NCBI GenBank assembly: GCA_009746045.1
Contig: RPFO01000188.1
Span: 72,501-136,500 of the forward strand
Origin: Mesostigma viride
Taxonomy: Eukaryota > Streptophyta > Mesostigmatophyceae > Mesostigmatales > Mesostigmataceae
Direction: 5' to 3'
DNA: 64,000 bases
Below the pieces are notes generated by a model. It made no database searches. It saw only the letters and a list, made by a program, of their open reading frames with translations, and was not told where the DNA came from. Made by a program: the position numbers and the translations under genes. Every line of letters starts with the position of its first letter. The stretch's first letter is position 1. This document shows, piece by piece, positions 1 through 64,000 of this stretch.

Positions 1-3000
1 CTGTTGCGCCACAGTGGCGTCATGGTCGGTCTGTGGTGATTTCGATGGGTCTCAAGGATATGTAGTTACTCTTACAGTTGCGGCAGCACAACTCGGCATT
101 CATTGTAATTTGTCAAATGTTATGGAATGAATGGTTTGGGCATTGCTTTCATCATAAAGCATTATTGCAATCTTCATAATATAAATATCGGCTGGCTGCG
201 CTGCCTGTCATGAAGGTGGTGGTGCCGTCAAGGACCACACCTATCATTTCCACATTATTTAAACGAGCGAACAACCCTTGGCGGGTTCAGTTCGGACAGC
301 CTGAGCCGGAGATATACCCAAGCTGCTTGCAGAATCAAGCACTTGGAAGAGGATTAAGCTTATCCTTTAAAAAGCTATGAAGAGGATTAGGCTTATCCTT
401 GAAAAAGCCATGAAGAGGATTATGCTTATCCTTGAAAAAGCACTGAAGAGGTTATTGCTTAGCCTATTTGAAAAGCATGTGTGGTCCTGTCGTGGGAATT
501 TTTTTTTCCCTATGTGATCCTCTTTTTGACTTTTTGGCTCTTCATTTTTTCGAGCTAAAAAGTGGGGGGGAATATAGTGGATCACACACAAGAGTACTCT
601 ATTGCTATGGATATGCCTTCCAAGTGATAGGCTAGGATATAATGGCACGCAAACGCGACAGCTGTCACGTCCGTGATCATTTACGTCCGTGCACTCAAGA
701 AGTTACGCGGTTGCCGTAATCGGAATCGTTACCGACGTTTGGTTGGTTCCGATTCAGTAGGCCGCAGGCTTTGTTCCTTGGGCCGGTGTGGAGCGCCGCG
801 CCGGAAAGGCCTGAATTTCTAGAGTGACAGTCTTAGGTGACCTGACTTAGGTTCAGGCGCAAGACTTTGGGGCGCAAAGCCTTGGTGGCTTGCGCAATAT
901 TCCGGTGCGTGACATTTGGCAGTTATGAATCTTTTGTATTGTCCAGACGGAATGATGTTCAGTCCATCTGACAAAGCTAGATACGCAGATCGTAGTGTGC
1001 GGTGTGCTGGCTCGCACGTGGTTGTCGAACAGACTTGCTCTGCATTTTGCTGGCAGTCTAACTGCACGTCAGGCGGCTTGCTGGCAAATGCGACAGCGCA
1101 TGGATGCCGGGATTTTTGGAGGTATTTAGGAGCAGCGCAGCGGCCATGGTGGTCGTTGTTCGCTCGTTTCTCTCCCTCACAACTAGTTTGTTGTCTTCAT
1201 GGGGTTAAACTTCTCGAACAGCCCGGAGCAGCCCCCGTGAGTGGTTGCATGTCGTTGCCATGACGATGGTTGATAAGATTGACAATGGTTTGATCCGGTT
1301 GGGATGTTGTTGGCATTGTGGACGAGAAACGTTCTGCTGACCCGGGAACAGTCCCGGGAAAGGGCCGGTTCGTCGTTGGCCAGTGTGCCAGTAACTGGGA
1401 CATGAGCGCAGAGTCACACAGTTGATATAGATTATGACGTAAGTAAACACTGTTGCGCCACAGTGGCGTCATGGTCGGTCTGTGGTGATTTCGATGGGTC
1501 TCAAGGATATGTAGTTACTCTTACAGTTGCGGCAGCACAACTCGGCATTCATTGTAATTTGTCAAATGTTATGGAATGAATGGTTTGGGCATTGCTTTCA
1601 TCATAAAGCATTATTGCAATCTTCATAATATAAATATCGGCTGGCTGCGCTGCCTGTCATGAAGGTGGTGGTGCCGTCAAGGACCACACCTATCATTTCC
1701 ACATTATTTAAACGAGCGAACAACCCTTGGCGGGTTCAGTTCGGACAGCCTGAGCCGGAGATATACCCAAGCTGCTTGCAGAATCAAGCACTTGGAAGAG
1801 GATTAAGCTTATCCTTTAAAAAGCTATGAAGAGGATTAGGCTTATATATATCCTTGAAAAAGCCATGAAGAGGATTATGCTTATCCTTGAAAAAGCACTG
1901 AAGAGGTTATTGCTTAGCCTATTTGAAAAGCATGTGTGGTCCTGTCGTGGGAATTTTTTTTTCCCTATGTGATCCTCTTTTTGACTTTTTGGCTCTTCAT
2001 TTTTTCGAGCTAAAAAGTGGGGGGGAATATAGTGGATCACACACAAGAGTACTCTATTGCTATGGATATGCCTTCCAAGTGATAGGCTAGGATATAATGG
2101 CACGCAAACGCGACAGCTGTCACGTCCGTGATCATTTACGTCCGTGCACTCAAGAAGTTACGCGGTTCGGAATCGTTACCGACGTTTGGTTGGTTCCGAT
2201 TCAGTAGGCCGCAGGCTTTGTTCCTTGGGCCGGTGTGGAGCGCCGCGCCGGAAAGGCCTGAATTTCTAGAGTGACAGTCTTAGGTGACCTGACTTAGGTT
2301 CAGGCGCAAGACTTTGGGGCGCAAAGCCTTGGTGGCTTGCGCAATATTCCGGTGCGTGACATTTGGCAGTTATGAATCTTTTGTATTGTTCAGACGGAAT
2401 GATGTTCAGTCCATCTGACAAAGCTAGATACGCAGATCGTAGTGTGCGGTGTGCTGGCTCGCACGTGGTTGTCGAACAGACTTGCTCTGCATTTTGCTGG
2501 CAGTCTAACTGCACGTCAGGCGGCTTGCTGGCAAATGCGACAGCGCATGGATGCCGGGATTTTTGGAGGTATTTAGGAGCAGCGCAGCGGCCATGGTGGT
2601 CGTTGTTCGCTCGTTTCTCTCCCTCACAACTAGTTTGTTGTCTTCATGGGGTTAAACTTCTCGAACAGCCCGGAGCAGCCCCCGTGAGTGGTTGCATGTC
2701 GTTGCCATGACGATGGTTGATAAGATTGACAATGGTTTGATCCGGTTGGGATGTTGTTGGCATTGTGGACGAGAAACGTTCTGCTGACCCGGGAACAGTC
2801 CCGGGAAAGGGCCGGTTCGTCGTTGGCCAGTGTGCCAGTAACTGGGACATGAGCGCAGAGTCACACAGTTGATATAGATTATGACGTAAGTAAACACTGT
2901 TGCGCCACAGTGGCGTCATGGTCGGTCTGTGGTGATTTCGATGGGTCTCAAGGATATGTAGTTACTCTTACAGTTGCGGCAGCACAACTCGGCATTCATT

Positions 3001-3150
3001 GTAATTTGTCAAATGTTATGGAATGAATGGTTTGGGCATTGCTTTCATCATAAAGCATTATTGCAATCTTCATAATATAAATATCGGCTGGCTGCGCTGC
3101 CTGTCATGAAGGTGGTGGTGCCGTCAAGGACCACACCTATCATTTCCACA
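1..3150. repeat. Tandem array of a 1.45-kb unit (two full copies and a truncated third)
   Basis: The sequence starting CTGTTGCGCCACAGTGGCG at 1 recurs at 1450 and 2897, giving periods of 1449 and 1447 bases. Copies one and two differ by eye only by a 6-base AT insertion near 1843, an 8-base deletion near 2166 and very few substitutions, so the duplication is recent. Copy three stops after about 250 bases, near 3150, where it joins CAAACGCGACAGC, a sequence that also lies at about 650 inside the unit. The short ORFs in the unit have no recognisable domain. The array may continue to the left of the window. Function unknown. Confidence 0.9.
350..480. repeat. Short tandem repeat inside the 1.45-kb unit
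   Basis: About four imperfect copies of a roughly 32-base module (GAAGAGGATTA.GCTTATCCTT followed by an A-rich run) lie here and again at about 1797-1925 in the second unit. The module contains a short GGATTA/AGCTTATCC inverted repeat. Confidence 0.7.
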
Positions 3151-3186
3151 TTTCCACATCAAACGCGACAGCCGGCATCTGCTTAT

Positions 3187-3650
3187 TGACGTTTCGGTGG
3201 CGCGGCCCTTGGCTCTTAGCCACGTGGCTGGGGCCTCCCTCACGGCAGGTTACACGGCGGACCGGGCGGAGCGGGCCAAGCTCCTGGCCTACGGCGACGT
3301 CGGGCACCATCGATCGTGTGGTGCCCTTTGTCCTGGAGGAGTTTGGTGCCATGGGGCCCCTGACCTCCGCCTTCTTCAAGGAGTGTTGCCGGCTCCGGGA
3401 GGACCGGCTGGACCTGGAGGGCCAGCGGGCCCCATGGTCGGCGCGGACCTGGACGTCATATTGGCGTCAGCGTTTGTTTATATTAAGTAATTATATTTTT
3501 AATATATATTCCTAGGACCATATTATTGGCGTCAGCGCTTGTCGGTGGCGCTGACTCGGGCCATGGCTGACATCATGCTCCGCCGTACGCGGGCTGATTT
3601 TGCGGTGCAGCAGGCTATTAGGTTCCTCCCGTTAGGCGTTTCCATTGGTC
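3187..3650 (+). pseudogene. LINE ORF2 C-terminal region, broken
   Basis: The frame from 3187 reads DVSVARPLALSHVAGASL, then shifts frame near 3300 and continues as VVPFVLEEFGAMGPLTSAFF..EDRLDLEGQ..WSARTWTSYWRQRL. After a 51-base insertion it resumes as a VALTRAMADIMLRRTRADF-type segment. From memory, this DV...PLA.SH then VPFV.E.FGAMG layout is typical of the region after the reverse transcriptase in algal and plant LINEs. A paralogous copy lies at 61205-61488. The frame break and the insertion make it a dead fragment. Confidence 0.6.
3473..3523. mobile_element. 51-bp insertion with 14-bp target-site duplication
   Basis: The sequence TATTGGCGTCAGCG occurs at 3459-3472 and again at 3524-3537. 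Removing the 51 bases between them restores a reading frame that matches the uninterrupted paralogue at 61205-61488 (WRQRLS.ALTR..AD). The insert ends in an AT-rich ATATATATTCCTAG motif that also occurs at 3757-3772 and 61703-61734, so it looks like a severely truncated LINE 3' end. Confidence 0.8.
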
Positions 3651-3766
3651 TTCTCGTAGTATAGAGCTTTGACATGGCTCTGTATATAGGTTTATAGCTG
3701 GGCGTTTGCTTTGGTTTGAGTGATTTCACTCTGCTGTAAGTAATTATATTTTTACAATATATATTC

Positions 3767-4533
3767 CTAGTAGTCTGAGGTGGCAGGAGGGGGCTGCCAG
3801 GGCTTGTGGTCAACGTGGATGACCGCCCCCCTCCAGTATACCGGCTTCCCCCTTGCGCTCTGCCGGAGGCCCGGAGCTGAAGGTAGGTCGGCCATAGCTC
3901 GCGTCGCCGCTGTTGCTGGGCCAGGGTCAAGTCGTCGTCCAGCGTGAAGCGAGTCTCCGAGAGCTTCTTGCGGCATTTAAGGAACGGCAGCTTGTCCGCC
4001 ATGTACTTAAAGGTGAGGAGCACGGGTGCCGGGCCAGCCTTCCCCCGCGCGCGGGGGAGACGGACAGCCGACATGTCCAGCTCACCAGTGAGTAACTTGG
4101 GGGCAAAAATGGCGCGCTTAAATGCCTCAAGAAGGCTCGTGGAGGTCTCACTCGGCCTGCCGGCTGGTCGAAGTGCTTGACGATGACATTGTGGCTGCGC
4201 CGGGCGATGTCGGCTTCCGCGCGGAGGTCGAGGGCTTGTTGCTTGAGTTGTGCCGAGATGGTGGAGGTGGTGGAGGTGGTGTGCTGCAAGTCCGCCCATG
4301 CAGGTGGAGGGAGCATCGCCGGCCGGGCCAGCAGGCGCCGGCTGGGCGGCGATGTCCTTCAGCGCCTGGGCGGTGAGGCCGGCGGTGTCATGCAAGCTCT
4401 CAAGGGCGTTGGCGGTGGCTTGAAGGCGTTGGTCGAGGTCGAGGAGCTGGGCTTTGATGTCGGCAGTGGCTCCAGGCGGAAATGGCAGTGGAGGTGGCGG
4501 TGAGGTGAGGAAGTTCAGCAGCCAGCGGACCAC
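3767..4533 (-). pseudogene. LINE ORF1-like protein, frameshifted
   Basis: On the minus strand one frame (4533 downward) gives a proline-rich N-terminus, a segment with KAQLLDLDQRLQATANALESL, and then KKLSETRFTLDDDLTLAQQQRRRELWPTYLQL. The C-terminus continues in another frame as GKPVYWRGAVIHVDHKPW, ending at a stop just after 3767. The motif LDDDLT..QQ.RR.LWP....R..GK..YWRGA is, as I recall it, the conserved C-terminal block of ORF1-type proteins of plant and algal LINEs. Related fragments lie at 11080-11229, 19744-20057 and 61740-61921. At least one frameshift separates the two halves. Confidence 0.6.
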
Positions 4534-4639
4534 CCATTGCTGCGACGTCAGCAGCTAGCAAGGGGGGTCACGTGCTGCTGAAAGGCTTCCGTGAGGATGG
4601 AACGGAGGGCGGAGGCGGAAATGGATGGAGCCCAGATCT

Positions 4640-5000
4640 CGCCGTCAGAGCGCATGCCACGGAGTACTATGCTAATCTCATTAGAAAAATAATTACACAA
4701 AAGTTTGAACAAATATCGTCTGCATCATCCCCCAATCGTTAAGCACTAGATCAGTGGGGGTGTAATCCTCATCCGAGCTGTCTTCTTCTACTGTAATGGC
4801 TGCCCTGCCTTGATGTCCTCCAGTTGCGATTGCAGCTCGATCCGCAATGGTGCGTTGTTGAATTGCCATCGCTTGGGTCGACTGCCTTCCTTCCGCGGTC
4901 GGTACATGCTTCTTCTTCACAAACCTCCCGTGCACGCTTCTTATAGCCGGGCAGCCGGGGTGACCATGCTGCGTCACCCATGGCACACAGCTTTATACAG
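4640..5000 (-). pseudogene. 3' end of a LINE of the DSSDEDY family
   Basis: The minus-strand reading frame ends EEDSSDEDYTPT, and the 3' untranslated region below it (4640-4740) closely matches those at 7440-7540, 28255-28320 and 35831-35940. Those copies end in TTAC or TACT tetranucleotide tails, but none is obvious here. The upstream coding part (KKKHVPTAEGRQ...) differs from the copy at 7544-7954, so this may be a different subfamily or a recombinant. Confidence 0.5.
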
Positions 5001-5064
5001 GAAGTACAGGAGAGATGCGCCTTTCAGCCGTACAAGGCTGGCTGCTATGCAGCCAGCCACCTTT

Positions 5065-5280
5065 AATTCAATTAATTATTTAAAATCATAGCCCCGTGGG
5101 GAGCATATGTAACACATAGCCCTGAGAAAGGGGCATCTATGGGTTTGTAATACAATCAGGCGACAACCTGCAGGTGTAGGATGTACAACTATCACCTGCT
5201 CTGGGTGCACTAGGTGCACCTGCACCTCCATGATGGTTCATGCCTCCTAAACAAGCACAGGCACACAAGGCGGCTTGAGG
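5065..5280 (-). mobile_element. Truncated LINE 3' fragment
   Basis: An AT-rich tail (AATTCAATTAATTATT) is followed by a GTGGGGAGCATATGTAACAC block. The next 200 bases match 10670-10860 and, less closely, 60640-60735. No coding part remains. CCACCTTT occurs at 5057-5064, 5280 and 5309 and could be a target duplication, but it lies within a local tandem repeat (5279-5335), so the right edge is uncertain. Confidence 0.55.
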
Positions 5281-5560
5281 ACCACCTTTGGTCTGTGCAA
5301 TGTGAGGGCCACCTTTGGTCTGTGCAATGTGCATATAATTGTATGACAACAAAAAACAACACACCACATATTGTATGCAGTGGAAGTCATGGGCAAGAAT
5401 AGCTGTATTTACTACAAATTGAAGTAAGACGTTATAGATTGCGCATTAATAAGTCAAGAAACAGATGCACATGCAGCTGGACAATTAAAACCATGTAAGT
5501 GTGCCCACTGAATTGCATCAAGCAACATGCAATTCTCATTATCATAAGCATGCATGGCCT

Positions 5561-7118
5561 CTAAAATGTTGGGGGCACCCACTGAAGGGGGGGCAGGCCC
5601 TTGTTCTCTCGGCAGATGTTCTCTAGCTGCCAAGCTTCGTATGCAGCTTCTATCGCCTTAAACTGCTTCTTGGTGGGCTTCTTAGGAGGGGGCGGGGGCG
5701 GGGGCACCTTCTTGTTCGCCTCCCTTATCAGGGAAGGGTGTACCTTTATGTCGTTATCTACCATCCATTGGATGTCCCCCATGGTAAGCCCCCTAAACTT
5801 GCCAGCCTTGTTGAGGCGCTCGTCCCTAGCCACACTCTCCATGTGCTTCTTTATGTATGCCCTCCATTCTACCTCATTGGCTAGCCCCAGGGCCTTGGCC
5901 TCCTCCGCATCATACACATACCCGTGATTTTTCTGGGGCGTGTTGAAGAGCAGCAATGCTGGGGAAACATCATCTGCCCCTTCTACAGCACGCGGGCTAG
6001 CTTGCCACTGGGGTGTGTTCATCTCCATTGCCCTCACCCCCACCGCCATCCACCTGGCTGCCCTCACTGACCCTCCACACCGCCGCCACCACCACTGCCA
6101 CCCTCCCCTGTGCTGCATGCCAGCATCCATGTCCGGGCCATCCTCACCATCACTCATTTCCTCATCAGACCCTACCACGTGGGGCTGCCAAGTTTGGGCT
6201 CGTCATGCCGTCTTCCCTTTACTTGAGGGCAGCGTTCCTCACCTTGGCGCGGGCACAATGGGCATGTAAATGAGACTTGCCCAAGGCAGGGCTGAACAGG
6301 GCCCGGCCGGCGAGCCACATTAATTCATTAATTAATTAATAGACACGTTCACGACTGCGAGCCACATACCACAGCAGCTTCTCTACCACGAACTTCTCTA
6401 TGCGCAGGGGCAGCTTGCTCTCCATCATGCACACTATCCTCATCTAGCATTCCCCAACCCCACGCTACCGCCTTGTAGTCGTGGTCTTTGGCGGACAGCA
6501 CCTCACCCCTAGAGTTGAGCACCATTGTGGAATAGCCGGTCAGCTTGAGAGAGCATTCCCCATACTTATTAGATCGTCGACGCCCACAGTGCCGTCAACG
6601 GCGGCACGATCACAGAGAGGGTGCCGTATCCCCAAACAGCTTGGCCCCAGCCCACACTGTTGATATCTTGCCGGTATCCCCCTCCCTCAGCAAGTCTTCT
6701 ACTGTGACCACACCGGCCTCGCTTTGGTATCGCTCTCCCTGAAACCATCATGCCACTTCCCGTGCGGTTGGTTTGCTGCGCCCTCCCCTACGTTCTTGAA
6801 CATGGTGCAGACAACCTCTCGGGGGCAAGGTGAGATCACGAAATATTTGTTGGCTCTTGGCTTCCATTCCATGCCAGCCACATTTTTGCGATTATAAGAA
6901 ACTTGCCAGGGCCGCACACTGCTAGCGCAAACATTCTGGTGCTTAACGTCGCACATGACGCACTTGGAGGAGTGAATCTGGCGCGGCTGGCCATGCAGCG
7001 TAGGTGAGATCACCATCGGACGTGCGGCGCCTAGCTTGTCGCCACACCATGGTAACAATACCGCAGGTTGCCTTCCGTCGAATTCATGATGATCTGCATG
7101 AGCAATACAATGAAGCAT
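5561..7118 (-). pseudogene. Decayed coding region, product not recognised
   Basis: Several minus-strand frames look coding but do not join. The first (7118-6720) contains SSKCVMCDVKHQNVCASS and a KYFVISPCPREVVCTMFKNVGEG segment. Shorter pieces follow at 6740-6480 (TVEDLLREGDTGKIS; STMVLNSRGEVLSAKDHDYK) and 6440-6180 (MESKLPLRIEKFVVEKLLWYVARRPG). The last (6178-5561, 205 residues) has an acidic start, YVYDAEEAKALGLANEVEW, a PPPPPPPKKPTKKQ stretch and the end ENICRENKGLPPLQWVPPTF. I do not recognise the family. A 36-bp LINE remnant sits in the middle at 6321. It may be a dead element gene or a degenerate host gene. Confidence 0.4.
6321..6356 (-). mobile_element. 36-bp LINE remnant with 11-bp target-site duplication
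   Basis: GCGAGCCACAT lies at 6310-6320 and again at 6357-6367. The 36 bases between them are a TAAT-repeat tail plus TAGACACGTTCACGACT, the start of the 3' end seen at 9851 and 33029. This is an almost completely 5'-truncated LINE insertion. Confidence 0.85.
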
Positions 7119-7396
7119 CGGGGGGAGGAGGGGGCCGGTGCCGGATTTCAGGGGTTTTAGAGCTCCGAAGCACCCACTAGCAGATTTAACGAGGAAATAA
7201 ACCGAACTGAAATTTTTCGGGAAAAGCTCGTGGTAACGCTAAAAAAGACTTAGGCCAACGAAGAGAAATTCGCTCTCGGTGCTCGCGGATCCAGTGGTGG
7301 CTGGGCTACCGCGATGGTGTGCTTTTTTGCATCCCACACACACAGCCCGCAAACGGGTCAGCAGGCTCGTACCCACCCCCGCGCGAATGTTTTTAT
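7119..7396. other. No gene seen
   Basis: This short unique stretch separates the decayed coding region from the LINE target site at 7397. I see no supported feature in it. Confidence 0.5.
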
Positions 7397-7543
7397 CTGG
7401 CTCTAAGCAGTAAGTAAGTAAGTAACTACTTGCGTGTCATGCGCAAAGGCATGCCACGGAGTACTATGCTAATCGCATTAGAAAAAATAATTACACAAAA
7501 GTTTGAACAAATATCGTCTGCATCATCCCCCAACCGTTAAGCA

Positions 7544-9616
7544 CTAGATGGGGATGTAATCCTCATCCGAGCTGTCCTTGACTGTAATGGCAGACGAGGC
7601 GGTAGTGTAGCGGCTATCCTCAGGACCAATAACCTCCACCTGCGGACTTCTACCCTGGCTAGCAACGGGCCGCGGGGCCCGTGGGGAGAAAACAGGAGCA
7701 TACCCCTCGGGAAGGTGCTTATCGCAGATGGCAGCCCATTTCTCCTTGTCAATCATGCGGGCGCGGGGTACGGATAGTCCCAGAAGCCCTGCATCTTCAA
7801 GCAGTTGTGTCACATAGGTCCGGGTCGATCGCGCCGCGCCGGTGCCCGGCGCGCGCAAGTTTGCCAGTGGGTTGCGATGGGACAAGGGGACCCTGCCATA
7901 GGAGGAGGTGTCTACCTGGTTGGCCCGTCTTAAGCCCCCCGGCAGGGCCCACATCGGTATTCACCTGGTCTGTGCGGGCAAGATGGCCGGCAAAGAGGAT
8001 CGAGGCGGCGGTGTCGGATGGTATGGGTGACAAGAGGGAGCTCGCAGTAGAGCTCGGCCCGCGTGCGGCGTTCTTGGTAGCGTCCGGACGCCGAGGATAT
8101 GCGGGGCGCGGAGCATTCGAGTGACGGTGCCGTCAAGCTGCTGGCTCAGCGCTTGGTCAAGGGTCCACGCCTCGCAGCCATAAAGGAGGATGCTGAGGAC
8201 AAGGGCCTTGAACAGAATGCGCTTGCGTCGCTCACTCAGGTATAGCGACAGGTCCAGAACCTGTCGAGGCGGCGGAGGGCCGCCCAGGCCTGGCCAATGC
8301 AGGTGTTGATGTCGTCGGCCGTGGAGGGAAGCCAGCTGCCAAGGAGCTTGAAGCGAGTCGCCGGGGGGACGGGGCTGCCGTCCAGCAAGAGGAGGGTGGG
8401 TGGGGCTATCCCAGCAGGGAAGCCGATGGCCATGACCTCCGTTTTCTTGCTGATCATAAGCCCCACCGCCCGCGCTTCCAGTGATAAGCTGTCTAGCCAC
8501 AGTTGGGCTGACTCCGGGGCCGTTTCCACGAGTGTCGTGTCATCAGCGTAGATCAGATCGCTCAGGCGGTAGGGTGGGTCAACCCCGCCGTAGAGCTCTG
8601 GCATACTCCGTGACCTCAATCCCCGGCGGGCGCCCCTCCACCCGGGCGAAGCGGGCTTGTGCACGCCGCATAATATAGTCCACCATAATGATGAATAGAT
8701 ATGGGGAGAGCACACAGCCCTGCCACACCCCGGTGTGCAGGGGGAACGCCGGAGTGACGCCGTCGGCGGTACGGACCTGGGCTTGGGACCCTTCATAGAA
8801 CTGGCGGATGATCTCAACGATGTACGATGGGACACGGAACAGGCATGAAGGACCGCCCACAGGGCGTCCCATATTCTGATCAGACACTCCGCAAAGGTGA
8901 AAACCATTTGCGTTCAGTGCCGGGCCGCGGAAAACGCGGAAAAACGCGATCTGCCCCATATAGCCGTATCGAATTGAATTGAATTGTAACATAACTCCGT
9001 TGGGAGTATATGTAGCACATAGCCCCTGCCGGAGAGGGGGGCACATGGCCTATCATACATCCTAAGCTACTTCCTGCAAGGGTGGGGATGTAAAGGACCC
9101 TTGCTCTAGGTGCACCAGGGCACTTGCATCCCCATGATCTTCAAGCTATGCCCAGCGAAGGGGGAGCCTGTCATGGGGGGGAAGATCAGCATAGCTATAC
9201 CAAAAAGCTACTAGGGCATGGCGTCTCAGCAGAGAGTTACTCCCTGCATGGGCACTGCATAATTAAATAAAGCTAGGCATCATCTGGAGGGTGGCTCATC
9301 ATAGGCACACATGTACATGACTAAAAAGGCTAGGCCTAAGCTGGTATAGTGCCTGTAGTAGGCGGGCATGTACAAGGCCACTGTCTAACTATTCTACACT
9401 ACTGCTGTATTCCCCTAGGCTGGGGCTGGAGTTGCTGGCCGGGCCGCGGTGGTCGAGGGGGTCGCTTGCCGGGGCTTGCGTATCGAATGCATTGGTGTAA
9501 TCCACGAAGATCAATAGCAATGGCAAGAGGCCGGGGGCCAGGCGGCCCACTTCCTCGATCAGGCGGCGCGCGGTAATAGTGACCATAACACAATTGCGAC
9601 CAACACGGAAGCCCAT
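7544..9616 (-). pseudogene. LINE reverse transcriptase (ORF2) remnant
   Basis: Reading down the minus strand, GFRVGRNCVMVTITARRL...LLLIFVDYTNAFDT (9616-9480) holds the first catalytic Asp region. After the nested LINE the frame resumes with FYEGSQAQVRTADGVTPAFPLHTGVWQGCVLSPYLFIIMVDYIM (8820-8660), then LIYADDTTLVE with the YADD catalytic pair (8560-8525). The thumb and C-terminal region follow (FKLLGSWLPS; KALVLSILLYGCEAWTLD; HLARTDQVNT). The tail RTYVTQLLEDAGLLGL..ARMIDKEKWAAICDKHLP ends DSSDEDYIPI at 7544. Several frameshifts mean that no continuous protein is encoded. The clade was not determined. Confidence 0.8.
8975..9478 (-). mobile_element. Nested LINE fragment (GAATT-type tail)
   Basis: CGTATCGAAT is found at 8965-8974 and 9479-9488. 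The insert starts with TGAAT repeats and the block ACTCCGTTGGGAGTATATGTAGCACAT, which matches the 3' end at 60770. Removing it joins the host LINE frame directly after NAFDT of the reverse transcriptase, which confirms the insertion. Confidence 0.85.
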
Positions 9617-9850
9617 CTGGGACTCACCTGGCTCTAAGCACGTCGGTAAAATAGAAAAAAAAAATTATGAGATGTGATTATCTCGGAGCATGTGCAGCAA
9701 AATTTTCCAGCATTAATAATGCTTAAATGCCTCCATCAAGGTCACCGTTTTGATGAGTAGGGTAGTTAGGATTTTTCTAGACTAGCTAGATTAGAGTTAG
9801 GTTAGTTCGATTACGCGGCTCCTTCCACCCCACCCATCCATCAAGGAATA

Positions 9851-9925
9851 TTAATTAATTAATTACTAGACACGTGACTGCGTCACGTGAGCATAAGTCC
9901 TCAGTGGGAGGGGAACATGGGATGG
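9851..9925 (-). mobile_element. 75-bp truncated LINE with 11-bp target-site duplication
   Basis: ATCAAGGAATA flanks the insert at 9840-9850 and 9926-9936. The insert has a TTAA-repeat tail and the hairpin-like CACGTGACTGCGTCACGTG. It is nearly identical to the first 75 bases of the LINE at 33029. Confidence 0.9.
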
Positions 9926-11079
9926 ATCAAGGAATACGTGCTACATGATCTCCCAACGGAGGCATGTTATACTTTAATTTAATTTTTTTAACCCGTGTTT
10001 TTTTACAACGCGATACATCGCGTTGTAGGGTTAGAACGCGATGTATCGCGTTGTAATCTGACACGTGGCAAACCTATTAAACATGCGATTTTTGGTCTGA
10101 AACTTTCAACATAGGTCAGAAACATCTCATAGAATTCAAGAAAAAATCCTGGTATTTTTGGTATTTTTTTTGTGACAGCTGCAAACAAATTATATGTACC
10201 ACTGAAATCAGGCATTTTCGCGGGACGAAGGTGAAGACGACGGCGATGGCGGCAGGTAGATCTCGCCAGTTTTCGCGCGAATTTCAGTGGCTGTTGGGTG
10301 GCACGACCATGATGATGCGTTCAAAGGTTGATAATTAGGTTTCTACGAGTTTGTTGAGGTACTGGGGCAAAGGAAACGTAGTTTTTTCCAGTTTCTCACC
10401 CAGCTTTCATGCGGAAACCCTGGAAACCGGCATACATATTATTACGTCAAGACTCGGGTCTGCTGCGGCACCATGCTTGGTATTTCCATGGTGTTTCGAC
10501 TTCTTAACACATGTTTATTCATTCCGAACGCCCGGACTCTCGGCTAAACCGAGATTTGTGCAGACTTTTATTGGGTAGCTCCGGGCATGATGGTGCCTGC
10601 AAATAGCGTAAGGCGTGACCGTGGCTATTGCTACGGTATGCTGTATTTTCCTGGAAATTAATTAATGAATTAAAATCATAGCTCCGTGGGGAGCATATGT
10701 AACACATATCCCTGAGAAAGGGGCATCTATGGGTTTGTAATACAATCAGGGCGACAACCTGCAGGTGTAGGATGTACAACTATCACCTGCTCTGGGTGCA
10801 CTAGGTGCACCTGCACCTCCATGGTGGTTCATGCCTCCTAAACAAGCACAGGCACCCAGGGGGGGCTTGAGGAGAGGGCCTAGAAGGCCTGCATGACATA
10901 TGGGGTGGAAGGTATGTGGCTAGGCTATAGCTGGGGTACACATGGCCTCTCAGCAGAGAGTAACTCCCTGCATGGGCAAAGCACGACTCGAAATTGCTAC
11001 GGCTATTGCAAGGGCGGGTGTGGGCCCGTCACGTAGGCATACATGGCCACGTCACTAAGCTTTCTAGGCTACACTACTG

Positions 11080-11229
11080 CTATATATTCCCTAGGCTGGG
11101 GTGGCTGGGGTGGCTGGGGCGGCAGGGGTCGCCTGCCATGCAGGGCTTGTGGGCGACGTAGATGTCCGCCCCCTTCCAGTAGACCGGCTTCTGCCCCGCC
11201 TTCTGCCGGCGAAGCTGGAGGTAGGTCGG
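11080..11229 (-). pseudogene. LINE ORF1-like C-terminal fragment
   Basis: The minus strand encodes TYLQLRRQKAGQKPVYWKGADIYVAHKPC, the same block as RGKPVYWRGAVIHVDHKPW at 3800-3860. The fragment is cut at its upstream side by the Copia insertion. Its continuation is at 19709-20057. Confidence 0.6.
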
Positions 11230-11687
11230 AGTTGGATGGAGACTAGGGACGACGAACAACTGCGAAAGCTGAGAGCGAATGATGATTGTATTACAATAAT
11301 ACAATGAGAGAGCAAAGGAAGCTGAGGGCTCAGAATGGAACGTCTGGGCAAACTCGGGTGCTGCGGCACTCCCCAGTGCTACGCCTATATGCCTATGGCG
11401 GTGCTACCTGCAGCACACGACCAGTGGACAACTGTACACTGCAATGCCATGCGACCACGTCACTAGCAACCAGCTAAGACTCGGCCCGTCAGGCCCGGCT
11501 ACACCGGACCTGGCGGGTCGAGCTAGCACCTAGGAACAGTCTGGCACTAACCGCACATCGGTCCACATGACACCTCAGTACCGTACACCCTGCCGTACTG
11601 TACTGAGGTGTCCCGCTCAGCCGCGGTAGGCAATACGCGGCGCGCAGGCCGGAAATCCGTGTGTCAGCCTAAGCATCTCATCTAACT
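11230..11687 (-). repeat. 3' LTR of the Copia element
   Basis: It matches 19247-19703 over its whole length. An imperfect inverted repeat at about 11568-11611 (ACACCTCAGTAC...GTACTGAGGTGT) lies inside both LTRs and could form a hairpin in the RNA. Confidence 0.9.
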
Positions 11688-12059
11688 CCCATTATGTTTT
11701 CCTTTCAGGTTGAAGGCTAGCGACTTCAAGCCTGACCCTGCCCAGCTAGGAGACTGACTCCAAGCTGACTGAGGTGCTGAGCAACTGACACCCATACTGC
11801 AACATCTGGACTGAAAAAGATGGGCCCCAGAACTCGTGCAATACTTGTGATGGCATCACGTTTAGCTCAACATGCCCGGGGAGTTCCTCCTCCTCGCGAG
11901 CTCACAAGGGAGATAGCTATGCCTGTCTGCCTATCCAGGGAGTGCACCACCAGCCAAGAAGCCATTGTAAAAATGCCAAGGTAACCGTTTAAGAGGTTCC
12001 ATGTTGTTCCATCATCATCGCCCACTCAGAGAAAAATACCCAGCCAGGCTGGGTCAACT

Positions 12060-12330
12060 GAGCTCAGGTTACCTGCAACCTGAGGAGTGACAGTGGACAG
12101 GTTTATTGCACCCTGCACTGTCCATGTTGTACCTGCACAACATGTGAGGACCAGCCACCCCTGCCCTGCACAGAGGGGGCTGAAGTCCGAGTGACAGGTG
12201 ACAGGACTATGACATCCTGGACCTGGCCACATTGCACCTGCACAACGTGTGAGACCAGCCACCCCTGCCCTGCACATGGGTGACTGAAGTCCTGGTGACA
12301 GGTGACAGGAATATTTCATCCTGCACCTGT
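12060..12330. repeat. Two-and-a-half-copy tandem repeat in the 3' part of the Copia element
   Basis: A unit of about 115 bases containing ACCTGCACAACRTGTGAG, GACCAGCCACCCCTGCCCTG and GACAGGTGACAGGA is repeated at about 12128 and 12234, with a partial third copy near 12325. It lies in non-coding DNA between the RNase H gene and the 3' LTR. Confidence 0.75.
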
Positions 12331-12761
12331 GCTGAGCACGTTGTACTAGACAACATGACAGCACCCATGCCTTTACTGCCACTGAACAGTAAGGCCAGGT
12401 GGCCCAGGATATCCACAGTGAACTGGGGTCCTGGGTAACCACCTGTCAAGGGAGCTTTGACCCTCCACTTGAATGGGGGCACCTGAGCCACTGAGCTCAA
12501 GGCCAATCCACCAAGGCATACGCCCTAGTGAAAAAGGTGTGAGATACATCCCATGCCCACCTATGAAGGTGTGCATAACGAAATTCCATGGTGTTGAAAA
12601 AATCAAAACAGATTTTATTGGGCATAGGGCACGCAGATGTATGAAAACAGACTCCAACCAACCCCCCTTGCTGGAAGCCACAACCTACCCCTTGGACCTG
12701 CCCAAGGGGTACTGGGTGACCTAGGCGGCCCTGGTGAACAGGACCCTGCTAGGCGTCCCCC

Positions 12762-14102
12762 CTATGGGGCAGGGTTGCCTGCTTGCCATAGGGGTTCATC
12801 AAGTGGTACAACAGCTGTATTGTCAGCTGCCTGCTGAGGCACTTTAGTGAGTGCATCAGCAGCGTTGTGTTTGTCCTCCACGTGACGGGTGGACTCCCAG
12901 TAGGTGGACTCCTGTTTCAGGACCACCCAGTCAAGATCAGTGTGGACAGCATAGGGGTTAGCAAGGAAACTGAGGACTGACTGACTGTCAGTGAGCAAGT
13001 GTGCCACCACCCCAGCATTGCTGCCTGCTTGCATCTGCAACCAAACCAGCACATGATTCAAGTACCTGGCATGAAGCACTGCTGACACCACTGCCCTGCA
13101 CTCAGCAGCATTGCTGCTGACAGCCTTGCGTCTATGCAACCGGCTGTACCATGAAATGAGAGACAAGGGTGCATCATCATTCTGCACAAAATACAAGCCT
13201 GACTCCCTTGCCTGCATCTTGGTAATCTGCCTGGACTCCATGGAACTATCCATCATAGCTTGGATGTGAATGGTTTTGTGGAGATCCAAGGAGTGCAAGA
13301 TAAGGGGAGGGCCTTCCTGGAGAGTTTTGGTGATGGCTTTGTGACCTACTTGCATCAAGACATCATCATCAACTCTGCTAACCACAGCCAGGTGAGGTGC
13401 ACACGTTGAGCACAACCACCCCAGCTTGCCTCTAATGGTAGGACAGGCTCCAGGTTTGATTTTTGTTTGCAAAACCTCCAAGCAGCTGTGCATGTAATCA
13501 TTGGGAGAGTAGAGTGCACACACCCACTGGTTTTGATGCTGCTGGAGTTGTAACATTGTGCCACAAAATTTTATGGCAGTGGTGCCCAGCTCTACTTGCT
13601 TGCCAATCTCAAAATGCTGTGACACTTGTTGAATAAAATCATCCACAGCACGCCTTGGCCCAGCAATCAGCTGATCATCCCCATGCCACACAAAGGTGAG
13701 AATGCCATGAGGGTGTGGGACCACAAAGAAGCAAGGGTCTATGTCATCATATCTAGCCCCTAGCTTTTCAAACACAGCCTGAGCTGACATCCTGAAAATG
13801 CGAGGAGCTGATTGCAGCCCTTCAACACCTATGTTAGCTTTCAGGTACTGCTGAGGGATGTGTTTTGCCCAAACTCTGGGAGTGGAGACTACATACACCT
13901 GACCATGCCACACTTGTTGTGCTATCTCAGGTGAGCCTTTCAGGAAAGCCCTTTTAATGTCTGTAGCCTTACATACATAGTCATCCCCATCATTGAGATG
14001 ACCCACAAAGACAGACAGCAAGATTTTTAGGGATGTTTGCTGAATGCCTGGCGTGTACAACTCTGCCTCTGTCAGATCAGTGGTGCCCTTGAACTCTGTC
14101 AC
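12762..14102 (-). CDS. Copia reverse transcriptase-RNase H
   Basis: This frame of 446 residues starts within the reverse transcriptase. CKATDIKRAFLKG carries the first catalytic Asp. FVWHGDDQLIAG is the active-site loop, with HGDD where Copia elements usually have YVDD. The RNase H part shows an Asp in AMMDSSMESRQ, a Glu in SNAAECRAVVSAV and an Asp in HLLTDSQSVLSFL. It ends with the Copia hallmark NAADALTKVP. The first finger region is missing from this frame; part may lie upstream at 14164-14535 after a frame change. The enzyme would copy the element RNA into DNA. Confidence 0.85.
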   Translation of the reverse strand: MTEFKGTTDLTEAELYTPGIQQTSLKILLSVFVGHLNDGDDYVCKATDIKRAFLKGSPEIAQQVWHGQVYVVSTPRVWAKHIPQQYLKANIGVEGLQSAPRIFRMSAQAVFEKLGARYDDIDPCFFVVPHPHGILTFVWHGDDQLIAGPRRAVDDFIQQVSQHFEIGKQVELGTTAIKFCGTMLQLQQHQNQWVCALYSPNDYMHSCLEVLQTKIKPGACPTIRGKLGWLCSTCAPHLAVVSRVDDDVLMQVGHKAITKTLQEGPPLILHSLDLHKTIHIQAMMDSSMESRQITKMQARESGLYFVQNDDAPLSLISWYSRLHRRKAVSSNAAECRAVVSAVLHARYLNHVLVWLQMQAGSNAGVVAHLLTDSQSVLSFLANPYAVHTDLDWVVLKQESTYWESTRHVEDKHNAADALTKVPQQAADNTAVVPLDEPLWQAGNPAP

Positions 14103-14163
14103 ACAAGGTCTAGCATGAAAATGACTGACCCATCTGCTGCTGGCTTATGTTTACACACAAACT

Positions 14164-14535
14164 TCAGGCGCAAGTGCTTGCACCCTGCAGGCTTTTTGTC
14201 AATAGGTGTGACAGGGGAGTATGAGAAGGACTAAGAGGATCTGGCACTACCCATTCTTCCCTGGCCTTGTTAAAGGCCTCCACCCATTTTAGGAATCCTA
14301 TGTGTGTGCGACAGTCTTGCTCTATCTGTTCATAAGAAAGAGGAGACATTTTAGCCACATCATGCTTGCCCAATCCAAATGAGTTGGGATGAAGTTTTTG
14401 GTTGTGAACCAAGTCTGCCACACAGGGTTCTTGCCCTGGGGCATACTTGGGTGTAGCAAATTTTACAGAAGCAATGTTGGTGTTAAGAAGTTTTTCAAGA
14501 GAAATTTTGAAATGATTCAGATCAACACCACCCAT
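14164..14535 (-). pseudogene. Copia polyprotein segment upstream of the RT
   Basis: A 123-residue frame (MGGVDLNHFKISLEKLL...EQIEQDCRTHIGFLKWVEAFNKAREEWVVPDPL) lies between the protease-like and reverse transcriptase frames. KWVEAFNKAREEW resembles the segment just before the RT fingers in Copia polyproteins (W..A...E). It is out of frame with both neighbours, so the polyprotein is broken here or needs frameshifting. Confidence 0.5.
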
Positions 14536-15215
14536 GTCCTGGATGGATAGTCTATCACTGGAGATGAGACACCAGGGTAACAGAGAAAAGGATCCCCCAA
14601 CAAAGCATTCCCTTTATAACCTTCCAAGACCTGAAAAGGAGTGGGGATACCGAGTATAGTCAACATGACCTGACCTAATACCTTGAGGGATGACTGCCCT
14701 GAGAAATCAGCCACATGGTGCCAGGGTGAAGGTTCCAAAGGCAAATGGGGCACAGCCAGGGCACTGATAATGCTGACCTGGGCTTGTGTGTCCACTGCAA
14801 CCATAAATGGGCTATTGTCATTCTGCCCAACCTTCCCCACCTTAGCTGATCCTGCAGCAGTTTGAGCTTTGGCTCTATGAGCTGCTTGTAAAATGCGAAC
14901 AGCGTCTGCTAGGCTGCGTTTGGAAGGTGCAGCTAGTGGCTGAGCTATGTTCACACTTGTAGAGGTGATAGGTTGCTGATCACCTGTTTTGCCAATGTGA
15001 CCCTCTGCTGCAGGGGGCCAATCCTGCAGTGACTGCCTGCAATCATCAAGGGTGACCTGGGTGTCACAGTGGGTGTGGCTCTCACACTCACCAGTGGGTG
15101 TTCCAAACAACCACTCACTGGGCAACGCTGGGATGCCAGGCAACTGTACAGGGCTGTCGGCCAACAGCTCTTCCTCCTCTGCCACGTCTGACACAGTTGG
15201 AAAATACAATTTCAT
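14517..15215 (-). CDS. Aspartic-protease-like segment of the Copia element
   Basis: The 232-residue frame has an acidic N-terminus and then PFMVAVDTQAQVSIISALAVPHLPL, followed by a flap-like region and NALLGDPFL. A single D-T/S-x motif, a hydrophobic middle and a LLGxDFL-like end are the pattern of retroelement proteases. Here the usual Gly after Asp-Thr is Gln. It overlaps the integrase frame by four bases. In known Copia elements the protease precedes the integrase, so this position is unusual. It could instead be a degenerate or neofunctionalised linker. Confidence 0.5.
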   Translation of the reverse strand: MKLYFPTVSDVAEEEELLADSPVQLPGIPALPSEWLFGTPTGECESHTHCDTQVTLDDCRQSLQDWPPAAEGHIGKTGDQQPITSTSVNIAQPLAAPSKRSLADAVRILQAAHRAKAQTAAGSAKVGKVGQNDNSPFMVAVDTQAQVSIISALAVPHLPLEPSPWHHVADFSGQSSLKVLGQVMLTILGIPTPFQVLEGYKGNALLGDPFLCYPGVSSPVIDYPSRTWVVLI

Positions 15216-16487
15216 CCTGTGAGGTGAACACCTGTGAATTTTCCCGTGTCATTGTGTTTAACTAACACTGTCCTGCCAGTGGTGTTAAACTTTAGGATGG
15301 TGGCTGGCCCATGCCAGGTACCCACCTTGCCTAGTCCCGACTCCTTGTAGAATAGGACCTGATCCCCTTCTCTGAAGGTGGGACGTGGATGCTTTGCATC
15401 CTTGACAGCTAACCTGCTAGCTGTCTGTGCTCGCTGTGCGTTGTAGAGGGCTAGTACCTCAGGTGGATAAATGCCTGCATGCAATCCATCTGGTGTAATG
15501 ACCACCCCTTGTGGGGTTTTCATGAGTGGCCTCCTGTTGAGGACTTGGCACAACCTGGTGGACCACAGAGCTCTGTCAGCATATGACCCACTGTCAGCCA
15601 GCAGATTGCCATCTTCTTTGGCTACAAGGGTTTTAATGGACCTGATGGCCCTTTCAATAATGCCTTGCCTCTCATGATCTTCTAGCCCAGCCAGATCAAT
15701 AGCCTCACACCCTGGTTCATTGGCAAGACACGTGAACTGCTGATCCAGTAACAATGCCTCCACAGGGTAGTACCTGGCCTGAGCAATCAAGAGAGCCCTG
15801 AGCAACTGTGTCTTGTCCATTCCAGGTAATGGTTCAATGGTTGTGTACCTTGACCATGCATCTTTAAGTGCCAAGTAAGATTGTCCTTTGATATGAAAGA
15901 CATCTCCTACCACCCTGCCCTTGCTCTTAGGTGGGGTAGCTACATGCCACTTAGGGGGTTTGGGTGCATTGAACTGACAATGCTGGCAGTGGGATCTGAC
16001 CACCTGGCATGCACGTCTGAGTGCTGCCCCCCCTATTGCTGCTGCCACCACCTCTGCACTCACTTCATGCCCATAAAGGAAATGCAACTGCAAAGCAAGC
16101 TCCTGAAAACTGATCTGAGCATCCTCTGCTGGGGACACTCTGCACACCTTGGGAACCATAGATGTGAAGGTTGGTTTAGAGACATAATCTTCTGAAACCA
16201 GCTGTAGCACCTTTCCAGAACTGCTCACTGCTCTGACAGTGGGGCATGCAGATGAAAGAGGTGAAGCAGGCACACTCAAGCCAGCATGAGAGGGAGACTC
16301 ACACTTCTTGCCGTAAGGAGGCCGCTTGCAGTCCTTGGGGTCACCGTGGGGCGGCCCGTGGCACTTGTGGCACAGGACGTCCAAATGCCCCAGCTCGTCC
16401 ACGTTCTTGCGGCAGGTGGGCCGCAGGTGGTACTTCATGCCACAGCGGGTGCACCGCTGAGAAGACTTGTCCTCCTTGTCCTGCTTC

Positions 16488-16552
<65 letters not shown>

Positions 16553-16882
16553 GCTGTTGTTGTTGTTGTTGCTGGAGCTGCCCCCCTTGGAGGGAGACTG
16601 CCCCTTACCCTTGCCCTTGCCCCAGCCCCTGCCCTTGCCCTTGCCCTTGCCCTTGCCCTTGCCCTTAAACATTTGTCCCAGCAGGGACTTGACTTCTGCC
16701 ATAGTGACAGGTCTCTTGCTCCTGTCTTCCCTCTCCCTATCCTCCTCCTCCCTCTCTTCCCCCCTGACCCTCTTTACAGAGGTGCCCATGGCCCCCTGGC
16801 TAAGGGGAGCCAAGGCCAGCTTGATATAATCCAATGCCTCCTTCATGTCCTCCCAGTACTTTGCCATTCCTGTGGCAAGCAT
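15212..16882 (-). CDS. Copia zinc knuckle and integrase
   Basis: This 556-residue frame opens with a charged Gag segment, a GKGKGKGKG repeat and a run of more than 30 Asn (16491-16575, AAC codons). CTRCGMKYHLRPTC is a CCHC zinc knuckle, and a second Cys/His cluster follows. The integrase has an HHCC-type region (LHFLYGHEVS...CQHC), a core Asp in VVGDVFHIKGQSYLALKDAWSR, a second Asp in ALLLDQQF and a Glu in GIIERAIRSIKTLV. The end is DQVLFYKESGLGKVGTWHGPATI. The second Asp motif is DQQF instead of the common DNG.EF. The protein would insert element DNA into the genome. Confidence 0.85.
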
Positions 16883-17658
16883 AGCGTAGGTGTTTTTGTC
16901 AAGTTTGAGTTTCTCAAGGAAGAACGCAGCAAGAACTTGTGATCTAGCTGCTGGACATCAGGACGTGCTTTGATGGCTAGCTCATATTTCTTTGTCTCAG
17001 CCACATAGTCCACTGATGTGACCCTGTATTCCTCTACCCACCTGAATGCCCCATATATGTCCACAGATGAGGGGGTGGAGAGGAGGTCAGTTAGCTCCTT
17101 CATGAAAGCCTCCCAAACTGCCCTAGCCTGCGTGTCCTGCCACTTGGGATACCTACGCTGGAAGACAAGAATGAGATTCTGAATCTGAGAAGAGGACTGA
17201 TGGTAGAAATCCCCCTGCATGAGAGATCCAAACCAATTCTTGACATTCAGTTCCTCCCTAGCCAGCTGCAGAGAGAGAAGTGCATGATTCCCCTGCTCCC
17301 TAGTATACCCCTCAGGCAGCCCCCTGACATTAATCCTATCCACAGGACGGTTTTCATTGTAAGTGGGCAACCTAGAGGGGGATGCAGGGGGAGAGGGAGA
17401 AGATGGTGTTGCTGCTGCAGCATTCACAGGAGAGACCTGCTGAGAGGGAAGTGCTACTTGAGTGAGCTGAGCAGGATGGGCAAACATGGGCTGTGTAGGA
17501 GGGTTAGACAACATAGGGGTGGGCTGGGTGGGGGTGTGAGTGTGTGTCACTTCCCGCCTCCTGCTGCGGGCCTCCTCCCAATCATGGAAGGTGGGAGAGA
17601 GGGACACTTCATCGTCAGTAGGGTTAGTAAGATCATGATGCACCAGGTAGGCAGCCAC
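16843..17658 (-). CDS. Copia Gag-like segment
   Basis: A 271-residue frame has a Thr/Pro-rich stretch (THTHTPTQPTPMLSNPP) and then a helical part (NHALLSLQLAREELNVKNWFGSLMQGDFYHQSSSQIQNLILVFQRRYPKWQDTQARAVWEAFMKEL) and ELAIKARPDVQQLDHKFL. Its position just before the zinc knuckle suggests the capsid part of Gag. It overlaps the next frame by 40 bases in a different phase. Confidence 0.65.
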   Translation of the reverse strand: MAAYLVHHDLTNPTDDEVSLSPTFHDWEEARSRRREVTHTHTPTQPTPMLSNPPTQPMFAHPAQLTQVALPSQQVSPVNAAAATPSSPSPPASPSRLPTYNENRPVDRINVRGLPEGYTREQGNHALLSLQLAREELNVKNWFGSLMQGDFYHQSSSQIQNLILVFQRRYPKWQDTQARAVWEAFMKELTDLLSTPSSVDIYGAFRWVEEYRVTSVDYVAETKKYELAIKARPDVQQLDHKFLLRSSLRNSNLTKTPTLCLPQEWQSTGRT

Positions 17659-18651
17659 CTACCCGCCCCTCTCAGGATGGCGTTGTGCAGGAGCTCCAGC
17701 AAACGCACCAGACGCACCCTGCTGCCCTGCACCCTCCTCCCTGAGAGGAGAGCCTGCAGGGCAGGCAGCAGGTCGTCGCACACCCTGCGTGTGCCCTCTT
17801 GGAGGTTGGGCAGGCCCAGGATGTGCGTGATGATTGCACACACCAGGCTGCCCGCCTCCGCGACGTGCATCTGCTGGCTCCTGTCGGCCAGCCCACGGAA
17901 GGAGGCTGTGGCTGTCTGTATGGCACGCCACACGGCCTCATCACCCAGGGTGATGAAGTCGCGACCTTGCAGGTCGCCCTCCAGCAGTGCTGGTTGCTGC
18001 CCAGCTGCGGTGGGACCCTGGGCCCCTCCGGCCCTGCCAGGGACTTGTCCTTGTTGCGACTAGAGGGGGCCTGCCCCCCAGAGCCGCTGGAGGTGCCCGT
18101 GACACCCTCCATGGGGGCTGCATCCCCCGCCAGCGCCGGAGGCGCCGGCGTCGCTGCCGGGGTCCCTGCGACCCCGGGCGCTTGTGTCGCCGCCGGGGTC
18201 CCTGCGACCCCGGTGGCCTCCTCAGCCACCTGGCCCCCCACGCTGGGCGGGGGAGCCTGCGGCTGAGGTTGGACCCTCTGACCTGCCAGAGGGTCCTGGG
18301 TGGCTTCACCACCCATGGGCGTGTTGGGGGCGTCTGCCGCCCCGCGCTCCGTCGCAGGCGGCATCGCAGCCGCCTCACGCCTATCCGGGCCCCAGCCAAC
18401 TGGCGTGACTTGGGGCCACGGCCCCAACGGAGTCAGCGGATCTCCTGTCGGGCGACCACGCGCAGCGCCTCTCTCTGGCGCTGCCTGGACGCCCACTGAT
18501 CAACAGTGCCGGGGTTGTGCCTCGGCCGATTGGCGAAACAGTACAGCCAAACTGCCACCTGAACCAGGGAGAACTGCATCCTAAGACGCCCCTCGATCAG
18601 CGTGTGCACCCGATGAACCTCTATCGCGTGCATCTCCTCATCTGGAAGCAC
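17547..18651 (-). pseudogene. N-terminal leader region of the Copia Gag, in several frames
   Basis: Down the minus strand come MRFSLVQVAVWLYCFANRP-type sequence (18651-18433), a long Pro/Ala/Gly-rich stretch (18496-18060) and a helical segment, TASFRGLADRSQQMHVAEAGSLVCAIITHILGLPNLQEGTRRVCDDLLPALQALL (17933-17550). They are in different frames. The helical part reads like a structural Gag domain, but I cannot name it. Confidence 0.4.
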
Positions 18652-19226
18652 TGAAAACGTTGACGTAAATCCGGCCGTTCACCGAAATGAACGCGGGATG
18701 TCGTCCTCCCCAATGGGGAGAAAATGGGGTGGGCGCCCGAACGCGACCGGGGGCGGAACATGTTCCCCATACCGGTCAATGTCCATGTGGCCATCTGTCG
18801 GCCCACGGAAAGGTTGCCAGACGTCGCAGGTGTCTGCGACGAAAGCTCAAGCGAAGGCCGAGGCCTCGCAGGCGGCACCTCGCCATCCTCCTCGAGGAAT
18901 CACTCCGCTCACGACCCCCGTCACCTGCGACGGGGGTGCGTGCCCGGGGGACCTGCCCCCCAGGTGCCATGGCGGACGAACCGCCATGGCAAACGGCCGA
19001 CCGCTCGCCATCCCCGGGCGCCGGGCCCCACCTGCGGGCCCCGACGCCTGGGTTGGTCAGCGACCACCGTGCGGAAGGTGACGTTGGGCGTCACCCTCGC
19101 ATCGTGGTGGAGGGCGTGCCCTCCGGCGAAAGGCGGGGTGAGGTGCGCCTGGCAGGCGCCTTCCCCTTGTTGTTGCCGTTGTTGCCGTTGTTGGAAGCCA
19201 TATCTTTTTTTTTGCTTGTAAAAAAA

Positions 19227-19246
19227 ATATCGAACTTTTCAGTCCA
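19227..19246 (-). other. Probable primer-binding site of the Copia element
   Basis: Immediately inside the 5' LTR the minus strand reads TGGACTGAAAAGTTCGAT. Starting with TGG directly after the LTR fits priming by the CCA end of a tRNA. The tRNA was not identified. Confidence 0.55.
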
Positions 19247-19703
19247 AGTTGGATGGAGACTAGGGACGACGAACAACTGCGAAAGCTGAGAGCGAATGAT
19301 GATTGTATTACAATAATACAATGAGAGAGCAAGGAAGCTGAGGGCTCAGAATGGAACGTCTGGGCAAACTCGGGTGCTGTGGCACTCCCCAGTGCTACGC
19401 CTATATGCCTATGGCGGTGCTACCTGCAGCACACGACCAGTGGACAACTGTACACTGCAATGCCATGCGACCACGTCACTAGCAACCAGCTAAGACTCGG
19501 CCCGTCAGGCCCGGCTACACCGGACCTGGCGGGTCGAGCTAGCACCTAGGAACAGTCTGGCACTAACCGCACATCGGTCCACATGACGCCTCAGTACCGT
19601 ACGCCCTGCCGTACAGTACTGAGGTGTCCCGCTCAGCCGCGGTAGGCAATACGCGGCGCGCAGGCCGGAAATCCGTGTGTCAGCCTAAGCATCTCATCTA
19701 ACT
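19247..19703 (-). repeat. 5' LTR of the Copia element
   Basis: It is near identical to 11230-11687 and starts (minus strand) AGTTAGATGAGATGC. The promoter of the element should lie here, but I cannot point to a TATA box with confidence. Confidence 0.9.
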
Positions 19704-19708
19704 GTCGG

Positions 19709-20057
19709 CCATAGCTCCCGTCGCCGTTGTTGCTGCGTCAAGGTCAAGTCGTCGTCCAGCGTGTAGGCGGTCCCCCCAAGCCGCTTGCGACACTTGAGGA
19801 ACTCCATCTTATCCGCCATGGTGTCAAAGGTGAGGAGCAAGGGGAGGGGCCGGCCTTACCCCGCGAGCGGGGAAGGCGGGTCACCCCCCGCGGCTTGCCC
19901 TTACCAGTGATAGCCATGGGGACAAGGATTTTGTTCTCAAACGCCAGGGCAAGGGTCTCGGAGGTCTCGTCCTGCAGCGGGTCGAAGTGCTTGACTATGA
20001 CGTTAAGGCTGCGCTTGGCAAGCTCGGCCTCCTCGCGGAGGTCCAGCGTCTGCTGCT
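19709..20057 (-). pseudogene. LINE ORF1-like fragment, upstream part
   Basis: The minus strand encodes SSKQQTLDLREEAELAKRSLNVIVKHFDPLQDETSETLALAFENKILVPM. In another frame it reads YTLDDDLTLTQQQRR, matching RFTLDDDLTLAQQQRRRELW at 3880-3960. Frameshifted. It joins 11080-11229 once the Copia element is removed. Confidence 0.6.
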
Positions 20058-21558
20058 TACTGGAAATGGCCTCTGCCACCGGCTCAATAGTGCTTGCAGG
20101 CGTAAGTATATCGTGTTTCTACCTAGTTTCTGCCAGTTTTCCACTTATTTCTACCGACCTCTGCCCAGCCTCTCTAAGACCGCCATCCTACTCGACGTTG
20201 CTTGCATGTCAGCCATAGCAGGTTGCAGTTGTGCAGTATTTAGGTGCTGTATACGTCGTCAAGCCGTGCATATATCGTGAGGATTGGATGTTGATGGTTT
20301 ATACTGCGTTGATTGTGCAAGAAGATCAGCTGGGTGCCCATAATCATGGTGTATAATCATGTGTTGTTAGCATCTTGCCACCATTTGCTAGCATGCATTC
20401 CAGCGTCATCTTTGCCTGCATGTAAGCTCATGGATCACTCGACCTATCCAAGCCTTGCATTACACGTGCCTCTTTCTTTCAGTATTGCACGCGTTATGGA
20501 ATGAAAACCCAGCACCTCCATTCCCACGAGGCATGTGCTCAACACGTTGTGAGAGTGGATGATGCTTTGGCTATGGCTGCCTGATTCAGTCATATGAGGT
20601 CATCCAGTCATGATGTTTGATGCATGTTTGATGCTGTATAACTTATACAACGCCTACTATGTTCAACGTTTTGACCCTCCAAGCTCACTATGGCCCCGTT
20701 TATGGGGCTCGGGTCGATCGTTGCGTAATGTTGTCAAGGGCTCTCATGTTTCCCACTGCGTTGTACTGCGTTGTAATTGTGATGCTAATGAAAAATAGCT
20801 CCAGTGGCCCAATGGGCCTGAGTTTTGTTTCACAGAGCCTGCATATGTTGCCCATAGCTCGTGCAAGAAGCCAGATTTTTTTCATGAACCATTTGTGAAT
20901 AAGCACATGACTTGTGACCTAGGGTCAAGAAATCGCGGTCATGGTCAGACCCCCCTGTATTCAAACCAGTGTATCTCTCTAATGAATTAGCACTTTGTAG
21001 GTCTGAGTAGCTCAAAAAATCCTTTGATTTATGGGCTTTCAGGAAATTACATACATGACCATGAAAAAAAATTTTCCTTGGGTGCTATCTATACGCGTTC
21101 TAAAAAAAGCTTACAACGCGATATATCGCGTTCTAATTAACCCGTGTTTTTTTACAACGCGATACATCGCGTTGTAGGGTTAGAACGCGATGTATCGCGT
21201 TGTAATCTGACACGTGGCAAACCTATTAAACATGCGATTTTTGGTCTGAAACTTTCAAGATAGGTCAGAAACATCTAATAGAATTCAAGAAAAAATCCTG
21301 GTATTTTCAGGGGGGGTGTCCAAAGACAAGAAAATTTACACGACGCTGGATTCGAGTAGATCTCGCGAAAACAAGCATGTTTGCCACTGGTCGCAACCCC
21401 AGGGGGTCTCTAGGTAAGAAGTTACAGAGCCTCAAAAACGGTTAACTTAAAGGGTAGGTAGGTAGGGTGCCGGGCCGATATGGGTTTTTTACAACAAAAC
21501 ACCTGGATTTTCTGCTAACTCTCTGTATGGTCGGAATTTGGAGATGGTTTGACGGACA

Positions 21559-21833
21559 TAATTAGCCGACGTCTTGAGCCCACCTCACATTTGTAGCATA
21601 AGCTATGCGACAGCCTACCTATGGTATTGCACTGGTTGTATTGCACCCACAGTGTTGCGCCCCGGCACCATGCCGTGGAGAGAGCGCTCTGTGGCCTGCC
21701 CACCTGCGGCAGTGAGAGAAGCTAGGGCGCCCTCCCTCCTTCTCACTGTGTATATTATAGGGTTGAAGGTTCCTTTACTCTGTATTGGCACCCACGTGAC
21801 GCAGTCACGTGCTTATATTAATTAATTAATTAA
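21559..21833 (+). mobile_element. 275-bp LINE fragment inside the DNA transposon
   Basis: TTGACGGACA flanks it at 21549-21558 and 21834-21843. The insert ends on the right with the hairpin CACGTGACGCAGTCACGTG and a TTAA repeat tail, so it is in plus orientation and 5'-truncated. Confidence 0.85.
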
Positions 21834-21843
21834 TTGACGGACA

Positions 21844-22304
21844 AACCAATAGAACTTGGCGAGCTGAACCCAAATCCGAGGTCAGAACTTTCACAGCTAT
21901 CTTTTACTTACGTTGTAGGCCTTGTGTAAACCCATGGTGGCGAGTCCGCCACAGGCAGCCAAGCGTCCAGAGTCTGCCACGTGTTAGCAACCTAGCCACA
22001 TGCTTCCTCGTGCATCACGGAGCCTGTTGCAAGGCAGCCACAGCAACGAAGGACTTAAGATTGCTGGGTCCGCCGCGGTGACGGGGAACAACCGGCTTCC
22101 ACGAACTCGGACAGGTTGGCAACCATCGGAGAAGCAACACTATTTTCCGGAATCCGCATATAGCTTGCCCGAGACGGTGAACATGGGGCCCAGGTGGTGT
22201 TGTCTGTCTCCAAAGGCTTCTTCAAATAGTCTGAGATATGAACAAGGCATGATGGCAGTACGATAGTCCATACCTTGTGAGATGGGTTGCGTCCTTGACT
22301 CGTT
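21844..22304. promoter_or_regulatory. 5' region of the transposase gene, no motif assigned
   Basis: About 460 bases between the LINE insertion and the first ATG contain no convincing ORF. The promoter should be here or nearer the left TIR. I cannot identify a specific element. Confidence 0.3.
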
Positions 22305-25300
22305 ATGGCTAAGGAAAAGGGAAACGGGAAAGATGGGCCAAACGATGATGAGGCGGATAGAAAGCTAGCATTTTCACGTCAATGCCCGCATTGCCTGAAA
22401 TCCATATCGTCTCCCATTTCCGTTCCTCATCTTGAATCGGCGTTCACCAAGCACCAGAATTCTAAAGAGTGTGTGAATGCCAAGGCCCAGAAGCAATTCG
22501 ATGCCGACAAAAGGAAGCATCCTGCCCAGCTGCATTTTGCTTTCTCCAATCTATTTGCCAAGAAGCCACGGCAAGAGGGCGTTTCGCCCCCGCATTTTCC
22601 AGGTGCTGCATTGCACGAGGGTAGTGCACCGGGTCCATCAAATGCGTGCAGTGTTGGAAGTCTTGATCCTCCCCAGGCACCTGCGGATCCGGTACCCATC
22701 CCTTCATCCGGTGTCATTGCGGGAGATGCTGCATGTGTGTCTGTGTCTTCAGAGGAAGCACCGGACCACCTGCTGGGAGATGATGAGCTTGTGAGCAGTC
22801 CCCACGAGTCATGGCCCGACGTGGCACTGACCTGCTTCCCAACCACGGCCATGTGCTGGTTTCATGATGGATGTACCTGATCCTCTCTTGGCAATCGCTT
22901 TCCAGGAGCTGAAGCCAAATGGCTCGTTTATCTTCAAGGGCCGGGCGTTCTTCTCATCATCTTGTGAAGGCGTCCTTGCAGATTGTGGAGGGGGCACTTG
23001 CAATCGCTGCGCAGAGTTGCAATACAATGGCACGCTGAAGCTCATTAATTCAAGCCAGGTATGAACTAGGCCGATGCTTGGTGCGATAATATCATGAGAT
23101 CTAGAACATGCCATTACTTTAAACTATGTATTATAATCCTTCCTGTTATGTGTAGTCATAATGAGGAAAGACTCCTTTTGACTTTTTGCCCCATGATGTT
23201 TACTTTTATTGACTATGTCACATGCAGGGGTCGACTGGCAGCCAACGATCCCGCCTTGGATAGCGTCAACTACAAGTTTCTCTCAGTTCGACAACTGCGG
23301 GAGAGACTGGAGGAGCTGCTTAGACAGAGGAACGAGTGGAAGCTTGCGCATCTCAATGTGTCCAGGCGGGTTGCGGTCTTGTCAAAGCAGGTTGACATGG
23401 ACCAGCAGTTCATGCTCGCAATTCGCGACAATAGCGTTCCAAGGATCCGGCAGCTTGTTAGCGTTGCGCTACGACGTGGGCGCAGTGTGCAGTTTATTGT
23501 GCATCAGATGGGCCAAGCGATTAAGGGACTCTACCGTGCCAAAGGTTTTGCCTCCGATGACAAAGCACGCGATTTGGGTGCCCTTGTGGCAGCCACTGGG
23601 GCCGCGGGGCGGCAAGTTGCTTGCAGCGTTAAACAAGGATGGGAATTTACCTGCCAGAGCTGCACTAGGTGCGCACCGACCAACTTTGGAGGTATGGACG
23701 GGCAGGATGTCAGACCTGCCAGGCTTGGTTCGGAGAAACATTGAGCTTGCCATCATTAATACACCTCTGGGTCAGACGGCGAAGGATTGCCCGTGGGCAG
23801 TTAGCTGCGACGAGGTAGCAGCTGACCCAAGGCTGCAGTATGATCCTCGCACAAACCTCTTTGCAAACCTTTGCTGTGAGCACGGCCCGAGCGTTTTGGC
23901 GGAGAAGTGGGAATCGAGGACGGAGAAGCCACTGAAGATGGAGTTTGACACGGTTGAGGACATTGAGGATGTGCTGTCACTGCTGGAGGGCGGGAAACTG
24001 CACCTCGCAGTGGAAGCACTGGTTTTTTGCCTATGTCCCTACCGGCAAGATCGCTACACAGCTGTGCCCTTTCTCATCATGGGGTGTTGCAAGGAAAGCT
24101 CGGCTAAACTGCAGCAAGCAATCTTCGGCACCATTGAAAAGGTGTTGCATGATCTGCATGCTGAGGGAAAGTTGGGGCTAGTCCTGGAAATTGGCACCGA
24201 TGGACAAGCCCAGCGTCGCCAAGCGTTGAATGCTCTCTGTGGAAAGGCCCAGATCCAAGCAGCTGCACCCTTCTACACCCCCTTGCTCAGAATGCCGCTG
24301 CTAGACACGGTTTGCTCAGCTGTTCAGGGTGTCACGTTTTGTGCGGACTTGAAGCATCTTTTGAAGCGCTTCCGCACGCGCGTCATCAGCCGCTTGAAGG
24401 GGGTTCAGGTGCGAGATGTGACACTCACTCGGGAGGACCTTTACAACTTGCTGGAGAAGGCCGGTGTGAGCACTTTGGCAGCCCTCTTTGAGCCCGTGGA
24501 CAAGCAAAACGTGCCAGCTGCCGTCAAGCTGCTGGAAGCAGTTGCCAGTCTCCGCTTGGGTGCACATGACCTTGCGGTGACAGCACAGGACGCGCTCACA
24601 GCAGCCAGGTTGCTAGGGTCCTTGTTTGAGGGCTTAATTGCGCCTCTCAGGCAGCTGAATCTGGACCTTGGCAGGCAATTGGAGCTCGCCAGCCGGTCAG
24701 CGCACCTCCTATTTGTCCTGTACAGGCTGGTGTCGACCAAGCTTGTGCCCTCTGTCCTGTACCATGACACCATGGTGCACATCACCACATTATTCTCCAA
24801 TGTCATGAAGATCCAGGCCTATTTCCCCGGGCAGCGATACTACATCTTCCAGCAAGGGACGGACCGTGGTCAGTAAGCCTCTCTGTTCTTGCCTTGATAA
24901 TACTTTGATTTGACTCCACTATGTTATGTTGGTTTCTTGCCACCTTCTGACATTAATGCCATTTGCAAATGATGCTCTTGAGCAGTTGCTTGCGCTAACA
25001 AAGCTTTTGCACTCTGCATTATGATTGCTGTTGTGGATTGCATGTTTGTGTATCGCATGCCGTCACTGAAATGGCACAGAGGAATTGGTATTTGGAGACG
25101 CGCGCACTCAATCGCACAACAACACCTTCACGGTGCTTGAGGCGCACGACCGCTTCGCCACGGCCGCGCAAATTCGCGGAATCTATGAAAAGCACCCTGA
25201 GTGGCAAACCCCGTCGCGGCTGTTAGTTCGCAGCTACGATCACATCAACACCAAGAGCATCACTGGCGACATGACTGTGACCCCGGCCTTGGACGTCGCC

Positions 25301-27250
25301 GGCTGCTTTGAGCGCGGTGCCCAGGAGGCAGCCTTAACATTGGCGCAGAGTGGTTGGTGGGACGCTGATGCGGCGGACTTGGATTTCACCTTTCTTTACA
25401 ACCAAGGGGTGTCTCTCAGATGCCCGTTTAGGGCAGGTGAAATTGTCGGTGTCACTGCCCGTGTGGGGGATGAAGTCGAGGAGGCCCGGAGGAAGTCGGG
25501 GCAGCTGAGGCAACCCTTGATTCAGCGGATCTTGCATCGAGCAGCCTGCCAAACACTGTGGACATGCAAGACCCAGCTGCAGTTGAGGCAGTCATGTTGG
25601 ACGATGCGACAATCACGCTGGAGGACGCGCTTCGGCAGCAAGGCTGCAGCGAAGGAGGCGCGAGCTCAGAGTGCTTATCGTGATGGCGATGAGGACACCG
25701 TGGCCGCTGTCCCTGTAATGCCGACTTTTACCAGCAGGCTTGAGTATCTCGGCAAGACTATCCGTAAAACAACGGCTTTGAGAATCCTAACCACAAGTTT
25801 GCCTGGCCGGTCGTCAAGCGATCGCCTGCGGAGAGTCCAGACGATGGATCGAGAAAGCCACCACGCACGGGGTGGTTGGCCGGTCATACCGGTCGCGTGC
25901 TGTTATCATTTGCCGAGACGCTGTGGCCACCCTGGTTCGCTGCCAAGGACACATCGCACTAGCTGTCAATGAGGCCAGGACACTGCAGGTAAAACATTAT
26001 ATGCTGGCAAATGTGGTGAAGGATGTGAGCATTTATTTTGTTGGCTTAGAAAGCGTTTTACACGGCATCGCGGCATTTTCAGGGTAGTGTGGCTTGTTGG
26101 TAGATGAAATTGCTTGTCCACTTATTCACTATTTATTTTGTATTGCTGCTATGGGTGTCTTTGTTTTATATGCAGGTGCCCACAGCTAAAGGTGCTCTAT
26201 TCACCGTACCTGATCTCATCGAGGAGCAGCTGGGATACCCTGACACCACCGTGACTGGTCCCATGCTGTACTTGTCACCTGAGCGGGCCATTGCTGGTGC
26301 TAGCGATGAGGAGGGTGCAGGCCATGAAGGGGAGGTGATGCATGTTTGGCGGGATGAAGGGCGCAGCGGCAACTTCATTTCCGCTGCAGGGCCATTTGTG
26401 CGGCCGTGCCCTTTCCAATTGCAGCCTCGTGGCATCGATGGACAGCTGCTTCCGGTACTTCTGGAGTCTGCGCTTCGTGATATCATGGATGAGCTTCTCG
26501 CCAAACACGATGCGATGACACTGACACCCTGGAGAGCTTCCTGTCGTTCGCAGAACCTCGACCTTCCCTTACCGAGGTTTGCAAGGAGAGGATGGTGGTG
26601 AGACGTGGCCATTCAGTTCAAGCACTCCTGTCACAGAGTCGGATGAGGTGGTAGGAGACCTGGGTGGGCAGAGCGATGATGGCCGTAAACCATGCAATGT
26701 CTGCAAGGCAAGGGTGCTACCTGCAGATATGAGGGGCCATGTAGGGGCCCACATCTTGTCAGGCCGGCTGTGCCCAGATTCCCACAACCTTGCCGCCCCC
26801 CATAACCTCTCCTTGTGCGGCTTTTGCGGCCAATCCAGCTCGGAGACCACCTGCAAGGTCACATTGACTAGCAAGAGGGGTGGCGTACAAGCCACGGTGG
26901 CATGTAGTTCATTTACCAAGTTCAACTATGCCTCTGCCGCAAAGTATTCGAAGTCTTCACCATGCACGAACGTGCCTAGGGTATGTGGTGTGTGTCCTGG
27001 CGGCAACACCATCGTGTGGTCATATGACTACCTCAACCACCTTCAACTGAAGCATGCCGAGAGGCCCTGCACTTTGGATGAGATAGAGAAGTATGCCATT
27101 ACTGGTTTGGAATGCCGCGAGGTCCTGAACAAGTATTTGGGCATTAGTTTCGAGAAGGTCTTTCTTCCCAAGCTGAAAGTGCAAGTTGGGCTGCTCAGAG
27201 ACACTAGCGAGGTGGCCCTGTTCTGGAAAAAAGTCTTAGGTGATTTGTGA
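22305..27250 (+). CDS. Multi-exon zinc-finger DDE-type transposase
   Basis: Coding pieces: 22305-about 22850 (CPHC zinc-binding N-terminus, basic stretch); 22864-23058 (FKGRAFF...CNRCAELQYNGTLKLI); 23228-24868 (transposase core, with a frame change near 23600); 25080-about 25470 (starting EELVFGDARTQSHNN); 25872-25988; 26176-about 26560; 26579-27250. Introns 24869-25079 and 25989-26175 have clean GT-AG ends and matching phase. Candidate catalytic residues are the Asp in VSCDEVAADPRLQYDP (23809), the Asp in EIGTDGQAQ (24199), ADLKHLLKRFR (24346) and the Glu pair before LVFGDAR. The C-terminus has two C2H2 fingers (CNVC...MRGHVGAHI; CGVC...YLNHLQLKH) and a CGFCG cluster. Order and motifs recall P-element/THAP9-like RNase H-fold transposases and a repeated protein family I remember from basidiomycetes (LFG..RT, YEKHPEW, CGFCG). 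Frame breaks near 22860, 23600, 25470 and 26560 are either small introns or mutations, so activity is uncertain. Confidence 0.75.
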
Positions 27251-28200
27251 GAAGTCTGTCTTATTTCTGGCCTGCGCTGGTTGTCTCCTTGATAGCAGTT
27301 GGGCCCTGCTGCGCCCTTCGCATACTCTGATCTGCATGCCTACATGCATAGGAGAGCATACTTGGCCATTGCCACGTGTGAATCTTCAGCAATATGTCAG
27401 TATGTGGCCTCTCATGTGACCTCTCATGTGACCTTTCATGTGACGGGAGCAAGCCGTAATGCCGCTTTGTACTGATGTGATTATTTGCAGTGAGTTGTTA
27501 TATTCATTCATTCATTCATTCACTCGCCTCCCTTGGGAGAGCCACAGTCAACTGTTGAGTAGGTACCATTCATCCTTGTTGTTATTTTGAATAGTCATGT
27601 TGCATGTGAGATGGCTTGCCAACGTCCATCCCTTTCACTGACGCAGGCCAATGTTCAAACTTGATTGTTATGTGAGGCCATAAACACAAATGCATGCGTT
27701 GCCGGGTGTCTTCTATGACTATCGGGAGACAACTATCTTAGTTCATAGTCATATAGGTGTCTCACTTAATATCTTCACATTCCCAAGGGACCGCGTAGAA
27801 TTGTAATTATCATTTATGGACAACTGTCTTAAAGAGACAACTATTTCTGGACGCATGGCGTGCCAACCTGGAAGGACTGAGGTGGTTGTATTCATGAGAG
27901 GATAGGCAAAGATGCGAAGACTGCGTGGAATGAGCTATGAGCCGCGTGGCTATAGTCTATATGAAGACCTAGTGGCATGGAGGGACTGATTGAGACATAT
28001 GGTAACATGATAAAACTGTTTATAGAATAGAAAAAAGCTTGTCTCCTTGTGGTCTCCTTGATAGAATACTGATAGAATACTGAAACCAAACTTATGAAGA
28101 GGAAAAATGCTTAGTGGTGAAAAGAAAGTATGTATACTAAAGAACTTTGACATCTCACTTAATTTAATAACTAATTAATGTAGAGCTCTCAAAGGAGTAA
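27251..28200. other. 3' region of the DNA transposon, non-coding
   Basis: Only short simple repeats are seen: CATGTGACCTCT units at about 27410-27445 and a CATT run at 27503-27522. No coding sequence is supported. The polyadenylation site of the transposase gene should lie here. Confidence 0.5.
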
Positions 28201-28330
28201 GTTACTTCTTAAGTGAGTAAGTAAGTACTAGCTTGCGTGTCATGCGCATCATCATAGGCATGCCACGGAGTGCCGACTATGCTAGTAATTTCCTCATTAG
28301 AAAAATACTTACACGAAAGTAAAACAAACC
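28200..28330 (-). mobile_element. LINE 3'-end fragment (TTAC/TAAG tail)
   Basis: An AGTAAGTAAGTA tail, CTTGCGTGTCATGCGCA and CATGCCACGGAGT..ACTATGCTA match the 3' ends at 7410-7500 and 35870-35945. Only about 130 bases are recognisable and no clear target duplication was found. Confidence 0.6.
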
Positions 28331-30369
28331 ATAGAGCTAAATCATTGTTGTCTCACCTAATCATTGTCTTTGAGACAACCCATCTACAGCTCATATTTAG
28401 CCCGGGCGGTCAATGTGTACTTGTAATTGCTATACTAGTTTTTTAAATTAAGTGTTTCACATACTTCATAGTAACTAGTGAGTGCTATATGGGGATCATA
28501 TGATGATGACCATTAAACTTTATTGACATTGAACAATAATTAAACCTGTACAAAGTTACTTAAACATATTCATGAGGAAAAGCTGGGGCCACCAACGTGT
28601 AGAGCTCGCTGAGACGATCATTTTTGCTCCCTAGGTCGACCCCTATAACCCTTGGGACCTCAGGGTTTTGCTAGGTATAGCGCCTACGTGCTAGGTAGGT
28701 AGGGTCCAAGGGCCAACTTTTGGAAAATTTCAGCGTATGTGTCTGATATTTTTGTTTTGGACACCCCCCCTGGTATTTTTGGTATTTTTTTTGTGACAGC
28801 TGCAAACAAATATGTACCACTGAAATCAGGCATTTTCGCGGGACGAAGGTGAAGACGACGGCGATGGCGGCAGGTAGATCTCGCCAGTTTTCGCGCGAAT
28901 TTCAGTGGCTGTTGGGTAGCACGACCATGATGATGCGTTCAAAGGTTGATAATTAGGTTTCTACGAGTTTGTTGAGGTACTGGGGCAAAGGAAACGTAGT
29001 TTTTTCCAGTTTCTCACCCAACTTTCATGCGGAAACCCTGGAAACCGGCATACATATTATTACGTCAAGACTCGGGTCTGCTGCGGCACCATGCTTGGTA
29101 TTTCCATGGTGTTTCGACTTCTTAACACATGTTTATTCATTCCGAACGCCCGGACTCTCGGCTAAACCGAGATTTGTGCAGACTTTTATTGGGTAGCTCC
29201 AGGCATGATGGTGCACCGTCAGGCCTGCAAATAGCGTAAGGCGTGACCGTGGCTATTGCTACGGTATGCTGTATTTTCCTGGAAATGGCCTCTGCCACCG
29301 GCTCAATAGTGCTTGCAGGCGTAAGTATATCGTGTTTCTACCTAGTTTCTGCCAGTTTTCCACTTATTTCTACCGACCTCTGCCCAGCCTCTCTAAGACC
29401 GCCATCCTACTCGACGTTGCTTGCATGTCAGCCATAGCAGGTTGCAGTTGTGCAGTATTTAGGTGCTGTATACGTCGTCAAGCCGTGCATATATCGTGAG
29501 GATTGGATGTTGATGGTTTATACTGCGTTGATTGTGCAAGAAGATCAGCTGGGTGCCCATAATCATGGTGTATAATCATGTGTTGTTAGCATCTTGCCAC
29601 CATTTGCTAGCATGCATTCCAGCGTCATCTTTGCCTGCATGTAAGCTCATGGATCACTCGACCTATCCAAGCCTTGCATTACACGTGCCTCTTTCTTTCA
29701 GTATTGCACGCGTTATGGAATGAAAACCCAGCACCTCCATTCCCACGAGGCATGTGCTCAACACGTTGTGAGAGTGGATGATGCTTTGGCTATGGCTGCC
29801 TGATTCAGTCATATGAGGTCATCCAGTCATGATGTTTGATGCATGTTTGATGCTGTATAACTTATACAACGCCTATGTTCAACGTTTTGACCCTCCAAGC
29901 TCACTATGGCCCCGTTTATGGGGCTCGGGTCGATCGTTGCGTAATGTTGTCAAGGGCTCTCATGTTTCCCACTGCGTTGTACTGCGTTGTAATTGTGATG
30001 CTAATGAAAAATAGCTCCAGTGGCCCAATGGGCCTGAGTTTTGTTTCACAGAGCCTGCATATGTTGCCCATAGCTCGTGCAAGAAGCCAGATTTTTTTCA
30101 TGAACCATTTGTGAATAAGCACATGACTTGTGACCTAGGGTCAAGAAATCGCGGTCATGGTCAGACCCCCCTGTATTCAAACCAGTGTATCTCTCTAATG
30201 AATTAGCATGTTGTAGGTCTGAGTAGCTCAAAAAATCCTTTGATTTATGGGCTTTCAGGAAAGTATATGTACATGACCATGAAAAAAAATTTTCCTTAGG
30301 TGCTATACGCGTTCTAAAAAAAGCTTACAACGCGATATATCGCGTTCTAATTAAAAAAACACGGGTTAA

Positions 30370-30526
30370 AAAAACAACCGCCATTAAATCAGCCGACATA
30401 GCTTTTTGGCCACAATTTGCACCGAAATTTGGTCCGTACCGACTGGAGCTCAGTCGGGCACTTCGGAAAGATTTCTCCGCCCGGCTCTCCGCGGGAAAAA
30501 TTTGATGTGTAGACACCTCCTCCTAT
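30370..30526 (+). mobile_element. Left flank of a LINE interrupted by another LINE
   Basis: The last 30 bases (GTAGACACCTCCTCCTAT) match the DSSDEDY-family LINE at 7900-7925 in opposite orientation, and the sequence continues at 32207 after the nested LINE. The rest of the stretch is not assigned. Its first bases (AAAAACA) fit the displaced right tip of piggyBac-like copy 1. Confidence 0.5.
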
Positions 30527-32206
30527 TAATTAATTAATTAGACTCGTGCTCCCGTTGGGGAGTCACGGAGCATTAACCCCGATGGATGGATGGATGGGTG
30601 CACACATTCCTACCGGTCTAAGCTATCTACATTGGCTACATACTACATCTATCTAACAACATTCTAACTACAACATCTATCTAGGCAGCCGCACGCTGCC
30701 CTAGGGGGAGCTATCTAGCGTGCCTCCCGCGGGATTGCACACGCGGGCGCTTCCCCACTGGGGGGGGCTTGTTGTCCTCTATGACCTGGGCCCACTTGGC
30801 CTTGTCCATCATCTTCTTCCAAATCACGGAGAGGCCTAGGCCCCCCATGTCCTCTACTAGCTGTTCCTTGAAGGTGCGGGCCTTGCGGCGTCTAACATCA
30901 CTGGGCCCAGCCCACGTCAGGAGGTGCCGGCCAGGCTGGGCTGGTCGCAGTCCTGCGGGGGGCCACGTGAGGTGTCTACCTGGTTGGTGCGAGCTAGGTG
31001 CCCTACTAGCTGCAGGCGGCGTTGCTTAATTGTGCTGGTGATATAGGGCATGCCCTGGTACAGGTCCTCATTGCGGACATGAGCAGCGTATCCTACTCTG
31101 AAAATGGAACGCAGCATGCTGGTGACCGCGCCGTCCAGCTTGCGGGCCAGGTCGGCGGTGAGGGTCCACGTCTCGGCGCCATACGTGAGAACAGGAAGGA
31201 CGAGGACCTTGAACAGGTCCTGTTTCTCGATCTTGCCCAGGGGCTTGCGCCACAGGGCCCGGTACTGGCGTAAAGCGTGCCAGGCGAGGGAGATGCGGTG
31301 GTCCACATCAACCTCGCAGCTAGGGAGCAGGCTGCCCAGCAGCTTAACGCGGTCCCGATACAGGACTCGAGAGCCGTCTAGGAGGTAGAGGGGCGGCGCT
31401 GGGTTGGTGAGCCCAACCGCCAGGGCCTCTGTCTTCTTGCTGACCTCAAGCCCCACTGCACGGGCCTCGAGAGCCACTGAGGCAGTCAAGCCATGTCTGC
31501 ACGTGCTCAGTGTCCTCGAAGAGGGTGGTGTCGTCTGCGTAAATGATGTCTGCTAGCCGAATCTCCGTGTCCGCACCGCCATGCCAGAATTTGTTAGCAA
31601 CCTGCACTCGGCCTGGTTCCCTGCCCACGATGCGGGCAAATTGCTTGCGCGCCTGAATCATTACGTATTCGACAACAATAATGAACAGGTAGGGCGACAG
31701 CACGCAGCCCTGCCACACACCCTTCTGTAAAGGGCATGGGGGCGTGGTCCCGTAAGAAGTGCGCACCGAAGTGGTGGACCCTTCATACAGGTTGCGGATG
31801 ACAGCAATCAGGGGGCGGGGGATCCGGAACAACTCGAGGATGTCCCAAAGCGCAGGCCAGAAAACCGAATCGAAGGCTTTGATGAAGTCCACCAGCACAA
31901 GGTGCAAAGGGGACTCACCAGGCTGAAGGCGTTGCAGTTCCTCCACCAGTCTGCGAGTAGCGAAGAGCGCCTGTACTGTGTTGCGACCTGAACAGAAGCC
32001 GTGCTGAGTCTCGCTGAGGTGACCGTCCAGGGCCGTGCGCAGGCGGTTCAGGATGAGCCGCATAAGAAGCTTGAGGGGGGCACTTTGAATGCACACCCCT
32101 CTGTAGTTGCCGGGGTCGGCAGGCGACCCCTTGTTCTTGTACAGCATCGTGCGAAAACTGTGTTGCCAGGCCGCTGGAGGTGGTTGCGACGACAGCAGAA
32201 GGCGGT
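30527..32206 (-). mobile_element. LINE with TTAA tail, 1.68 kb
   Basis: CCTCCTCCTAT flanks it at 30516-30526 and 32207-32217. The tail TAATTAATTAATTA and a hairpin GTGCTCCCGTTGGGGAGTCAC mark the 3' end at the left. The element is 5'-truncated just before the reverse transcriptase N-terminus and sits inside an older LINE. Confidence 0.9.
30917..32147 (-). pseudogene. LINE reverse transcriptase, near-complete domain
   Basis: The frame from 32147 reads YKNKGSPADPGNYRGVCIQSAPLKLL..ILNRL, TQHGFCSGRNTVQALFATRRL and LVLVDFIKAFDSV (first Asp). It continues with YEGSTTSVRTSYG..PLQKGVWQGCVLSPYLFIIVVEYVM and DIIYADDTTLFED (YADD) and stops at 31446. The thumb continues in another frame (31489-30917): GLEVSKKTEALAVGL, RVKLLGSLLPSCEVD, LFKVLVLPVLTYGAETWTL, LQLVGHLARTNQVDTS. 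One frameshift near 31480 separates the two. An endonuclease domain is absent because of 5' truncation. Function in a complete element: target-primed reverse transcription. Confidence 0.85.
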
Positions 32207-32582
32207 CCTCCTCCTATGGCAGGGTCCCCTTGTCCTGGCATCGCAACCCACTGGCAAACTTGCGCGCGCCCGGCACCGGCGCGGCGCGACCCGGACCTAT
32301 GTGACACAACTGCTTGAAGATGCAGGGCATCTGGGACTATCCGTACTCCGCGCCCGCATGATTGACAAGCTAGGAGAAATGGGCTGCCATCTGCGATAAG
32401 CACCTTCCTGAGGGGTATGCTCCTATTTTCTCCCCACGGGCCCCGCGGCCCGTTGCCAGCCAGGGTAGAAGTCTGCAGACCTGTGGATGTTATTGGCCCT
32501 AAGGATAGCCGCTACACTACCGCCGTCGTCTACCATTACAGTAGAGGACAGCTCGGATGAGGATTACATCCCCATCTAGTGC
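32207..32582 (+). pseudogene. 3' part of a DSSDEDY-family LINE (split)
   Basis: The plus strand encodes NPLANLRAPGTGAAR, TYVTQLLEDAGHLGLSVLRARMIDK and, at the end, EDSSDEDYIPI, parallel to the minus-strand copy at 7544-7954, with frameshifts. Its 3' untranslated region resumes at 35831 after the piggyBac-like insertion at TTAA. Confidence 0.75.
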
Positions 32583-33028
32583 TTAAACCGTGTTTTTTAA
32601 ATTAGAACGCGATATATCGCGTTGTAAGCTTTTTTTAGAACGCGTATAGCACCTAAGGAAAATTTTTTTTCATGGTCATGTATATACTTTCCTGAAAGCC
32701 CATAAATCAAAGGATTTTTTGAGCTACTCAGACCTACAAAATGCTAATTCATTAGAGAGATACACTGGTTTGAATACAGGGGGGTCTGACCATGACCGCG
32801 ATTTCTTGACCCTAGGTCACAGGTCATGTGCTTATTCACAAATGGTTCATGAAAAAAATCTGGCTTCTTGCACGAGCTATGGGCAACATATGCAGGCTCT
32901 ATGAAACAAAACTCAGGCCCATTGGGCCACTGGAGCTATTTTTCATTAGCATCACAATCACAACGCAGTACAACGCAGTGGGAAACATGAGAGCCCTTGA
33001 CAACATTACGCAACGACACGAGCCCCAT

Positions 33029-33758
33029 TAATTAATTAATTAATTAATTAATTAATAGACACGTGACTGCGTCACGTGAGCATAAGTCCTCAGTGGGAGG
33101 GGAACATGGGATGGAATGGATGGTATAAGCTATCTAGGTCCTAGTTACAGGGGTGTGGGCACCGCGGCCCGAATCGCTATGAATGCCATACTTGGTCACA
33201 CGCGGAGCCCCCACAGGCTTGGGGGTGGTCTCCTTCATCACTACTTGCCATCTATCCTTGCGCACCATCTGCCTCCATATTACAGACAAACCAGGAGGCT
33301 GCCCGGGGGTGAGCCCGTCACGTCTAGTGTAGCACATGTCCATGCCGAGTCTATCACGAAAAGTCCACGGGTGGCGGCCCTGCCGCGCGCGGCCGGGGGC
33401 ACGCCAGGTGAGGACATATCGCCCAGGCTGGGCGGGCTTGGTGCCAGAGCTCTAGTCTATCTGATGTATCTACCTGATCTGTGCGGGCCAGGTGCCCGGC
33501 TAGGCCCAGGCGCCTGTGCCTAATAATGTGGGAAACATAGGGCAAATCAGCGTACAAATCCTCATTACTAATGTGCAAACCAAAGGGGATGTTAAGGGCC
33601 TTGCGCAGCATCTTGGTGACGGCGCCGTCGCGTCGTTGCTCCAGCTCCTGCATCAGTGTCCACGTCTCGGCGCCGTAGGTCAGGATCGTCAGAATGACGA
33701 CCTTGAAGAGGTCACGCTTGACGATCCGGGGTAGGGCGAGGTTGCTCCACCAGCGCTC
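33029..33758 (-). mobile_element. LINE with TAAT tail and 12-bp target-site duplication
   Basis: CACGAGCCCCAT flanks it at 33017-33028 and 33759-33770. The left (3') end has about seven TAAT repeats followed by the hairpin-like CACGTGACTGCGTCACGTG. On the minus strand 33758-33354 encodes the ORF2 C-terminus: DLFKVVILTILTYGAETWTLMQ, LRKALNIPFGLHISNEDLYADLPYVSHIIRHRRLGLAGHLARTDQVDTS. Confidence 0.9.
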
Positions 33759-34933
33759 CACGAGCCCCATAAACGGGGCCATAGTGAGCTTGGAGGGTCC
33801 AAACGTTGCAAATAGGTGTTGTATAAGTTATACTGCATCAAACATGCATCAAACATCATGACTGGATGACCTCATATGACTGAATCAGGCAGCCATAGCC
33901 AAAGCATCATCCACTCTCACAACGTGTTGAGCACATGCCTCGTGGGAATGGAGGTGCTGGGTTTTCATTCCATAACGCGTGCAATACTGAAAGAAAGAGG
34001 CACGTGTAATGCAAGGCTTGGATAGGTCGAGTGATCCATGAGCTTACATGCAGGCAAAGATGACGCTGGAATGCATGCTAGCAAATGGTGGCAAGATGCT
34101 AACAACACATGATTATACACCATGATTATGGGCACCCAGCTGATCTTCTTGCACAATCAACGCAGTATAAACCATCAACATCCAATCCTCACGATATATG
34201 CACGGCTTGACGACGTATACAGCACCTAAATACTGCACAACTGCAACCTGCTATGGCTGACATGCAAGCAACGTCGAGTAGGATGGCGGTCTTAGAGAGG
34301 CTGGGCAGAGGTCGGTAGAAATAAGTGGAAAACTGGCAGAAACTAGGTAGAAACACGATATACTTACGCCTGCAAGCACTATTGAGCCGGTGGCAGAGGC
34401 CATTTCCAGGAAAATACAGCATACCGTAGCAATAGCCACGGTCACGCCTTACGCTATTTGCAGGCACCATCATGCCCGGAGCTACCCAATAAAAGTCTGC
34501 ACAAATCTCGGTTTAGCCGAGAGTCCGGGCGATCGGAATGAATAAATATGTGTTAAGAAGTCGAAACACCATGGAAATACCAAGCATGGTGCCGCAGCAG
34601 ACCCGAGTCTTGACGTAATAATATGTATGCCGATTTCCAGGGTTTCCGCATGAAAGTTGGGTGAGAAACTGGAAAAAACTACGTTTCCTTTGCCCCAGTA
34701 CCTCAACAAACTCGCAGAAACCTAATTATCAACCTTTGAACGCATCACCATGGTCGTGCTACCCAACAGCTGAAATTCGCGCGAAAACTGGCGAGATCTA
34801 CCTGCCGCCATCGCCGTCGTCTTCACCTTCGTCCCGCGAAAATGCCTGATTTCAGTGGTACATATTTGTTTGCAGCTGTCACAAAAAAAATACCAAAAAT
34901 ACCAGGATTTTTTCTTGAATTCTTTACCCCGAC

Positions 34934-35762
34934 TAGGTTGTCCCCAGTTAACAAATTAACAAATTAACGCAGGCGGACTACCTGCGGACTGCTGTACGTG
35001 GAGTCGCCGGGCTACAAGTTGCGTACTTGACCAAACTCAGCCTTGCAGGCCGCCGCACCAATTTTTACTTCTTTTCGTCACATGGCTTGCGTTGGGTTCA
35101 TCGACGAGCATCGACGCTCATCGACGGTGCAATCTGACGGCGGAGAATAAGTTCGCCACAGCATAGCGCGACGCAAGGGCTAAGATCCGACAACGTGACA
35201 TGCAAAGCTTTAGACTGCATCGCTAACCGGAAATTCCGTCCAACACCGTCGTACAGTACTGCCAGTCGACCGCACCTCTGCCTCTTAACCGTCGAATGCG
35301 CAATCGATCTAGAAAGTAGAAACGTCTCCGCGACACTTCCGCGATTTCAGTACTTTCCGTCACCCTTGACAGTTGTCGTACAATACAGCAAATTTACGCC
35401 AATAGAAACTCGCCTCCAAACATATATCTCGATAGAGGCATGCGTCTTATTTAATTTCAAGGTACCTCTTAATTAATCTCGCCCCCCCGTTGTAACACCG
35501 CCCCCCCCGTTGTAACACCGTCCCCCCCCCCCCTAAATGCGTCCCCCCCCATTGTAACACCGTCCCCCCCCTTCAGTACATGCCGTCACCCTTGACAGTT
35601 GTCGTACAATAGTACAAATTAACGCCAATAGAAACTTGCCTCCAAACATATATCTCGATAGAGGTATGCGTCTTATTTAATTTCAAGGTACCTCTTAATT
35701 AATCTCGGCCCCCGCCTTCCGCTAATTTGCTAATTTGCTAAATTTGCTAAAAAAGCGCCAAT
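34934..35762. mobile_element. 829-bp insert flanked by 11-bp direct repeats
   Basis: TTTACCCCGAC occurs at 34923-34933 and 35763-35773. The insert contains two near-identical segments of about 135 bases (35347-35483 and 35572-35706), both with GTCACCCTTGACAGTTGTCG and CTCGATAGAGG. They are separated by C-rich runs with GTTGTAACACCG motifs (35485-35570). It has no ORF of note. It could be an unknown element or a rearranged piece of copy 3. Confidence 0.55.
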
Positions 35763-35830
35763 TTTACCCCGACACATAGCGTTCTAACCCTACAACGCGA
35801 TGTATCGCGTTGTAAAAAAACACGGGTTAA

Positions 35831-35945
35831 CGGTTGGGGAATGATGCAGGCGATATTTGTTTAAACATTTGTGTAATTATTTTTCTAATGAGATTAGCGT
35901 AGTACTCCGTGGCAAGCCTTTGCGCATGACACGCAAGTACTTACT
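35831..35945 (+). mobile_element. 3' end of the split DSSDEDY-family LINE
   Basis: CGGTTGGGGAATGATGCAGG through TAGTACTCCGTGGCAAGCC and CATGACACGCAAG ends in a TACT repeat tail. It continues the LINE fragment that stops at 32582. Confidence 0.8.
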
Positions 35946-35959
35946 TACACAATACCCAC

Positions 35960-36720
35960 GGCGGGAAGCCTGGCCAAAACTTGACAAAAGCATAAAAAAA
36001 CGTACCGCCACAAAAAGGTGATCATGCCCAGTGAACCGAGCATAAATAGAGCTGCCACATAAGCGACTTGACCAGATAGTTCAAAATGGACGGGCGCATC
36101 ATATGTTCTGATCAGGACGGGCGCATCATATGTGTTGATACTGCACGAACAGAACTGCCCAAAGAGGACATGGACATCAAGCACACACAACGAGAAGTGG
36201 CGCGTACGGATATCAAGCACAAAACAAGGGGCACATAGGAGACTTGAACATGAAGCCCACACAACAAAAAGTGGCACATAGGAGACCTGGACAAGAAGCA
36301 AAAAAGAAGTATCACATAGAGGAAGCACACACAACAAGAAGTGGTACGTACAAGACATGGACATCAAGCACAAAAAAAGAGCCACATAGGAGACTTGGAC
36401 ATCAAGCACGCACAACAAGAAGTAGCACGTATGGACATCAAGCTCAAAAGAGACGGCACATAGGAGACTTGGACACAAAGCACACACAAATGGAACGCAC
36501 AAGACATGGACATCAAGCACATTAAAGACATGGGGCATAGGAGACTTGGACATAAAGCACACACAAGAAGACACGACACATAGGAGACATGAACATAAAG
36601 CAGGAATAGTTAATAAAGCACACCAAAAAGAAATACCAAATAAAAGATATAAAATACATGCACATAAAGCACAAAAGAAATGGCACATAGGAGACTTGGA
36701 CACAACACACAAGGCTGTTG
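35960..36720. repeat. Degenerate minisatellite
   Basis: Units of very variable length built from GGCACATAGGAGACTTGGACAT, CAAGCACACACAA and CAAGAAGT are repeated about 15 times. The 333-residue open frame on the minus strand (cysteine- and leucine-rich, 35945-36946) is a by-product of the repeat. Confidence 0.7.
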
Positions 36721-36946
36721 GACGATAGGGCCCTCCATGCAGGCGTACTGTGGCGCACAAACATGTTTCGCGAACAAAGTCCAACAATGAAGCGAACCAC
36801 ATTTCCTGCCTCATGCCAAGGCCCCCGCCCCCCTTAACAAACCATTCCACGCCACTGATCCCACCCCCTGGAGTCTGCTGGGACAGTGACCGCCCAAACA
36901 AGGCCACAATGCATGGCCACACGCAGGGCCTGCCGCCCATGGACAC

Positions 36947-37717
36947 AGCCAGCCAGAGTCATGTGGTCACGCCACCGCATCACCAGCACCTGCAGATAAG
37001 CACAGGAGCAAATGATGCCCGAGGGCCTGGCACATGCTGCAAAACAAGCGGCACAGGAGCAAGACTATGCCTCCGGGATGCATGAGCAGAGGATCAAGTG
37101 ACTGGAGGTGACTGGCAAATTCGGAATCTGACCACTAACTTTATCAGGGTCGACTTGGAGAGCGGTAGGAGGGAAAGGCGGGTTGAAGCGAAGCAGGAGG
37201 GGGGGGGAGGAAGAAGGGGCAATGGGGTTACCTCTCGAAATCAAGAAAGATACCACGAATGAATCCGGAAAATAGCAAACAAGAAAAGCGTCCATCAATG
37301 GTCCATGCAAAATGGGGCAGCCAGATTAAACAGAGAGCCGATTAGACAGGACCTTGAACCCTGACCACGCCCACCATACAAACCCCTTACTGCATAGAAT
37401 ATCAATTAGGCAATGGTTTTTGGTGTCATCGGGAAACCTTACTAAGCTGCTTGAATGGAGCCAGACAACAACATGTGCCCATATTATTCACGGGTCAAGC
37501 AGCCGTTTTATTTACTCAAGGTAAGAAACAATAAAATAAAAAGTTACACAGCAAGCTAAATGGTTTGCGAAGCAGAGATGGAGGAGCCAGGGCCCCGGGC
37601 AGGGTGCCGGGCGGGCGCCAGGGCTCACGCGCCCAGCAGGGCCGCCGCCTCTCTTGCCTCTTTGCATAGCTAGTATTTTCCCTGTCTCGGTTTTCATCAA
37701 GGCACGGAAAACTAAAT
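36947..37717. other. Spacer and 3' flank of eL36
   Basis: There is no supported gene. The transcript end of eL36 should lie between about 37500 and 37717. Confidence 0.4.
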
Positions 37718-38532
37718 TTACTTCTTCTTCTCCTCCTTGTGGTGCGCCTTGTCCGCATGAGCCCTGCGACCAAGACAAAAAACAGAGAGGGCCAACGGCA
37801 AACGTAGATGCAGGGCCCACAACAATGTTCAGACATGTTGAATCCGAAGGACCTAACGATGTGGAAAACTACCAACTCCAAACTGGAATTACGAATGGAG
37901 TGCCAGCGACGATGGTATGCCACGCGGTCACAGGCCACCCACCTGCTCTTGCGGAGGACAGCGGCCATGGATTCACGAGCACGCTTGGCGCGGTTGTGGG
38001 TTCCCAGCTTCCGCTTCGCGAGCTTCAGGGCACGCTTATCCTTTCCAATCTTCAGCAGCTCAGAAATACGGCGCTCATATGGGGCGAAACCAACAACTTC
38101 GCGGATAAGCTCGCGCACAAACTTGACGCGCTTGCCCAGCTTCTGCGAGACGAAAGAACAAACCAGTACGTGTGTGTAAGCCTTCCGCTTTGCATTGTCC
38201 TAGCACGGCAGGGCGCGGAACTACCTGTCAGAGACTGCCATGACGCCGAGGCGGCACGTAGGTAAATTAAATTACTCAGCCCGTCCGTAGCCTATTCAAC
38301 GGCAATTCCTGAAATAATCATAGCTATTAAGTACTAATTCCAACTGGCGAATGTAAGATAGTCCATGCGACGGCGGCATCATCTACGCATCCCTGCACCA
38401 GCTTATCCTGCCTGCTAAAAACGAATCCATGAATTACGAAAAGCGTACCCCCTTGCGATCAGATGGGCGAGGGGCCTTCTCGCGCTTGGTCACAATATGG
38501 CCCTTGTTAAGCCCCACAGCGATGCCCGACAT
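37718..38532 (-). CDS. RPL36: Ribosomal protein eL36 (three coding exons)
   Basis: Exons on the minus strand are 38532-38449, 38142-37943 and 37763-37718, joined at GT-AG introns with matching phase to give 109 residues. The protein starts [28 protein letters not shown], continues [62 protein letters not shown] and ends [20 protein letters not shown] near the start, [25 protein letters not shown] and a lysine-rich tail are diagnostic of eL36, and the length fits the family (about 100-115). It is a component of the large cytosolic ribosomal subunit. The start is the ATG just before [11 protein letters not shown]. Transcription is divergent from SPINDLY, 1.4 kb away. Confidence 0.95.
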
Positions 38533-39940
38533 GGTGAATAACCTCGAGGTATGGAGCCTGCCTGCGGGCTGTGTCAAAGAGGCCTCCTTGATCGTCTTCG
38601 TCTTCGTTTTGATGCCTCGCACCCCGCCCGGCCGCCGTGAACTTAACCCGCCTTTGACCCCACGGGTGTGCCGCTCCCTGAAGGGCTGTGAGTGCCCGCA
38701 GAAGAAAGGGTTCGGGCGGAAAGGCTGATGGGTAATAATGGGTTTACTAAACCTACCCGCCCAACCTAAACAAAGTCGCGCCGCGCCCCGTCCGATTTGC
38801 CAGCGCTGATGGGAGAGGCGCGGAGCGGAGCGACTGATATGAAAAAATAACTTGGTATGTACGTCAGGGGTACGTAACTACACGTATGATCGTGGTGAAT
38901 GGTGATCTCTGCTTGGGGACAACCGCTGCCCATGTGCGGCGTTGAGTTGAGTTGATCTTGGGGAGATTTGCCTGCAGGCGCGCCCGTCCAGGGTAACCTT
39001 CGAGCTGAGCGGCAGGGTCCTGAACTGGGCAATGTTGGGCGCCCGCGTGCGATCACCTGTGACGGAATCACAAAACTATGCAGCTGTCACCGGTCACGTT
39101 GCGAAGATACGCTGACAGCATCCCAGAGCATGGGTGGCTGTGAAATGAGCTAATATGTTCGGTCGTATCCTGCATAATTCGACAACTCCTGAGCAGGTTG
39201 CAGGATAATCATGGATACTTGCGATTGTAGCTCCGCGTGGGTGTCCACCTGTACATATTGCGGATTCTGTGATGTCTGTCTGTTCCGGACTTCCGGTCCA
39301 AAGTCGTGTTTGGCAACTTCTCAAGGTGCTATATACGTAGTTCCGCATGCTTCAGAGTTCAGAACGATGCAACTGCTGCAACGCCTGATGCAATTCCTCC
39401 CGCATGCTATTTGCGCAAGCGGAATATCAAAAACGTCATTTATACTAGGGACGCAGTGTCGCGCTCGACCTGTGTTGACCATCGTGTCCCGAGGCGCCAA
39501 CAGTTGTCACAGTCGCACTTATCGCTGCATACAGGGCCGGGGATACTGCTGCAGCCATTTATGCCATTTAGCGCGGGAGGCGACCGATGTTATCTGTCAC
39601 GATTCATGCCAGTGAAAGGCGTGCAGAGTTTTTCGAGGCATTCAGATTAAGGTGCATCTCGCATGGTAGGCTGCTGTAGCCGCATGCTCATATAGTTTGC
39701 TGGGAGCGCGTTTTGACAGCCCCGACAACCGGCCCACTTCGTGCGTGCCGTTGCTGGGGCGAATGGCCCTCTCGTCTCCTGGGCAAACACCTTAGGCGCG
39801 CTAAGCTAGCTCGGCAAGGCAAGAAAACGAGAGACGTGCGCGTGCTTGACCGGGCCACGGCGCGGCATGCACACGCGGGAGGCCCTTCGCCGGCCTTTTC
39901 GCAGCGCCTCGCGGCGGATGTTCGATAACTGTAGGTAGAC
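38533..39940. promoter_or_regulatory. Divergent intergenic region between eL36 and the SPINDLY-like gene
   Basis: About 1.4 kb separates the two start codons, so both promoters and 5' untranslated regions lie here. No TATA box or other defined element could be assigned by eye. No ORF here has recognisable content. Confidence 0.5.
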
Positions 39941-41006
39941 ATGACCCAGGACGGCGGGAACTGGGTCGCCATGTACCACGCGACCCCGGGCGCGGTGGTG
40001 CCGCCCGTGCTTCATGCCAAGAGCACCTCCAGTTTCCTGACGGATGTGCCGCGCTCCCTGGCGGATGCCCTGAAGCTGGCGGACCTGCTACGACAGCGGG
40101 GGAAGTTGCAGGAGGCCTACTCGCTGTACCTTCAAGTCCTGGCGTCTGACCCCCACAACGTGGCCGCCCTGCTGGGCCAGGGGGCCACCTTGAAGCTTCA
40201 GGGACGGGTCATGGAAGCGTTTGCGGTGTTCAAGGTCGCTCTGAGCCTCGAGCCGACCAACTCGTCTGTGCTGGCAGAGTTAGGCCACGTTTACAAGGAG
40301 CAGGACTTGCTGCCGGAGGCCGCCGAGGTAAGAGAGGGGAGGGGGGGGGGCTGGTTTGCAGGAGCGGGATGAGGAGGTCGTCTATGGGGGAACAAACTGG
40401 CTAACTGATGGCCTTGGTGATTGTCGTACCGGGTGCTTTTATTGCTACTATAGTAATCGTTATATGGATGTAGTACTATAGTAATCGTTATATGGATTTA
40501 GTGCTTTATATGGATGTAGTACTAAAGTAATCGTTGTATAGATATAGTACTATAGTAATTGTTATATACTACTATGGATATAGTACTATAGTAATCGTTA
40601 TATGGATGTAGTACTATAGTAATCGTTATATGGATATAGTACTAAAATACTTGTTGTATACTACTATGGATATAGTACTATAGTAATCGTTATATGGATG
40701 TAGTACTATAGTAATCGTTCTATGGATATAGTACTATAGTAATTGTTGCATACTACTATGGATATAGTACTATAGTAATCTTTATATATGGACATCCGTT
40801 GGTGATTGTTGCACTACACTATACTGTCGAACGGGGCTAGCCTGGCCGTCTCCTGCGACGCCTCAGGCTGTCGTACAACATCTATGTCTGTCGTTGGATT
40901 GTGTCAGCCGGTTGTGCTGCGAGGGGGTGCCTTCCTCCCTGGCCCTTCCTGGTCACTAAGCTGCGTGCAAACTGGTTTGCCAGCACAACAATCACAATGT
41001 TTTTCC

Positions 41007-41038
<32 letters not shown>

Positions 41039-44000
41039 GTACGATGGCAGCATCTTTTACACGCTCTGCTGTTTGCCTGGAAAATGTTGCCCTTGGCCCG
41101 AGAATTCGTGTTGCCACAATTTGGGGGGCGTTGCTTTTCCAGCGCTTGCCGGGTGCAGTCGAGGCCTTACCTTTTGTATTCGCGGGGACTTCTGGATTGT
41201 AGGGATTAATTAATGGGACTGGCGGGGTTACCAGAGAAAGGGTTTCAGGAGAAAAGCCAGCAAGGGGCAGTGCATGCTGCCCTGTGCTCTCTTTTTTTGC
41301 GAGGGGGGGAGGACGTTTCCCTGGTGGTGGTCCAAGGAATAGGTTTCTGTTCAGGGACTAGGATTCTTGTCCCTGTAGCATTGGTACCCCACCCCGGCAC
41401 GTGTAGGTGTTGCTGCCACATCAGAGAGTGCACATAATGGGATGTGGTGTATCATTTCATGCCAGCGCGTAGCGGAGGCAAGAAGCAACGGAACCCATCC
41501 ACACACCCATGGTAGGCACTGTCACCAACCCGCCCGCCCGCCCGCCCGCCCGCCCGCCCGCCCGCCCGCCCGCCGCCCGCCCGCCCGCCCGCCCGCCCGC
41601 CGCCCGCCCGCCGCCCGCCCGCCCGCCCGCCGCCGCCCGCCGCCCGCCCGCCCGCCCGCCCGCCCGCCCGCCCGCCCGCCCGCCCGCTGCCCGCCCGCCC
41701 GCCCGCCTGCCCGCCCGCCCCCCACCGCCCGCCTGCCCGCCCACCTGCCCGCCCGCCCACCGCCCGCCTGCCCGCCCGCCAACCCGCCCGCCCGCCCGCC
41801 CGCCCGCCCATCCCTCCCCACCGCCCGCCCGCCCGCCCGCCCGCCCGCGCGCCCTTCCCCACCGCCCACCCGCCCGCCCACCCACCGCCCTCCCTCCCAC
41901 CCGCCCGCCCGCCCCCCTCAGCATCCCACGTCTGAACGCTGGCTGTCCTGTTCTCTTCCCTTCGACATCTCATCCGCCAACACACTACAAGGTGATCCGC
42001 GCACACCGAGTAGCAGCTTGTCGTTTCCGTGCTTTTTACAAGACGGAAGGAATGTGCACGCCCATCAAGACATCATACACCAACCGACACATCAATACAG
42101 GCACACGCCCACTAACATACCAACCAATGCACGCTCGTAACCATCATGCCAACCAATAGACCGACAGATGCTTGCACCAACGAACAGGCTAATCAAGGCT
42201 TGCTCACGGTTTACGCAACACCACACCACCAGATCTACAGCAAGGCGCTAGCGGTCTCGCCGGAGTCCTCGTCCACACGGGAGTCCCTAGCCATGGTGCT
42301 GACCGACATCGGGACCAGGTTCAAGTTGGCGGGGCACACCAAAGATGGCCTCGCAAAGTACTACGAGGCGGTGTCCATAAACCCGAACTACGCGGTAGGT
42401 GCCTTTTGTAGCTAGTTTCTTGGTTGCGTTTATCTTATTAGGCGCTATCAAATCACGACGATGCAGTTTCTGGCGTTAGGTACCTTATGTGTTTGGTTTC
42501 TTGCTGGCTCTATTAAGGACAGTGCTATCAATTGTTATGAGACAGCATCCGATAACCCAAGCTATGCGGTATGTCTCTCCTTAATCTGGATGATTGCACC
42601 TCTTTGCAGTATGGCAGAGCCAGAATACCACTAGGCGGTGCCGTCTGCCAAACCTACCCACGAGGTGTTTTCGTGGGTCTTACATGTGCATCAAACCTTC
42701 CTTTTTCCAAGCACCTACCCGGTCGCTTACGACCAATTCGCCATGCTCTTCCCCCATCGGGCTTGGGCTTGTACAACCACCTACTACACCATGCCATTAT
42801 TGTACCCAATGTTGTCATTCATGTGCCCCCCCCCCCCCTCAAGCATGCTTGTTCAACGTTGGCGTGGTGTTCAGATATCGGTCTCAAATGCCCCACCCCT
42901 CACTGTTCCCTCTTTGACCCTTGACGCCATTCCTTTACAAACCAACCAACCAACCAACCAACCAACCAACCAACCAACCAACCAACCAACCAACCAACCA
43001 ACCAACCAACCAACCAACCAACCAACCAACCAACCAACCAACCAACCAACCAACCAACCAACCAACCAACCAACCAACCAACCAACCAACCAACCAACCA
43101 ACCAACCAACCAACCAACCAACCAACCAACCAACCAACCAACCAACCAACCAACCAACCAACCAACCAACCAACCAACCAACCAACCAATCAACCAACCC
43201 CAATCAACCCACCCACCCACCCCTACTGTTACAGCCTGGCTACTACAACCTGGGCGTCGTGTTCAGCGAGATGGGGGAGTACACCCACGCGCTGCGCCTG
43301 TACGAGAAAGCGGCGCTGCTGCGGCCGCTGTATGCGGAGCCCCACTGCAACATGGGCGTCATCCACAAGAACCAGGGCAACCTGCAGGTGGGTGGCCAGG
43401 GGGGGAGGTGGGGGGGGTCAACCTGCAGGTGGGTGACTAGGGTGTTGGCCTTGACAACGTCCACAGGGGTGGCGGGCGGGCGGGCAGGTGGGCGGGCAGG
43501 CGGGCGGGCGGGGGCGGCGGGCGGGCGGGCGGCGGGCGGCGGGCGGGCGGGCGGGGCGGGCGGGCGGGCGGGCGGGCGGGCGGGCGGGCGGCGGGCGGGC
43601 GGCGGGCGGGCGGGCGGGCGGGCGGCGGCGGGCGGGCGGGCGGGCGGGCGGCGGGCGGGCGGCGGGCGGGCGGGCGGGCGGGGGCGCGGGCGGGCGGGCG
43701 GGCGGGCGGGCGGGCGGGCGGGCGGGGGGGCGGGCGGGCGGGCGGGCGGGCTGGGGGGCGGGCGGGCTGGGGGATGGGGGGATGGGGGGATGGGGGGATG
43801 GGGGGATGGGGGATGGGGGATGGGGATGGGGGGATGGGGGATGGGGGATGGGGGGATGGGGGATGGGGGATGGGGGGATGGGGGGATGGGGGGATGGGGG
43901 GATGGGGGATGGGGGATGGGGGGGGATGGGGGGCTGGGGGGCTGGGGGGGGGGTGGGGGTGGGTGGGGGTGGGGGGCGTGGCATGGTGGGTGGTGGGTGG

Positions 44001-44228
44001 TGGGTGGTGGGTTGAGGTGGGGGAAAGCAACCTGCAGGTGGGTGGCCAGGGGGGCAGGTGGCCGGGGGCAACCTGCAAGTGGGTGGCCAGGGGGGAAGGT
44101 GGCCGGGGGCAACCTGCAAGTGGGTGGCCAGGGGGAAAGGTGGCCGGGGGCAACCTGGGTGGCCATGGGGGCAAACTGCAGGCAGGTGGGCAGGGTATGG
44201 TGGTGGCCGGGACATTAAGGTGTTGGTG

Positions 44229-44263
<35 letters not shown>

Positions 44264-47200
44264 TGTTTTTGGGCTTGGGCTTGGGCTTGGGCTTGGGCAG
44301 GGGAGGGGGGGGGGGTGCCACATGCATGTGTAGGGATGGCATGTGGAGGGATGGAGGTGTGCATGGGGACGGGGTAATTAGCAGGGTGGGTGTAGAAAAG
44401 GGAATTGGCCGGGTAGTCTAATGAGTCTGTGCATGTTTTGGTGTTTTTGCTGCCTGTCCGCCGTCTCCCCCCCCCCCCCCCCCCTCTTTTTCCTCCCCCC
44501 ACTCGCCAGCTGGCGACCCTGTGCTGCAACCAACCCCCCATGTTTACCTTCCCCGCTTTCTTTTCATGTTGTGCCTTCTTCCTCACCCCCCTCCCTCCCC
44601 TCGCCAGCTGGCGATCCAGTGCTACGAGCACTGCCTGGCCATCAACCCCAACTTTGCGATCGCCAAGGCCAACCTGGCGGTCGCGCTCACCGACCTGGGC
44701 ACCAAGGTCAAGCTGCAGGGGGACGTAGTATCGGGGATCCAGCTGTACCACCGGGCGCTGGTCTTCAACCCCCACTACGCGGACGCGTTGTACAACTTGG
44801 GCGTTGCGTACGGGGAGACGATGCAGTACGACAAGGTAGGCATAGAGGGTGGGTTACAGTCTAGGCATAGAAGGTAGGCATAGAGGTTGTGGTGGAATAG
44901 AGGGTGGGTTAGTGTAGGAGTAGAGGGTGGGTTAGTGTAGGAGTAGAGGGTGGGTTAGTGGTGGAGTAGAGGGTGGGTTAGTGGTGGAGTAGAGGGTGGG
45001 TTAGTGTAGGAATAGAGGGTGGGTTAGTGGTGGAGTAGAGGGTGGGTTAGTGGTGGAGTAGAGGGTGGGTTAGTGTAGGAATAGAGGGTGGGTTAGTGGT
45101 GGAGTAGAGGGTGGGTTAGTGGTGGAGTAGAGGGTGGGTTAGTGTAGGAATAGAGGGTGGGTTAGTGTAGGAGAAGAGGGTGGGTTAGTGTAGGAATAGA
45201 GGGTGGGTTAGTGGTGGAGTAGAGGGTGGGTTAGTGTAGGAATAGAGGGTGGGTTAGTGTAGGAATAGAGGGTGGGTTAGTGTAGGAATAGAGGGTGGGT
45301 TAGTGTAGGAGTAGAGGGTGGGTTAGTGTAGGAATAGAGGGTGGGTTAGTGGTGGAGTAGAGGGTGGGTTAGTGGTGGAGTAGAGGGTGGGTTACAGTCT
45401 ACATCGTTTGTGACGCGTGGCGCGTAGGGTGATAGGGTCAGGGCGCCCTGGACTATTTTGTCACCCACTGTATAACCTGGGCATGGCGTCTACATTATGA
45501 CAATAATGATGATAGTAATTATGATAATAATAGATAAGTAAATGAGTAGTAAGGCGAGATGATGGAGTACGGCAAGGGTGTGTGGGGTGTGCTAGGTTTG
45601 TTCACGAATAGTCCGTATCGTTTAGTGTGCCTCCCCTTCCTTTTCACCCAACCCGTGCTGATCTTCTTCCTCCCTATACCACCCCTTTTGTCCCGCCCCA
45701 TCGCGCCCCTGTCCTCCCCCCGTTGCCACTCCCCCTCGCGCCACCTGTGACCGCTCTCCTGCTTAACCCAGGCCATCGTCTGGTATGAGCTGGCGTTCCA
45801 CTTCAACCCTCGCTGCGCTGAGGCGTGCAACAACCTGGGCGTGATATACAAGGACCGGGGGAACCTGGACAAGGCGGTCGAGTGCTACCAGACGGCACTA
45901 CTGCTCAAGCCCCAGTTTGCGCAGCCGCTCAACAACCTCAGCATCGTGTTCACAGTGCAGGTGGGTGTGTCGGTGGCAGCGTAATCTATGTGGCAGCGCG
46001 ACCAAGAGGGGCTTGGTGTGTAACGGTAATGCCGCTCGACAGCCTCATCATCATCTACACGGTGCAGGCAGGGCACCCTTTGGATGAAGGTACTTGGTAG
46101 AGTGACCTAGCTGGGTTTGGTAGAGTGACCTAGCTGGGTTTGGTTTCAGAGGGTAGTGTGACTCGAAACCTCGGCATTGTGTACGCCAGATCAATCTTAA
46201 GTAAGCAGACGGGTGGGGGTGGGCATACTCCTTGGTACATGACCAAACAAAGAGGGCTGTGGGGTAAGAACCTCCGGCTTAAGAACCTCAGCATCGTCTC
46301 CGTCCAGGGGGGAGGATACAGTGGCTGTGTGTGGTAAGAGTGATCAAGAAAGCGGTTCATGTGCTGGTTTTACAGGCGCTGGACATGGCCCTTAGTCGGC
46401 GCTGGACATGGCCCTTATTTGTCATCCTATCGTCCTTGTTCGATTCTTATCCTATGCCCCCCCCCTCCCCCGCTTTGAGCTTATTGTCCTTGTTCGATTC
46501 TTATCTTACCCCCCCCTCCCCCGCTTTGAGCTTATTGTCCTTGTTCGATTCTTATCTTATCCCCCCCTCCCCCGCTTTGAGCTTATTGTCCTTGTTCGAT
46601 TCTTATCTTATCCCCCCCCTCCCCCGCTTTGAGCTTATTATCCTTGTTCGATTCTTATCTTATCCCCCCCCTCCCCCGCTTTGAGCTTATTATCCTTGTT
46701 CGATTCTTATCTTATCCCCCCCCTCCCCCGCTTTGAGCTTATTGTCCTTGTTCGATTCTTATCTTATCCCCCCCCTCCCCCACTTTGAGCTTATTGTCCT
46801 TGTTCGATTCTTATCTTACCCCCCCCCCTCCCCCGCTTTGAGCTTATTGTCCTTGTTCGATTCTTATCTTATCCCCCCCCCTCCCCCGCTTTGAGCTTAT
46901 GGTCCTTGTTCGAGTTTTATCCTATGCCCCCCCTCCCCCGCTTTGAGCTTATTGTCCTTGTTCGATTCTTATCTTACCCCCCCCTCCCCCGCTTTGAGCT
47001 TATTGTCCTTGTTCGATTCTTATCTTATCCCCCCCCCTCCCCCGCTTTGAGCTTATTGTCCTTGTTCGATTCTTATCCTATGCCCCGCCCTCCCCCTTTT
47101 AGATGTCCACGCTGACCAGGCCAAGGTGGGGCCAGCGCTCAACATGATCACCCCACCTTACTTGTCATCTTGAGTATTGAGATATTATCTATTGAGCTCT

Positions 47201-50200
47201 AATCCTGATTTATGTCGTATCCTCCCAGACACGTAGTCACCCACGTGACAGGGTAAGATGGAGGCGGCGCTCGACATGGTCCTGCGCGCCATCATGGCTC
47301 ACCCCATCTCACCCCTGTGTCCCTTATTATCGCATCTCGAATACAACTCCCCTTTACAGGGCAAGATGGAGGCCGCGCTGGACATGATCACGCGCGCGAT
47401 CATGGCCAACCCTGTGTACGCGGAGGCCTACAACAACCTGGGCGTGCTGCACCGCGACGGTGGGCTGATCCCCGAGGCGATTCTGGCGTACGAAAAGTGC
47501 CTCGCGATTGACCCCGACTCGCGCAACGCGGGGCAGGTGGGTGTGTCCATTCAAGTGGTTGTCTACGTGGCACTTTTCAGGATGATCTCTTTCTTTCATA
47601 AATACTCTGCGAGGCGTGCCTTGCAATTGACTTAGACTCACGCAGCGCCGGGCAGGTGGGTGTTCTGCCTGGTTAGTACAATAGTCAGTGCAAACGCGTA
47701 GCTATAGTGAGCTGTAGTGGTTAGTACCATGGTAGTTAGTGCAAACGCGTAGCTATAGTGAGCTATAGTGGTTAGTACAATAGTAGTTGGTGCAAACGCG
47801 TAGCTATAGTGAGCTATAGTGGTTACCAAATCTTACTTGGTGTAGACGCGGGGCCGGTGAGTCATGACTTCGTGCTTTCACGGGCAAAGTCGCTTCTGCA
47901 ACGATATTGTTGAGATAGGTTCCAGTGCAGAGTATTGAGAGTAACGGATAGGTCAGTGAGAGCAAGGTAAAAGTAGTAAGCTTGGTTCCCTGGGTAGTGA
48001 ATAGGGTCCTAGTCTGGATTTCAAGCAAGATTTGTTTGCTAGAGGTCGGGCGAGTGGGGCGCTGTGCTGTTTCTTTATCTGCGTTTTGTTTTGCACTCTC
48101 ATTTCCTTGGTCGCTTGCGGCCTGTCTATGTTTCTCCAGAGCCGTTGGCTCGCGCTCGCCCGTCCCTGTTTTGGCTGGGCTTTTGTATCGATCAAGTGCT
48201 GTGGTGGTTCTTGTCATCGGTTCGATCCAAGTGCTGTGGTGGTTCTTGTCAAGTAGACAACTCTTGGTGCTGTGGTGGTTCTTGTCATCGGATCGATCCA
48301 TGTGCTGTGGTGGTTCTTGTCATCGGATCGATCCAAGTGCTGTGGTGGTTCTTGTCATCGGATCGATCCAAGTGCTGTGGTGGTTCTTGTCATCGGATCG
48401 ATCCATGTGCTGTGGTGGTTCTTGTCATCGGATCGATCCAAGTGCTGTGGTGGTTCTTGTCATCGGATCGATCCATGTGCTGTGGTGGTTCTTGTCATCG
48501 GATCAATCCAAGTGCTGTGGTGGTTCTTGTCATCGGATCGATCCATGTGCTGTGGTGGTTCTTGTCATCGGATCAATCCAAGTGCTGTGTTGGTTCTTGT
48601 CATCGGCGGCGTACTCTTCTGTCCCCGGCCGGCGTCGCGGAACCGCTTGCTCGCGATAGACCTCATCCCAAATCGACCGGGCTCCTGGCTTGCCTTGTGT
48701 TGTCTCATAGACCTCATCCCTAATCGACCGGGCTCCTGTCTTGCCTTGTGTTGTCTCATAGACCTCATCCCTCATCGACCGGGCTCCTGTCTTGCCTTCT
48801 GTTGTCTCTCCCCTCCCCCTATCTACACGTGCACCCCCAGAACCGCCTGCTTGCGCTAAACTACATCCAGGACGAGGGCGACTTCCTATTTGAGGCACAC
48901 AAGTGAGTTACTATCACACTTAATGGGAGGGTTACTATCACACTTAATGGGAGAGGTTACTATCACATTTAATGGGAAGGTTACTATCATACTTAATGGG
49001 AGAGTGACTTAAAATGCTGTCTTATGTGAAGCTGCCTGAACAGTGACCGCCTATTGGCGGCGCACAAGTGAGTCGCATCGCAGCTTTGATGACTGTTTTC
49101 ACCTAAGCTTTCATGCTAATGTGAATGCCATGTGACCTGAACGGATATTCTAGTTGAAATTCTTCCTTGCGAGTGTACATGATGGTGCAGAAATTTGACC
49201 TAGAGGGTGAACCCTTGCCAGCTCTTTTCTCTTTCCACTTTCCATTCCCTTTCCCCACCATCCCTCCCGGCTCCCTGGCGCCGCGCAGGAAGTGGTTTGG
49301 GGCTTGTGTGTTTAGCACCACCCAGTACATCACCACGGTATGCATCACCAGCGAATGCTTGGTCACTTGCAAAAGCTGATACTGCTGCCATTCTCTGCGC
49401 CTCTTTTGCCCCCCATTTCTCGTCCCCCTTTTCTGTGTCCCGCCTTTGCCATTTCCATTTCCATCCGTGTCCCACCAATTTCTCCCTCCCCTCCCCTCTG
49501 CTTTCCTGTGCCGGCCCCTCTCGTTCCCCTGGTCCCCCCTTGTCTGTGGCGGCACCCCGTCGCACAGGAAGTGGGGCGAGCGCTTCTGCCAGCTGTATCC
49601 CCCCCTCCCCTCGCCGCCCCCTGCCACCCCGCGCGACCGCTCCAAGCGCCTCACCCTTGCCTACGTGTCCCCCGACTTCTTCACGCACTCGGTCTCCTAC
49701 TTCATCGAGGCACCGCTGATGCACCACGACTACGAGAGCTTCCGAGTGGTCATTTACAGCGCAACCGCCAAGGCAGACGCCAAGACGCGGCGGTTCAAGC
49801 AGGCGGTGCTCGCCAAGGGGGGGGAGTGGAAGGACGTGGCGGAGGAGAGCGAGGCATCGCTGGCGCAGATGGTGTCGAATGACCGGGTGGATGTGTTGGT
49901 GGAGCTCACGGGCCACACGGCGAATAACCGGCTGGGGGTTATGGCGATGCGACCGGCTCCCGTGCAGGTAAGTGGGCAGGGCAGGTAAGTGGGCAGGGCA
50001 GGTAAGTGGGCAGGGCAGGTAAGTGGGCAGGGCAGGTAAGTGGGCAGGGCAGGTAAGTGGGCAGGGCAGGTAAGTGGGCAGGGCAGGTAAGTGGGCAGGG
50101 CAGGTAAGTGGGCAGGGCAGGTAAGTGGGCAGGGCAGGTAAGTGGGCAGGGCAGGTAAGTGGGCAGGGCAGGTAAGTGGGCAGGGCAGGTAAGTGGGCAG

Positions 50201-53200
50201 GGCAGGCAAGTGGGCAGGGCAGGTAAGTGGGCAGGGCAGGTAAGTGGGCAGGGCAGGTAAGTGGGCAGGGCAGGCAAGTGGGCAGGGCAGGCAAGTGGGC
50301 AGGGCAGGTAAGTGGGCAGGGCAGGTAAGTGTACTAGTCATGCACATGATCATCATGTTCGTTGTAAAAATGCACATGATTATCATGATAATTGTAAAAA
50401 TGCACTTATTCCACATCCGTTGTGCATGTGCAGCTTGGGGTGATGGCCGTGTGGCTGGTGCCAGTGCATGTAAGTGGGAAGGGCGTGAGGTGAGGGGAGA
50501 GGGCAGAGGGGACAGGGGGCAGGGGAGAGGGGACAGGGGAGAGGGGAGAGGGGAGAGGGGAGAGGGGAGAGGGGAGAGGGGAGAGGGGAGAGGGGAGAGG
50601 GGAGAGGGGAGAGGGGAGAGGGGAGAGGGGAGAGGGGAGAGGGGAGAGGGGAGAGGGGAGAGGGGAGAGGGGAGAGGGGAGAGGGGAGAGGGGGGAGGGG
50701 GGAGGGGAGAGAGGGGAGAGAGGGGAAAGGGGAGCGAGCCGAACAGGCGGTTGGGCGGAGGGAGGGCAGTTTGGGCCTGTTTGCAGCGGGGTAAGGGGAA
50801 GGGGAGGAGATTGTTGGCAGGTGAGCAGGCAGGGCAGGCTGTGGCGCTGAAGGATGTGGTGGGTTTGCCATGGGATGTGATGTGTTGAGGCAGTGCTAGG
50901 TTTCCAATAATGGACGTCGTGTTTCAGTTTCGCATCCTTGTGCTTGTGAGGCAGCATGCTTGGGTCGCTTGTTTCCATCGCTCCCACGTGGTTAACTATG
51001 TGTAGCTACGCATACTCTTTGTTCGTCGATTCTGGCACGGCAGGTTACCTGGATCGGCTACCCCAACTCGACGGGCCTGCCGACGGTGGACTACCGTCTC
51101 ACGGACGCGATCTGCGACCCTGTAAACACGCAGCAGCAGTGAGTGGAAGCTATCGATGGCCGTTAGCAGCGACAGGGAGTGGACGCTATTGATGGCCGTT
51201 AGCAGCGACAGGGAGTGGAAGCTATCTACACCAGCAGCAGCACTGAGTGGCAGTTATTGATACTAGTGACAGCCGCGGTGAGGGAAATTTGTGATAGCAT
51301 GGCACACAAGTTTTGATAGCAGCAGCAGGGAGTAGTAGGAAGTGATCGGCAATGAGTTGCTGATAATGATAAGAACAGCGGTAGGGGTGATTAAGGTTGA
51401 TGTCATGTATTCCTAATAAAACCTGCAAACCCGATGCAGCGGCCGCCTACATGGCCCCCAATGGCGGCAGCTTGCAGGGGCAGCTGCCATACCAGCTACT
51501 GATTGATACTGGTTGTCTCCTTGATACCAGCACGTGTCATTGCAACCGACATTGGCAGCAAATTTGTGGCTGGCGACTACTGCTGTGGCACCCAGAAACT
51601 CACCTCTTTCTTTTCTTTTCTTTTCTTTCCTTTCCTTTCCTTTTGATTAGCCCTTCAATAGAGGCCCCTGGCAGGTTGATCAAGGAGCAGGGCCGCCAGG
51701 ATGTGAAGTGTATTGTTGTAGGTTGCACTAGTAGTATATCTATTCTTTTCACACTATCATTTAATCATTATTTTTCATATTATTCCCCTGTCTTTTATTT
51801 ATCCCTCGCGGCATGTTCATGACAGAACTACTTTGCCTGGATTTCAATTGTATGATTGTAGATTTATACAGTTATTAATTGATGCAGTATAATATAAATT
51901 GGATAATTATAATAATCGAATCGTTGCAACCCTCCCTTATGTTCCCTGGGGTTGCTAACCGCCTTGCAGGTTCGTCGAGGAGCTCGTCCGCCTGGACGGC
52001 TGCTTCCTGTGCTACTCCCCCTCCCTCGAGGCCGGCGAGGTGCCCGAGCTGACGCCGGCCGCCGCCAACGGGTTTGTGACGTTTGGCAGCTTCAACAACC
52101 TGGCCAAGATGACCCCCCACGTGCTACGCGTGTGGGCACGCGTGCTGCGCGCGGTGCCCTCGTCGCGGCTTGTGGTCAAGGGCAAGGGATGCTCCTGTCT
52201 GTCGGTGCAGGCGCGGTTCCTGGCGGCAATGGAGGCCGAGGACGTCAGCCCGGCGAGGATCGACCTGTTGCCGCTGCAGCTGCTGAATCATGACCACATG
52301 CAGACGTACGGGCTGATGGACATCAGGTGAGCTGGGGAGACTCTGGTCTGTTGGGCTTTCGTAGATCTCTGTTGGGCTTTTGGTTGATTCAGCCGTCTAG
52401 GTAGTTGTGATGATGACATGCTGGCGTCAGGGGCTCAAGGAGGTCCGAGGAGGATGCTCATACGCAAGATTACCGCGCTCTTGATTGGCAGATGGTGTGG
52501 GCTAAAAAATGGCATCAGGAGAGGGCAGGTTCCTGGTCTGATTAGTCGGTAGATTCAGCCCTCAAGTAGCCATTATGGTGACATGTTTTTCCGCCTTCTT
52601 GTCTTCGGACCTTGGACGCGGTCTTGTATTTTATTCGCGCTTTTCACCTCGATGGTGATGTAAGTCTTCCATCGTTTCCTGCACTGTCTCTCTCTTCTAT
52701 GTTTCCTTCTGTTTTCTCGTCCAGCTTGGACGCTTTCCCGCTCGCCCTGAAATGCTTTCAATGCTTCTAGTATTTCTTGTAGCATTTCCTCTCTTGTCTC
52801 TTCTTCTTTCTTCCCTTGCAGCCTTCTGTATGTGTTCCTTCATGCCGTTCATGGTTCCATCAATTCCTCCCTCCTTTCTTCCCTTGTTTCTTGTATTGTT
52901 TCTCGTTTTCCTTCTGCGCCCTGGCAAGTTCCCCTAGACCGCCAACTCGTCTAATTGTTTCTTCTACTTTTTCTTCTATCGGTGTATTGCTCCTGGCAGC
53001 CTGGACACCTTCCCATACGCGGGTACCACCACGACGTGCGAGTCGCTCTACATGGGCGTGCCCGTGGTGACAAAGCGCGGCAAAGTGCACGCGCACAACG
53101 TGGGCGCGTCGCTGCTCACCAGCATAGGTGGGTGGCCGCAGCATGAGAGGGCGAAAGGGTTATTCGCGTCGCTGCTCACAAGCATAACGCGGTGGTGGCA

Positions 53201-56200
53201 GTATATCAGTGTATAGAGGGTATCATCAAGGTGGTTGGTGTTGCCAGTGACCAGTATAGCTATGTGCGCGATGGCCTTAAGAGGGCATGAGGGCACGAGG
53301 GCACTTTCTTCATTGCCATTAGAACTTTTTTCATGGCCATTGGTCGGAATACCCGAGGGATGCAATTTATGAGGACTGTTTCAGGTGACTCTTTGTGTGG
53401 CTCTCACAAAGACAGCGTAGGGGGCCATCGGTGGACTACCTTGCCTGTTTTCATGACCATCGCAGGACTTGGGCGATTGATACTCGCAATCCTTTCCAAG
53501 TACTTTTTCTTACTTTTTTTTGGGGGGGGGAAGAGGGGGGGGGAGGGTTGCTAGATAAGTGGCCAGCCTTGTACCCCTTGCCTGCTACTTTACCCATTTA
53601 CCCCCACAGGTATCCCACCAGGTCTGGAGGAGCTGATCGCTTTCTTTATATTCCTCTTCTTTATATTCCTTATGACATCATCATCGATTCATACCTGCCC
53701 TTTGCCTGCTATATTACTCTAAAACCCACAACAGCTCATGAGAGGCCTCAAAAGAGCCGATAGCGGTCACGGCTCTGTTCAACTATTACGAGCTGTCTCT
53801 GCCTCTTCTGCCTCTTCTGCCTCTTCTGCCTCTTCTGCCTCTTCTGCCTCTTCTGCCTCTTCTGCCTCTTCTGCCTCTTCTGCCTCTTCTGCCTCTTCTG
53901 CCTCTTCTGCCTCTTCTGCCTCTTCTGCCTCTTCTGCCTCTTCTGCCTCTTCTGCCTCTTCTGCCTCTTCTGCCTCTTCTGCCTCTTCTGCCTCTTCTGC
54001 CTCTTCTGCCTCTTCTGCCTCTTCTGCCTCTTCTGCCTCTTCTGCCTCTTCTGCCTCTTCTGCCTTGTTACCCCTACCTTAACCGCCCCCACCCCAAACA
54101 GGCCTCGGAGAGCTGAATGCTCTCCTTACAGCCCTCGTCTACACATCTCATCATATCTTCTCTTTTGCCCGCGCTTCCCATAACCATCCCAACAGGCCTC
54201 GAGGAGCTCATTGCGGACAACGATGACCAATTCGTGGACATCGCCGCCAGCCTGGCGCGCGAGCTGCCCCGCCTGGCCCACCTGCGGCGCACGCTCCGCC
54301 CCCGCATGCTGGCATCCGGGCTGTGCCAGGCGGGCCCCTTTGTCTCCCGCCTCGAGAACGTGTACCGGTCACTATGGGAGCGCTACTGTGACCAGGGCGA
54401 GGCACCGGAGGAGGACGTGCCCGTTCCGGCAACCAGCAGTGCTGCTGCTGTGGAGAATGTCCACCTGGTTCGACCGCATCAGCCCATGGCCATGCGTGCG
54501 TCATCTGGTGGAGGTTCCACGGCGGCATGTTCATCCGAAGGGTTAGGGGCAGGGGTGGGTGGCGTGGGGAGCTCCCCTCCGCTCGGTGTCCCGACGAGCG
54601 GCCACAGCCACCACAGCATGGTCGCCCATTCGTCGGCCAGCTTGAACCACGCAGGGCCGGATCCGCAGCACCATGCGCTGCAGACCGCGCACGCGAGTGG
54701 AGGGGGGCAACCGGGAGGGGACGACCAGCAGCACCATCACCACCAACAACAGCAACAGCAACAGCAACAGAGTGAGCTGACTGGGCAGGGGCAGGGGCAT
54801 GTGATGCCGCCAGGGTCCCTGCATCACCCTCATGCCACAACGCCGCCTGCTGGCTCGCGCGCGGCCTCGTCGCCCCTGGCCGATATGCTGCCCCCGAACC
54901 ACCCGGCCCTTTTCATGATCTCTTCGTCAGCTGGCTCGTCGTGCGGGACTGCTGCCAGCATGGCGTCCGGGGCGGATGCCAGCCGTCATGGCCATGGCGA
55001 TCTTAACAGCCACAGCGGTGGCCTCAACCACCTCAGCGGGGGCCTGAATAACCGCAGTGCTGGCAGCGGGGGGTTGACCGTGGCGATGGTCGCACCGGCG
55101 CCGCATTCGTCGATGCTGCCATCCCACGCAAACTCCGCCGCGCAGCTTCAGCAGCAGCAGCAGCAACAGCAAGCCGCGGCGGCAGCGGCGGTCGCGGCGG
55201 CGGTGGCGGCGGCGGCGGCAGCACAGCAGGAACAGCAGCAGCAAGCCACATTGCTTGCCCAACAACAACAACAAGCGACAGCAGCTGCAGCAGCTGCCGC
55301 CGCCGCTGCAGCGGCGCATCACCCTGGCCTGCAACACCCTGGGATTTTCGGCAGCCAGGGAGGGGGAATATTCTACCCCCTCCCCCTGTCCTACGAGTCA
55401 GCAGCCCAAGCGCATGCGCACGCGGCCAGCCTCGTCACCTCCTCGCCCGCCCATCTGCTGCCCTTCATGTTCGGGAATGGAGGCGCCGCGCGGGCCCCTG
55501 CAGGGTGCGACGACGCCACCCTCCAGGCGGCCGCCGCCGCCGCGGTCATGCAGGTGCAGCTCTACACGGGGGGGGGACTTGGGGGGGGGCCACCGGCGGC
55601 CGGCCCGCCGCTCATGGTCCCTATTCCGATGCCTTCGGTGCCACCCCCTGCGGACCTGGGTCGCGCGTTCCAGGGCTACCCCCTGGGTGGACAGGTGGCG
55701 GATCCCCGGGCGCACATCGGCCCGCTTTTCTCCTCGGCCGAAGCAGCCGCGGCGGCCGCGCAGCACGCATCGGTGGCTCAGGGCCAGACCCCCCTGATGC
55801 CGGCCCCCCCTAGCCCTGGGGGTGGCGCGATGGTGCGCCTTGGGGGTGTCATGAGTTTGGCGGGTAATGGTGTCGTCGGCCTTGGGGGTGGTGGAGTCCA
55901 TGCGGCGACCGGCCATATATCCCCCCATGGAAGTGTTCACGTGTCTGCGCATGGCAGCGGTCCCATCTCGCCCCATGGCCTGGGGCATGGTTCGCCACAT
56001 GGCACGGGCCACATCTCGCCACATGGCATCGCCTCAGGCGGCGCCCACGCGGGCGTGCAAGGGAGCGGGGGGCCTGTACTAGGGTCCGCCGTCGCAGAGG
56101 CCGTGAGCCAGCAAGCCCTAACTCAGCAGGCCTTAACTCAGCAGGCCTTAACCCAGCAGGCGCTGAACCAGCAGGCCATGATGGGGGAGGCTCATAATGG

Positions 56201-56666
56201 GGGCCTGGTAGGAGTGGGGGGAGTGGGGGTGGGGTGCATGGGGTCCGGGGGGGGCATCGGGGATGTGAGTTCGCAGGAATCGGTTCGGCGATCCGCGTTC
56301 GTGGTATCTGCAGACGCTCGGTTGGTGGCCAATGGCGGCGCAGGGTCCTCGCGGATAGCCCCCCGGCAGGGCCCCCCGCTGTTCTCCCCCCAGTCGGGGA
56401 CGCCCCGGCAGTCATCCAGCCTTCCGTCAAACGGCAACGTCGGTAGCGGCGTGCACCCGGGGGGTGGTAACGGCTTTCAGCCATATGGGGTGGCGGCTGG
56501 GTATCCACAGGTATTGACGGGTGCCAGTCCAGGGGTTCAGCTCCGCATGATGCTGCCCTCGCGAATCGTGTCGGGCGGCGGCAGCGAGGGCTGGGTGGCA
56601 TCACATGGCAGGGTGGCCCCTGGGGGGTGGGTTGTGTCGGGCATCCCTGGCGAGTGCCAGCAGTGA
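39941..56666 (+). CDS. SPY: SPINDLY-like protein O-glycosyltransferase (12 exons)
   Basis: Exons: 39941-40327, 42233-42394, 43235-43387, 44608-44835, 45772-45960, 47360-47536, 48841-48902, 49568-49967, 51044-51138, 51970-52326, 53000-53127, 54196-56666. All junctions are GT-AG and keep frame, giving 1602 residues. Residues about 30-440 form 11 TPRs (for example [31 protein letters not shown]). The catalytic half starts at about 453 ([24 protein letters not shown]), with [64 protein letters not shown] (Lys 688, matching the Lys I recall as essential in plant SPY) and [23 protein letters not shown]. Plant SPY is known as a protein O-fucosyltransferase acting on nuclear and cytosolic proteins. 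The homology is with SPY more than with animal OGT. Odd points: a C-terminal low-complexity extension of about 750 residues and introns filled with junction copies. No signal peptide is seen. Confidence 0.95.
40440..40800. repeat. AT-rich minisatellite in SPY intron 1
   Basis: About ten copies of a 26-30 base unit around ATAGTACTATAGTAATCGTT and ATATGGAT. It does not resemble exon sequence. Confidence 0.85.
41009..41038. repeat. AAT microsatellite in SPY intron 1
   Basis: About ten AAT units. Confidence 0.9.
41529..41930. repeat. CCCG-type repeat in SPY intron 1
   Basis: Four hundred bases of CGCC/CCCG units with CCGCCG interruptions and a few CCTG, CCCA and TCCCC variants. The mirror composition (GGGC) occurs in intron 3. 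Confidence 0.95.
42534..42568 (+). repeat. Imperfect copy of the exon 2 end inside intron 2
   Basis: TATGAGACAGCATCCGATAACCC..CTATGCG followed by GTATGT mirrors the real exon end at 42360-42394 ([12 protein letters not shown] then GTAGGT). Upstream, 42476-42503 also resembles the first bases of intron 2, so the whole junction was duplicated. Confidence 0.75.
42937..43196. repeat. CCAA tetranucleotide array in SPY intron 2
   Basis: About 64 almost perfect CCAA units end about 40 bases before the exon 3 acceptor. They give long meaningless PTNQ and VGWL frames on the two strands. Confidence 0.98.
43460..43757. repeat. GGGC-type repeat in SPY intron 3
   Basis: GCGGGCGG units with occasional GGCGGCG and GGGGG interruptions, opposite in strand composition to the array in intron 1. 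Confidence 0.95.
43758..43975. repeat. GGGGGAT repeat in SPY intron 3
   Basis: About 25 units of ATGGGGG and ATGGGGGG. The strand is very G-rich and could form quadruplex structures in DNA or pre-mRNA. Confidence 0.9.
44028..44165 (+). repeat. Multiple copies of the exon 3 donor junction in intron 3
   Basis: The real junction is GGCAACCTGCAG then GTGGGTGGCCAGG (43376-43400). CAACCTGCA followed by GGTGGGTGGCC or AGTGGGTGGCC recurs at 44028, 44069 and 44110, with shorter copies at 43418 and 44150. Confidence 0.85.
44229..44266. repeat. Poly-T and GT runs in SPY intron 3
   Basis: Twenty-two T residues are followed by a run of GT dinucleotides. Confidence 0.9.
44836..45395 (+). repeat. Minisatellite grown from the intron 4 donor
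   Basis: The intron begins GTAGGCATAGAGGGTGGGTTA. Units of about 22 bases, GTAGGAATAGAGGGTGGGTTA or GTGGAGTAGAGGGTGGGTTA, then repeat about 24 times, so the first unit is the splice donor itself. Confidence 0.9.
46430..47095. repeat. 52-base minisatellite in SPY intron 5
   Basis: About 12 copies of a unit with CTTTGAGCTTATTGTCCTTG, TTCGATTCTTATCTTA and a C-rich tract of variable length. The pyrimidine-rich tracts resemble branch-site-to-acceptor regions. Confidence 0.95.
47248..47304 (+). repeat. Copy of the exon 6 start inside intron 5
   Basis: ACAGGGTAAGATGGAGGCGG and what follows encode [18 protein letters not shown] if one extra T is ignored. The real exon 6 start 110 bases downstream encodes [18 protein letters not shown]. 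The acceptor-like ACAG is preserved. A weaker copy lies at 47116-47153 (CCAGCGCTCAACATGATCAC). Confidence 0.85.
47616..47670 (+). repeat. Copy of the exon 6 end inside intron 6
   Basis: TGCCTTGCAATTGACTTAGA..CACGCAGCGCCGGGCAG then GTGGGTG mirrors the real end TGCCTCGCGATTGACC..CGGGGCAG then GTGGGTG at 47500-47543, including the donor. Confidence 0.85.
47670..47825. repeat. Minisatellite in SPY intron 6
   Basis: Three to four copies of a unit of about 50 bases with GTGCAAACGCGTAGCTATAG, TGAGCTATAGTGGTTAGTAC and AATAGTAGT. Confidence 0.85.
48196..48606. repeat. 35-base minisatellite in SPY intron 6
   Basis: About 12 copies of TGCTGTGGTGGTTCTTGTCA followed by TCGGATCGATCCAAG. Copies with CCATG and CCAAG, and CAATCC and CGATCC, partly alternate, suggesting duplication of two-unit blocks. 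Confidence 0.95.
48655..48810. repeat. Three-copy repeat before the exon 7 acceptor
   Basis: Units of about 52 bases with AGACCTCATCCC, ATCGACCGGGCTCCTG and CTTGCCTTGTGTTGTCTC. They end in the polypyrimidine tract that leads to the acceptor at 48840. Confidence 0.85.
48903..49067 (+). repeat. Donor-proximal repeat and copy of the exon 7 end in intron 7
   Basis: GTTACTATCACACTTAATGGGAG is repeated four times directly from the donor. At 49044-49067 GACCGCCTATTGGCGGCGCACAA then GTGAGT mirrors the real junction (AACCGCCTGCTTGCG...GAGGCACACAA then GTGAGT). Confidence 0.8.
49968..50331 (+). repeat. Array of about 21 tandem splice donors in SPY intron 8
   Basis: Starting exactly at the exon 8 donor, the 17-base unit GTAAGTGGGCAGGGCAG is repeated about 21 times, a few copies with GCAAGT. 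Each unit contains CAG followed by GTAAGT, a near-ideal 5' splice site. The minus strand gives a meaningless [17 protein letters not shown] frame. Confidence 0.97.
50431..50475 (+). repeat. Copy of the exon 8 end further inside intron 8
   Basis: CTTGGGGTGATGGCCGTGTGG..GTGCCAGTGCAT then GTAAGTGGGAAGGG mirrors CTGGGGGTTATGGCGATGCG..CTCCCGTGCAG then GTAAGTGGGCAGGG at 49931-49980. Confidence 0.85.
50480..50735. repeat. GGGGAGA repeat in SPY intron 8
   Basis: About 30 units of GAGAGGG, purine-only on the plus strand. Confidence 0.95.
51139..51265 (+). repeat. Donor-derived tandem repeat in SPY intron 9
   Basis: The intron starts GTGAGTGGAAGCTATCGATG and CCGTTAGCAGCGACAG. The unit recurs with GGAGTGG in place of GTGAGTGG at about 51175 and 51211. 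CAGCAGCAGCACTGAGTGGCAG at about 51233 echoes the exon end CAGCAGCAGTGAGTGGAAG. Confidence 0.75.
51604..51645. repeat. TTTTC microsatellite in SPY intron 9
   Basis: Eight imperfect TTTTC/TTTCC units. Confidence 0.85.
53797..54064. repeat. CTCTTCTGC nonamer array in SPY intron 11
   Basis: About 30 perfect copies of a 9-base unit, read as Ser-Ala-Ser on one strand. The pyrimidine-rich strand is the transcribed sense. Confidence 0.97.
54435..56663 (+). other. Low-complexity C-terminal extension of the SPY-like protein
   Basis: After the conserved [15 protein letters not shown] the frame stays open for about 740 residues rich in Gly, Ala, Gln, His, Ser and Pro. It has [13 protein letters not shown] (about 54735-54770), poly-Q and poly-A blocks (55150-55310) and repeated SHGS/ISPHG.GH (55915-56030) and [11 protein letters not shown] (56105-56180) modules. 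It contains no stop and no splice-like boundary before 56664. Plant SPY ends soon after the catalytic domain. It is in the same exon as conserved sequence, so it is probably translated; its role is unknown. Confidence 0.75.
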
Positions 56667-59430
56667 GGGAGGAGAGGGAAGGGGAGTGCCGGCGGTGAAT
56701 CGTCCACCACCCGGACAAGTGGCCTGCGATGAGTGGGGAGGAGGGGAGTGCCAGCGATGAGGTGTGTAGTGCGGGCAGTGAAGGAGTGCCAGCGTTGAAA
56801 AGTGCTGGGTCGCCTGCATGGCAAGGAGTGCGGTGCTGTGCCAGCAGGGAAGCAGTCAGCAGCCTGTTGCTGGCATTCCCCTTGCCGGTGGTTCCGGAAT
56901 GAAGAGTATGAATGAATGAATGAATGAAGGGTCATCCCGCTTTGCACATGCGCGGTGAATGAAGGGTATCCACTCCTCTTCACCGTTGGAACAGCTTCGT
57001 GCTCCATGGATCCTCAGGCAGGGGCCCCAGAGGGGCAGAGGGGAGGGGTGGGGTGTGGGGATGGGGATGAAGAGAATACTGCCCTCTCCTCACATGCGTG
57101 GGTGTGACGAGACTGCTTTGCCCGTTGCCACGCGACGGTGTCTCTCCGGCACCTGCCTGGTCCATCGGGGTTTGTTCCAATAAGGCAGCCAGCGCAGGGC
57201 AGGCCTGCTAAACTGCGCTCGCCTGACCAACAGTGCAGGCCTGAGATCTGGAGCCTCCTGACCCTGGACGCAGGGACTTCCAGACCCTGGCTGCTTGATC
57301 CTTTTTTTAAGTCCATTCAAGGCTCCGCTGGGTCCATTGGGGCTCGTATCTCTGTGTGTGTCCAGCTTGGGGCTTTGTATATCTATTTGGACTGAGGGGC
57401 ATCCCGTTTGTGGAGAGAAGAAACAAGAGAGCCTGGCGTGCCACTCCGCCTTGCTTCAATTGCGAGGTCCCAGTTGCACGAGTGATTCCCTCTCTTCCCA
57501 TCCTCTCCGCATACCCCACCCCTTGATGAGCTGCTGAAAGCTTTCCTGTTCTCCTCCCGGCCCGGGGGGCGGGGGGGGGGGAGACGATGCGGGATCGGTG
57601 GCCCCTATCAAAGAAGGGGTGTCAGGTAGTGGCAACGAGAGATGGCTGTGCGTCGTTCGTGAGGCAGCGTTTACTGTAACGTTGGTCACTGTAGCTTTGT
57701 GAGGCAAGTGCCCCTGGTTGGAATCCTTGTAATGTCAGGTTTGCGACCCATTGCTTGTGACCAATGAGTGACTGGTCACTGGCGGCGGCAAGGGAAAGAT
57801 CGAGGTGGCTTGCTGCATGCGTCCATCGGAGGGCGCTGCAAGCAGTACATATGTCTCCATGGGCATGCGAGTCGGGGCAACTGTATGGGGGGGACAAGGG
57901 GTCTCCTTGATGTTGGGGGGACAAGGGGTCGGCCGGATGCCTCTGCTTAATAAATGGCATTGGCGTTGGGGTGCTGGCGTTGCGTTGGGCGGCGAGGTTG
58001 CATCGCCAGCCTAGGGCATCCAATGGTCCGCTCGTATCGAGGAGACAATGGTACCGTACTTGAGCCACTGGTCCGCGGACTATACCGTACGTGAGCCAGA
58101 AAACCAGAATTCAGCCATCCCCTGGGGATGGCCGTGCGAAGTGGGGGGGACACGGGGTACTGGTGCATCCATTACCCATTGCTGAATTTGCTACTATTAC
58201 TTAGCTGCTAATGCATCCATGGATGCTGTGCATCCGACACTAGATGCGGGTGCATCCTATACTAGATACTTGGCGTGCCGTCCCATGGGGCCAACCCATG
58301 CCATCAATTCATGCCATCGAGCCATGGTATGGCTAATGGCGCACCCCATACGGCTGGACCCTCGTTTGCTTTGCGGAATGCCTGCGCGCGCCTGCCTGCT
58401 ACATCTTGTCTATATTCTCACCGTGCCTGCACTGGGCACGACTGGGGTGGGTTCAAAACATTCTCGAACCTCCCAGAGAGAATCCCCCTCATGCTAGTCT
58501 CCATGGTCTCTGTGCCCCCCTTTGACAAGGGTCAGGGAGCACATGGCTGCTACTGGGCACTGGCAGGGTGTATGATGCTCCTTCAGTTTGGCTTGGGGCG
58601 GGCAGGGGCTTTGTCCTGGTCGAAGCCACGGGTGCCACCTGGCACGATCTGGTGGGGACATGCTGCCTTTAACTCTGGGTGTGCACAGGGTGTGACCACT
58701 GGAGGGGACAGCGGACCAAACTGGGGCCATAACTGGTTGGGATGTCAAATTTTCTACAAGTTGTCCTGACTTTAGGGATATGATTAAGAGCTCCTGTTGC
58801 TGACAAACTTAGCCCTTGTATGCAACGTTAGCCCTTGCCCTTGATACATGTCGAGCCATTGGCTGTTTAATCCACCCTGGGAAAGGTGCCAGGTGGGACT
58901 TCTGTTATGGTTTGAGCACCGGACGCCCCGCATAATTTCTTTCTACACATACATAAAGGTTCTTGTCCACTTTCAGCTGTTTCTGGGCTTAGCCTACATT
59001 CTCAGCGGGCAGCGTGTTGGCTGTCGCGTTGTAACATTGCGATTCCCGGTTTCGTTGATAAAGCCTGCTGTCTGGACAGTGAGGCTGTCTGTACACCGTG
59101 TCCCTGCGCTTTTCGGGAGGAACAGGTGACGGAGATAGGATCGAAGGAGAAGGGCGATTCGGTGCAGCAGTTCTGCCTGTGATCCAAGCATGCAGCAAGA
59201 ATTGCATTCCTGGAAAGGACCGATGACCCTGACTGCCCGGTGGGCAGCTACGGTAGCCAGCTGAATCGCGCACACAATGCTACCAAAGTAGATTTGGTGA
59301 CCTATGCTCATTTTATCTATGACTAACCTGCAAAGAGAATGCAACGCCGTATAGCACATAAGGATCGAAAAATATTTTTCAGAAATAATACTTTTTGTGC
59401 TGGCACCTGCATGTACCCCAGCCACCCACG
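56667..59430. other. 3' flank of SPY and intergenic DNA, no gene supported
   Basis: Only a short GAAT repeat (56907-56930) and scattered GGGG runs are seen. Open frames here (up to about 160 residues) lack codon structure or domains. The SPY polyadenylation site should be in the first part; TGTAA motifs, the signal used by many green algae, occur at about 57673 and 57729 but cannot be assigned with confidence. Confidence 0.5.
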
Positions 59431-59441
59431 TAGGGGTGGCC

Positions 59442-59860
59442 ATGCTTAGAACGTTTGCCATGCTTAGAACGTTTGGCAGCCATGCTTAGAACGTTTGCCT
59501 AGCCGTGCCAACATACCTAGTCACGTGCACCGCTAACGCACGGTACACAACCAGCCATGTAGCCTTAGCTTAGTCCTTGTTGTACAGCCATGCTACGTCT
59601 TGGCTCTGATCAGTTTACTCGCCCACGCTCCATGTTAATTATGTCATGCTCACATGGGTCTTATTGCACCCACAGATTGCCGGATCGTTAGCGTGTCCGT
59701 TTAGCTAGCGTGCCCGAATGCAGCTGTGGCATGCCTTTGGCATGAAGGAGACTGGGGGTCTCTACCCTTTCTCCTGTTGTGCACACACAGGGATTAAAAG
59801 CACTTCGGTGCTCCGTGACTCCCCAACGGGAGCACGAGTTTAATTAATTAATTAATTAAT
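59442..59860 (+). mobile_element. 419-bp LINE fragment with TTAA tail
   Basis: TAGGGGTGGCC flanks it at 59431-59441 and 59861-59871. The right end has GTGACTCCCCAACGGGAGCAC, a stem-loop, and then a TTAA repeat tail, the same 3' end as at 30527 but in plus orientation. Confidence 0.85.
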
Positions 59861-60009
59861 TAGGGGTGGCCGGACAGGTACTTGCTATAAAATTTTTGTG
59901 GGCTTCCATTATAGCTAGGGAAGCAGGTTGTTTCTTTTGCCTGAGAACCTCACGTTTGACCATCACAAAAAGCGAAACGTAAGGTAACATATCAAGAAAT
60001 ATAACCCAC

Positions 60010-60640
60010 CATGACAACGACAGCGACAGCCCCAGAACGCACTCTCATAGCGAAACTCAAACAAGCAGCCAAGGTGGGATGCACCCAAAAGGAGGCCGCC
60101 ACTGCGGTTCAGAAGTCGATATCCTAGCTTGGGGCGGCCGGGGGTCTGGCTAGAGCGAATCAGGAAGCTCAACACTGAAGGGACGTGCCGAGAACTTCAT
60201 GGACGCATTGGAGGAGAGTGGTCTTGTCAGGGAGTCGGGGATGGGGAGGACGACCTGGTCGATGTGCTAGCAGCGCAGCTGGCGGAGGCTATTGCAGAGC
60301 CGAATATCCTCCAGCGTCACCAGGTCAGTGGGGGTGCGAACAGGGGGTTGAAACACCCCTTCCAGCAGGTGGGGGCGGAGGGGCGGGGCATGGTTGGGCT
60401 GGCGGTGGGGAGGAGGATGGTGGCCCAGGGGCAACTGAGCGGGATATGTGGCGGATCTCGACCGATCGAAACATAGGTCGGCTGCTGGGGACCGAAATGG
60501 GCTATGCAACCCCAGCCGGTGGCCTTCCAACCCGGCTGGGCAACGCCCTCGACTGGCTGGGCAACGCCCTCGAGCTCACTGGCGGAAACATTGGCGTCCT
60601 GATAGCGGCCATGTCGACCGAAGCTGCTGAACTGATCCCT
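60010..60640 (+). pseudogene. Unrecognised coding remnant
   Basis: An ATG at 60010 opens MTTTATAPERTLIAKLKQAAKVGCTQKEAATAVQKSIS. Later frames include NFMDALEESGLVRES, DDLVDVLAAQLAEAIAEPNILQRHQ (followed by GTCAGT) and DMWRISTDRNIGRLLGTEMGYATPAGGLPTRLGNALDWLGNALELTGGNIGVLIAAM. They look coding but are in different frames, and I do not recognise them. They are cut on the right by LINE sequence at about 60640. Confidence 0.35.
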
Positions 60641-61040
60641 GAGAAGGGGCATATGGTTTGTAATACATTCTGAGCTACAACCTGCAGGTGGGGGATGTAA
60701 ACTGTCACCTACTCTGGGTGCACAAGGTGCACCTGCACCACCATGATTAATTAATTAATTAGGAACATCACTCCGTTGGGAGTCAATGTAGCACATATCC
60801 CTGAGAAGGGGCATATGGCTTTTAATACATCCTAGGCTACTTCATGCAAGGGTGGGAATGTAAGCTACCCTTGCTCTAGGTGCACCAGGGCACCGGCACC
60901 ACCATGCTGTCTCAGGTTCAACCCGCCTAAGGGGGCCGGGGATCCTGGCACGGGGGAGGAAGATCATCATGGCTATACAAGGGCTGATCAGAATACAAGG
61001 GCTAGGGCATGGCTTCTCGACAGAGAGCATCTCTCTGCAT
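60640..61040 (-). mobile_element. Two adjacent LINE 3'-end fragments
   Basis: 60640-60743 matches the family at 5090-5230. A TTAA tail at 60745-60762 starts a second fragment with ACTCCGTTGGGAGTCAATGTAGCACAT and GGTGCACCAGGGCAC, matching 8985-9160. GCACCACCATG occurs at both edges (60734 and 60897), but the motif is also part of the family sequence, so the target duplication is uncertain. Confidence 0.6.
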
Positions 61041-61204
61041 AGGCATAGCATGGCTAAATTCTTAATGCAACATCCATGGGGGTCCCATTATAGACATAGC
61101 GTAGCTAAATGTTGAAGGCATCATCCATGGGGGCCGCCATTATGGGCGCACATGCGCGGGGGCCACATGCTAGGCTAAGCCTTACTAATCTACACTACTG
61201 GTAT

Positions 61205-61488
61205 ATATATTCCAAGTTTGCCTCCTACGGCAATGTGGGGCCCCACCGGGTCATCCCCTTTGTCCTTGCGGAGTTCGGGGCCATGGGCCCCAAGACAGCG
61301 GAGTTTTTCCACGAGTGCTGCCAGCGCCGTGAAGACCGCCTCGACCTCGCGGGTCAGACCGCCCCGTGGTCGGCCCGCACGTGGTCCTCGTATTGGCGGC
61401 AGCGCCTGTCACTCGCCCTCACTCGCACCGTGGCTGATGTGTTATTCCGCCGCACCCGGGCCGACTTTGTCGCGACCCATGCGGTCTA
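61205..61488 (+). pseudogene. LINE ORF2 C-terminal fragment
   Basis: KFASYGNVGPHRVIPFVLAEFGAMGPKTAEFFHECCQRREDRLDLAGQTAPWSARTWSSYWRQRLSLALTRTVADVLFRRTRADFVATHAV is open to a stop at 61488. It parallels 3300-3650. It is truncated at its start and has a 3' untranslated region to about 61735. Confidence 0.65.
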
Positions 61489-61739
61489 GATCCGTTCCAG
61501 GCCTGCATGGTGGGCCGGCAGCGCTGTTGCTGCGCGTAGTTTTGTGATGTATAGTTAGTTGTACCTTGTCGGTGCCGCTGGCGTGATCCTTGGATGTCTG
61601 TGTCAGATTACTATTAATTTCTTCAGGGTTATTCTCCCAGTTATCGGGTTTTTCCTTATGTTGCATGCCTATCTCACCTCCGTAATCTATCATTCTCAAT
61701 AAATATATATTCCTGATCAGAATATATTCCTAGTCTGAG

Positions 61740-61921
61740 GTGGCAGGAGGGGGCTGCCAGGGCTTGTGGTCAACTCTTGGATGACCGCCCCCCTCCAGTA
61801 TACCGGCTTCCCCCTTGCGCTCTGCCGGAGCTGAAGGTAGGTCGGCCATAGCTCGCGTCGCCGCTGTTGCTGGGCCAGGGTCAAGTCGTCGTCCAGCGTG
61901 AAGCGAGTCTCCGAGAGCTTC
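61740..61921 (-). pseudogene. LINE ORF1-like fragment, interrupted by a TTAA element
   Basis: The minus strand encodes KKLSETRFTLDDDLTLAQQQRRRELWPTYLQLRQSARGKPVYWRGAVI, nearly identical to 3800-3970. Its upstream part, YMADKLAFHNCR, is found at 63618-63660 beyond the inserted element. It converges with the plus-strand ORF2 fragment, as the pair at 3187-4533 does. Confidence 0.65.
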
Positions 61922-61925
61922 TTAA

Positions 61926-63613
61926 CCCCTAAATGGTCTTGCGGCCGATTTTCCGCCAAAAATCGAGTTCCAGCCGATGCATCGGCCCCTTCTCGGGCGA
62001 CCAAATGCCGCGAAAACTATTGAGAATTAGGAAACGTTTAGCTGAGAAGATCGAAAGTTTATAAAATACTCTAAAGCATGGTATATGGGTTTGCATACTT
62101 CTGACAAAGTTATAGAGGTGTTCTGGCCGGTCAAAGTACAAGGGGTCAGGGTACTTTTTCACGTACAACGTGCATTCCGTAAAACGACGACCTGGCCATG
62201 GCGGCTTGCGCCCACGCATGGCATTTACGTTTTCGTTCGAATTTTCTGACCAAACTTAGGATATTGATTTCATACGTCCTAAAGATCATACAGGCCAATT
62301 TTTGGTTCGCGGGAATGCCATTTGATAGGTGTCGGTAGCGTTCTTGCTGGAAAAAACTGCGATCAGGCCGGACGATAGAAACGTTGACAGCAATACCTTT
62401 CCGGCGTATTTTAAAGGATATATCGGTTTCTTTGTACTTTTTATGATACATATTAGTCGTAAACGTGCAAGGGTGGCCAGAAATCGCCGAATCCAGCGAC
62501 CATGCTGCACAACTTTGGTGTGCCGAAATGCACCATTTTGCGGCCACCGCCTGGGCCAAGGTAACGCCATCCATGCCTGGTACAGCTTAAGCATCGTTTT
62601 CCTATCGATGTTTGACGTTTATATATACGTTCTAGCTTGTGTAGCACATTCTTTTTGCATTATTCATGCTCTTTCTTGACCCTGGCCTGGCCCCTTTCTA
62701 AAACACCCTTCTTAGATGCTTCCCTCAGTCAGTTGACCTGCCACAGGGTGATGGTGATAAGTTTTATAGGCTGTATGGGTTTGAATACCTCCATATATGT
62801 TTGTTATACATTTCCCATACACATATTGCATGAGTGTGAGGCAGTTGGCTGGTCTCTGTGGCATCATCAAGCACGTAACTAGTGAGTAAAAGCTTCCCAT
62901 TGACAGCATGTGCCACCAGGTGTGCTGGCCATCACCTGGCAAGCTATAGCAGCTTAGGCCTAGTTTGTCCTTGCTAGGGCAGGCTGAAATAGGCTCAACA
63001 TCACTAGTTTGTTGGTGGCTGCCTCCTAGAATGCATGCCTTGCGTAGGGTATCCGTACCACGTTACCTACGTGCATGGACAAAGTAGCACCTGCACATAG
63101 GTGCCATGTAAGGGCAGTGTGATGATGCAGTTATGTTTCCCCATCACTGTGGAAGGGAAATGTATTGTTTGGCATGGTTGGTGGCCATATTAGTAGGTAG
63201 TATGCCCACCCTTACCCCCTTGGTTGCTTTTTACCAACGGTACCCTATGGGCTGTACTGGGTGTAACTGCTGGTATACCCACCCAAATGATGACCCCAAT
63301 GGCTCAAACTGTTCAGCAACTAATTGTTTATCATCCCTGAAGTGGTAGGTGCCTAGGTCTTATAACATAATTCAAAATGCACATTCTACCAAAAATGAAA
63401 ACGCGCGTCTTGACCCCCCTGACTTTGACGGCAGTTATATATGGCCTACCCTGCATATATGTGAGGTTGTGATGTACCAACCCGAAGGGCAACTCATGGA
63501 CATGCTTCGCCCCCAAGGACAGCCATTGGATATGGGTAGGTTGGATGGCATCTGGTTTGCAAAATTGTGAAGATCCAGCCGATTTATCGGCAGGATCTCA
63601 GACCATTTAGGGG
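61926..63613. mobile_element. piggyBac-like non-autonomous element, second family
   Basis: TTAA flanks it at 61922-61925 and 63614-63617. The ends are inverted copies of CCCCTAAATGGTCT (14 bp), followed by a subterminal CCGATTTATCGG palindrome on the right. Removing it rejoins an ORF1-like frame that is intact at 3960-4010. It is 1,688 bp long with no transposase-like ORF. Confidence 0.85.
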
Positions 63614-63874
63614 TTAAGCGGCAATTATGGAACGCCAGCTTGTCCGCCATGTACTTAAAGGCCCAACCACCATGATGTATCATACCTAAAGAGGCTTGGC
63701 ATGGGGTGCATGGAAGATGATTGATTATGGCTAGTCAATTGGGCTAGGGCATGTGTGCCTATCAAGGAGACAACCAGCGCAGGCCAGAAATAGGGAGAAT
63801 CCGGACCATAGTAGCTCGAGCCTGACGTTATCGTGTCCGCGTGATGCCAGGACTTATCGTGCCTATGATGGGAC

Positions 63875-64000
63875 TCCAGACAAGGAGAAATGGGCTGCCG
63901 TCTGCAATAAGCACCTTCCCGTGGGGAATGCTCCTGTTTTCTCCCCACGGCCCCCGCGGCCCATTGGTAGAATGCAGGGTAGAAGTACGTCCTCAGGTGG
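63875..64000 (+). pseudogene. DSSDEDY-family LINE fragment running off the window
   Basis: The plus strand encodes DKEKWAAVCNKHLPVGNAPVFSPRPPRPIGRMQGRS, matching IDKEKWAAICDKHLPEGYAPVFSPRAPRP at 7640-7760 (minus). It is truncated by the window end. Confidence 0.7.

Follow-up and report, generated by a model that had tools for sequence, protein, structure and literature searches.

The introns of a SPINDLY-type (SPY) gene of Mesostigma viride hold imperfect copies of the adjoining exon edges, as confirmed by alignment of each edge with its own intron. The pattern covers most introns of this gene, which is also its scope. With a probability of about 0.8, the copies are what is left of short tandem arrays that have decayed and whose units straddled an exon-intron junction.

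The gene lies at positions 39941-56666 (+) of a 64,000-nucleotide stretch of contig RPFO01000188.1 (the window). Its structure, rebuilt from the raw sequence, comprises 12 exons, which together form an uninterrupted frame of 1602 codons, and 11 introns, each with GT...AG borders. Exons 1-6 (+) occupy positions 39941-40327, 42233-42394, 43235-43387, 44608-44835, 45772-45960 and 47360-47536, and exons 7-12 (+) positions 48841-48902, 49568-49967, 51044-51138, 51970-52326, 53000-53127 and 54196-56666. The predicted protein shows 59-63% identity to plant and streptophyte SPY proteins among the 120 matches listed; a query with the full-length protein gave 785 matches, and of the 120 of these that were listed, none carries a Mesostigma name. 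In a SPY tree, rooted at its midpoint only, the protein is placed on a long branch beside Chlorokybus. Elsewhere in the window, the minus-strand ORF 15212-16957 has 100% identity, over 7% of its length, to a protein of the Mesvir1 gene set, taken to be that of M. viride; aligned back to the window, this protein gives several matches of 74-91% identity within 16760-18600. The mean length of the SPY introns is 1083 bp, and tandem arrays identified by TRF make up about 42% of the intron sequence. For the genome of M. viride NIES-296, the published description gives a mean intron length of 1141.87 bp, with repetitive elements in 30.1% of intron space (PMC6947507).

In the main test, 40-nt exon edges were aligned to their own introns and the scores compared with those from 2000 dinucleotide shuffles. 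The summed score was 314, compared to 182.1 for the shuffles (SD 4.9, maximum 202), while antisense edges (180), reversed edges (184) and other introns (182) all remained at the null level. The copies, reported in an earlier note made from the sequence alone, are therefore real, and the comparison with dinucleotide-shuffled introns that the note had proposed yields an excess far beyond the null. A score of at least 13 was reached by 13 of the 22 edges (shuffles: 0.11 on average, at most 2). Twelve of the 22 edges, spread over 10 of the 11 introns, have p<0.01, and nine edges in seven introns withstand Bonferroni correction; the claim that nine or more of the eleven introns are affected thus holds at the former threshold and not after correction (the earlier list itself names eight introns). 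When edges of up to 60 nt were used, the own intron scored highest of the 11 for 15 of the 22 edges (about two expected), and tiles of exon sequence gave null-level scores once they began over 20 nt away from an edge. After masking of the TRF arrays, 12 of the 22 edges still scored at least 13, compared with none in other introns. In intron 1, no edge reached p<0.01 (D1, 0.015; A1, 0.67; D denotes a donor edge, i.e. an exon end, and A an acceptor edge, i.e. an exon start, numbered by intron).

The individual copies were located from edge matches and by self-alignment of each intron, to which as much as 100 nt of the flanking exons was added, and p values for single edges were obtained from 2000 shuffles. 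Thirteen of the 15 intervals listed earlier were supported. The other two were not: edge A7 gives p=0.60 for 49282-49305, and edge A10 gives p=0.12 for 52721-52748. Three of the 13 (42536-42568 and both acceptor copies of intron 11) are weak by the edge test alone. About 10 copies lie beyond that list; those so recognized are marked as new below, and all features are on the (+) strand. Self-alignment of intron 1 gave no match.

In intron 2, the exon 2 donor array (42361..42568) includes the true junction (42394/42395), a new copy near 42455-42475 that lacks 14 nt, and the copy at 42536-42568; its offset is 81. The last copy (edge D2, p=0.068) draws its support from the spacer shared with the other copy (p=0.0015; see below). 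The same intron contains a new copy of the start of exon 3 (42847..42874; 22/28 identical, AG lost, edge p=0.0005). In intron 3, the exon 3 donor is repeated in 41-bp units within 43375..44181, comprising the true junction, 43416-43428, 44027-44157 (3.2 copies) and 44169-44181, interrupted by G-rich repeats. These units form a TRF array and show 88-89% identity over 66-68 nt in self-alignment, and are the closest of the copies. The copies at 43416-43428 and 44169-44181 are absent from the earlier list. At the other end of this intron, the acceptor and the start of exon 4 are copied at 44492..44532 (83% over 41 nt, offset 98, edge p=0.004). Intron 4 carries a new copy of the end of exon 4 (45549..45576; 23/28 identical, edge p=0.0005), in which the GT has been lost and an in-frame stop is present.

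Arrays are found at both ends of intron 5. The exon 5 donor array (45924..46350) consists of the true junction and copies at 46031-46067, about 46160-46182 and 46277-46297, and a 94-nt match (66%, offset 107) runs across the junction. The exon 6 acceptor array (47107..47412) comprises copies at 47122-47151 (new) and 47252-47304 and the true junction (47359/47360), with matches of 64 nt (81%, offset 108) and 35 nt (80%, offset 240). Two further short copies of the exon 6 start stretch lie deep in the intron (46376..46410; 12/12 and 15/17 identical; new), and these stop 10-15 nt short of the exon 6 edge. In intron 6, the end of exon 6 and its donor are copied at 47616..47663 (83% over 48 nt, offset 119, edge p=0.0005), with the sequence CAG|GTGGGT of the real donor, and a new copy of the start of exon 7 that has lost its AG is located at 48641..48668 (22/28 identical, edge p=0.0005). 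In intron 7, the end of exon 7 is copied together with its donor at 49045..49073 (83% over 29 nt, offset 165, edge p=0.0055), likewise with the real donor sequence, CAA|GTGAGT.

Intron 8 starts with a young TRF array of 17 bp x 21.6 (49964..50331), whose unit takes in the donor and the 4 nt of exon 8 before it; past this array, the exon 8 end and donor are copied at 50433..50484 (77% over 52 nt, offset 502, edge p=0.001). A second young TRF array, of 36 bp x 2.7 (51130..51226), takes in the next donor with the 9 nt of exon 9 before it, and the acceptor of intron 9 and the start of exon 10 are copied at 51667..51701 (77% over 35 nt, offset 295, edge p=0.004; 51675-51701 new). In intron 10, a new copy derived from the end of exon 10 (52410..52441; 24/31 identical, edge p=0.0005) stops 6 nt before the exon 10 edge and contains an in-frame stop; no junction-spanning self-alignment was found for it, the only match within this intron being internal. 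In intron 11, the end of exon 11 is copied at 53165..53186 (21/22 identical, GT lost, edge p=0.0005), and the acceptor and start of exon 12 occur in two copies, at 53603-53640 (76% over 38 nt) and 54089-54120 (81% over 32 nt). For these two, edge A11 has p=0.040 and the self-alignments have E=7e-4 and 5e-3. The earlier observation that splice dinucleotides are often kept holds for 14 of 20 copies (10 of 15 if those of the intron 3 donor are disregarded).

Most copies terminate at the junction. Fifteen of 18 lie in the half of the intron nearest their own junction, with a mean relative distance of 0.28 (KS p=0.0012; not counted were donor copies of intron 3, weak matches of D1, D9 and A4, and matches ending far from the edge). 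The positions of the copies argue against a paralogue as their source. In three young donor arrays the unit itself contains exon bases: the 41-bp array at exon 3, the 17-bp array at exon 8 and the 36-bp array at exon 9. If the older copies of one edge were units of one array, they would be expected to have in common the intron spacer located before a donor copy or after an acceptor copy, where the real exon has a different sequence. Comparison of these spacers gave p values of 0.0015 for the exon 2 donor, 0.0005, 0.023 and 0.058 for the exon 5 donor, 0.072 for the exon 6 acceptor and 0.0275 for the exon 12 acceptor (combined Fisher p=2.8e-7, with the three exon 5 pairs non-independent and the windows set by eye from the alignments). 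Judging from this shared spacer, the old arrays may also have been minisatellites. Since most copies reach up to the junction and are near it, since copies of one edge share spacer, and since three young donor arrays include exon bases, the suggestion that introns here grow by repeated short junction-spanning duplications is supported.

The most likely course of events is the following. A head-to-tail duplication of 17 to about 120 bp would take in some of the exon edge and some of the adjoining intron, in two or three rounds at some junctions. The outermost donor or acceptor would stay in use, so that the protein is unchanged and the inner copies turn into intron; survival would favor this outcome, since use of an inner site would often add a frameshift or a stop. 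The inner copies would then decay neutrally while selection holds the exon, and since exons change slowly, the history of intron growth would stay legible. Recurrence of such events, mixed with wholly intronic duplications, would lengthen introns from both ends. Fill-in repair of staggered breaks and slippage are candidate mutational causes.

Evidence against the simplest form of this course comes from the intron side of the copies. Compared with random places in the same intron, the flanks match well (Fisher p=2.4e-7, 22 rows, splice signal included), much of this signal coming from five intron 3 donor rows. When the splice signal was skipped and the flanks of other introns served as the null, p was about 0.08 for the 14 copies that remained without the donors of introns 3 and 8 and the weak D9 and A4 matches. 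Simulated tandem duplications with equal rates, at the observed exon divergence, gave an excess of about 3-11 points, compared to about 0.9 observed. Beyond the splice signal, the intron flanks are thus less similar than a simple clock would lead one to expect. Either the flanks turn over faster than the copied exon stretches, or some copies are templated insertions, in which break repair within the intron copies a nearby junction stretch and inserts it at a distance of some tens of bases instead of in direct tandem. The weak flank match in many copies and the copies D4, A2 and A6 (at 45549, 42847 and 48641), which have no visible intron side at all, would suit such insertions. As a general explanation they are nevertheless unlikely, given the spacer common to copies of one edge, the termination of most copies at the junction and the plainly tandem nature of the young arrays. 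Still less probable is that selection keeps the copies as decoy or alternative splice sites. The copied donors at 47616 and 49045 equal the real donors over nine bases, the copy at 47252 has an in-frame opening and would add 36 residues, and the dinucleotide is kept in the 14 of 20 copies mentioned above; against this, retention is by estimate about what neutral decay would give at some 80% identity, and the site has been lost in several copies. Codon positions 1 and 2 have also decayed in the copies: mismatches with the exon number 26/170, 29/173 and 49/170 at positions 1, 2 and 3 (18 copies, those of the intron 3 donor being excluded), and stop codons occur in two copies (D4 and D10). This bias fits an evenly decaying neutral copy beside an exon changing mainly at silent sites. 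At sites where 80% or more of the family agree on a residue, the exon has another one and copy and exon disagree, the copies show the family residue, as a possible ancestral state, in 3 of 13 cases, compared to 1.12 expected (P=0.086, not significant).

The origin of new introns by tandem duplication is well documented, ATP2A1 and the potato RdRp being cases in point (PMC4974935, PMC3443670). The likeness to SPY lies in the event class, i.e. short tandem duplications at splice sites, whose precise form leaves the protein unchanged, and AG|GT is present at several SPY junctions. However, a new intron arises in those cases, whereas in SPY existing introns have been lengthened by copies adjoining their own edge. 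Creation of introns from duplicated AGGT-containing exon sequence, the model that the earlier note had brought up, predicts that the 3' end of the intron carries sequence copied from the end of the upstream exon, and its 5' end sequence copied from the start of the downstream exon; 15 of the 18 SPY copies lie in the opposite, near half. The model does not fit, remnants of such events are a highly improbable source of the copies, and the SPY case is one of intron growth. Chance, base composition and assembly error together are the least credible source. A content of about 42% TRF repeats invites spurious matches, but the shuffle, antisense, reversed and other-intron controls rule out chance and base composition, and the excess survives masking of the arrays. 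Assembly error, named in the earlier note as a possible refutation, fails for the diverged copies, which are the majority and differ from the exon stretch by about 5-33%.

Whether junctions are special as sites of duplication was approached with TRF-masked intron-internal tiles, of which 37 of 300 scored at least 13, compared to 1.0% in other introns. The rate was 18% for tiles no more than 60 nt from a splice site (n=55) and 6% deep in the intron (n=84), compared with 12/22 for exon edges. In simulations, the ratio of detection for an intron tile to that for an exon edge was about 1 at low divergence and 0.1-0.3 at high divergence (0.28-0.34 at d=0.25 with indels), and this drop means that a reading bias may explain the excess of edges over tiles. 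Because exons are conserved, duplications that span a junction stay readable longer. The data would fit duplications occurring throughout the intron and best read at exon edges. A junction hot spot is therefore no more than a candidate, since the detection bias in simulation may account for 12/22 versus 18% and 6%. By the same token, centring on junctions as the mechanism of growth, the other half of the earlier proposal, is not supported, as intron-internal duplicates exist and exon conservation keeps junction copies readable for longer.

Minisatellites at or near exon-intron junctions are a known general class, with head-to-tail units containing exon and intron bases, as in the young arrays at introns 3, 8 and 9. 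SPY differs in that most junctions of a single gene are involved and that the decayed units are recognized by comparison with the exon. Introner elements recur across many introns and resemble the SPY copies as repeated sequence within introns; in contrast, SPY matches to the gene's other ten introns are at the null level. Among the titles and abstract openings listed in a literature search, none describes junction-straddling intron growth across a gene. The formation of small tandem duplications by fill-in repair was demonstrated in mammalian cells (PMC8355091); the SPY copies agree with it in mutation class and size range, and by analogy this mechanism, whose own feature is dependence on CST and Pol alpha-primase, might apply here.

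Long introns are usually accounted for by transposons. Repeats at 30.1% of M. viride intron space, the figure given in the genome description (PMC6947507), leave much intron length unexplained. If junction-straddling duplication is common, it would offer a testable transposon-free route to long introns, with the exon edge as a reference for otherwise unreadable sequence. It would also provide natural settings in which to test spliceosomal choice among near-identical donors whose spacing ranges from tens of bases to about a hundred. That junction duplication is the main genome-wide route of intron lengthening in M. viride, faster than intron-internal duplication and with the outermost copy systematically spliced, is a tentative proposition that we consider somewhat doubtful; if true, exon edges would form a genome-wide fossil record of intron growth, including duplications that are unreadable within introns.

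A second clear host gene, sought in the window as a replicate, was not found by codon-usage scoring, and Pfam analysis of 29 distinct ORFs gave two reverse-transcriptase matches, one of them under its curated cut-off. Among transposon and intergenic tiles, 41 of 1085 had local duplicates, compared to 2.3% elsewhere, which is little excess; this DNA may be young. Local duplicates were also observed for 14 of 111 tiles of exon 12, which has a low-complexity tail, compared with 4.5%.

Exons 2 and 3 of the SPY (SPINDLY-type) gene are flanked by arrays that are mutually reverse-complementary: (CCCG)n in intron 1 (positions 41529–41914) and (GGCG)n in intron 3 (43471–43767). Folding predictions for a duplex of these two arrays gave 282 base pairs and −780 kcal/mol, the first rank among the 15 array pairs tried (the runner-up was predicted at −539 kcal/mol). 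If the two arrays paired within the pre-mRNA, exons 2–3 could be skipped or circularised more readily.

Intron 2 contains a further, almost perfect array, (AACC)71, at positions 42940–43221. It stops 13 nt upstream of the exon 3 acceptor and occupies the place where the branch point and pyrimidine tract of this acceptor would be expected.

In intron 5, splicing to the copied exon 6 acceptor at position 47252 would add 36 in-frame residues (47252–47359) before exon 6, and the first of these residues nearly repeat those at the beginning of exon 6. At the 3' end of the gene, exon 12 encodes an extended tail (54396–56666) in which Gln, Ala, Gly and His are abundant; the predicted protein has 1602 residues, compared to about 880–1260 in the SPY proteins among the matches listed.

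Two further regions of interest lie elsewhere in the window, both on the minus strand. The retroelement-like region 12762–18600 comprises an RVT_2 match (12762–14144) scoring below the Pfam cut-off, and a segment (16760–18600) sharing a protein family with P0121, a library protein from the Mesostigma gene set Mesvir1. An RVT_1 reverse transcriptase was identified with Pfam at positions 31446–32213 (E = 1e-23).
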